Assembly (NCBI GenBank): GCA_015231405.1
Contig: JADGBR010000001.1
Location: forward strand, 347,964 to 385,761
Source: Candidatus Omnitrophota bacterium
Lineage (GTDB): Bacteria > Omnitrophota > Gorgyraeia > Tantalellales > Tantalellaceae
DNA length: 37,798 nt
Direction: 5' to 3'
The notes below the pieces were generated by a model that saw nothing but the letters and a program-made list of their open reading frames with translations, did not search any database and was not told the DNA's origin. The translations under genes and the position numbers were made by a program. This document shows, in pieces, positions 1 through 37,798 of this stretch. Every line of letters starts with the position of its first letter. Position 1 is the stretch's first letter.

Positions 1-111
1 CACGGGACTGGGCCGGGAGAATTCAACTCCGCTCTTTTGAATGACGTGAAAAGGTTCAATGGGGATAAGTTCGCAGACGACGTGTTTTTAATGACTGTGG
101 ACATAAAATAG
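1..111 (+). CDS. SpoIIE/RsbU-type PP2C phosphatase, C-terminal end (partial)
   Basis: Only the last 36 codons are present, open from the window edge and ending in TAG. The residues HGTGPGEFNSALL, followed by FADDVFLMTVDIK, match the end of SpoIIE/RsbU PP2C-like serine phosphatases, where a final Asp-Asp pair before the last strand helps bind the metal ions. In that family these enzymes dephosphorylate anti-sigma-factor antagonists or act as output domains of response regulators. The N-terminal sensor part lies outside the window, so the input signal is unknown. The next gene follows after 161 bases with its own promoter, so this is the end of a separate transcription unit. Confidence 0.6.
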   Translation, partial: HGTGPGEFNSALLNDVKRFNGDKFADDVFLMTVDIK

Positions 112-167
112 ACTTCTGAATCCTGTATCATTTTGGTGATCGTTCATTTTGCAGGGGATATGAATCC

Positions 168-196
168 TTGACCACCGGCAAAACAGCCTTTATAAT
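168..196 (+). promoter_or_regulatory. Sigma-70-type promoter for the first operon
   Basis: TTGACC (168-173) and a perfect TATAAT (191-196) are separated by 17 bases, close to the housekeeping consensus. The predicted start near 203 leaves a leader of about 70 bases before the ATG at 273. The promoter would drive the 55-aa ORF and the closely packed genes behind it. Confidence 0.7.
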
Positions 197-272
197 AACA
201 TGAGTTTTGCGCTTTTATTAATATGATCTGCTAAACGAGAATCAAGAAACACGATTCGTAAAAGGAGTGGAA

Positions 273-440
273 ATGTTCGATCTAAATAAGCTTGGAGATA
301 TGGCGAAGATAGCCAATGAGGCGAAAAAAGTTCAGGAGCAGCATGAGAAGCTTCAAAGGGAGCAGAACGAGATACTTCTAAAGATGTCGAATCAGCTTGA
401 TAAGATCCTCCATCTGCTTGAAAACGCCGTCAGGAAATAA
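273..440 (+). CDS. 55-aa coiled-coil peptide, resembles the N-terminal helix of YbaB/EbfC
   Basis: This short ORF starts at an ATG seven bases after a strong Shine-Dalgarno (AAAGGAGTGG, 261-270) and sits behind a near-consensus promoter, so expression is likely. The product is almost entirely helical and charged. It opens with MFDLNKLGDMAKIANEAKKV, which resembles the first helix of the YbaB/EbfC nucleoid-associated family, but the beta-sheet part of that roughly 100-aa family is missing. The second half has Leu/Ile spacing suited to a coiled coil. It ends three bases before the MetV-like gene, so the two are probably co-translated. It may be a small DNA-associated or scaffold protein; the function is not established. 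Confidence 0.6.
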   Translation: MFDLNKLGDMAKIANEAKKVQEQHEKLQREQNEILLKMSNQLDKILHLLENAVRK

Positions 441-443
441 TAT

Positions 444-1100
444 ATGATCATCACCAGGCAGAAGGATATTAATAAGATACTCGCGTTCATCGGGGATAGG
501 ACAAATATCTTTCTTATCGGCTGTAAATCCTGCGCCACCACATGCAAGACCGGCGGGGAGAAGGAGCTTGATAAAATGGAAGATAAGCTCGCCCTTCACG
601 GGAAAAAAATATTAGGCAAAAAAGTTCTTGATCCCGCTTGCAGTATACTTGAAGTTAAACGCCTTGTCCGCGAAAATAAAGAAGTTATGAAAGAATGTGA
701 AGTGATCCTCTCCATGGCCTGCGGGGGCGGGACCCAGGCCGCGGCAGAAGTTATTGAAGGAAAGAAGATTGTCCCCGGTAATGATTCTCTTTTTCAGGGA
801 GAGATAACCAGGATAACCGCTACGGGAAGCCATTTTGAACAGAAATGTTCTCTCTGCGCGGATTGCATGCTCGGCGAGACCGGAGGAATATGCCCCGTAA
901 CAAGATGCCCCAAAGGCCTCCGGAACGGCCCCTGCGGCGGCGCGAAGAACAGGAAATGCGAGATACATAAAGACCTTGACTGCGTTTGGATAACTATTTA
1001 CAAAAGGTTGACGGATATCGGGGAATTGAAGAACATGTACAATTACAAAGAACCCCGCGACTTTACCAGGAATAAACAGCCTCAATCCCTGGACATCTGA
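444..1100 (+). CDS. metV: MetV-like protein (methylenetetrahydrofolate reductase C-terminal domain)
   Basis: The 218-aa protein is the stand-alone form of the MTHFR C-terminal domain. Its second half carries the family signature: C135xxC138xxC141, then GGICPVTRCPKGLRNGPCGG (C150, C155, C164), C172 and the C180-V-W motif. The first half has another cysteine set (C27, C30, C34, C66, C85, C93) of the kind that holds iron-sulfur clusters. In acetogens MetV pairs with the flavoprotein MetF to reduce methylene-THF to methyl-THF in the methyl branch of the Wood-Ljungdahl pathway. No metF is adjacent here; it must lie elsewhere or MetV has another partner. It overlaps nothing and is followed three bases later by yggS. 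Confidence 0.8.
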   Translation: MIITRQKDINKILAFIGDRTNIFLIGCKSCATTCKTGGEKELDKMEDKLALHGKKILGKKVLDPACSILEVKRLVRENKEVMKECEVILSMACGGGTQAAAEVIEGKKIVPGNDSLFQGEITRITATGSHFEQKCSLCADCMLGETGGICPVTRCPKGLRNGPCGGAKNRKCEIHKDLDCVWITIYKRLTDIGELKNMYNYKEPRDFTRNKQPQSLDI

Positions 1101-1103
1101 TAA

Positions 1104-1775
1104 ATGCAAGATCATAAATACGAACATATTGCCGGGAAAGTCAAAGCTTATATTAACGAGATACCCCGAAACGTGACTGTCGTGGCCGCTGCTAAGAAAA
1201 GAGATAGAGGCGAAATCAGGGCAGCCATAGACGCCGGCATAAGGATCATAGGCGAGAACTACGTCCAGGAAACCGAAAAAGTTTATCCCGGTCTAAAGGA
1301 TGTCGCTAAATGGCATTTAATAGGTGCTTTACAGAAAAATAAGGTAAAGAAAGCCGTAATGATGTTCGACATGATCGAAACAGTTGATTCCGTGGAGCTT
1401 GCAGGCGAGATCGACAAAAGATGCGGCGGGGCGGGTAAGATAATGCCGGTACTTCTGGAGATAAATACGGGTCTAGAGGGTAATAAGTCCGGCATAATTC
1501 CTGAGGATGTAAAGGATACGGCAAAAACGATCAGTGCCATGAAAAATATACGGATCGAAGGCCTTATGACAATGGGGCCGCTCGCCGATGACCCTGAACT
1601 TTCCAGGCCGTATTTCAGGATAGCTCAGGAGTTATTCCTTGAACTTAAGGGGGCGGATATCCCTGGTGTTGAAATGAAATACTTGTCCATGGGGATGACG
1701 GCGTCGTACAGAGTGGCTATCGCGGAAGGCGCGAATCTTGTCAGGATCGGGACCGGGATATTCGGTGAACGTTGA
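1104..1775 (+). CDS. yggS: YggS/PROSC family PLP-homeostasis protein
   Basis: The 223-aa protein matches the single-domain alanine-racemase-fold family that binds pyridoxal phosphate and buffers cellular PLP without a known catalytic role. Visible signatures are the PLP lysine in VVAAAK (K31), IGENYVQE (49-56), HLIGALQKNK (71-80, the family's H-x-IG-x-LQ-x-NK motif) and the C-terminal LSMGMTASYRVAIAEGA...VRIGTGIFG phosphate-binding region. Full length for the family. The start ATG is three bases after the MetV stop. PLP supply fits the several PLP enzymes in the window (BioF, BioA), though that link is only inference. Confidence 0.93.
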   Translation: MQDHKYEHIAGKVKAYINEIPRNVTVVAAAKKRDRGEIRAAIDAGIRIIGENYVQETEKVYPGLKDVAKWHLIGALQKNKVKKAVMMFDMIETVDSVELAGEIDKRCGGAGKIMPVLLEINTGLEGNKSGIIPEDVKDTAKTISAMKNIRIEGLMTMGPLADDPELSRPYFRIAQELFLELKGADIPGVEMKYLSMGMTASYRVAIAEGANLVRIGTGIFGER

Positions 1776-1810
1776 ACTCGATATGAGGGTAGATCGATGA
1801 TAATATTTAA

Positions 1811-1828
1811 TCGACAATTGATTGTTGA
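1811..1828 (+). promoter_or_regulatory. Short palindrome upstream of trxB
   Basis: TCGACAAT and ATTGTTGA form an inverted repeat (7 of 8 paired, 2-base spacer) 19 bases before the trxB start, in the only sizeable gap (71 bases) of this operon. It could be a repressor site or a weak mRNA hairpin. No regulator is suggested by the sequence itself. Confidence 0.25.
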
Positions 1829-1846
1829 AAGGAGTGCGATCGAGGA

Positions 1847-2812
1847 ATGGAACAGCCAAATATAAGCGATGACGTCAATGATATCGTAATAATCGGCGGA
1901 GGACCGGCGGGACTTACGGCGGGGATCTATTGTTCCAGGTCCAGGATGAAGACAGCTCTTATTGAAAGTATGAGCGTTATGGGCCAGATAACAATGACCG
2001 AGGAAATAGAGAATTATCCGGGCATCAAAACATCCGGCGGGTTCGATCTCGTCATGAAAATGAAAGAGCAGGCTATGGGATTTGGCCTTACCTGTGAAAC
2101 AGGGACGGTTCTGGGTGTGAAAAGGACCGCTAAGGGCGGGCTGAAATGCTGGGAGATAACACATGAAACAGCTTCCGTCAAAGCCCTGGCATGCATAATA
2201 GCGACAGGCGCCAGGCCAAAGGGGCTGGGTGTGAAAGGGGAGGAAGAGTTCAGGGGGAAAGGGGTATCGTATTGCGCGACTTGCGACGCGGCTTTTTTCA
2301 GGGATAAGGATATCGTTGTCGTAGGCGGAGGCGATACGGCGGTCGAGGAAGCTATATATCTTACGAAATTCGGTAAAAAAGTAACTATTATTCACAGAAG
2401 GGACCGTCTCAGAGCCGCTAAAATAATCCAGGAAAGAGCTTTTAATAATAATAAGATCGAATTCGCCTGGAATTCTGTCATTGAGGAGATATCCGGAAAG
2501 ATAAAAGTAGAAAAAGTCCATGTCAAGGACGTAATAACCGGTAAAAGGACGGACATTAAATGTGAAGGAGTTTTCGTTTTCGCGGGTTGGGCGCCTAATA
2601 CAGCCTTTCTGGGAAATCTACTGGAGGCGGATAAGGGCGGTAACATCAAAGTGACCGCTGATATGAAAACCAGCGAACCCGGGATCTTCGCATGCGGCGA
2701 TTGCTGCGACCGTCCTTTTAAACAGGTAGTCACTGCTTGCGGCGACGGTGCCGTTGCGGCTCATTCGGCGCAATTATACGTCGAGGAGTTGAAGGGCGAA
2801 GCATACAAATAA
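1847..2812 (+). CDS. trxB: Thioredoxin reductase (NADPH-disulfide reductase)
   Basis: A 321-aa cytoplasmic flavoprotein that passes electrons from NADPH through FAD and a redox disulfide to thioredoxin. Domains in order: FAD-binding GGGPAG (17-22), the insertion with the redox CATC motif (C143, C146), NADPH-binding VVVGGGDTAVEEA and HRRDRLRA (183-190), then the second FAD motif GIFACGDC and QVVTACGDGAVAA near the end. Length and motif order are those of the low-molecular-weight type. A GAGG ribosome site lies just before the ATG. A 60-residue upstream extension is excluded by the stop of yggS. Confidence 0.95.
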   Translation: MEQPNISDDVNDIVIIGGGPAGLTAGIYCSRSRMKTALIESMSVMGQITMTEEIENYPGIKTSGGFDLVMKMKEQAMGFGLTCETGTVLGVKRTAKGGLKCWEITHETASVKALACIIATGARPKGLGVKGEEEFRGKGVSYCATCDAAFFRDKDIVVVGGGDTAVEEAIYLTKFGKKVTIIHRRDRLRAAKIIQERAFNNNKIEFAWNSVIEEISGKIKVEKVHVKDVITGKRTDIKCEGVFVFAGWAPNTAFLGNLLEADKGGNIKVTADMKTSEPGIFACGDCCDRPFKQVVTACGDGAVAAHSAQLYVEELKGEAYK

Positions 2813-2827
2813 AAAGAGGAGATTCTC

Positions 2828-3889
2828 ATGAAAACCGAATCGTTGGATTTCTTTAAGCAATTGATCGATAGCCACAGCCCTTCCGGATATGAAGGCGACG
2901 CCAGCAAGGTGTGGAAGAAAAGGACAGCGAATTACGCCGATAAGGTCTGGGTGGACGTACACGGTAATACGATTTCGGAACTGAATAAGGGTAAAACGCC
3001 AAGGGTCATGATCGCCGGACACATAGACGAGATAGGTTATATGGTCAATTACATCGATAAAGAGGGATATATATATTTTTCGGCCATAGGCGGCATTGAT
3101 ACGCATCTTGTTCCGGCCCAGAGGGTATGGATCAAAGGCAAGAAAGGCGATGTTAAAGGCGTTGTAGGCAGGAAACCCATACATTTGCAGAAACCCGACG
3201 AGAGGACCAAAGTATCGAAACTCGAGGAGATGTGGATCGATATCGGGGCAAAGAGCGATAAGGAGGCTTTGAAACTGGTTGATATAGGCGATCCTGCGGT
3301 CCCGGCCGTCGGTTTCGAGGAGCTCCGCGGCTCAAAGGTTGTCGGAAGAGGTTTTGACGACCGCTCCGGGGCTTTTGTAGTAAGCGAATGTATGCGTCTA
3401 CTTAAGGATATGAAAATCAAAGCCTCGGTTTACGGCGTAGCGACTGTGCAGGAAGAGATCGGCATCCGCGGCGCGAGGACGAGCGCCTTCGGCATATCGC
3501 CTCATGTAGGAATAGCTGTTGATGTTACTTTCGCCACCGATATGCCCGGAATAGACAAGAAACAGATCGGGGACATAAAACTGGGAAAGGGCCCGGTCAT
3601 ATCCAGGGGCCCGAATATGAACCCGAAAGTTTTCGATCTCCTGGTAGAAACTGCAAAAAAACATAAAATACCTTATCAGGTCCAGGGGATACCGTCCTCT
3701 ACAGGTACTGACGCGAATTTTATTCAGCTGAACCAGTCTGGGGTCGCGACGGGACTGGTAAGCATCCCGAACAGGTATATGCATTCTCCCGTCGAGATGG
3801 TCGATATTGACGACCTGGAAAATACGGCTGAACTTATCAGCCTTTTTATATCCAAATTAGACGAAAAAACCGATTACATACCTTTTTAA
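2828..3889 (+). CDS. M42 family glutamyl/general aminopeptidase
   Basis: The 353-aa protein has the full set of dinuclear metal ligands of M42 peptidases (TET/DppA/FrvX/endoglucanase-M-like family): H65 in AGHIDEIG, D177 in GFDDR, the catalytic and ligand glutamates E209-E210 in TVQEE, D232 in AVDVT and H319 in RYMHSPVE. These cytosolic enzymes form dodecameric shells and trim peptides from the N terminus. The sequence cannot show substrate preference. It follows trxB by 15 bases with a GAGGAG ribosome site and precedes ilvD by 10 bases, so it is part of the same operon. Confidence 0.93.
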
Positions 3890-3899
3890 AGGAGGAATA

Positions 3900-5564
3900 A
3901 TGAGATCTGACCAGATGAAAAAAGGGATAGAAAGGGCGCCGCATAGGTCGCTTCTTAAAGCCCTATCATATACAGACGAAGAAATAAACCTTCCGATCAT
4001 AGGTATCGCCAACTCCTATAATGAGGTAATACCCGGGCACAATCATTTGAGGATGCTCGTCGAGGGAGTAAAGGCCGGTATACGTCTGGCGGGCGGTACT
4101 CCGATGGAATTCAATACGATAGGGATATGTGACGGGATAGCGATGGGGCATAAAGGGATGAAGTATTCACTTGGTTCCAGAGAGCTTATAGCCGATTCGG
4201 TCGAGATAATGGGCGGGGCGTATCCTTTTGACGGGATGGTCATGGTATGTAATTGCGACAAGATCGTACCCGGTATGATGATGGGAATGCTTAGGCTGAA
4301 TATCCCGGCGCTCCTGATCAGCGGCGGACCGATGCTCACGGGCTGCTCGGCGAAAAAAAACATTGATCTTATCAGCGTGTTCGAGGGGGTAGGGAAGAGA
4401 AGCGCGGGAAAAATATCAGAAAAAGAGTTCAAAGAGCTTGAAGATAACGCCTGTCCGGGCTCGGGATCCTGCTCGGGGATGTTCACGGCTAACTCAATGA
4501 ATTGTATTTCTGAGGCCCTCGGCCTAGCGCTTCCTGGAAACGGTACTATACCGGCAGTTTCTGCGAAACGGATACGGCTCGCGAAAATGGCCGGCATGAA
4601 GATAATGGAGCTGGTGGCGAAAGATATTAAACCCAGGGATATAGCCACCGAAAAGGCCTTTAAGAACGCGATGACCGTAGAGATGGCTCTCGGATCATCG
4701 ACGAACACGGTACTCCATCTTCCGGCTATCGCCGATGAGGCCGGGATAAGGCTGGATCTTGATCAATTCAACAAGATAAGCGTCAAAACCCCGAATCTGT
4801 GCAAGATCTCTCCGGCAGGAGAGAAACATATGGAGGATCTCGATAAGGCCGGGGGCATACCCGCGGTAATGGCCGAGCTTAACAAGAAAAAACTTCTCGA
4901 CGTTAATATTTTAACCGTTACCGGTAGGACCGTTAAAGAGAATATCAAAGACGCCGAAAATCTTGATCCGGAAGTTATCAGGCACATTGAAACCCCTTAT
5001 TCGGAGGATGGCGGATTGGCAATTTTGTTCGGCACTCTCGCACCGGAAGGGTCCGTCGTAAAAAAATCGGCCGTGGACCCGAAAATGCTTAAACATCAAG
5101 GTCCGGCCAGGGTATTCGACTCCGAAGAAAACGCGCTAGCCGCTATCCTTGGAAATAAGATCAGAAAAGGCGATGTGGTGGTTATAAGGTATGAGGGCCC
5201 GAAAGGGGGTCCGGGCATGAGAGAAATGCTTGGGCCTACATCGGCTATTGCCGGGGTAGGTTTGGATAAAGATGTCGCTCTTATAACTGACGGAAGATTT
5301 TCGGGCGGTACCAGAGGTGCGGCAATAGGCCATGTTTCACCCGAAGCTCAGGAAGGCGGTAACATCGCTTTGATCCAGGAAGGTGACATTGTGAAGATCG
5401 ACATCCCCGGGAAAAAACTGGATATCATGGTAGATCATAAAGAGCTGGAAAAACGCAGGAGTAAATGGGTAAGGCCCGAGCTGAAAGTTAAGGAAGGATA
5501 CCTCTACAGATACGCGAAAATGGTCACATCAGCCTCGACAGGGGCAATATTTAAGAAGGACTAA
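3900..5564 (+). CDS. ilvD: Dihydroxy-acid dehydratase
   Basis: The 554-aa enzyme removes water from 2,3-dihydroxy-isovalerate or -methylvalerate, the third common step of valine, isoleucine and (through ketoisovalerate) leucine and pantothenate synthesis. Signatures: [11 protein letters not shown] (78-88), CNCDKIVPG (117-125), [18 protein letters not shown] (185-202), GPTSAIAG and [14 protein letters not shown]. Where plant-type enzymes have a cysteine (PCNxHLR), this one has VIPGHNHLR, as in E. coli IlvD. The cluster ligands are therefore probably C119 and C191 plus one other residue, and the enzyme may be oxygen-sensitive. The other ilv genes are not in the window. A GGAGGA ribosome site precedes the ATG. 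Confidence 0.96.
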
Positions 5565-5576
5565 AAACGAGGATCG

Positions 5577-6080
5577 TTGATCATATTTCAATATTGTCCT
5601 CTTTGCGCGAGGTCCCTCACAACGAAACGCGTCGAAAGAAGGGACAGGTTAACATGCATCTCATGTGGGTGGATAAATTATAAGAATCCATTGCCGGCTG
5701 CAGCCTGCCTTGCCGTTAACAAACAAAAAGAGATACTTCTTGTCAAGAGAGGTATAGAGCCGTATAAAGGCGAATGGAGCCTGCCGGGCGGGTTCATGGA
5801 GATGAACGAATCGCCGGAAAAAGCGGCGGAGAGAGAGCTGAAGGAAGAGACAGGGATAAAAGGCGTTGCTTCCGATATCGTCGGCGTAATAGTCCATCCA
5901 AGCAAAATATACGGGTCGATTCTTGTCGTTGGAGTAATGTTCAAGGTGATAAAAGGGACGCCCCGTCCGGGTAGCGACGCCATGGAGACGGCTTTCTATG
6001 GTCTCAATGATCTGCCGCCTATACCCATAAGAACACACAGCGAACTTCTTAAAAGGTTCGTGGAACAATTTAAAAGTTAA
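5577..6080 (+). CDS. Zinc-ribbon NUDIX hydrolase
   Basis: The 167-aa protein has a short N-terminal zinc ribbon (C7-x2-C10, C27-x2-C30) followed by a perfect NUDIX box, G72-x5-E78-x7-R86-E87-L-x-E90-E91-T-G-I. These enzymes hydrolyse nucleoside diphosphates linked to another group, such as NADH, ADP-ribose or oxidised nucleotides. The zinc ribbon recalls NudC-type NADH pyrophosphatases, but the protein is shorter and lacks a recognisable NudC tail, so the substrate is open. The start is a TTG four bases after a GAGG site. The next in-frame ATG falls inside the NUDIX domain, so TTG is required. Confidence 0.85.
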   Translation: MIIFQYCPLCARSLTTKRVERRDRLTCISCGWINYKNPLPAAACLAVNKQKEILLVKRGIEPYKGEWSLPGGFMEMNESPEKAAERELKEETGIKGVASDIVGVIVHPSKIYGSILVVGVMFKVIKGTPRPGSDAMETAFYGLNDLPPIPIRTHSELLKRFVEQFKS

Positions 6081-6082
6081 TA

Positions 6083-7741
6083 ATGCCAAACATATCGGAT
6101 ATGCTAAAAGCCGGCCGGGGGAAGATACGGACCGAGACGATATTGTATTTCGGAGTTTATGTGTCGGCGTTCTGGGCCATGTCTTTTCTGGGGCGCTCGA
6201 TGTTCTGGGACGACTGGATCTATGTTTATGTCGACGGCTTCATGAAAATGCTGAAGCTCGGCTCGGAGAACGGGACTCAGCTTCAGACCGTTTATCATTA
6301 CCTTCTGTATCACTCGTCGTTCAGAGATAAATTTCTGGTCATTATCGTGAATTCATCGTATTTTTTCGCCGGCCTCCTCCTGGATTCGATTCTCAGGCGC
6401 GTGAGGGTAGTCGATAAATGGACCAGGATAAGCGTGGTGCTCTTCTTTCTTGTATTTCCGGTGAACACAGCCAGGTTCACTTTCGTCCTTTCTTTCAGGG
6501 GTTTGTCATATTTCATGTTCTTTCTGGGCGCGCGTCTTTTGGCCGGGTATTGCGAGACTGAAAAGAAGGCATTAAAGTCCCTCTCTTTAGCCGTGTTCTT
6601 CCTGTCTTTTTTTACTGAATCACTTTTGATGTTCTATCTTCTCGCGTTGTTATACATAGCGTGCGTCAAATACGATATCTTAACGAGCAAAAAGGAAGGC
6701 GTTAACAGGTTCGTAAAAGAACAGTACGATCTGATTTTACTGCCCCTTGTCTTTTGGGTGATCCGAAGCGTATTCTGGAGGCCATACGGACCGGTTGCCG
6801 GGCATAACGGCTTCAATGTCCATAAAGGGACTTTAGGTGAGATCATTGACGTGCTAGCTCGTAATATTAAAGCAGTCGCTGAGGTCGTTACCCCTGGCGA
6901 TCTCACTTCTCTGATAATCGTATTGATACTAACCTTCGTTTTGTATAGATCGATCAAGCCGCTGGATAATGGCGCTGAACGAACCCCTATCAGGAAAGAT
7001 CTGGCATTTCTTTTTTTCGGGTTATTTGCTCTCGGGTTAAGCGTATTTCCTTATGTGATCGTTCAGAAACCCCCTGTACCTTACGGATTCGAGTCAAGAC
7101 ACCAGATGCTTATGCCATTAGGCGCCGCCATTATCCTTACGTCGCTGACGGGAATATTGGCATCAATGATAGGGAGGAAAGAATTATTTATAAGGTATGT
7201 CGTGACTTCGGTTATCCTTTCAGCCATGATAGTGTCGCTGAACAGGACGTATATAGCGTTCCACGCCGAATGGTACAGAGAGTTGTCGCTCATTGGGAAC
7301 ATCAGAGATGATCCATCCTTTAGTAAAGGGCCGGACATGGTCTATATTGTCGTGGATACTTCCCAACTGAAGGATACAAGACTTACCGGTCATAGATACA
7401 GGTTCCTGTGGGAATACGCGGGAATATTCCGTGTCTCGACCGGCAGAACTTATAAAATAGGCTGTCCGGCGGTAGTTACTAAGGATAGAAAGCTTATGAT
7501 GGACCTATCCAGCAACTGGGACCTTATAGGAAGGTCCATGGGTGAGATAACCCTGCCTAAAGCCCCTCCTGTCGTATTGATCCAAAAAGGGTCGTATAAC
7601 GTCGATGAGCCCTACGGACATTTAAAGCTTCTACTAAAAGAGATGTTCCGTAAAAAGGATTTCGACGCGGAAGTCAAAACTATAACAAAGATCACCGTTA
7701 TTCCCTACGACGTATTCACAAAAATGCTGGCATCGAAGTGA
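6083..7741 (+). CDS. Multi-pass membrane protein, GT-C glycosyltransferase-like
   Basis: The 552-aa protein has about eight to ten hydrophobic helices between residues 18 and 400 and a soluble C-terminal part of about 140 residues. After the first helix comes SMFWDDWIYVY (39-49). An acidic pair in the first periplasmic loop is typical of GT-C lipid-linked-sugar transferases and related O-antigen or membrane mannosyltransferases. I do not recognise the exact family and the assignment rests on topology plus the DDW motif. It starts three bases after the NUDIX stop without a clear ribosome site, suggesting translational coupling, and is the last gene before a long non-coding region. Confidence 0.6.
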   Translation: MPNISDMLKAGRGKIRTETILYFGVYVSAFWAMSFLGRSMFWDDWIYVYVDGFMKMLKLGSENGTQLQTVYHYLLYHSSFRDKFLVIIVNSSYFFAGLLLDSILRRVRVVDKWTRISVVLFFLVFPVNTARFTFVLSFRGLSYFMFFLGARLLAGYCETEKKALKSLSLAVFFLSFFTESLLMFYLLALLYIACVKYDILTSKKEGVNRFVKEQYDLILLPLVFWVIRSVFWRPYGPVAGHNGFNVHKGTLGEIIDVLARNIKAVAEVVTPGDLTSLIIVLILTFVLYRSIKPLDNGAERTPIRKDLAFLFFGLFALGLSVFPYVIVQKPPVPYGFESRHQMLMPLGAAIILTSLTGILASMIGRKELFIRYVVTSVILSAMIVSLNRTYIAFHAEWYRELSLIGNIRDDPSFSKGPDMVYIVVDTSQLKDTRLTGHRYRFLWEYAGIFRVSTGRTYKIGCPAVVTKDRKLMMDLSSNWDLIGRSMGEITLPKAPPVVLIQKGSYNVDEPYGHLKLLLKEMFRKKDFDAEVKTITKITVIPYDVFTKMLASK

Positions 7742-7780
7742 TAACAATAGCATAATCATTCATACTGCCTTTCATAAGAC

Positions 7781-7998
7781 TATCGGCGAGGTGTGGATAT
7801 CCTCTTCAAGCCTTCCCCATGGGAATTTCTTAACGCCTTTAACATGCCGTTTTTAGACCTTGCGCATTCACCCTCCTCCGCCTGCGGCTTCGGAGGTTGA
7901 GCCGCAAGCAATGTGGTTGTCATAAAAACGGCATGTTGAAGGCTAAAATTCTCAAAGGGGCCCCTTCGCTCGAAGAGAATATCCACACCTTGACCAGA
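7781..7998. repeat. Long imperfect inverted repeat (nested, branched)
   Basis: The outer arms 7789-7807 and 7972-7990 pair over 19 bases with one mismatch (AGGTGTGGATAT...). Inner arms 7836-7854 and 7924-7942 pair over another 19 with one mismatch (CCTTTAACATGCCGTTTTT). Inside lie CTTGCG/CGCAAG and CCTCCG/CGGAGG stems. Together they could fold the whole 218 bases into one branched hairpin. It could be a non-autonomous mobile element, a structured RNA or a decayed insertion; no transposase is present. Confidence 0.65.
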
Positions 7999-8043
7999 TA
8001 CCGTGATGAAACATCCCGGGTATCTTCCAGTTATTTGCGAAAG

Positions 8044-8208
8044 GGGTATGGGCGTGAAGGAGATGTGGTTCTTCGTACGGCACTTTGACCGTCCCAACAG
8101 CCGAAGTAGCCTTATGCGTGGACCTTGCAAATATTGCAATGAAGCTCACAAGCCGATCTAGAAGTTTGAAAAGTTCCGGTAGAAGGTTCCCATCTCCTTA
8201 ACGCCATC
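8044..8208. repeat. Second long imperfect inverted repeat
   Basis: ATGGGCGTGAAGGAGATG (8048-8065) pairs with CATCTCCTTAACGCCAT (8191-8207) with few mismatches, and pairing continues more loosely inward (TTCTTCGTACGGCACTTT with the segment just before 8191). Its right arm (TTCCCATCTCCTTAACGCC) resembles the left arm of the first repeat (TTCCCCATGGGAATTTCTTAACGCC, split by an insertion), so the two may be diverged copies. Confidence 0.5.
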
Positions 8209-8275
8209 GTCGCGAGTATCAATGAAAACCATGAAAATTAGCACAATTAATTTCACAATCCTATAAAATTCATAC

Positions 8276-8304
8276 TTGATATTGTAAACAAATATATATA
8301 AAAT
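8276..8304 (+). promoter_or_regulatory. Probable bio operon promoter
   Basis: TTGATA (8276-8281) and TAAAAT (8299-8304), 17 bases apart, lie inside and around the biotin operator. The predicted transcription start near 8311 is only a few bases before the ATG at 8315, so the message would be nearly leaderless. This fits the lack of any ribosome site in front of bioB. A second candidate promoter at 8238-8267 would give a leader of about 40 bases, still without a ribosome site. Confidence 0.45.
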
Positions 8305-8316
8305 GGTTTACAATAT
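8279..8316 (+). promoter_or_regulatory. BirA-type biotin operator
   Basis: ATATTGTAAAC (8279-8289) and GTTTACAATAT (8306-8316) form a perfect 11-base inverted repeat with a 16-base spacer. This is the known BirA site pattern, TTGTAAAC-N14-16-GTTTACAA, bound by the dimer of biotin protein ligase carrying biotinyl-AMP when biotin is plentiful. Its position over the -10 region and start of bioB implies repression of the whole operon by competition with RNA polymerase. It also predicts a BirA with an N-terminal helix-turn-helix domain elsewhere in the genome; birA is not in this window. Confidence 0.9.
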
Positions 8317-9235
8317 GAATAGGGACGAGATACTTAAACTTATAGGCGAACCTATCGAGAGCCTTCTTGCCTCCGCGAGTAGCGTTAGGGAACAATATGT
8401 CGGAAGCGGTATGGAGCTTTGCGGGATCATGAACGCGAAATCGGGGTCGTGTCCCGAGGATTGCAAATTCTGCGCGCAATCGGCGCATTATTCCACCAAT
8501 GTCGCCGGATATGATCTTAGGACGCGAGACGATATGTTCAATGCTGCCTTGGAGGCCAAAAAGAACGGGGCTAAACGGTTCGGGATCGTAACCAGCGGCA
8601 ACAAGCTTACCGTCGGCGAGCTCGACGAGATCATTGAAGGCGTGAACCTTATAAAGAGCGGGGTCGATATAGATATTTGCGCCTCGCTTGGCGCTTTGGC
8701 TCCTATAAACATTAAAAGGATAAAAGACGCCGGAGTGACGAGGTATCATCACAATATAGAGACTTCTCGGCGACATTATCCTCAGATAGTGACGACCCAC
8801 TCCTACGATGAAAGGCTAGATACTGTAAGAAGCGCTAAAATCTCGGGTATGGAAGTATGTTCCGGAGGTATCCTGGGGATAGGCGAGAGCTGGGAGGACA
8901 GGGTGGATCTGGCTCTTCAGCTAAAAGAGCTGGATGTCGATTCGGTGCCGATAAACGTGCTTGTTCCCATTAAGGGTACTCCCCTCGAGGGTTCGAACCT
9001 CATTACGCCTTTTGACGTCATAAGGTCCATCGCGATGTTCAGAATAGTTCTACGGTCTAAGACGATAAAGATCGCCGCTGGAAGAGAGTCCGCCCTTAAG
9101 GATTATCAGGCTCTCATATTCATGGCCGGAGCGAACGGCATGATGATAGGCGGATATCTTACCGTTGCCGGACGCGCGGTCTCGGAGGACTGGGAACTGG
9201 TAAGGAATATTGAAGGGTTATGGAAAAAGGGTTAG
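8315..9235 (+). CDS. bioB: Biotin synthase
   Basis: Radical SAM enzyme that inserts sulfur into dethiobiotin, the last step of biotin synthesis. The radical-SAM cluster motif CPEDCKFC gives C46, C50 and C53 counting from the ATG at 8315. The later GRESALKDYQ and NGMMIGGYLT are typical of BioB, and length (306 aa) is close to the family's usual size. An in-frame ATG at 8303 would add MVYN, but it lies inside the operator and upstream of the predicted transcript start, so 8315 is preferred; neither has a ribosome site. It is the first gene of a six-gene operon and overlaps bioF by 16 bases. Confidence 0.96.
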   Translation: MNRDEILKLIGEPIESLLASASSVREQYVGSGMELCGIMNAKSGSCPEDCKFCAQSAHYSTNVAGYDLRTRDDMFNAALEAKKNGAKRFGIVTSGNKLTVGELDEIIEGVNLIKSGVDIDICASLGALAPINIKRIKDAGVTRYHHNIETSRRHYPQIVTTHSYDERLDTVRSAKISGMEVCSGGILGIGESWEDRVDLALQLKELDVDSVPINVLVPIKGTPLEGSNLITPFDVIRSIAMFRIVLRSKTIKIAAGRESALKDYQALIFMAGANGMMIGGYLTVAGRAVSEDWELVRNIEGLWKKG

Positions 9236-10374
9236 AGATATTGCTTGGGCAACGGGAAAAAGAAGGAACATTAAGGTCAACCAGCACGGTTGAACCCGAG
9301 AAGGGCGGCTATATCAGCGTTTCCGGGAAAAGGTACATCAATCTATCATCGAACGATTATCTTGGATTGTCATCTCATGAAGAGATCATTAAAGCCACGC
9401 GCCTGGACCAAAATGGGATTTTCGGGACGGCATCTTCGCGGCTTATGGCGGGCAGCACCGTTCTTCATTGCGAGCTTGAGTCGAAAACGGCAATTTTTAA
9501 GAATAAACCCTCGGCGCTTGTTTACAACACAGGTTACCAGGCGAATATCGGGGTAATAAGTTCGCTTTTCGGGCCCGGGGACGTTATTTTTTCGGATAGG
9601 CTGAACCACGCCAGCATAGTTGACGGGATAACCTTATCCGGGGCGAGGTTCTTCCGTTTCAGGCACAACGATATGGAACATCTGGAAACGCTGGTAATGA
9701 AGAATCGAAACAAATATAAAAAGGCGCTGATAGTGACCGAGACAGTGTTCAGCATGGACGGCGATACGGCACCGCTTCAGGAAATAACGTCGATCAAGAA
9801 CAGACACGATTGCGTGGTAATGATCGACGAAGCACACGCTACAGGCATATTCGGCGCAACAGGAAGCGGTATGGCGGAAAAGCTCGGTGTCACCGGCGAT
9901 TGCGATATCATAATGGGAACATACAGTAAGGCCCTCGGAGGTTACGGTGCTTATGTCGCCGTTTCCGGGGTCGTCAGGGAGTATCTCATAAATACTTCCC
10001 GGAGCTTCATATATTCGACCTCATTGCCGGGGATAGTCATTAACGCCGATATCGTCGCGCTGGACCTTATAAGAAATGAACCATCCAGGAGACATGTTCT
10101 CGTTTCCAACGCGGGATACCTGAGAGATAAGCTGAAAAGCGTGGGTATCGAGGCCAAGGGCGGGACACAGATAATACCCGTCGTTGTCAAAGACAGCGCA
10201 AAAGCTCTACGTATATCGGAAAAACTTCGTGAGAACGGTTACTGGGGAACGGCGATAAGACCTCCCACCGTACCGGAAAATACGTCACGCATACGGATAT
10301 CAGTAACTTATAACCATACGAAAGAAATGTTGGGAGATCTCGCGCAAATACTTTACGACGAGATGTGCCGGTAA
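9220..10374 (+). CDS. bioF: 8-amino-7-oxononanoate synthase
   Basis: PLP-dependent condensing enzyme that joins pimeloyl-ACP (or -CoA) and alanine to form 8-amino-7-oxononanoate (KAPA). The 384-aa protein shows LSSNDYLGL (42-50), the PLP-contacting DEAHATG (203-209) and the Schiff-base lysine K237 in TYSKALGGYG. Its context between bioB and bioC separates it from the related Kbl and ALAS enzymes. The ATG lies within the end of bioB, so the two are translationally coupled. The stop is followed two bases later by the esterase gene. Confidence 0.95.
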   Translation: MEKGLEILLGQREKEGTLRSTSTVEPEKGGYISVSGKRYINLSSNDYLGLSSHEEIIKATRLDQNGIFGTASSRLMAGSTVLHCELESKTAIFKNKPSALVYNTGYQANIGVISSLFGPGDVIFSDRLNHASIVDGITLSGARFFRFRHNDMEHLETLVMKNRNKYKKALIVTETVFSMDGDTAPLQEITSIKNRHDCVVMIDEAHATGIFGATGSGMAEKLGVTGDCDIIMGTYSKALGGYGAYVAVSGVVREYLINTSRSFIYSTSLPGIVINADIVALDLIRNEPSRRHVLVSNAGYLRDKLKSVGIEAKGGTQIIPVVVKDSAKALRISEKLRENGYWGTAIRPPTVPENTSRIRISVTYNHTKEMLGDLAQILYDEMCR

Positions 10375-10375
10375 A

Positions 10376-11056
10376 ATGGGTATAACCGAGTTCAAATTCA
10401 TAGACCGGGGAATGTCAACTCTGGCGGTACTCATCCCGGGATGGGGAACCGACAGCCGCATTTTTGAAAGGGTGGATATAGGTTATAATTATCTTGTTCC
10501 ACTGACGATGTCTCTTGATGATGTTTTCGTGAAACTTGAAAAGATACTGGAAGGTGAGCCGGCTGTTATATTCGGATGGTCTTTGGGCGCGTTCATAGGA
10601 GCGAACTTTATGGCCCTTCACCCTCATCTTGTAAAAAAGCTCGTTATGGTCGGCGTGATGCCCGTATACCCCGAAGAATCGATCGAGAAAATGAAAAAAT
10701 ATCTTTCACGGAATAAGCGCGCTTATATGTGTGAATTCTTTAAAAAATGCGCCAATGAAATGCCCGTCGGTTTTGTTATTGAGCATGAAAAGCAGCTATT
10801 TTCAGAATACGCGGCTTATGGCGATAAGGATGAGCTAGTATCCCAGCTTGATTATCTGAAAAACGGGTCGTTCCCTGAGGCTAAACTCAGAAAGTACCAG
10901 GATAAGCTTGTATTCATATTCGGGGAGCGAGACGGGATAGTGCCGTCCGTGATGTCAGAACGGGCCCGTGAGATGTTCCCGAACAGCTTAGTTCTCGTAT
11001 CGAAAGGATTTGGGCATATGTGTTTTCTTGATCCGGGCATAAAACAGGTAATATGA
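10376..11056 (+). CDS. Pimeloyl-ACP methyl ester esterase, BioG/BioH type
   Basis: A 226-aa alpha/beta hydrolase with a complete triad: nucleophile S69 in GWSLG, D186 in GERDGIVP and H214 in GFGHMCF. The opening LIPGWGTD (19-26) is the oxyanion-side loop seen as GWG in BioG and BioH proteins. The place in the operon, between bioF and bioC, is where several bacteria keep bioG. The expected role is to remove the methyl ester that BioC places on the growing chain, releasing pimeloyl-ACP. The sequence looks intermediate between BioG and BioH, so I leave the symbol blank. Its stop overlaps the bioC start as ATGA. Confidence 0.8.
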   Translation: MGITEFKFIDRGMSTLAVLIPGWGTDSRIFERVDIGYNYLVPLTMSLDDVFVKLEKILEGEPAVIFGWSLGAFIGANFMALHPHLVKKLVMVGVMPVYPEESIEKMKKYLSRNKRAYMCEFFKKCANEMPVGFVIEHEKQLFSEYAAYGDKDELVSQLDYLKNGSFPEAKLRKYQDKLVFIFGERDGIVPSVMSERAREMFPNSLVLVSKGFGHMCFLDPGIKQVI

Positions 11057-11844
11057 CAAGTCTGAATAAATATAAGATCATCCGTAATTTCACGAGGGCG
11101 GCGGATAAATATGAGGGACATTCCGGCGCGCAGAGAGAATGCGCGTTAAAGCTGAACGCGATGGTCGCAAATGACACCTTTTCAAGTATCCTCGAGATAG
11201 GACCCGGGACAGGTCATTTGACAAGGTTGCTCCTCAGTGTTAACGGCATGGCGCGGATAACGGCCGTCGATATTTCCCGGAGAATGGCGGAAAACCTCGC
11301 AAGTGATATTGTAAGCCCGTATCTCAGTATAGTGAACGCCGACGGCGAGTATTTTGATAACGGAGAAAAATACGACCTGATAATTTCGAACGCTGCTTTC
11401 CAATGGTTCGATGACCTGTACGGAGCCTTGGATCACTACGCTAATATGCTGAATGAACGGGGAGTACTTGCGTTCTCAATATACGCCCCCGGGACGTTTC
11501 GGGAACTTAAGGAAGCCCTGTCAGTAATATTCGGAAAACCAATAAGCATGAGCGCCGATAATTTTCCGTCGATGAATGAATTAGGACGGTCTCTCGAAGA
11601 GCCGTTCAGAAAACTGGTACTTGAAACCGCTAATATCACGGTTAGGTACGGCTCTCTTCGAGATCTTCTGTGTGATATTAAAAACAGCGGTGCGCAAGGG
11701 CCCGGGACATCCGGGAATTTCTATTTTGGGAAAAAGGCTATTAACGATATGGAGAAAGTATTTATTGAGCGATACGGCTCGGTTCTGGCCACTCATAGCG
11801 TGATATTCTTTAAGGGTGCAGTTAATGACCGTAAAAAACCTTAA
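11053..11844 (+). CDS. bioC: Malonyl-ACP O-methyltransferase
   Basis: SAM-dependent class I methyltransferase that methylates the free carboxyl of malonyl-ACP so fatty acid synthase can build the pimeloyl chain. The 263-aa protein starts with the BioC-like NFTRAADKYEGHS, then SAM motif I LEIGPGTGHL (47-56), the acidic AVDIS (71-75) and SNAAFQWFDD (112-121), the counterpart of the family's SNAALQW motif. It overlaps the esterase by four bases at its start and bioD by 20 bases at its end, and its presence alongside the esterase shows that the E. coli-type pimelate route is used. Confidence 0.92.
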   Translation: MTSLNKYKIIRNFTRAADKYEGHSGAQRECALKLNAMVANDTFSSILEIGPGTGHLTRLLLSVNGMARITAVDISRRMAENLASDIVSPYLSIVNADGEYFDNGEKYDLIISNAAFQWFDDLYGALDHYANMLNERGVLAFSIYAPGTFRELKEALSVIFGKPISMSADNFPSMNELGRSLEEPFRKLVLETANITVRYGSLRDLLCDIKNSGAQGPGTSGNFYFGKKAINDMEKVFIERYGSVLATHSVIFFKGAVNDRKKP

Positions 11845-12526
11845 AAGACATTTATTTATCGCGGGTACGGATACGGGCGTCGGTAAAACCCTGGTGACAG
11901 GATTATTCGCCAGGTATTATTCCGATAAAGGATATAGGGTGGTTACCCAGAAATGCGTCGAGACAGGGTCGGGATCATCTAGAGCGGATATTGAAGAGCA
12001 TTCTCGGATCTCGCGGGTAGATAATTCACCCTCGGTTGGAAGGAAGACTGACAGAGTCCCTTATAGCTTCAGGGATCCGGTGTCTCCGCATCTCGCCTCC
12101 AGGAAAGAGAATAGAAAGATAAGTATACCCCGGATACTTGGGGCTTTCGAACGTCTGACGGAGCAATATGAGATCGTAATAGTCGAGGGGGCGGGCGGGG
12201 TGATGGTCCCCATTAATTCAAGGGAATTAATGCTAGATATTATTAAAGCTATGAGCATATCTGTCGTAGTTGTAGCCTCGAACAGGTTGGGGGCCATAAA
12301 CCATACACTATTGACAGTTCGCCAGTTAAAAAGCGAAGGTTTGAATGTGACCGGGATAGTGTTCAATAATGTTGAGCGCGGGGGGCGAAAAGACATACTT
12401 CGTGACAACCCGTTAACGGTCAAGGCTTTTACAGGGACAAATATACTGGCGAATATACCATTCTCAAACGATATCGATAAGCTCTACGGCGTTTTCAGAA
12501 AAGACCTGGAAGAGAGGATATTATGA
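11825..12526 (+). CDS. bioD: Dethiobiotin synthetase
   Basis: ATP-dependent carboxylase that closes the ureido ring of dethiobiotin from diaminopelargonic acid and CO2. P-loop GTDTGVGKT (14-22), K43 in TQKCVETG (counterpart of the KPVxTG motif) and EGAGGVMVPI all match BioD; 233 aa. An upstream in-frame GTG at 11816 exists, but AAGGG at 11812-11816 sits eight bases before the ATG at 11825 and nothing precedes the GTG, so the ATG is chosen. The reading frame begins inside bioC and ends in an ATGA overlap with bioA. Confidence 0.93.
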   Translation: MTVKNLKRHLFIAGTDTGVGKTLVTGLFARYYSDKGYRVVTQKCVETGSGSSRADIEEHSRISRVDNSPSVGRKTDRVPYSFRDPVSPHLASRKENRKISIPRILGAFERLTEQYEIVIVEGAGGVMVPINSRELMLDIIKAMSISVVVVASNRLGAINHTLLTVRQLKSEGLNVTGIVFNNVERGGRKDILRDNPLTVKAFTGTNILANIPFSNDIDKLYGVFRKDLEERIL

Positions 12527-13869
12527 GAAATATCGACCTTATTAAAAGGGACCTTAAATATAACTGGCATCCTTTTACGCAGATGAAGGATTGTCTCTCG
12601 TTTCCGCCTGTTCCCCTGGAAAAGGCTAAAGGCGTCAAGCTTTTCGACTATAACGGAAAATTTTATTATGACACGATATCGAGCTGGTGGTGTAATGTGC
12701 ACGGACACTCACACCCATTCATAAAAAAAGCCATAAAACGCCAGCTTGAAACGCTCGAACATACTTTGTTCGCGGGTTTTACCCATCTTCCGGCCATCAC
12801 CCTGTCGGAAAAGTTAATGGAAGTGATCCCCGGAGGGCTCAACAAGATCTTTTACTCGGATAACGGATCCACCTCGGTTGAAGTGGCGCTTAAAATGTCC
12901 CTTCAGTATTGGAAAAATAAAGGAAAGAGAAAAAGGAATAAGTTCGTTTCACTGGATATGGGTTATCACGGGGATACGGTCGGCGCGATGAGCGTTAGCG
13001 GAAGAGGGCCGTACAATTCAGCTTTCGAGCGGCTTCTATTCGACACGTTACAGATCCCGACACCATATTGTTACCGTTGCCCGTCAGGAATGGATAAGGA
13101 TAAATGCTCGTTTGAGTGTCTTATGGCCGCGGCAACGATATTCGAGAACCATCACGAAGAGATATCCGCTGTGATAATAGAACCGATCCTGCTTGGCGCC
13201 GGAGGAATGCTGGTATATCCCGTAAAATTTCTGAGAGGAATATCCGCTCTAGCTTCGAAATATGGATGCCATCTCATACTGGACGAGGTCGCTACGGGTT
13301 TCGGGCGTACCGGAAGGATGTTCGCGGCGGAGCATGCCGGTATAGTCCCGGACATCATGTGCCTGTCAAAGGGGATAACATCCGGATACCTTCCTATAGG
13401 CCTGACCGTCACAAAACAGGAGATATACGATGGGTTTTACGCGGAATTTGACGAAAAAAAAACTTTTTATCACGGACATACTTATACGGCCAATCCCCTT
13501 GCTTGCGCGGCCGGGGCGGCCAGCCTCGATCTTTTTAAGAAAGAAGATAGCCTCTTTAGAGCGAAAATGATAAACAAAAAGCTGAACTGTTTTTTGAACG
13601 GGCTAAAGGATGCTCCCTACGCCGGCGATGTGCGCTCAGTCGGCGTTGTCGGAGCGATCGAAATTGTCGAGGACAAGAAGCGTAAAAAGCCTTTCGACCC
13701 ATCCAGGAGGATAGGGATGGAGGTCTACACGGAGGGATTGAGGAAAAACCTTGTGCTTCGGCCACTTGGGAACGTCATATATTTCTTTCTGCCGCTATCG
13801 GTTAAAGAAAATGAGTTGGACGATATATTCGAAAGATCATTATCCGTGTTCAAAAAAGTATTTAAATAA
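12523..13869 (+). CDS. bioA: Adenosylmethionine-8-amino-7-oxononanoate aminotransferase
   Basis: Class III PLP aminotransferase converting KAPA to 7,8-diaminopelargonic acid. The 448-aa protein shows HPFTQM (16-21), the substrate-site tryptophans in SSWWCNVHGHSHP (W55, W56), GYHGDT (147-152), the PLP aspartate D254 in ILDEVATGFGRTG and the Schiff-base lysine K283 in LSKGIT. A cysteine-containing insertion, YCYRCPSG plus C195 and C199, is seen in the Bacillus/Bacteroides-like branch. Amino donor (SAM or lysine) cannot be decided by eye. Last gene of the bio operon; the next start is 62 bases on. Confidence 0.95.
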   Translation: MRNIDLIKRDLKYNWHPFTQMKDCLSFPPVPLEKAKGVKLFDYNGKFYYDTISSWWCNVHGHSHPFIKKAIKRQLETLEHTLFAGFTHLPAITLSEKLMEVIPGGLNKIFYSDNGSTSVEVALKMSLQYWKNKGKRKRNKFVSLDMGYHGDTVGAMSVSGRGPYNSAFERLLFDTLQIPTPYCYRCPSGMDKDKCSFECLMAAATIFENHHEEISAVIIEPILLGAGGMLVYPVKFLRGISALASKYGCHLILDEVATGFGRTGRMFAAEHAGIVPDIMCLSKGITSGYLPIGLTVTKQEIYDGFYAEFDEKKTFYHGHTYTANPLACAAGAASLDLFKKEDSLFRAKMINKKLNCFLNGLKDAPYAGDVRSVGVVGAIEIVEDKKRKKPFDPSRRIGMEVYTEGLRKNLVLRPLGNVIYFFLPLSVKENELDDIFERSLSVFKKVFK

Positions 13870-13931
13870 AAGGATTTCTATTTTAAAAACCGGAAATTTC
13901 CAGTAAAATGGCATTAAAAGGATATTGGATC

Positions 13932-14462
13932 ATGAGTATAAGGACAAGATCAGGCGATAAGGGTTATACAAAGTTGATAAAGGCCGGATCTTTAAAAAAA
14001 GACAGTCATGAATTTGTGGCCCTGGGGGACATAGACGAACTTATCGCTTATCTGGGACTTATTTCCATAAGGCTGAAAAATAAAGATTCCAAGGATATAG
14101 CCGGAAAATTACGGCAACTTGTCTCAGATATAGCCTCTTCCGTTGCGCTTAACATTGACGGTGGAACCGCAAGCGGTAAATTTACTGGTAAGAATGTACG
14201 CTGGATCGAGGAAATCCTTGAGAAAATGGAGAACTCGCTTCCCGCAAGGACCGGATTCTATTACCCTGGGAAGAATGAATTATCGGCTTACATCGATATT
14301 ACCCGAGCTGTCGCCCGGAGAGCCGAGAGAAGCGTTGTCGGGCTCTATCATAAATCTGATAATAAGAACCCACATATCCTTAAATTCATGAACTCGGTGT
14401 CGGATCTTCTTTTTCTCATGATGCTCAGAGAAGACCGGAAAAAGGCGGGCGGGTCTAAATAA
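13932..14462 (+). CDS. PduO-type cob(I)alamin adenosyltransferase
   Basis: Adds the 5'-deoxyadenosyl group of ATP to cob(I)alamin to make coenzyme B12. The N-terminal RTRSGDKGYTKL corresponds to the ATP-binding TRTGDxGxT motif, GDIDELIAYLG matches the family's GxxDELNAxxG, and ITRAVARRAERSV matches the Arg/Glu-rich C-terminal motif. An ATG at 13908 would add eight residues, but typical PduO proteins begin directly before the TRTGD motif, and AAAAGG sits ahead of 13932; the internal start is chosen (176 aa). It implies B12-dependent enzymes or salvage in this organism. The stop is one base before the next gene. Confidence 0.92.
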   Translation: MSIRTRSGDKGYTKLIKAGSLKKDSHEFVALGDIDELIAYLGLISIRLKNKDSKDIAGKLRQLVSDIASSVALNIDGGTASGKFTGKNVRWIEEILEKMENSLPARTGFYYPGKNELSAYIDITRAVARRAERSVVGLYHKSDNKNPHILKFMNSVSDLLFLMMLREDRKKAGGSK

Positions 14463-14463
14463 T

Positions 14464-15861
14464 ATGGATAGATACGATCTTGCAGTAATGGGCTCGGGCC
14501 CCGCCGGACATAGCGCGGCTCTTAAAGCGGCGAGAAGCGGCTTGAGTGTCATTCTTATCGAAAAGGAAGAGCGCATGTTCGGAGGCGTCTGCCTTAATGA
14601 AGGATGTATTCCGGCGAAATCTCTTTATCACGGCGCTTATCTAATCCATTCGATCAGAAGTGAAAAACATCTCCTAAAAAGAGGGAAAGAGATCGATCTT
14701 TCGGCTGATATTCAGGCTCTTCTGGAAAAAAGCCGTGAGGCGTCAAAGACCCTTGCAAAAGGGCTTTTAAGCTCTTGCCGGTCAAATAAAATAGACATGG
14801 CCTACGGGAAAGCGGTATTAAAAGGGACTGATACGATCGTTATAACTGATGCCGACGGGAATTCCAGATCCATATCGTTCGGTTCGCTTGTAATTGCTAC
14901 GGGATCGATCCCGAAAGTTTTACCCGGCATCCCTTTTGACGGAAGGTTGATCATATCCAGTTCACAGGCCATAACCATGAGCGAGCTACCCGAAACCATG
15001 CTGATAATCGGAGGCGGGGCGATAGGTGTAGAGCTTTCTTGCTACTTCACTGCGCTCGGAGTAAAAATAGATCTGGTCGAAGCAGAAGACCGGTTATTGT
15101 CGCAATTTGATAACGAGATATCGAGAAAAATAAGGACCATTCTCGAGAAACATGGAGTTAAGGTCATTACCGGGGCAAAGGTAACCTGCGTAAAAATGAC
15201 CGGAGGCAAAATAGAGGCGTCAATTTCGGCTGAAGAGGCCCTTCTCGTATCTAAATACGATAAAACACTCGTTTCAACGGGAAGAACTCCTAATACAAGG
15301 GGTATTGGACTTGAGGAAGCGTGTATAGCTTTAGACGGAAAAGGTTTTATTAAGGTCGATCGGAATATGCGTACGAACATCCGGAACATCTATGCCGCGG
15401 GTGATGTTATAGCCACGCCGATGCTCGCGCATACAGCTTCTATCGAAGGAGAGAGAGCGGCCATGTCCGTAAAAGGGATTGAGACGGAAAGCCTGGATTA
15501 TTCAACCGTTCCAAATGTCGTATATTCGATGATAAAAGCTGCCGGAGTGGGTTCTACGGAAGAGGAATTGAGGGCGAATAACGCGGCTTTTGTTACGGGG
15601 AAATACCATCTTAAGGGCAACGGTCGCGCCGTTACCCAGAACGATACCGAAGGTTTCGTTAAAATACTCGCCGATAAACAGACACGTAAGGTGCTTGGCG
15701 CCTGGATAGTCGGGTCATCCGCGGACGAGTTGATCCACGAACTGGTCATCGCGAAAAAAAACGGTATCACGGTCGATGGGATAGCGGATACCATCCATGC
15801 GCATCCCACTTTGTCCGAAGCGTTACAGGACGCGGCAAAGGCCTGCTTCAAGGATCGATAA
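14464..15861 (+). CDS. lpd: Dihydrolipoamide dehydrogenase
   Basis: FAD- and NAD-dependent pyridine nucleotide-disulfide oxidoreductase, 465 aa. It has GSGPAGHSAAL (10-20), the redox disulfide C43/C48 in GGVCLNEGCIPAKSL, a second dinucleotide fold IIGGGAIGVELS, NIYAAGDV and the C-terminal HAHPTLSE with the catalytic H447-E452 pair, so it is a lipoamide-type enzyme rather than mercuric or glutathione reductase. The usual TxPExAxVG interface motif reads VYSMIKAAGVG here. No E1/E2 complex or glycine-cleavage genes are nearby, so its partner is unknown. Its stop overlaps the next start (TAATG). Confidence 0.88.
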   Translation: MDRYDLAVMGSGPAGHSAALKAARSGLSVILIEKEERMFGGVCLNEGCIPAKSLYHGAYLIHSIRSEKHLLKRGKEIDLSADIQALLEKSREASKTLAKGLLSSCRSNKIDMAYGKAVLKGTDTIVITDADGNSRSISFGSLVIATGSIPKVLPGIPFDGRLIISSSQAITMSELPETMLIIGGGAIGVELSCYFTALGVKIDLVEAEDRLLSQFDNEISRKIRTILEKHGVKVITGAKVTCVKMTGGKIEASISAEEALLVSKYDKTLVSTGRTPNTRGIGLEEACIALDGKGFIKVDRNMRTNIRNIYAAGDVIATPMLAHTASIEGERAAMSVKGIETESLDYSTVPNVVYSMIKAAGVGSTEEELRANNAAFVTGKYHLKGNGRAVTQNDTEGFVKILADKQTRKVLGAWIVGSSADELIHELVIAKKNGITVDGIADTIHAHPTLSEALQDAAKACFKDR

Positions 15862-16871
15862 TGAAAAGCGCCGTCCTGTGGAGAAAAATTAACGGTAAAT
15901 CGGCTGAATGCTATTTATGCGCGCATAACTGTGTGATAACTCCCGGGACCGCCGGATTATGTTCTATGAGAGAGAACCGGCTGGGAGAGTTGTATTCGCT
16001 GAATTACGGGAAGATCATAGCCCGCCATGTCGACCCTATTGAGAAAAAACCTTTATATCACTTCCTTCCGGGTTCGTATTCGTACTCCATCGCCGCGCCT
16101 GGCTGTAATTTCAGGTGCGGATTCTGCCAGAACTGGACGATATCCCAGTTAAAGGCCTCCCAGATAGCCGGTCTATCCGGCGATATAGCGCCCGAACGGA
16201 TAGCTAAAGAAGCTATGACATCCGGTTGCAAAAGCGTTTCATATACTTATACGGAACCTACGGTATATTTTGAATATGCGTTTGACGCCTCCCTAGTAGC
16301 GAAAAAAGCCGGGCTCTATAATATTTTTGTGACTAACGGATTCATGGGACCTGAATCTATAGATGAAATAAGGCCATTATTGGACGCCTCTAACATCGAC
16401 CTCAAGTTCTTTCGGGATTCATCTTACCGGGAGCATTGTTCCGGCAGGCTTGATCCGGTTCTAAGATCTATCATAAAAATGAAAAAGGCCGGCATCTGGG
16501 TGGAAATAACGACGCTGTTAATTCCAGGGCTCAACGATTCTGCCGGTGAGTTGTCGGATATCGCCGGTTTTATAGCGGGTGTCGATAGCGGTATCCCATG
16601 GCATATCAGCCGTTTCCACCCCGACCACAAATATACGGGGATCGTACCGACACCGCCTGAGTCGCTCGAGAAAGCGAAAGAGATCGGAATGACGAAAGGC
16701 CTTAAATACGTTTACATGGGGAATGTGGCTAAAGGCGGGGATACAGAGTGTCCGAAATGCGGGAAGATCATCATCGAACGTGACGGCTTTTCCAGCTTAA
16801 AAAAGGCCCGCCTTTTCTCGTCCGGGAAATGCCTTTCATGCGGAGAAAAGATCGAAGGTGTATGGGAATGA
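15861..16871 (+). CDS. AmmeMemoRadiSam-system radical SAM enzyme
   Basis: A 336-aa protein of the pyruvate-formate-lyase-activase-like family often annotated as AmrS. Order: an N-terminal cysteine set (C17, C20, C24, C34), the radical-SAM motif C82-NFR-C86-GF-C89, the family motifs TYTEPTVYFEY and DLKFF, LLIPGLNDS, RFHPDHKYT, and a C-terminal zinc ribbon (CPKCGK...CLSCGE). In many genomes it travels with AMMECR1 and Memo-like genes, which are absent here. Its substrate is not established. It overlaps both neighbours by one to four bases. Confidence 0.88.
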   Translation: MKSAVLWRKINGKSAECYLCAHNCVITPGTAGLCSMRENRLGELYSLNYGKIIARHVDPIEKKPLYHFLPGSYSYSIAAPGCNFRCGFCQNWTISQLKASQIAGLSGDIAPERIAKEAMTSGCKSVSYTYTEPTVYFEYAFDASLVAKKAGLYNIFVTNGFMGPESIDEIRPLLDASNIDLKFFRDSSYREHCSGRLDPVLRSIIKMKKAGIWVEITTLLIPGLNDSAGELSDIAGFIAGVDSGIPWHISRFHPDHKYTGIVPTPPESLEKAKEIGMTKGLKYVYMGNVAKGGDTECPKCGKIIIERDGFSSLKKARLFSSGKCLSCGEKIEGVWE

Positions 16872-18076
16872 AACTGCACTACCCAGTTTTTACCGGGGTC
16901 ATAATTATTTGTGCATGCCTGTATTTCGCCGGTTCGGAGATCCTTACAGGTCTTTCTGAATCCCTTATCAGGAAAAACCTCCCAGATTATATGCGGATCG
17001 GCCGGGTAAAAGTTGATAACCATAAGGGTGAATTCATCATAGCCGATATCAGGGTTATGAATCCAGAAGCGTATGAGGATCCGTATATCTTGACGGCGGA
17101 AAAGCTAACGGCTTCCTATAAGGCTAATATCCTAAATACCAGAGGGCCATTCGAGGTGACCCGGATAGAGATCTCCGGCATAACGATAAATATCGAACGC
17201 CTCCCAGGCGGAGGTATTAATATTGTCGATATGCGAACGGTAATGAAAGGTGAAACTTCTTTGCCCGTTTTCGAAGAGCTCGAGCCGGTACATCGCCGCG
17301 AGCTATGGTCAGGATCCGGGTCCTCCGGAAATAATACCGATAAGGCATTGGCCGTTTTACGAAAAATAAAAGACTATACCTTTTCCGTGCTCAGCCGTAA
17401 AGCCGCGAAGGCCCGTAAATTGGTCAAACTTACGGAAAATATTCTCATTAGCGACGGCAAGCTTAAGTTCAAGGACCGGGCCATATCGTCAAAGCCCTTA
17501 AAGATCGAACTGGACCATATAAGTGGAGATATCGGTATCGGACTTAATGAAGATATGACGCGGATAGAAAAGCTGTCTTCCAAAGCTTCCGGAAGCATAA
17601 AAGGGATACCTGGGCAATACCTTAAATGGGATATTTCGGCAGATCTATCCGCCCCAAGGCCTACGATGGATAATAAGCTGATATTGAGCGGGGTCGATCT
17701 TGAGCTTATTAAGCCGTATTATGACAGGTTTTTCCCTATAGACGTCAAACACGGATTTATCTCGGGTTCATTCATATATAACCTCGACAACGGCGAGATA
17801 GGGTCGAATAACATACTAACAGTAAAGGACCTAGTGTTCGAAAATAAACCGGACAATTCGAGCTTGTTATTCTGGAGCGAGGATATAGGAGCTCTCGTGG
17901 AATATTTGAGGACTGCAGAAGGACAGACGCTTTTTGATTTTAAAATAAAAGGTGATATGGACAACCCGAAATTCTATCCCGGCCCTGAAGTTAAAAAGGC
18001 CATCGGGAGGCTGACGATCGACAGGATCAGGGACTTTGTCGACCGAGCTTTGCACAGAGGCGGCGCGGCCAAATAA
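16868..18076 (+). CDS. AsmA-like envelope protein
   Basis: The 402-aa protein has one N-terminal membrane anchor (about residues 5-27) followed by a long beta-rich region. Strand patterns such as IGRVKVDNHKGEFIIADIRV and VTRIEISGITINIER, and a later repeat of the same pattern, recall AsmA/DUF748/TamB-like proteins that span the periplasm and are linked to lipid transport or outer-membrane assembly. The C terminus (VKKAIGRLTIDRIRDFVDRAL) is helical. The frame is open upstream to 16829, but GAAGG at 16854-16858 is correctly placed for the ATG at 16868, which also gives an ATGA overlap with the preceding gene. Confidence 0.6.
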   Translation: MKLHYPVFTGVIIICACLYFAGSEILTGLSESLIRKNLPDYMRIGRVKVDNHKGEFIIADIRVMNPEAYEDPYILTAEKLTASYKANILNTRGPFEVTRIEISGITINIERLPGGGINIVDMRTVMKGETSLPVFEELEPVHRRELWSGSGSSGNNTDKALAVLRKIKDYTFSVLSRKAAKARKLVKLTENILISDGKLKFKDRAISSKPLKIELDHISGDIGIGLNEDMTRIEKLSSKASGSIKGIPGQYLKWDISADLSAPRPTMDNKLILSGVDLELIKPYYDRFFPIDVKHGFISGSFIYNLDNGEIGSNNILTVKDLVFENKPDNSSLLFWSEDIGALVEYLRTAEGQTLFDFKIKGDMDNPKFYPGPEVKKAIGRLTIDRIRDFVDRALHRGGAAK

Positions 18077-18130
18077 AATATCCGATATGACTAAAAATAT
18101 GTTACATTATTCCGAAAAGGAGGTAGGTCC

Positions 18131-18499
18131 ATGATCGTTATGGGGAATCTATTCGCTGTAGCACTGATAATTCTCGGATGCGTGGTGATCCTGAAGAAAG
18201 ACTCTTTTGACAAGATAGTTGAATTCGTCAAAACAGGTAATAACATGTACCTGATCTCCGCGGTCAATATCGTAATGGGTTTGGTATATTTAAAGATATC
18301 GATTATCAGCAGGATGATCTGGGTAGTGTTCTTTTTCGGGCTATTCGTACTTTTAAAAGGCATATTTCCGTTCGTTATAAAAAAGAAAAAAGCCGTCGAG
18401 ATCATAAATATCTTATTCGGTGACCCCACGCCTTCTTACGTTAAATTTCTTGGGGCAATGGTAATTGTTGCCGGTACTCTTCTTATTTGCTCTATATGA
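18131..18499 (+). CDS. Small four-helix membrane protein, unknown family
   Basis: The 122-aa product starts six bases after a very strong ribosome site (AAAAGGAGGT). Hydrophobic segments lie near residues 4-20, 41-56, 61-83 and 105-121, with a lysine-rich cytoplasmic loop (KKKKAVE) between the third and fourth. The layout is like DUF2065-style small integral membrane proteins, but I do not recognise the family. It lies 54 bases after the AsmA-like gene and 32 before an rRNA methyltransferase gene. Confidence 0.65.
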   Translation: MIVMGNLFAVALIILGCVVILKKDSFDKIVEFVKTGNNMYLISAVNIVMGLVYLKISIISRMIWVVFFFGLFVLLKGIFPFVIKKKKAVEIINILFGDPTPSYVKFLGAMVIVAGTLLICSI

Positions 18500-18531
18500 A
18501 GGCATGACCCAAGGGGAGATCTTTATTTGAC

Positions 18532-19254
18532 ATGATACTTTATGGAAAAAATCCCGTCCTCGAGAGGATCAAGAGCAGGCCAGGAACGATAAAAAAGCTG
18601 ATCCTCAAACAGAAGACCGATCTTTCAGAGATCGTACGCGCCGCCAAGGAAAAGAAGGTGGGTTTTATTTCAATGCCTGAAGATGAGTTCATGGATATGG
18701 CCAATAACGTGAACGCGCAGGGGGTTATCGCCGAAGTCGACGAATTCTCTTACCTCCCTTTTGCACAGGCGTTACAGATTGCCATTAAAGACGGGATAAT
18801 CCCGGTATTCCTTGACGGAATTACTGACCCCCAGAACCTGGGCTCGACAATAAGGAACCTGGCCTGTCTTGGAAGGTTCATTATCGTGATACCGGAACAC
18901 AATTCCGTGGAAGTCAACGAGACCGTTCTCAGGGTCGCGTCAGGCGGGGAGAATTACCTGTATGTTTCGAAGATCATTAACACCGTGAAAGGCATCGAGG
19001 ACGCTAAAAAAATGGGATTTACAGTGGCTGGAGCCGTTCCTTTTGCGAAGACTTCCGTGATGGAGGCGAAGCTGGATCTTCCGTTAGCCGTGGTACTGGG
19101 GTCCGAAGGGAAGGGGATAAGGCCGGGGATACTTAAGGTGATAGACGTCGAAATGTCCATACCGATGTGGGGCGCCCAACTTTCTTATAATGCCGCCGTT
19201 GCGGCGGTGCTTGTCCTGTATGAAATAATGAGGAGGATAAAGGTCCCGAAATGA
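18532..19254 (+). CDS. SpoU/TrmH family 23S rRNA 2'-O-methyltransferase, RlmB-like
   Basis: The 240-aa protein has a short substrate-binding N-terminal domain beginning LYGKNPVLE, typical of RlmB, and a knotted SPOUT domain: motif 1 LDGITDPQNLGSTIRNLACLG, motif 2 VLGSEGKGIRPGI and motif 3 IPMWGAQLSYNAAVAAVLVLYE. RlmB methylates the ribose of G2251 in the peptidyl-transferase centre. The third motif departs from the usual SLNVSVA (here SYNAAVA), so target specificity is less certain. The stop overlaps the next start (ATGA). Confidence 0.85.
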   Translation: MILYGKNPVLERIKSRPGTIKKLILKQKTDLSEIVRAAKEKKVGFISMPEDEFMDMANNVNAQGVIAEVDEFSYLPFAQALQIAIKDGIIPVFLDGITDPQNLGSTIRNLACLGRFIIVIPEHNSVEVNETVLRVASGGENYLYVSKIINTVKGIEDAKKMGFTVAGAVPFAKTSVMEAKLDLPLAVVLGSEGKGIRPGILKVIDVEMSIPMWGAQLSYNAAVAAVLVLYEIMRRIKVPK

Positions 19255-19832
19255 GTGACTATATTGAACGATATTTAGATCTCGTGTCCGAAGCGGGTAT
19301 GCTAAAGAGGGTGAGACGTACCGGATGGGATATGCTTGGTGCTCCTTACACCGAGTCCGTAGCCGAACACAGTTTCAGATGCGCCGTGGTAGGGTATATT
19401 TTGGCCAAAATGGAAGGCGCCGACCAAAGCAAGGTGATAGTAATGACCTTATTCGGCGATATGCCTGAAGCGCGGATAGGCGATATCCATAAAGTGGCTA
19501 ATAAATACCTGAATTCCAGGAAATCAGAGAGAGAAGCTTATATGGACCAGATAAAAGGCCTTGAACCTTCGGCAAAGTCCGAACTTGAGACGGGAAAGAA
19601 CGAATATGACGCGCAGAAAACTTTAGAGTCGCTGGTCGCCCGCGACGCGGACCTTCTGGAGTGTCTAATACAGGCTAAAGAATACTATGATCTCGGCTTC
19701 AAAAAAGCAGAAAAGTTCATGAGAAAAGCCCCTGTGCTATTGAAGACAAAAAGCGCAAAAGCTCTTTGGAGAAAAGCCAAAAACAGAGATACGGACAAGT
19801 GGTGGGAAGAGCTTTCAAAATTCGAAAGATAA
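19251..19832 (+). CDS. HD-domain protein, YfbR/HDDC2-like, degenerate HD motif
   Basis: The 193-aa helical protein matches the HDDC2/YfbR 5'-deoxynucleotidase group: SVAEHSFRCAVVGYILA with metal ligand H40, then LFGDMPEARIGDIHKVANKYL (67-87), and D132/D134 in the later helix. In the family the second motif reads xHDxxEAxxGD, but here the histidine is replaced by glycine (G69) while D70, E73 and D78 remain. Either metal binding is altered or another residue substitutes, so enzymatic activity is doubtful. It sits between two RNA methyltransferases, overlapping the first by four bases. Confidence 0.8.
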   Translation: MSDYIERYLDLVSEAGMLKRVRRTGWDMLGAPYTESVAEHSFRCAVVGYILAKMEGADQSKVIVMTLFGDMPEARIGDIHKVANKYLNSRKSEREAYMDQIKGLEPSAKSELETGKNEYDAQKTLESLVARDADLLECLIQAKEYYDLGFKKAEKFMRKAPVLLKTKSAKALWRKAKNRDTDKWWEELSKFER

Positions 19833-19839
19833 AGTTGTG

Positions 19840-19924
19840 GCTATCAGCCATCAGCTCTCAGATTTCAGCCGCTAATGTGACCGTGACAAATATAGCTGAA
19901 AGCCGAAAGCTAAACGCTGATAGC
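19840..19924. repeat. Intergenic inverted repeat (GCTATCAGC-type)
   Basis: Arms 19840-19869 and 19895-19924 pair at about 24 of 30 positions, with perfect GCTATCAGC and TTTCAGC ends, around a 25-base loop. The right arm abuts the ribosome site (GAAGGA, 19926-19931) of the next gene, so a folded RNA could affect its translation. There is no T-tract, so it is not a standard terminator. Such GCTGATAGC repeats are often dispersed intergenic elements. Confidence 0.6.
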
Positions 19925-19936
19925 TGAAGGAAAATA

Positions 19937-20740
19937 ATGGAAAAGGCGAGTAAGGCATACCTTAAGAAAGTCCGGGAAATATCCACTCTCAGGGAAAAGA
20001 GGACCGGACATGGGCTTTTCGCGGTCGAAGGTCAAAAGATAATAAGGGACATGATCTCAAAAGGTTACACCTTGGATTCAGTTCTGGCTTCTTACAACTA
20101 CGCGCAGGACGAGGAGAGTTACGCTTTCATCGAAGAGATCGAAGCGAGGAATATACCGGTGTTTTATACGGGGAAAATGGAATATTCAAAAGTAACGTCG
20201 CTCCGGAACCCAGAAGGTATAATGGCTCTCGCCGCTATTCCCGATCATAAGGAAGATATTTCGTGGATCGATCGGAAAGAGACGTTGATAGTCCTTCTGG
20301 ACTCCGTGCAGGACCCCGGCAACCTTGGCGCGATCATTAGAAGTTCGGTTGCGTTCGGCTCTAGCGCCATTATCCTAACTGGCGAAACACAGGACATATA
20401 CAGCCCAAAGGTAGTCAGGGCATCCAGCGGTATGGTCCTTGATATCAGCGTATCGGGTATGAGTTATCCCGATATCGAAAAACTGACGGGGTCAGGTTTC
20501 GTTATTTTTGCGACAGGGTCCGGAACACCAAATAGCGTTAGTATCAATGATATTGGAGTGATCCCTTCTAAGCTGATAATAGCTTTCGGTAATGAAGGGG
20601 AGGGACTTTCCCCGTCGATAATGGATATCGCAAAAAAGACTTTCTATATACCTATATCAGACAAGGCCGAGTCGCTGAACGTTTCTTCAGCCGTAGCCAT
20701 TGCCCTGTTCGAGATAGGGAGGCTGAAATATGGCCGTTGA
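19937..20740 (+). CDS. SpoU/TrmH family RNA 2'-O-methyltransferase (second copy)
   Basis: The 267-aa protein begins with a SpoU substrate-binding domain (LREKRTGHGLFAVEGQKII) and has an intact SPOUT domain: LLDSVQDPGNLGAIIRSSVAFG, AFGNEGEGLSPSI and PISDKAESLNVSSAVAIALFE. All three SAM-knot motifs are canonical, unlike the copy at 18532. It resembles TsnR/RlmB/YsgA-like rRNA methyltransferases; the precise nucleotide modified cannot be told. The start ATG is five bases after GAAGGA and the end overlaps cutA by 11 bases. Confidence 0.88.
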   Translation: MEKASKAYLKKVREISTLREKRTGHGLFAVEGQKIIRDMISKGYTLDSVLASYNYAQDEESYAFIEEIEARNIPVFYTGKMEYSKVTSLRNPEGIMALAAIPDHKEDISWIDRKETLIVLLDSVQDPGNLGAIIRSSVAFGSSAIILTGETQDIYSPKVVRASSGMVLDISVSGMSYPDIEKLTGSGFVIFATGSGTPNSVSINDIGVIPSKLIIAFGNEGEGLSPSIMDIAKKTFYIPISDKAESLNVSSAVAIALFEIGRLKYGR

Positions 20741-21059
20741 GATCTGTATCGTATATGTGACAACGCGCGATAAGGACGAGGCTCTTAAAATAAGTCGGCA
20801 TCTAACGGAAAAAAAGCTCATAGCCTGCGCTAATATATTTGACGGCATATTGTCAGTTTATGAATGGGAAGGTAGGCTTCTGGAGGAAAAAGAGGCCGTT
20901 ATTGTCATGAAGACCAGGAAAGAGCTTTTCGCTGATGTCGAGAAGGAAATAAAGACGGTACATAGTTATACCACTCCTTGTATAGTATCGATCCCCATGA
21001 CTTCCGCCTCCGGGGATTTCGCCGAATGGGTAATGAACCAAACGTCCCGGCGCGGTTAA
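20730..21059 (+). CDS. cutA: CutA-like divalent cation tolerance protein
   Basis: The 109-aa protein has the CutA1 signature: YVTTRDKDEALKISRHL, KKLIACANI, SVYEWEGRL with EEKEAVIVMKT, and HSYTTPCIVSIPM before the C-terminal FAEWV. CutA1 forms a ferredoxin-like trimer, similar in fold to PII proteins, and is linked to copper tolerance, although its actual role is unsettled. The start lies inside the end of the preceding methyltransferase gene, giving translational coupling. It is the last gene before a new promoter. Confidence 0.92.
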   Translation: MAVEICIVYVTTRDKDEALKISRHLTEKKLIACANIFDGILSVYEWEGRLLEEKEAVIVMKTRKELFADVEKEIKTVHSYTTPCIVSIPMTSASGDFAEWVMNQTSRRG

Positions 21060-21081
21060 ATAAAAAGAAAAGTTCCGTCAA

Positions 21082-21110
21082 TTAGCATTTCCAAAATCAT
21101 ATGGTATAAT
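21082..21110 (+). promoter_or_regulatory. Promoter for the BON-Tat operon
   Basis: TTAGCA (21082-21087) and a perfect TATAAT (21105-21110) are separated by 17 bases. The predicted start near 21117 leaves a leader of about 57 bases before the GTG at 21174. The four genes that follow are spaced 4 to 40 bases apart and are likely one transcript. Confidence 0.6.
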
Positions 21111-21173
21111 TTAGTTAAGATATCTAAAGAGCGAGGATCGCATTGAATATCAATAATAACGGAGGGAAACCCG

Positions 21174-21593
21174 GTGGAAAATTATAGCGATTATTCGGAC
21201 GACGACCTGAAGAGCGTGATAATCGAGAATATCAAGGTTCTTGGTGTTGACCCGGAGCTGGTCGACATTAAGATCGAGCCTGGTCCGGTAATAACCATAA
21301 GCGGAGAAGTGTCTTCCGAACGCGAAAAAAACAGGATAATACAGACCATCCTGGACATTGTTGGTATCGAAGAAGTCGTTGACGAGTTGGAGGTAATAGG
21401 AGGGAAATTCAGCGATTTTCACTCAGAAGATCACGAAGATGAGGACGAAGACCCAATAGATGATGATAATGAATCCATGGGTACCGAAGATCTTAATCGC
21501 TCCATGGAGGACGGGCTCCCGTATATTCCGCCGACGCAATCGCCTTTCGAGGAAGATAGAGAAAATAAAAAACGCCCGAAGCCGAGAAAATAA
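21174..21593 (+). CDS. BON-domain protein with acidic tail
   Basis: The 139-aa protein has one BON domain at about residues 9-75 (VDIKIEPGPVITISGEVSSE...VGIEEVVDELEV), a fold associated with membranes and phospholipid binding. The rest (82-139) is a highly acidic, probably unstructured tail that ends in a basic cluster (KKRPKPRK). There is no signal peptide, so it should be cytoplasmic or act at the inner membrane face. The GTG start is eight bases after GGAGG (21161-21165). No ATG gives a full BON domain, so GTG is chosen. Confidence 0.75.
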   Translation: MENYSDYSDDDLKSVIIENIKVLGVDPELVDIKIEPGPVITISGEVSSEREKNRIIQTILDIVGIEEVVDELEVIGGKFSDFHSEDHEDEDEDPIDDDNESMGTEDLNRSMEDGLPYIPPTQSPFEEDRENKKRPKPRK

Positions 21594-21604
21594 TTAGGTC
21601 CGTA

Positions 21605-21838
21605 ATGACTGATCCCGAAAGTAAATGGTACCATAATCCTCTAAGTATTGTTTTCGGGATAATTTTCTTAGGACCTCTTGGCCTAATACCCCTTTGGACA
21701 AGACCCGGCACCGGGCTTTTTCTCAAAGTATCGGTTAGCGCGGCTGTAGTTTTGTTGACCCTGTGGCTATGTTTTGCCACCGGGGATATGGTGTCTAAAG
21801 TGATGGTTTTGTATAAAGAACTTATGAAAGCTCAATAG
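21605..21838 (+). CDS. Small two-helix membrane protein next to tatA
   Basis: The 77-aa product has two hydrophobic segments, roughly residues 14-31 and 38-58. The motif SKWYHNPLSIVFGIIFLGPLGLIPLWTRP resembles small proteins with a zinc-free W-x-P loop found beside many envelope operons, but I cannot name the family. It lies 11 bases after the BON gene and 40 bases before tatA, so it is probably co-expressed with the Tat translocon. Its role is unknown. Confidence 0.6.
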   Translation: MTDPESKWYHNPLSIVFGIIFLGPLGLIPLWTRPGTGLFLKVSVSAAVVLLTLWLCFATGDMVSKVMVLYKELMKAQ

Positions 21839-21878
21839 TTGTTCCATGGGACCGCTCTTGGGGCAAAGGGAGAATATT

Positions 21879-22049
21879 ATGTTCGGACTTGGATTGCCGG
21901 AGATCCTGCTTATACTTGTGGTCGCGCTCCTCTTTTTCGGGGCGCAGAGGCTTCCGGAGATAGGTAGAGCCCTCGGAAGATCGCTTTCGGAGTTCAAGAA
22001 AGGTATGCAGGAATTCACTCAAGATAAGACCGATAACGAGAAAAAATAG
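21879..22049 (+). CDS. tatA: Sec-independent protein translocase TatA
   Basis: The 56-aa protein has the TatA plan: a short N terminus, one membrane helix (about 5-20), the FG hinge (20-21), then the amphipathic helix AQRLPEIGRALGRSLSEFKKG and a charged tail. TatA oligomers form the passage for folded proteins with twin-arginine signals. The frame is open to an ATG at 21846, but GGGAG at 21868-21872 is properly spaced for 21879, and TatA normally starts right before the helix. No tatB is present, as in minimal TatAC systems. Confidence 0.93.
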   Translation: MFGLGLPEILLILVVALLFFGAQRLPEIGRALGRSLSEFKKGMQEFTQDKTDNEKK

Positions 22050-22053
22050 CTCT

Positions 22054-22788
22054 ATGGACGGACTCTATCCTGATGAAGGGAAAAGACTCGATGTTATCGG
22101 GCATCTCGAAGAAATCAGAAAGCGTATACTGATATCTCTCATATTTATTTCCGTCTCCACAATAGCCGCTTTCTATTTTGGCGGCATGTTATTCGAGATC
22201 GTTAAACTTCCTGTTAAAGATTATGTGAAGGATTTTGTCTTCATAAGCCCTACCGAAGCATTTACCGCGTATTTTAAATTATCGTTATTAGCGGGATTCT
22301 CACTAAGCTTTCCGGTGATCCTTTACCAGGTATGGGCGTTCATCGCTCCGGCTTTTTCAGGCAAGATGAAAATGCGTCTTGGGCTCTGGCTCATGCTGAG
22401 CTTTTTACTTTTCATGGCCGGAATACTATTTGCGTACTTTCTGGCCGTGCCGGCGGCTTTAAGGTTCCTCCTCAGTTTCGGGAGCGAAATATCAGTACCT
22501 ATGATCAGCATCGGAAAATACATTTCTTTCTTTGGGGCAATGATCCTGATAGGTGGTATAGTTTTTGAAATTCCGATAGTGATCTCGATCGTCGTCGATA
22601 TGGGCTTTATAGATACAAAAACCCTAAGGTCAAAGCGCGCCTTAGCGTTCATTATGATTCTTGCCCTTGCGGCGGCCATAACGCCCACGCAAGATATTAT
22701 GAACATGATGATTTTCGCCGTGCCTATGTATTTGCTTTACGAAATAGGGATCCTTCTTGGGGTTCTTATTGAAATAAGAAGAAAATAG
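22054..22788 (+). CDS. tatC: Sec-independent protein translocase TatC
   Basis: The 244-aa protein has six predicted membrane helices and the TatC signatures: HLEEIRKR (17-24) with the signal-peptide-binding glutamate E20, SPTEAFTAYFKLS, FPVILYQVWAFIAPA, VFEIPIV and the C-terminal ITPTQD. In the first periplasm-adjacent segment after FIAPA, most TatC proteins carry a second key glutamate (E103 of E. coli); here the aligned residue is M105 (FSGKMKMRL). The start is four bases after tatA. Last gene of this operon; 268 bases of AT-rich DNA follow. Confidence 0.95.
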   Translation: MDGLYPDEGKRLDVIGHLEEIRKRILISLIFISVSTIAAFYFGGMLFEIVKLPVKDYVKDFVFISPTEAFTAYFKLSLLAGFSLSFPVILYQVWAFIAPAFSGKMKMRLGLWLMLSFLLFMAGILFAYFLAVPAALRFLLSFGSEISVPMISIGKYISFFGAMILIGGIVFEIPIVISIVVDMGFIDTKTLRSKRALAFIMILALAAAITPTQDIMNMMIFAVPMYLLYEIGILLGVLIEIRRK

Positions 22789-23056
22789 CTCATATTAGAT
22801 CGTAGTACCCTGCCGAGGAAAATCTGTACCTTTAAACCCATATTATTTAGATCTCTTTGGCGCTTTCCGCCCATAGAAGAAATAGGTTTATCCCAACTAC
22901 TGAACAACTAACAAATTCAAATCAGAATGTCGTTAGACTCTGAAAAAGTTGCATAGTATTTTTAAATATGGCATTAAACGTATACAAAGTAAACAACTTT
23001 AAAAAGAAACTAAATATAAAAAAATTAACATTGTTATCCAAAGAAAGGAGTGAATT
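22789..23056. other. AT-rich intergenic region upstream of rlpA
   Basis: No convincing gene is seen. The first half has a short GGCG/CGCC hairpin (near 22859-22871); the second half is very AT-rich and should hold the rlpA promoter, but I cannot choose a clear -35/-10 pair. A strong ribosome site (AAAGGAG, 23043-23049) precedes rlpA. I looked for a c-di-AMP or c-di-GMP riboswitch, which sometimes control rlpA genes, and saw no match I could defend. Confidence 0.4.
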
Positions 23057-23467
23057 ATGAGAACTTTATTAAAGAAATTCGTGGAGATCAGTTTGGCGTT
23101 CAGTATTTTAACATATACCGTGCCGGCATATTCATTTTTAACAAGCCTGGAAAGCGGGGGAGTTATCGAGGGAACTGCTTCATGGTATGCGGAATTCTCT
23201 CCGGGTGTCAGACCGACTACCGCGAACATGGAAAGGTTCGATCATCATAAATATACCTGCGCGATATGGGACATTCCATTTGACACCGTACTTGAGGTTA
23301 AGAATCTTCATAACGGTAAGGTCGTTCATGTCAGGGTTAATGACAGAGGGCCCGCGAAACGGCTTTGTCGAGAAGGAAGGGTTATCGACCTGACTAAGGC
23401 CTCTTTCGCTAAGATCGCCGATCTTGGCGAAGGTCTTGTAAAGGTGAGGGTGCGTATCGCGGAATGA
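23057..23467 (+). CDS. rlpA: RlpA-like septal ring lytic transglycosylase, exported
   Basis: The 136-aa protein begins with a signal peptide (charged start, hydrophobic 10-20, probable cleavage after TVPAYS near 26) and is otherwise a double-psi beta-barrel: GTASWYAEFSPGVRPTTANMERFDHHKYTCA, then LEVKNLHNGKVVHVRVNDRGP with catalytic-type D96, and VIDLTKASFAKIADLGEG. RlpA cleaves glycan strands that lack stem peptides at the division site. No SPOR domain is attached, so it lacks the usual septal targeting module. The start follows AAAGGAG by seven bases. Confidence 0.88.
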   Translation: MRTLLKKFVEISLAFSILTYTVPAYSFLTSLESGGVIEGTASWYAEFSPGVRPTTANMERFDHHKYTCAIWDIPFDTVLEVKNLHNGKVVHVRVNDRGPAKRLCREGRVIDLTKASFAKIADLGEGLVKVRVRIAE

Positions 23468-23542
23468 TCGCGTTTATCTTGGGAAGGCATTAAAACTCAA
23501 TAATTCTTTTTTTTGCACATCATAAAATATTGATTATTTAAT

Positions 23543-23570
23543 TTGATTATTCGGTGACTTCCCGTATAAT
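23543..23570 (+). promoter_or_regulatory. Promoter for the LysM-amidase gene
   Basis: TTGATT (23543-23548) and TATAAT (23565-23570), spaced 16 bases, match the housekeeping consensus. The predicted transcription start near 23577 is only six bases before the ATG at 23583, and there is no ribosome site, so the message would be practically leaderless. Confidence 0.6.
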
Positions 23571-23582
23571 TAAGTCTGATTT

Positions 23583-24371
23583 ATGATGTCTAAGAATAAA
23601 TTTGTCGCTTTTTTATGTCTCGTCATAGCCGCGGGCATATTATCCTCGTGCGGAACCACTTCAAAGGCCAAAAAAAAACAGGCCGTTGAACCCTCCTTGC
23701 CCAAAGAACCGTATCAGGATGTGATCATGATGCCTCCGGAGCAGCAGCCGGCCGACGTATACCACACAATAGCTCCGGGTGAGACGCTTTGGAGAATATC
23801 AAAGATGTACAACGTTGACCTGGAGACATTGAAAAGGGTTAACCGCATAAAGGATCCGACCGATATAGAGATTGGTACTAAGATACTTATTTCCAAAGGC
23901 GTCGTCAGAAAAGACAGGCTTAGTCTTTACCCGAACGCCTGCTGGAAATATATTATAATTCATCATAGCGCTACGGAAGAAGGGTCGTCAGCTCTATTTA
24001 ACATCGCTCATAAAAAAAGAGGGTGGAAGGGTGTAGGATATGATTTTGTGATCGACAACGGCACAAAGGGAAAAAGGGACGGGGAGATAGAAATGACACC
24101 CCGCTGGACTAACCAGGATGTCGGAGCCCATTGTTCGGCCGCCAGAATGAACGAGATAGGGATTGGGATCTGCCTTGTCGGAAACTTCTCAAAAGAAGGT
24201 GTTTCTAACGCACAGATGAAAGCCCTGGCCTACCTCGTGAGTGAGTTGCAAAGATATTATAAGATCCCCTCATCGAGAGTTTTGGGTCACGGCCAGGTCA
24301 AAGGAGCTACGACGGAATGTCCCGGCAGAAGATTTCCTTATTCGACCCTAAACGCGCAACTTTTAAAGTGA
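23583..24371 (+). CDS. Lipoprotein LysM N-acetylmuramoyl-L-alanine amidase
   Basis: The 262-aa protein has a lipobox LSSC (lipidated C23) after a hydrophobic signal, then a LysM peptidoglycan-binding domain (about 59-104, HTIAPGETLWRISKMYNVDL) and an Amidase_2/PGRP zinc amidase domain (about 120-262). Zinc ligands are visible as H127 in IIIHHSAT, H236 in GHGQVKG and C246 in TECPGRRFP. It should cut the bond between muramic acid and the stem peptide, anchored in an envelope membrane. The next ATG (23586) is also possible. It follows rlpA, so two cell-wall enzymes are adjacent but separately promoted. Confidence 0.9.
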   Translation: MMSKNKFVAFLCLVIAAGILSSCGTTSKAKKKQAVEPSLPKEPYQDVIMMPPEQQPADVYHTIAPGETLWRISKMYNVDLETLKRVNRIKDPTDIEIGTKILISKGVVRKDRLSLYPNACWKYIIIHHSATEEGSSALFNIAHKKRGWKGVGYDFVIDNGTKGKRDGEIEMTPRWTNQDVGAHCSAARMNEIGIGICLVGNFSKEGVSNAQMKALAYLVSELQRYYKIPSSRVLGHGQVKGATTECPGRRFPYSTLNAQLLK

Positions 24372-24524
24372 AGCTTTGATATCTTTTATTCGAAAATGTC
24401 GCGCCTGGCCTTCTAGAATATAGTCCCATAATTGTTCTGGCTAATAATCATTTCATCGGCTATTATATTGACATGTTATCTTGGAGCGGGTTCAAATTTT
24501 ATCTGGCTGAGGGAGGTAGTAAAA

Positions 24525-24926
24525 ATGGGTTTATTCGGGTTCAATTCCGGCAAATCTGAGGATAAAACGGACGCGGCCAATAGGAGACAGTTTGAAAGGG
24601 CACGGGTGAGGAACCTTGTCGCTCATAAGCCAAAAGAGGCGACTCAGCCTCAGATATCAAATCTATCGGACATCAGCGCCGGAGGACTTAAATTCTACTC
24701 GAATTATCCCTATGAGATTGGAGAAGTGATAGACCTCGAAATAAATTTCATGCAGCTTGAGGATCCGGTCAAAATTAAAGCGAATGTCATATTTTCCAAA
24801 CAGATGCCTAAGGTGAAGAAATATGAAATTGGGTGCAGGTTCCTGACAGTACCCGAAGATATCAGGGATTTTATAGATAAGAACGTTGATTCTATCCTTA
24901 AGGGTAACGAAGGTGAATGGGTCTAG
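24525..24926 (+). CDS. PilZ-domain protein
   Basis: The 133-aa protein has a PilZ domain with both c-di-GMP-binding elements: the arginine-rich R20-R21-QFE-R25 and D49-x-S51-x-x-G54 in LSDISAGGLKFYS, followed by beta-strands ending EIGCRFLTVPEDIRDFI. The likely role is a single-domain c-di-GMP receptor, perhaps for surface or secretion functions. The frame is open upstream to a TTG at 24432, but GGGAGG (24511-24516) lies eight bases before the ATG at 24525, which is chosen. TTGACA at 24468 may be a promoter element, with only a weak -10. Confidence 0.85.
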   Translation: MGLFGFNSGKSEDKTDAANRRQFERARVRNLVAHKPKEATQPQISNLSDISAGGLKFYSNYPYEIGEVIDLEINFMQLEDPVKIKANVIFSKQMPKVKKYEIGCRFLTVPEDIRDFIDKNVDSILKGNEGEWV

Positions 24927-24981
24927 TGATCTTCCCAGGTCTCTCTCTCCCGGCAATTAAAATATCTTTCTTTTCGAATTT

Positions 24982-26055
24982 ATGAAGATAGGAATTATAG
25001 GGTTACCACAATCAGGGAAAAAAAAGCTTTTCGAGCTTTTAACCTCCCACAGGATAAACGAAAAGGATCTCGCCTCAGGGAAGCCGCTCCTGGGGATAGC
25101 CGAAATAAGGGATCCCAGATTCGATAAACTGGTGGATATATATAAACCCAATAAACATGTCAAAGCCAAAATCAATATTGAGGTTCTCCCCAAGATAGAG
25201 CAGGATTCGGTCAAAAAAGGCTCTATTTTTAGAGATATCGCCGATACCGACGCTATGTGTCATGTTGTCAGAAAATTCAAGGATGAGTCTGTTTACCATG
25301 TGCATGGTTCGGTTGATCCAGAACGTGATATAAACGAGGTCAATTCCGAGCTTATACTTAACGATCTTATTTTTGTCGAGAAACGTCTCGAGAACCTGGA
25401 AAAGAATATCAGGAAGACCAGCGATAAAGACTTGGAGAGAGAAAAGGTCCTCTTATTGAAATTTAAGGAATCACTTGATAAGGAAATACCGTTAAGACTT
25501 TTAAAAGTCCCGGATGAAGACAGAAAACTTATCGCCAGCTATCCACTTGTGACGCGGAAAGAAATGGTGGTGGCGCTTAATGTATCCGACGACGAGATCA
25601 ACGACGCGTCGTATGTAAAAAAAATGCAAGACCGCTATAAAGACCAGGGCATAAAAATTATGCAGGTTTCGGCCAAGGTTGAGGCCGAGATAGCGGAGTT
25701 AGCCACTATCGAAGAAAAAAAAGAGTTCATGGGCGCTCTGGGGATCGAGGAGCCGGCTATAGACAAGCTAACCCGGCTATGTCTGGAAGCGCTTGATCTT
25801 ATGTCTTTCTTTACTGTAGGAAAAGACGAGGTAAGACAATGGACTATCCGAAAAGGCTCCCTCGCGCCCGAAGCCGCCGGGGCGATACACTCCGATCTCC
25901 AAAGAGGCTTCATCAGGGCGGAAGTTATCAAGTACGCCGATATGATCGAGTATCAGACCGAGGAAAAGGTTAAACAGGTAGGGAAACTTGATATTAAGGG
26001 TAAAGATTATACCGTTCAGGACGGGGATATTATGAATATACGGTTTAGTGTTTAG
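24982..26055 (+). CDS. YchF-like protein with degenerate nucleotide-binding motifs, TGS domain
   Basis: The 357-aa protein aligns along its whole length with YchF/OLA1, the translation-linked P-loop ATPase of the Obg group. Conserved blocks include DPRFDKLVDIYKP (44-56), CHVVRKF (93-99), VHGSVDPERDI, AEIAELATIEEKKEFM, FFTVGKDEVRQWTI and the C-terminal TGS domain (KDYTVQDGDIMNIRF). However the P-loop reads GLPQSGKKK (7-15) instead of GLPNVGKST, the Walker B DIAG is gone, the switch segment is shortened with loss of GxGLGN, and the G4 NxxE is NVSD. It is probably a non-hydrolysing paralogue. No ribosome site precedes the ATG. Confidence 0.8.
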   Translation: MKIGIIGLPQSGKKKLFELLTSHRINEKDLASGKPLLGIAEIRDPRFDKLVDIYKPNKHVKAKINIEVLPKIEQDSVKKGSIFRDIADTDAMCHVVRKFKDESVYHVHGSVDPERDINEVNSELILNDLIFVEKRLENLEKNIRKTSDKDLEREKVLLLKFKESLDKEIPLRLLKVPDEDRKLIASYPLVTRKEMVVALNVSDDEINDASYVKKMQDRYKDQGIKIMQVSAKVEAEIAELATIEEKKEFMGALGIEEPAIDKLTRLCLEALDLMSFFTVGKDEVRQWTIRKGSLAPEAAGAIHSDLQRGFIRAEVIKYADMIEYQTEEKVKQVGKLDIKGKDYTVQDGDIMNIRFSV

Positions 26056-26098
26056 TTTCCGATTTTCAGTTGCCCGTTGTCGGTTGATGGTGTTCTTT

Positions 26099-26467
26099 AT
26101 GGAGAGAGTTAGGATCGATCAGTGGCTTCATGCGGTACGGATATGCAAGGACCGCAAAGCCGCCAGAGAAATATGCGAAAAATGTCACGTTAAGATCAAC
26201 GGCATAAGTGTTAAACCTTCAAGGAAAGTATCGGAAGGCGAGGAGGTGGTAGTAAAGATCGAGGGGATCGAAAGGGTATATAAGGTAGAGAAAGCAATAA
26301 CGAAGAGGGTAGGCGCGAAGATAGCCGATACATGTAAAATAGACCTAACCCCGAAAGAAGAGCTCGAAAAACACGAATTTATCCGCAAGTTTGCCATGCC
26401 AGTAAGGCCAAAAGGTTCAGGCCGCCCATCCAAAAAAGATCGTCGTCAGTTGGAGAAATTTAATTAA
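26099..26467 (+). CDS. S4-domain RNA-binding protein, Hsp15/RqcP-like
   Basis: The 122-aa basic protein starts with an S4 domain (VRIDQWLHAVRICKDRKAA...HVKINGISVKPSRKVSEGEEV, about residues 4-60) and ends in a lysine/arginine-rich tail. Hsp15 in E. coli and RqcP in Bacillus bind the 50S subunit with a stalled peptidyl-tRNA and assist ribosome rescue; this small protein has the same size and layout. The reading frame is open from 26048, but the homologous part begins at MERVRIDQW, so ATG 26099 is taken. It follows the YchF-like gene by 43 bases. Confidence 0.82.
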   Translation: MERVRIDQWLHAVRICKDRKAAREICEKCHVKINGISVKPSRKVSEGEEVVVKIEGIERVYKVEKAITKRVGAKIADTCKIDLTPKEELEKHEFIRKFAMPVRPKGSGRPSKKDRRQLEKFN

Positions 26468-26545
26468 ATTATTGGTTAATAAGAAAGTCAATGGTTATTA
26501 GGTAAAGTAATAAAATAGTTATCTATAAACATTTGTATTTAATAA

Positions 26546-26566
26546 AATACTAATTAAACTAGTATT
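26546..26566. promoter_or_regulatory. Palindrome in the AT-rich spacer before the giant gene
   Basis: AATACTA and TAGTATT are a perfect 7-base inverted repeat with a 7-base spacer, 50 bases before the giant gene. The surrounding spacer (26468-26616) is far more AT-rich than the rest of the window. It could be an operator or a weak hairpin. A TATATT near 26582 is a possible -10 but I see no good -35. Confidence 0.3.
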
Positions 26567-26616
26567 AAGCCTTAAAAAAGCTATATTAATTATTTTTTTA
26601 AATAAAAAGGGATGGC

Positions 26617-29600
26617 ATGTTTCTAATTAATAATAGTTTTTCAAAACTCATAAAAAAGATCGTGAATATAAGTACTGTCATAACATTTTCTTTGGATGTG
26701 ACAGGATATTCAATGGTTAACACTGCAGTCGTCAATCCCGCAATTATAGCGAACAAGTCAGTATCAAAAAAAATCGTCGATGATTTTATTTTACCTGAGA
26801 ATTTAGGAACGATAAAAGAGAAATATTTTAACGATTCACTTTTTAAAGCAAAGGATTTAAAGAACAATTTAGTGATCCATATACAGGACGCGCATTGTAA
26901 TTATAACGCTCAAATTAAGATCGCATCTCTGCTTGAGTACTTAAAAGAAAAATTTAATATAAAGGTCATTAATCTTGAGGGAGGAAGCGGGGAATATGAG
27001 TTCACGACATTTTACTCGATTAAAGATGAAAAGATCCGTGAAAAAGTAGCGGATTCTATCATGAGGGATGGGGAATTGAGCGGTGCCGAGTATTTCGCTA
27101 TAAATAATAAAGAAAAAATATATTCGTGGGGAGTCGAGGATAAGGAACTGTATTTGGCTAATCTCTATTCTTACCGGGATTGGTGCGGCTCCGAGGGAGC
27201 GGTATTGACAGACCTTGAGAAGTTGGAACATTCCGCGATGGAGTATGCCGCGAAGAATTGTTCCGATCTCGTTATAGCGTTATTGCTCAACAAGTCAGAA
27301 TACAGGTCCAAAAAAATGGAATTCAAGGAATATTTACTCAGGATCACAAGAGCAGCCAGATACTCGGGCATCGATATCGGGGATTACCCTTCCATCAGCA
27401 GATTGTTGAAAGTAGTGGCGATGGAAAAATACATTGATTTCGCGAAAGCTAATAAGGAGAGGGACGAGATCATTGACAGGGTCTTAAAAATACTTTCACG
27501 GTCAGAAGTCAATGAGTTCAGGGAGAAACTTATTCTTTTTAAAAATAAGGACATCCCGGAGAATGACTTTTATGAGTATCTTCTTTACAAAGCCGGATGC
27601 ATGGGCATAGAGATCGCTGATAACGCTAATCTCCGAAAATATCTGTATTATATAAAGAGATACGCTCAATTAGATAACTCCGTACTTATGGACGAGATAG
27701 AGAATATCGAAAGAGCAATGCTTAATTACGGCCAGAGCGAACATGTTTCAGGAATAATTCAAGTTCTTGAAATACTGGATAAGGTCAGCGATATAGTGAA
27801 GCTGGAGCTTACAAGCAAAGATTATGGTGAATATAAGGTGAATAAAGAGAGTTTCGACACCCCGGTTTTCGTTAAACTGCTTAGGGCCCTTCCGGATAAT
27901 AATTTTAATAATGAGGATGAAAAAGCAGCCGAAAGGGTATTGGATTATGCTAAACATATCAGTATGTTCTTCGCTTATTCTTTCGAGAGGGATGAAGCGT
28001 TCGTCAGGAATATCCGGTATTCCGCAGGTGAGGGCTCGGATCCCGGTAATAAGATAACGGTGCTTTTAACCGGAGGATTCCACGGCGAAAACATGGCGAA
28101 TATCATGCGGAAAAGAGGTTGTAACTTTATATCGATAGTACCCGTATTTAAGACTGGTGACCAGCCGAAAGATTATTACCATTCCTTTCTTAAAGGCGAG
28201 ATATCAGGAGTCTATCAGGAATACATGAAAAATGTCGGGATATCCACGCTTGCGGTCGCGTCCATGAACAATATCCTTGGAAAGGATCTCAGGTTGGGAA
28301 TGAGTGAAACGCTGGATATCGTTGCAGGAATAAGAGCCGCCAGGTTAGAACAGGCGTCCGGAAAATTGCTTATCGGATACAAGATAAAGGATCGGGAGGG
28401 AGTATTTTCTTATTTTAATATGGATGGGTCAAATATATCGTCTGGAAAGATCGTGGACGAAAACCAATACTATTCTATCGAGCCCATCTATTCCGTAAAA
28501 TCCCTTGAATCACCGGATATGTCCGATAACGATCTTTCTCATAAAGCGACTAATGAAAAGCTTCTGGACTTGATCAAGGGAGAATCGGTATATTTATATA
28601 ACCGCAACGATATCTATCCTGAAACGTATATACCGGATCTTGAAACAAAAGGATATCACGGATCGGAACATTACAAATATTTAGGGATACCCAAGAACAG
28701 AGCAGCTACCGTCAAGGAAATGCGGGCAAAATATGATATGAAGCTGGGACTGCTTAACGCGAACAACAGTGATTACAAATATAAAAAGGTACTTGAGTAT
28801 CCGATATTCATGGATTACTCACCCGAAGAAAAAAAGAAACTCATAGACATCGCTATGCGGATCAGGATCAATATTGTAGCCGGGCGTTACAGTTTGTTCG
28901 ACGGTGGGCCTTTACTCCATGCCAGGCGGGGGAATTATTCGCTTAAAGGTAATCTGGGCCAATCCGCGATTTGGATCGGTGAAAAAGCGCTTGATTCTCT
29001 TCGTGATGAGGAAATACTGATGGCACTATTGGAAGAGGCCCAGCATATTTTGTACCCGGAAAGGGTACACGGTGATGGAGGCCCTAAAGCGGGGCAAATA
29101 ACTCATTCGGGATACTTGAAGTACAAGCTGAGCTTATTGTCCAAAAAGAGCGGTGAAAGAATTAACGGATCTTTGGATAACACAGAGTTAGCCCCCGATG
29201 ATACGGTATTGCCGGATTTCTCCAATTACTCTCCGGAAGGTATTAGTAATGATGTGAGAAGTATATACGATACGGGAACAGGGGCAAAATCTGCTGAATC
29301 CGATGGTACCCTTATAGAAATGGCGAAACGGGATCGTAAGGATTATGAAAAATACGTGGTTGATTTTGAGAGCGAAGTAGAAAGGATGAAGTCAGAGTCG
29401 ATAGCGCTAAGCGTCGACTATCCTCAAAAGAGCGATCTCGATCTGATGCTAAAGAATGAGATGCCGGTACCTGAAAGCTACAGGATCCCCGTTAGGATTT
29501 ACGGGATTTTCACGCGGTTAACCGATGTAATGAAAGAACATATACAGGGTTATGAGGATTATTCCGGAGAATTGTTCTTTATGGACACGAACGAAGCCAA

Positions 29601-32600
29601 CGCGTTCGTTCTTAGAGGCGACAGGAACGTTTATTTTGGCAAGGGGCTGTATGAGCTGATGGTGAAGACGGCCGCCGCGATCGATTCCGGAAAACCATTG
29701 ACCGAAGACGCTATAGCGTTCATTATCGCCCATGAAATGGGGCATTTGATCCAAAATACGTCTAAGACAGGACTTACGCTCTCTGAGGGGTATTATGAAA
29801 ATGCGCCGGACTATTTAAAAAAAATGGCCCGTAATGAGGAGGATGACGCGGACAGGTGGGGTCTTTTCCTGATGGACAGAGCAAATTATTCCGTCATGGG
29901 GGCGATACAGGCCATGAAATGCCTGGAATTCGTTAGGAAGAACGCCAAGGATACGGCGATACTCGATTCGCATCCTTATACATCCGACAGGAGGAGAGCC
30001 ATAACAGACAGGATAGAGAACCAGAACTGGGAGATCTATCCTAATGCCACGAATGAAACGGTGCCGATGGATGACCTTCCGCCTAAATATGAGTATTCAA
30101 GGGAGATCGATCAGGAATATCTTATTAACGGTTCTTACGAAGATATCGAGGCATTCATAGGAAAAGCCGAAACAACTGATCAGGTCATATCCGGAATGGC
30201 AGCTCTAGGTGTGAAAAAACAGATGGAACTTGTGAATGTCCTCAGAATGGACCGTGAAATACGTGTCCAATTCCTTAAAAAAATTTTTATTGAGGCGGCA
30301 ATTAATATGGTGCAAAACTATTGTAGCTCGAATATCGGAGGGTCATGGGAGATCGTTAACGATGAGTTTAGAAAAAATACCGTAAATTATTCTGACCTTT
30401 CGCTTGCGGCAGTGATCAGCGAGTATGGCCCCGCCGGATTAATATCAAGCGCGTCAGTTGATCCGAAAAAAATAGTTTCAAGCGATAGTAACAAGCCCTA
30501 TGATATCGATAGGAATATCGAGAAAATAAGGAAGCAAAGCCAGGAGCCGGGTTACGATATATATAAAGCGAACATTCAGGAGGTCATTGACGCGCTAGCG
30601 GCAATAAACGGGATCTTAAGTTCGTTGGACGCCGGTATGCTAGACGATCTTCTGGTCGATCCGGAAAATCTAAGGAACGTTCAAACATTTTCAACAACGG
30701 ATGAGAATAGCTGCATATACGGTGTTGGCACAAAACCGGTAAAAACTGGCCTTACTAATTTAATAAGCGATCCGAAGACCCTGATATCGGGTTATTTATA
30801 TTCCAGGTTCATAGGGAAAACAGGTATGACCACAAAGATCGATAAGATAGGGTTCGCTAGAACACGGACCGACAACAGGTTGTTCGTGGAAGCGCCGGAA
30901 AGGTGGGATATGTCGGATCCCGATAAAAGGCATAAGATGAAAGAAGTGCTTTTGGTCAAGTACATCATTGCTTCGGCTGACCTGAACGTATGCGTGAAAT
31001 ACGCTTTCAAGGATCAGTTCGATCCAGCTAAATTCAATCTGGCAGGCCAGGATCAATTCGATACATCGTTGCAGAACAAGGCACTGGAAAAGATGATCGT
31101 AAACGATAAGGAACCTATCAAGGATTGGCTGAAGATAGCGGTGTTGCGAATGGAAGTTAATAACATGCTCGGGCTTACCAAAAGCATCGGTGAGTTAGAT
31201 AAAAACACAATAGATCGAATTCTTGACAGGCAGATTGTAAAACATGGGATGAGCGGAGACCAGGAAAAAATAATTAGCTTCAAAAGAGATATGCTCGAAT
31301 GTTTCGGCCCTAGGGAGGAGATAGTTACCGAATGTAAAATGCTGGTTAGAAAAGCGATAAACGGTGAGGAAGATCTTGCGCAGATAAAAGAAAAGATTCG
31401 GGTATTATTGGACGAAGCAAGAACAAATATGGGCTCGGCGATAAAAACATTTAATGTCCCGGACGGACTTATCGACGATTTTATTGTCGAGTTAGCCGGG
31501 ACGCTTTACCCTGGCGATGTTCTCATAGGCTCGGTTTACAGGGTTGATTCAATGGAAAGGTTCATCTTGGATATGGACCTGTGCTGTCGTAAAAACGCCA
31601 ATGATCCGTTAAGGCGAGACGAGGGATTATCGAGAATAATGAATGAAAGCGGATTCTTTAAAGAGATCGAGAATATCATGGAGGCAGATGACCTTGTTGA
31701 GCGGTACGGCAAGAAAACTTCCGAAAAGCTTAAGGATTGTTATAAATGGTATATGGAAAGTGGCGTTGCCAGGAACAACCATCATGATCTAGAAAGAATA
31801 GTATCCATTATGGCCAATAAATATTTGATCTCACACAGGTCAAGATCGCCTGAAACTTCAAGTATTTTCAGGCATGAAACAGGCCTTGATTATCGGGTCA
31901 GGGGTTATGAATTATACGACCCTGTAATGTCGTCGTTCTCTTTCGATGATCTCCTGGAATGTGATGACAATACCGCAATAAATATTTTCGAAGAAATATC
32001 CGAACTTGAGAAAGCAAAACAGCAGGCTGAACCCAATGTCACTAGCGTTACGCACCAGATGATAGAAGGGTTCACCAGAAAGCAGCTTGAGGATAACGGG
32101 AATGACCCGTCTAATATTTTCACGTTGATGGGGAAACTGCTGATGAAACAAAGATGTGGTCTGATGGATAACGCCCTTATCAGAAGATCCTCTGGGAGAA
32201 TAATAGATGACACTCTTTTAGGTATCACGATGCGTTTTCTGAATGATTTTCGATCGGATAACGGGAGCGTTATTAAATGGTTCAATGGGATGTTCCTGGA
32301 GAATAACGCGTTATCGTATATCGAGCGATATATCCTCCGTTATGCGGAACTTTACAAGTACGAATTGGAGACAAGGCTTAAGGGCAAGACAATGTTAAAA
32401 AATATCCCGACTGCGCTTCAGGTAGTCCATGAGGATATGCTCATAGGGCTTTGTGAATATCTTCTAATGAGCTCAAGTGAGAAATACATCCCTCAAGGGA
32501 GGATCGCCGGTATGTATTTACGCCTTCTGGAGAAGAAAAACAAGATCAATGCGGCAGCCGAGCTGTCGGATGAGCACAGGGAGATAGTACACAAGGCGCT

Positions 32601-35600
32601 GGACCTTGTCGCGCGTTCCTCCCCGATGTCGGTAAGTTTCCAGTTCCCTATCGCATTTAATCCGGCATCTGGGAATCACGATCTTCTTCATGACGAGACA
32701 AATATCGACATAAAAGAGACCGTTATCAATGTCGATCCGAAGGTCCAATATTTCGGGTGGAATATGGAAAGATACGAAGCGACATCCGTTTTTGTCACTG
32801 CTTTGGGCGAATATACGGAGGAGGAATTGAGAGAGCTGATGGAATCGAGGGCGATTTACCTTAAGAAAGTGAGCGATCAGAAATACAGGGGAGAACGTAT
32901 AGCTCTTCCGACCAATGACACGTTAACCCAGTTGATACAGGTACTTATTCTCAATAAAGCGGCTGAAAATGCCAACCCGGATACGGCTAAAAGCGGGAGG
33001 AGCGATCTCGAGAAAATTGCCGACGCATTCTCTTTTACCGCGGCTTGTGAGCTGAGAAAAGACAGGGACCGGAGGCCCGACTGCAAAGAGATCGCGACGC
33101 AATGGCAGTGTGTAACGTTGAAATATGACATGAGGGACTATCTAAGGATAGAGCCCGATACATTTTTCAGGATGTTATCTGAAATTAAGGAGCCTACAGG
33201 AGAACTTGAGAATATAATTGAAAAATATGTTGAACATCATAAGCTGTTCAGCCTGTATCCGCTATTCGCGCATCTTTTGTTAAGGCCGGAGACAGCAACG
33301 GGAATTTATGAAAGTCTCATTAAAGCCGTAAATCAGGCGAGGCCTATAGGTCTCGAGAAAGTTCATTACAGGAAGATACTTTCTTCGGTAATGAACGTGA
33401 ATTGCCCGCTGAGAAGGCTTTTTAACAAGTACGTTCAGACTCAGGGTGAAGGGTATCTATTCGGAGAGATCAAAGACCTCGCCGCAAGGGTAAAATGGCT
33501 GGAGGGGACGGTAAAAATGCCTAAATCCATCACACGCGACAATATCATCGATCTCTGGGAATCATATGATTTTTCGGAAGTTATTGCAGGCATGAGCGAT
33601 GAGAAAGCCATGATCGCGAATTTGCGTTTAGGTAAAACCGGCGTTGACGATATGTGGGATATGGTAAGCACGATCTCCGATGACGTCGGTAAACTGAAAA
33701 ATATCCATGATACCCTGGACCTGCCTAAGGACGCGCTAATGAAGAGACTTGCCTTTTACACAGATATGATCGGCAAGGTACTTTCCCCCCAAAGAAGGAA
33801 CAGGTACGGCGCAATGGCGTTCTTAATATGGGAAAGGCTTAATAAAGAAGAATACGAAAAAGACCTATCTGGTACGGTCGAGGTATTGTTGCGATTTATG
33901 CCGGAACCTAGCGAATTGAGGGATAAGATCGTTATGGAAATTATCGGTTCGATCTCACGCGATGTCGAAGACATTACAAAAGGCGCTTCCCTGCTGACCG
34001 ATAATAACATACTTTTCAAGAACAGGGATACACAGAGAGAGGACAGCGTTTTTGACGGATTAGCGGCGATGTTCAGCAATGTCAGCAGGGAAGAAAGAAA
34101 AGACATCCTTTTATGGCTACAGGGCTCCCGAGGAGGTAAACCAGGGTGCGTGAGCAAAATAGAGGACAAATTCAATATATCATTCGAAGGGTTGCCGGAG
34201 GACCTGAGACTGATGCCTGAGACATTGAGGAATAAATTCATAGATGAAATGATGTACGGAGATAACGGCGTAATGTCGTTATCTTTGGAAGAAGAGGTAA
34301 AAGGGAAGAACGGTAATAACGGCGGAGAGATAGTCAAATTGCAGGATACGACGAGACAATACCTTGAGAAGTTCTTTGACGAACACTTCAAGGACAATTC
34401 ACAGCAATTCAGGGATGAATTGAGAGTCCTTAAAAGGGCTTTTGTTCTCATGATGGAAGCGTTCACTCCGGTTAGAAGAGTTAAGGTCATGAAAGCGCTG
34501 ATTGACGCTTCGATGGACCCTGATTTCGATAAAATGCACCTGGGCCGGAAATTAGCGGTTCTAGCCGGTACGGGAGGGCCCGTGCTCATAAAGGGAGGAC
34601 AGTATCTTTCAGAGAATGAAACGCTGGTGCCTCAGGAAACTATGCGCAGGGAGCTAGGTAGAGTACGAAACAGCGCTCCCAAAGTATCTAAGATAGCCCA
34701 GGTAGGCACTATAGTGAGGAATACTCCAAGGAAAGGCATACAGGTCGTTGAAGTGAATAATTCTTTGGGAGAAGCGTCGATAAAACAGGTTAACAGGGGT
34801 AAATGGCTGGATATTTTTGCCGTCGTTAACGATCTCCTGGAAGCGATCAAGGCTTCAAAAGAGGTATCATCAGGTGAGGATGAAAAACAGCTAAGGAAAG
34901 AAGTCGACGGGTTTCTCGGGAAAAAAGAAAGGGCTATGCAGGATTGGGAAAGCCTCATCGATACGGTAGGTGATATCTCCGAGAAATACGGCATAACGCT
35001 GTCCGACAAAAAAGTGAGACTGAAATATTCAAGAGACGTCGTGTATAAAGTCGTACGACCCGAGCTTGACGTATCGCTCATAAACGATTATGTGGCGCTG
35101 GATTACATTTCCGCCAATATGGCTAACGAGTATTTACGAGGTAATCCTATACCCACGAAGGATATGGCGGAAACGGTCAAAGACTGGATAGGCATTGAAA
35201 AGGACCTCAATAACGAATACAGGTTCGATAATGATATTAAAGGGCTTGACGGAGACCCTGAGATGGAAGAATTCGCCTCAGAACTTAAAAAGCTGGGTCT
35301 TGATTTCAGGCACCCGGAAATATTTTTTCATAACGAGAAAGTGATGGTCGAAGAATGCGTTAAAGGCGTTTCTCTTGTCGAAACAAGTTCCGGGGACGAG
35401 AAGCTCATCAGGGAAAAATTGGAGCAGACAGGTTTTTATAAAAAAGGTTCAGAAGATTTCGATAACGCCATGGAAGTGATAAATAACGCCGTTAAGAATC
35501 ACAAAGATGTTAACGCGATAATGCGTAAGATCCTCCTATGGCAGATATTCGAAAAAGGTCTATTCCATGCTGATCTCCATCAAGGTAATGTAATGATCTC

Positions 35601-37569
35601 AGGGGACGGAGGCATATATATGATCGATAGGGGTAATGTGGGAAGGTTGAACAAACAACAGCTGGAAGGAGCGAAAAAGATCCTTAAGGGTGTACTTCTG
35701 GGGAATATGAAGACCACCACGGATAATACTACAGGTGTTGACTCTATAGTAGACGGAATAAAAATGATATTCGAAAATGCCGTTTATCCCGATGGGGTAT
35801 CTCCGGCTATTTCTGCCGTTAAAAGAGAGGATATAAAAAAGATCATCGATGACGCCGAGCTCAGAAAGGACGACCTGAGGAAGGTCATCCTCAGAATAGC
35901 TTCAAAAACGCTTGAATCAGGCAGGAATAACCAGGGCGGAAAGGACCTTTCAACCTTCATGAAGGCCATGACACAGGCTATGTATTTATTCCCGGTAGAC
36001 TCGACTAACGGGCTTGAAACCTTCAGGGATCTATCAAGATATATCGGGTTGTCTGATGAAGATATCATGACGGCGCTTGATCAGCAAAAAGACAGGATAC
36101 CGGCTGACAATGGTTTGGGAACTTTTGAAGAAAAAGCTAAGGGGAGCGGTGTCGCGCTTTCCATGGATGACCTTTATCTGACTTTGCAGAATAAACTATC
36201 TGTATCTCTTGGAAAAATATATTTTGTCGGATGGCTTTCAAGGCACTTTGAGACAATCTGGCAGAATATCTTCAAAAAACGTTTTTACGACACAAAGAAC
36301 TGGATCATTGAGAACAGAGAGCGTTTGTTCGACGAATATCTACTTGGCTTTATAAAAAGCCGGGACGTTAACCTCGTAGAATTCATAGAGGCGAGATCGA
36401 CGCCGGAAGAGCTCAGAAAGATCTACATGGATTATCTTGGTGACAGGATGAAAAAAGGAAAGATTTCGAGATTTGAAAAATATATTACGATATTCCTCTT
36501 CTCGATTGGACGGCCAATATTATCTGAAGTCGCATCGGGCATGATCGAGGACATAAAAAAACAACAAAATATCCTGAAGCCGGTATTGATGGCGAAAGCT
36601 TTGAACTACATGAGAGTAAGAACGAGGTTCAGCGGCGAGGTGACGGGGCTGGAGGATGGAAATACCCACGATTCGGACGCCCTCGATACTGAAGAAAGAG
36701 GCGTTGTCCCAGATAGAAGAATTTCCAAAATAACGGGTGATCCAGTTCAGGACGGCAGGGAAAAGGTCTTTTTTGACGACATCGGAGAAGGCGCAGTTTT
36801 ACCTGTGGCATTACCGGCGGAAGATGAGAACGGGGGTCGTCTTTCTCTCAAGGGAGCAGATGAATTAGAAAGCGTTCCAACGGAAGTAAAGGACAACGAT
36901 AAGATAATAAGGGCCATACAAGTCCTATTATCTCATATACGCAAAAGGGATGAGAATTACATCCTCTTAATGCCGAAACCTGATGAAGACATTTCTTTTT
37001 TTAACAGGGCCATGAAAGTATGGAAGATCGCGAGGGGTAGTCTCGAAAAGGATTATCAGATATCAAACTTGACCATCCGGTTCTACGACAAGGACAATAT
37101 CGGGCAGTTAGTACAGAAAACCAGCCAAGAAGCCGGTAAAGGTTCACGGGTCCTTATGTTCGTGAATGAAAACGAGGAGAAAGAGATAGCTTTGAAGAAA
37201 GGGATTGAAAAGACAGAAAAAAACGGCATGATGTATTTCAACGATGTCCCCTGCATCATGGAAAGGTATGATGAAAAGGGAATAAATAAATGTATGATCG
37301 GTACGCATATAACAATAGGGCTTGGCTTGACTGATCTCATTTATAACAAATATGCCGATAACGACGCTAACAAATACGCGATCATCAATGGTCTTGCCGA
37401 ACTATTAGCGCGTTTAGGGGATCCAAAATCAGCCGAGGAGATATTAAAAGATGAAAACGCATGGAAGACGCTTGTGAACGGAGAACATTTTATTGAGATA
37501 AAAGCATTCTCTTCGGAAGAGGTGGAGGCGCAATTCGAGGCTATCGAAGAAGTTGCGAGATCTTTATAA
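26617..37569 (+). CDS. Giant multidomain protein: TraB/Tiki-like, M48 metalloprotease, UbiB-like kinase
   Basis: This single uninterrupted frame encodes 3650 residues. A hydrophobic segment (about 14-40) may be a signal or anchor. Residues about 80-545 look like a TraB/Tiki/ChaN-type domain (VIHIQDAHCNYN 86-97, INLEGG 118-123, GGFHGE 486-491). Residues about 985-1130 are an M48 metalloprotease: HEMGH (1039-1043), EEDDADRWG (1074-1082, third zinc ligand probably E1075) and DSHPYTSDRR with H1119. About 1130-2590 is mainly helical and unassigned. Residues about 2640-3130 resemble a UbiB/ADCK kinase: K2659-GGQ, GEASIKQV (2718-2725), K2811 in VVYKVVRP, HADLHQGN (2984-2991) and D3004-RG. The last 500 residues are unassigned. 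The ATG follows AAGGGA. Function unknown; the fold calls are by motif only. Confidence 0.85.
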   Translation: MFLINNSFSKLIKKIVNISTVITFSLDVTGYSMVNTAVVNPAIIANKSVSKKIVDDFILPENLGTIKEKYFNDSLFKAKDLKNNLVIHIQDAHCNYNAQIKIASLLEYLKEKFNIKVINLEGGSGEYEFTTFYSIKDEKIREKVADSIMRDGELSGAEYFAINNKEKIYSWGVEDKELYLANLYSYRDWCGSEGAVLTDLEKLEHSAMEYAAKNCSDLVIALLLNKSEYRSKKMEFKEYLLRITRAARYSGIDIGDYPSISRLLKVVAMEKYIDFAKANKERDEIIDRVLKILSRSEVNEFREKLILFKNKDIPENDFYEYLLYKAGCMGIEIADNANLRKYLYYIKRYAQLDNSVLMDEIENIERAMLNYGQSEHVSGIIQVLEILDKVSDIVKLELTSKDYGEYKVNKESFDTPVFVKLLRALPDNNFNNEDEKAAERVLDYAKHISMFFAYSFERDEAFVRNIRYSAGEGSDPGNKITVLLTGGFHGENMANIMRKRGCNFISIVPVFKTGDQPKDYYHSFLKGEISGVYQEYMKNVGISTLAVASMNNILGKDLRLGMSETLDIVAGIRAARLEQASGKLLIGYKIKDREGVFSYFNMDGSNISSGKIVDENQYYSIEPIYSVKSLESPDMSDNDLSHKATNEKLLDLIKGESVYLYNRNDIYPETYIPDLETKGYHGSEHYKYLGIPKNRAATVKEMRAKYDMKLGLLNANNSDYKYKKVLEYPIFMDYSPEEKKKLIDIAMRIRINIVAGRYSLFDGGPLLHARRGNYSLKGNLGQSAIWIGEKALDSLRDEEILMALLEEAQHILYPERVHGDGGPKAGQITHSGYLKYKLSLLSKKSGERINGSLDNTELAPDDTVLPDFSNYSPEGISNDVRSIYDTGTGAKSAESDGTLIEMAKRDRKDYEKYVVDFESEVERMKSESIALSVDYPQKSDLDLMLKNEMPVPESYRIPVRIYGIFTRLTDVMKEHIQGYEDYSGELFFMDTNEANAFVLRGDRNVYFGKGLYELMVKTAAAIDSGKPLTEDAIAFIIAHEMGHLIQNTSKTGLTLSEGYYENAPDYLKKMARNEEDDADRWGLFLMDRANYSVMGAIQAMKCLEFVRKNAKDTAILDSHPYTSDRRRAITDRIENQNWEIYPNATNETVPMDDLPPKYEYSREIDQEYLINGSYEDIEAFIGKAETTDQVISGMAALGVKKQMELVNVLRMDREIRVQFLKKIFIEAAINMVQNYCSSNIGGSWEIVNDEFRKNTVNYSDLSLAAVISEYGPAGLISSASVDPKKIVSSDSNKPYDIDRNIEKIRKQSQEPGYDIYKANIQEVIDALAAINGILSSLDAGMLDDLLVDPENLRNVQTFSTTDENSCIYGVGTKPVKTGLTNLISDPKTLISGYLYSRFIGKTGMTTKIDKIGFARTRTDNRLFVEAPERWDMSDPDKRHKMKEVLLVKYIIASADLNVCVKYAFKDQFDPAKFNLAGQDQFDTSLQNKALEKMIVNDKEPIKDWLKIAVLRMEVNNMLGLTKSIGELDKNTIDRILDRQIVKHGMSGDQEKIISFKRDMLECFGPREEIVTECKMLVRKAINGEEDLAQIKEKIRVLLDEARTNMGSAIKTFNVPDGLIDDFIVELAGTLYPGDVLIGSVYRVDSMERFILDMDLCCRKNANDPLRRDEGLSRIMNESGFFKEIENIMEADDLVERYGKKTSEKLKDCYKWYMESGVARNNHHDLERIVSIMANKYLISHRSRSPETSSIFRHETGLDYRVRGYELYDPVMSSFSFDDLLECDDNTAINIFEEISELEKAKQQAEPNVTSVTHQMIEGFTRKQLEDNGNDPSNIFTLMGKLLMKQRCGLMDNALIRRSSGRIIDDTLLGITMRFLNDFRSDNGSVIKWFNGMFLENNALSYIERYILRYAELYKYELETRLKGKTMLKNIPTALQVVHEDMLIGLCEYLLMSSSEKYIPQGRIAGMYLRLLEKKNKINAAAELSDEHREIVHKALDLVARSSPMSVSFQFPIAFNPASGNHDLLHDETNIDIKETVINVDPKVQYFGWNMERYEATSVFVTALGEYTEEELRELMESRAIYLKKVSDQKYRGERIALPTNDTLTQLIQVLILNKAAENANPDTAKSGRSDLEKIADAFSFTAACELRKDRDRRPDCKEIATQWQCVTLKYDMRDYLRIEPDTFFRMLSEIKEPTGELENIIEKYVEHHKLFSLYPLFAHLLLRPETATGIYESLIKAVNQARPIGLEKVHYRKILSSVMNVNCPLRRLFNKYVQTQGEGYLFGEIKDLAARVKWLEGTVKMPKSITRDNIIDLWESYDFSEVIAGMSDEKAMIANLRLGKTGVDDMWDMVSTISDDVGKLKNIHDTLDLPKDALMKRLAFYTDMIGKVLSPQRRNRYGAMAFLIWERLNKEEYEKDLSGTVEVLLRFMPEPSELRDKIVMEIIGSISRDVEDITKGASLLTDNNILFKNRDTQREDSVFDGLAAMFSNVSREERKDILLWLQGSRGGKPGCVSKIEDKFNISFEGLPEDLRLMPETLRNKFIDEMMYGDNGVMSLSLEEEVKGKNGNNGGEIVKLQDTTRQYLEKFFDEHFKDNSQQFRDELRVLKRAFVLMMEAFTPVRRVKVMKALIDASMDPDFDKMHLGRKLAVLAGTGGPVLIKGGQYLSENETLVPQETMRRELGRVRNSAPKVSKIAQVGTIVRNTPRKGIQVVEVNNSLGEASIKQVNRGKWLDIFAVVNDLLEAIKASKEVSSGEDEKQLRKEVDGFLGKKERAMQDWESLIDTVGDISEKYGITLSDKKVRLKYSRDVVYKVVRPELDVSLINDYVALDYISANMANEYLRGNPIPTKDMAETVKDWIGIEKDLNNEYRFDNDIKGLDGDPEMEEFASELKKLGLDFRHPEIFFHNEKVMVEECVKGVSLVETSSGDEKLIREKLEQTGFYKKGSEDFDNAMEVINNAVKNHKDVNAIMRKILLWQIFEKGLFHADLHQGNVMISGDGGIYMIDRGNVGRLNKQQLEGAKKILKGVLLGNMKTTTDNTTGVDSIVDGIKMIFENAVYPDGVSPAISAVKREDIKKIIDDAELRKDDLRKVILRIASKTLESGRNNQGGKDLSTFMKAMTQAMYLFPVDSTNGLETFRDLSRYIGLSDEDIMTALDQQKDRIPADNGLGTFEEKAKGSGVALSMDDLYLTLQNKLSVSLGKIYFVGWLSRHFETIWQNIFKKRFYDTKNWIIENRERLFDEYLLGFIKSRDVNLVEFIEARSTPEELRKIYMDYLGDRMKKGKISRFEKYITIFLFSIGRPILSEVASGMIEDIKKQQNILKPVLMAKALNYMRVRTRFSGEVTGLEDGNTHDSDALDTEERGVVPDRRISKITGDPVQDGREKVFFDDIGEGAVLPVALPAEDENGGRLSLKGADELESVPTEVKDNDKIIRAIQVLLSHIRKRDENYILLMPKPDEDISFFNRAMKVWKIARGSLEKDYQISNLTIRFYDKDNIGQLVQKTSQEAGKGSRVLMFVNENEEKEIALKKGIEKTEKNGMMYFNDVPCIMERYDEKGINKCMIGTHITIGLGLTDLIYNKYADNDANKYAIINGLAELLARLGDPKSAEEILKDENAWKTLVNGEHFIEIKAFSSEEVEAQFEAIEEVARSL

Positions 37570-37573
37570 AATC

Positions 37574-37696
37574 ATGCTAGACGAGAATGACTGGAAGAAG
37601 AGGTTCGAGGTATTGACGGAATATTCCAGGATTGAGGCGCTTTTTAGCCCTTCTAAGAGTGACAGGAGGGCTATCATAGTGTATAATGTCTTATAA
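37574..37696 (+). CDS. 40-aa ORF between the giant gene and a nucleotidyltransferase
   Basis: An ATG five bases after the giant gene's stop opens 40 codons (MLDENDWKKRFEVLTEYSRI...) ending 15 bases before the next gene. No good ribosome site is visible, so it may rely on coupling with the giant gene. The product is charged, amphipathic and of unknown family. It could be a small partner of the nucleotidyltransferase, a remnant of a longer gene, or not translated at all. Confidence 0.35.
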   Translation: MLDENDWKKRFEVLTEYSRIEALFSPSKSDRRAIIVYNVL

Positions 37697-37711
37697 TAAA
37701 GGAGACCGTAT

Positions 37712-37798
37712 ATGATCTTATACGAAGAGATACTTAGGGAGTTCAATAAACAGAAAGTTAAATATGTTATAGTCGGAGGTATAGCTTTCAATATTCTC
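37712..37798 (+). CDS. Nucleotidyltransferase, N-terminal part (runs off the window)
   Basis: The first 29 codons are present, starting seven bases after AAAGGAG (37698-37704). The sequence FNKQKVKYVIVGGIAFNIL matches the opening of the MNT/AbiEii-like nucleotidyltransferase fold, whose first strand and helix read YVIVGGxA before the GS and DxD motifs. Those catalytic motifs lie beyond the window edge. Members of this group act as toxin or antitoxin partners or modify small molecules; which applies here cannot be seen. Confidence 0.65.
   Translation, partial: MILYEEILREFNKQKVKYVIVGGIAFNIL

What the first reader, a model, noticed from the sequence alone, without database searches (positions are those of the whole stretch)
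26617..37569. A 3650-residue protein joins a TraB/Tiki-like domain, an active-looking M48 protease and a UbiB-like kinase
Motifs of three unrelated enzyme classes occur in order in one open frame: VIHIQDAH/GGFHGE, HEMGH plus EEDDAD, and KGGQ/HADLHQGN. Giant proteins are known in Omnitrophota, but I know of no described protein that couples an M48 metalloprotease with an ADCK/UbiB kinase fold. About 1500 residues between them and about 500 at the end match nothing I recognise. If the N-terminal hydrophobic segment exports the protein, a kinase outside the cytoplasm would be hard to explain, which makes its topology a key question. It could be a membrane-anchored quality-control or predation factor; that is speculation.
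Basis: partly seen in the sequence, partly recalled or inferred. Interest (0 to 1): 0.85.

Follow-up and report, generated by a model that had tools for sequence, protein, structure and literature searches.

The report
Exported giant protease-kinase with swappable ends
One bacterial gene encodes a giant, apparently exported protein that joins a hydrolase-like front end, a zinc protease and a UbiB-like kinase; the protease-kinase pair recurs across the phylum Omnitrophota with interchangeable ends, as if it were a cargo loaded into different delivery frames.

Summary
ORF 26617-37569(+) is one uninterrupted 3650-aa frame with all the named motifs. M48 and ABC1/UbiB are real: both exceed Pfam cut-offs, and Foldseek matches BepA and COQ8A. 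The front domain fits the TIKI superfamily (DxH, a Glu 28 residues after that His, a distal GGFH, weak ChaN matches in its paralogs). It is not a chimera: M48, then a linker of about 980 aa (769-1282), then ABC1, occurs in 26 ORFs, including five in this genome and others in several families and more than one class. Active-site motifs are almost always intact, and M48 and ABC1 distances co-vary (r=0.92). Beyond the finding: this core sits between exchangeable ends. One set is the TIKI module plus a tail ending ExxxSL; the other is an unrelated 'LSPYEKDRI' module plus an 'ITPI..LP..LG' tail. Both are amplified to dozens of copies per genome. Pairing is exclusive in the ORFs examined (47 and 23, none mixed), though lineage confounds it. 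The closest core relatives of the window protein carry the other ends. Nearly all intact N-termini look like signal peptides. My preferred reading is an exported cargo, possibly acting on neighbouring cells; the function is inferred, not shown.

The parts
26617..37569 (+). Whole ORF, 3650 aa, ATG to stop
26617..26706 (+). aa 1-30: basic start then hydrophobic stretch, signal-peptide-like; the weakest case in the family
   Evidence: heuristic; below TM threshold
26770..28296 (+). aa 52-560: type-1 N-module, TIKI-like; D91, H93, E121, GGFH 486-489 invariant in 29 members
28297..29448 (+). aa 561-944: variable region, mostly low-confidence model, no match
29449..30066 (+). aa 945-1150: M48 metalloprotease domain, HEMGH 1039-1043, NEEDDAD 1073-1079, SHPYTSDRR 1118-1126
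30067..33789 (+). aa 1151-2391: linker between M48 and the helical+ABC1 block, length class conserved, sequence falls in two groups across the family
33790..34536 (+). aa 2392-2640: helical block conserved together with the kinase
34537..36108 (+). aa 2641-3164: ABC1/UbiB-type kinase; KGGQ, GEAS loop, VVYK, EKDLNNE, HADLHQGN, DRG
36109..37182 (+). aa 3165-3522: low-confidence, lineage-specific region
37183..37566 (+). aa 3523-3650: type-1 C-terminal tail domain ending EVARSL-COOH, shared with many other giant proteins

Best explanation
The protein is one of a family of exported giant enzymes of Omnitrophota. SHOWN by sequence: a core of M48 metalloprotease, a linker of about 1000 aa and an ABC1/UbiB-type kinase is inherited as one unit, with both active sites almost always intact, and sits between exchangeable end modules (N-module plus C-tail) that the same genomes also put on many unrelated giant proteins. 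INFERRED: the N-terminal segment is a Sec signal peptide, so the body leaves the cytoplasm. The matched ends act as a lineage-specific export, anchoring or delivery frame and the middle is cargo. The M48 domain cuts proteins and the kinase uses ATP to phosphorylate or remodel a target. Because ATP is scarce outside the cytoplasm, the cargo most plausibly works after entry into, or at the surface of, a neighbouring (host or prey) cell. The type-1 front end may itself be a TIKI-type hydrolase.
For: Core: 26 ORFs with M48 then ABC1 at a gap of 769-1282 aa; correlated M48 and ABC1 distances r=0.92, 0 of 5000 permutations; active-site motifs kept; folds match BepA and COQ8A. Ends: type-1 and type-2 modules amplified per genome; type-2 module 50-58% identical across core clades whose M48 is 26-33% identical; window protein and L106/L107 share the core (37-44%) but not the ends; N1-T1 47, N2-T2 23, mixed 0. 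Export: signal-like N-termini in nearly all intact members, few internal TM segments, low Cys. Context: Omnitrophota giant ORFs are linked by others to symbiosis or predation (PMC10066038); known TIKI proteins include bacterial effectors (PMC6254334).
Against: No secretion machinery was identified. The end pairing is confounded with lineage and rests on ORFs I selected. The window protein has the weakest signal-like segment. Neither enzymatic activity nor entry into other cells has been tested. M48 and ABC1 proteins are mostly housekeeping enzymes elsewhere.
Confidence: 0.45

Rival explanations
1. Envelope maintenance enzyme of the cell itself. The exported M48 domain works like BepA on misassembled outer-membrane or giant surface proteins, and the ABC1 domain is a lipid- or quinone-linked ATPase or scaffold that regulates it, comparable to plant plastoglobules, where the M48 protease PGM48 and ABC1 kinases share a compartment.
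For: BepA is the closest known M48 fold and is periplasmic; PGM48 and ABC1K are both plastoglobule core proteins (PMC12587418); the core is ancient and conserved.
Against: ATP is not normally available in the periplasm; five copies in one genome and patchy presence in others look unlike a single maintenance enzyme; end exchange is not expected of it.
Confidence: 0.3
2. The hydrophobic N-terminus is not a working export signal or only anchors the protein, and the body is cytoplasmic, acting as a membrane-linked protease and lipid- or quinone-related kinase.
For: The window copy's N-terminal segment is weak; giants with AAA, FHA and cNMP-binding domains carry the same N-module; UbiB-type kinases are normally on the ATP side (general knowledge).
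Against: Basic N-terminus plus hydrophobic core, often with AxA, in nearly all intact members of both end types; positive-inside rule predicts export of what follows; low Cys.
Confidence: 0.17
3. Assembly chimera or chance motif matches.
For: Draft assembly in 93 contigs; a few relatives are split into adjacent ORFs (G015, G126, G319).
Against: Same order in five paralogs of this genome and in about 20 other genomes; correlated distances.
Confidence: 0.01

Closest known systems
BepA and related M48 metalloproteases
   Same: HExxH plus downstream Glu/Asp and HP..R motifs; best fold match
   Different: BepA is a stand-alone protein of about 490 aa with TPR repeats; here the domain lies inside a giant protein with a kinase
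ABC1/UbiB/COQ8 atypical kinases
   Same: Fold and catalytic motifs including KxGQ, HxDxHxxN, D.G
   Different: Apparently exported, no own TM pair, embedded in giant proteins, A-rich loop mostly changed to GSAS or similar; far below the UbiB equivalog cut-off (73 against 487 bits)
TIKI superfamily (Tiki, ChaN, Ere, RRSP)
   Same: DxH, Glu at +28, distal GGFH, strand order; weak ChaN matches in relatives
   Different: Asp in place of the first Glu, long helical insert, Foldseek match not found
Plant plastoglobule pair PGM48 and ABC1K
   Same: An M48 protease and ABC1 kinases sharing one compartment (PMC12587418)
   Different: Separate proteins in a chloroplast lipid droplet, no giant fusion
Polymorphic toxins and MARTX-type proteins
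   Same: Constant ends with exchangeable middle parts (architecture only)
   Different: No detected homology to their delivery modules; immunity genes not examined; both ends here differ by lineage
Giant ORFs of Omnitrophota (PMC10066038)
   Same: Same phylum, giant and presumed exported or surface proteins, poorly annotated
   Different: The paper text holds none of the terms ABC1, M48 or peptidase, and I found no account of end modules or this core there

Membership tests
Peptidase M48 | Pfam PF01435 above curated cut-off | tested here: met
   47.2 against 20.3 bits
Peptidase M48 | HExxH plus third zinc-ligand region | tested here: met
   HEMGH 1039-1043 and NEEDDAD 1073-1079; kept in all aligned members except one cut by a contig end
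Peptidase M48 | Gluzincin fold | tested here: met
   BepA top match, probability 1.00 but E=0.057 for the 1200-aa model
Peptidase M48 | Proteolytic activity | not testable with these tools
   needs a bench assay
ABC1 atypical kinase | Pfam PF03109 above curated cut-off | tested here: met
   59.8 against 22.9 bits
ABC1 atypical kinase | KxGQ, catalytic Lys, HxDxHxxN, DxG | tested here: met
   KGGQ, VVYK, HADLHQGN, DRG
ABC1 atypical kinase | A-rich loop AAAS | tested here: not met
   GEAS in the window copy; GSAS in many relatives, AAAS in a few
ABC1 atypical kinase | ABC1 fold | tested here: met
   COQ8A 1.5e-7, nine best matches all ABC1 proteins
UbiB proper | NCBIfam UbiB equivalog cut-off | tested here: not met
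   73.2 against 487.55 bits
TIKI superfamily | ExH, Glu at +28, distal His (2His/2Glu) | tested here: inconclusive
   D91-x-H93, E121 at +28, H489; Asp replaces the first Glu
TIKI superfamily | Profile match to a TIKI family | tested here: inconclusive
   window copy none; four module relatives match ChaN at 1e-5 to 4e-4, below the curated cut-off
TIKI superfamily | TIKI fold | tested here: inconclusive
   strand order fits, no TIKI structure among the Foldseek matches shown
Sec-exported protein | N-terminal signal peptide | tested here: inconclusive
   heuristic support across the family, weak in the window copy; SignalP not available
Polymorphic toxin system | Constant N-terminal trafficking part with variable C-terminal toxin | tested here: not met
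   the C-terminus is also constant; the middle varies
Polymorphic toxin system | Adjacent immunity gene | not tested
   flanking small ORFs were not examined for this

The most novel reading that the evidence does not exclude
Omnitrophota use a previously undescribed protein-delivery or surface-display system in which lineage-specific pairs of N- and C-terminal modules carry exchangeable giant enzymatic cargos out of the cell, the M48-ABC1 cargo being the first known exported UbiB-type kinase and the first fused to an M48 protease.
Probability: 0.3. Interest if true: 0.92.

Novelty: new variant of a known kind. Interest (0 to 1): 0.75.

Why it matters
Giant proteins are a hallmark of Omnitrophota, thought to serve predation or symbiosis, but are mostly unannotated. 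Recognising two sets of shared end modules around exchangeable cargos gives a handle for annotating many of them at once and a testable rule for export. An ATP-using kinase on the outside of a bacterium, tied to a protease, would raise a direct question about where its ATP and substrates are.

Tried and rejected
Chimera or chance (rejected). True UbiB (rejected; all six ABC1 ORFs of this genome lie in large frames of 1885-3773 aa, one of them cut at a contig start). Homology of the linker between the two core clades: BLAST gives two main groups plus four unlinked members, and hhalign aligned only 45 columns with probability 2%, so left open. Foldseek proof of the TIKI fold: not obtained. PDB sequence search for the N-module gave only chance-level hits. 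A first pair of alignments with short fragments was misaligned by MAFFT and replaced before structure prediction. Literature searches found no M48-UbiB fusion and no exported UbiB kinase in the held open-access library; preprints are not held. Occurrence of the core outside Omnitrophota was not tested.

Full report
Observation. The frame 26617-37569(+) is open over 3650 codons and carries the motifs reported. Pfam finds M48 (2.9e-12) and ABC1 (2.9e-16) above their cut-offs and nothing else of weight. The chance expectation for HExxH and for HxDxHxxN in a protein of this composition is 0.05 and 0.003.

Front domain (type-1 module). Residues 52-560 are conserved in paralogs. D91, H93, E121, G122 and GGFH 486-489 are invariant in 29 members. 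TIKI enzymes have a His and a Glu 28 residues apart (85/113 in Bcr135, 3902/3930 in RRSP) and a distal His (PMC6254334); here H93 and E121 are 28 apart and H489 is the distal one. The model (pLDDT about 88 in this domain) has strand 85-91 leading into the DxH, strand 117-120 before the Glu, a helical insert and strand 480-486 before GGFH. Foldseek did not return a TIKI structure and the window copy has no Pfam hit here, but four ORFs of other genomes match ChaN PF04187 at 9.9e-6 to 3.8e-4, and the N-module profile matches those same ORFs at 1.9e-59 to 3e-86. I treat TIKI membership as likely, not proven.

M48 and kinase. A profile of the M48 domains matches 3c37 (1.2e-21) and BepA (4e-14) in the PDB, and the model's best fold match is BepA with probability 1.00 though E=0.057. 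A profile of the kinase region matches bacterial ABC1 proteins and COQ8A (3e-33 to 6e-22), and the nine best fold matches of the second model are all ABC1 proteins. HExxH, the downstream Glu/Asp, the catalytic Lys, HxDxHxxN and DxG are kept almost throughout; exceptions are a few single members, and two whose kinase C-lobe did not align.

Recurrence. The genome (3.66 Mb, 93 contigs) has six ABC1 ORFs, all large (1885-3773 aa, one cut at a contig start); five also hold an M48 domain upstream. Searches of 384 genomes of the phylum with helical+ABC1 and M48 profiles and HMM scanning of the fetched loci give 26 ORFs with both, always M48 first, with a gap of 769-1282 aa (median 982) in frames of 1795 to over 6600 aa. 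In G015, G126 and G319 the two parts lie in neighbouring ORFs. M48 and ABC1 distances correlate at r=0.92, with no permutation of 5000 as high (r=0.73 among divergent pairs). A joint tree has two deep clades, each crossing families and more than one class.

Exchangeable ends. The type-1 module is found in 174 of 384 genomes, with up to 67 first-look candidates in one, in frames up to 11896 aa, and with 43 matches in this genome, some of them fragments. All 79 named loci are Omnitrophota. Many of these giants end in a shared tail...EVxxSL-COOH. Core relatives without the type-1 module mostly carry a different N-module of about 380 aa containing LIKYFLA.LT.PEDDLWVNLSPYE.DRI, and a different tail, PGGIDF...PVIINITPI..LP..LG. 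Type-2 modules are 50-58% identical between proteins whose cores belong to different clades (M48 26-33%) and 53-59% within clades, so this module does not follow the core. Conversely the window protein and its nearest core relatives L106 and L107 share 43-44% in M48 and 37-38% in helical+ABC1 but have unrelated N-modules (22-24%, chance level). The type-2 module occurs in 137 of 384 genomes, up to 79 candidates in one; the heavily amplified families with it (f29, f31, f35, f44) do not appear in the type-1 listing. Of ORFs with a complete C-terminus, 47 pair N1 with tail 1, 23 pair N2 with tail 2, none are mixed, and 20 N1 and 1 N2 have no tail call (Fisher 5.6e-19 on the called ones). I chose these ORFs, several tail-2 sequences also built the tail-2 profile, and they are not phylogenetically independent: lineage alone could give the pairing.

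Topology. Nearly all intact members have a basic N-terminus followed by one of the most hydrophobic stretches of the protein, often with AxA (a heuristic of mine, not SignalP). The window protein is among the weakest cases. It has no internal TM segment by hydropathy, and most members have few. Own-genome giants have 0.55% Cys against 1.46% in the other window genes, a crude indicator, since some of those genes look like metal-binding proteins. I infer export.

Mechanism. Shown: a conserved core with intact-looking active sites between exchangeable ends. Inferred: export, the ends as a delivery or anchoring frame, the core as cargo acting outside, perhaps in or on partner cells. The rivals are envelope maintenance, for which the plastoglobule pair PGM48/ABC1K (PMC12587418) and BepA are precedents, and a cytoplasmic, membrane-anchored enzyme. 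Giants with FHA, cNMP-binding and AAA/VWA domains behind the same N-module fit either an ATP-containing target cell or a cytoplasmic body.

Novelty. In the open-access library I found no M48-UbiB fusion and no exported UbiB kinase; the main Omnitrophota paper describes giant ORFs without these terms, and another paper notes giant Omnitrophota proteins with other domains. Preprints were not searchable and the core was not sought outside the phylum.

Noticed in passing
G000 contigs C2 to C93; loci L065-L084: The genome holds about 40 type-1 N-modules at the start of ORFs up to 8035 aa with otherwise unrelated middles (FHA, cNMP-binding, metallophosphatase-like, AAA/VWA, TPR).
   Followed up: partly
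L010:1538-7003 (just downstream of the window, G000:C11): Another giant ORF with a signal-like start and a 'NLQVQTPFKP' N-terminus and an AAA_5-like match; C66 (L005) and L089 share a similar 'NLQ.Q..F.P' start, perhaps a third kind of N-module.
   Followed up: no
L007:3555-14207:- (C29 paralog): Weak GNAT acetyltransferase and M78-like zinc peptidase matches follow the kinase, so the region after ABC1 also varies.
   Followed up: no
L006 (C10) and L007 (C29), between N-module and M48: Extra HExxH or HExxx-like motifs (HELSH, HEVGA) in the variable region that in the window copy reads EEAQH.
   Followed up: no
G315:C61 (L105): The type-2 module lies in a separate 364-aa frame with an in-frame TAG just upstream of the core ORF, so this copy looks interrupted.
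   Followed up: no
window 19937-26467: Upstream genes are ordinary: SpoU methylase, CutA1, BON, TatC, DPBB lytic transglycosylase-like, LysM amidase, PilZ, YchF C-domain, S4.
   Followed up: yes
G090/G091 type loci L090, L091: Some ABC1 Pfam hits in relatives are weak matches to ordinary Ser/Thr kinase-like proteins (start 'MDLIGK...'), not members of the giant family.
   Followed up: no
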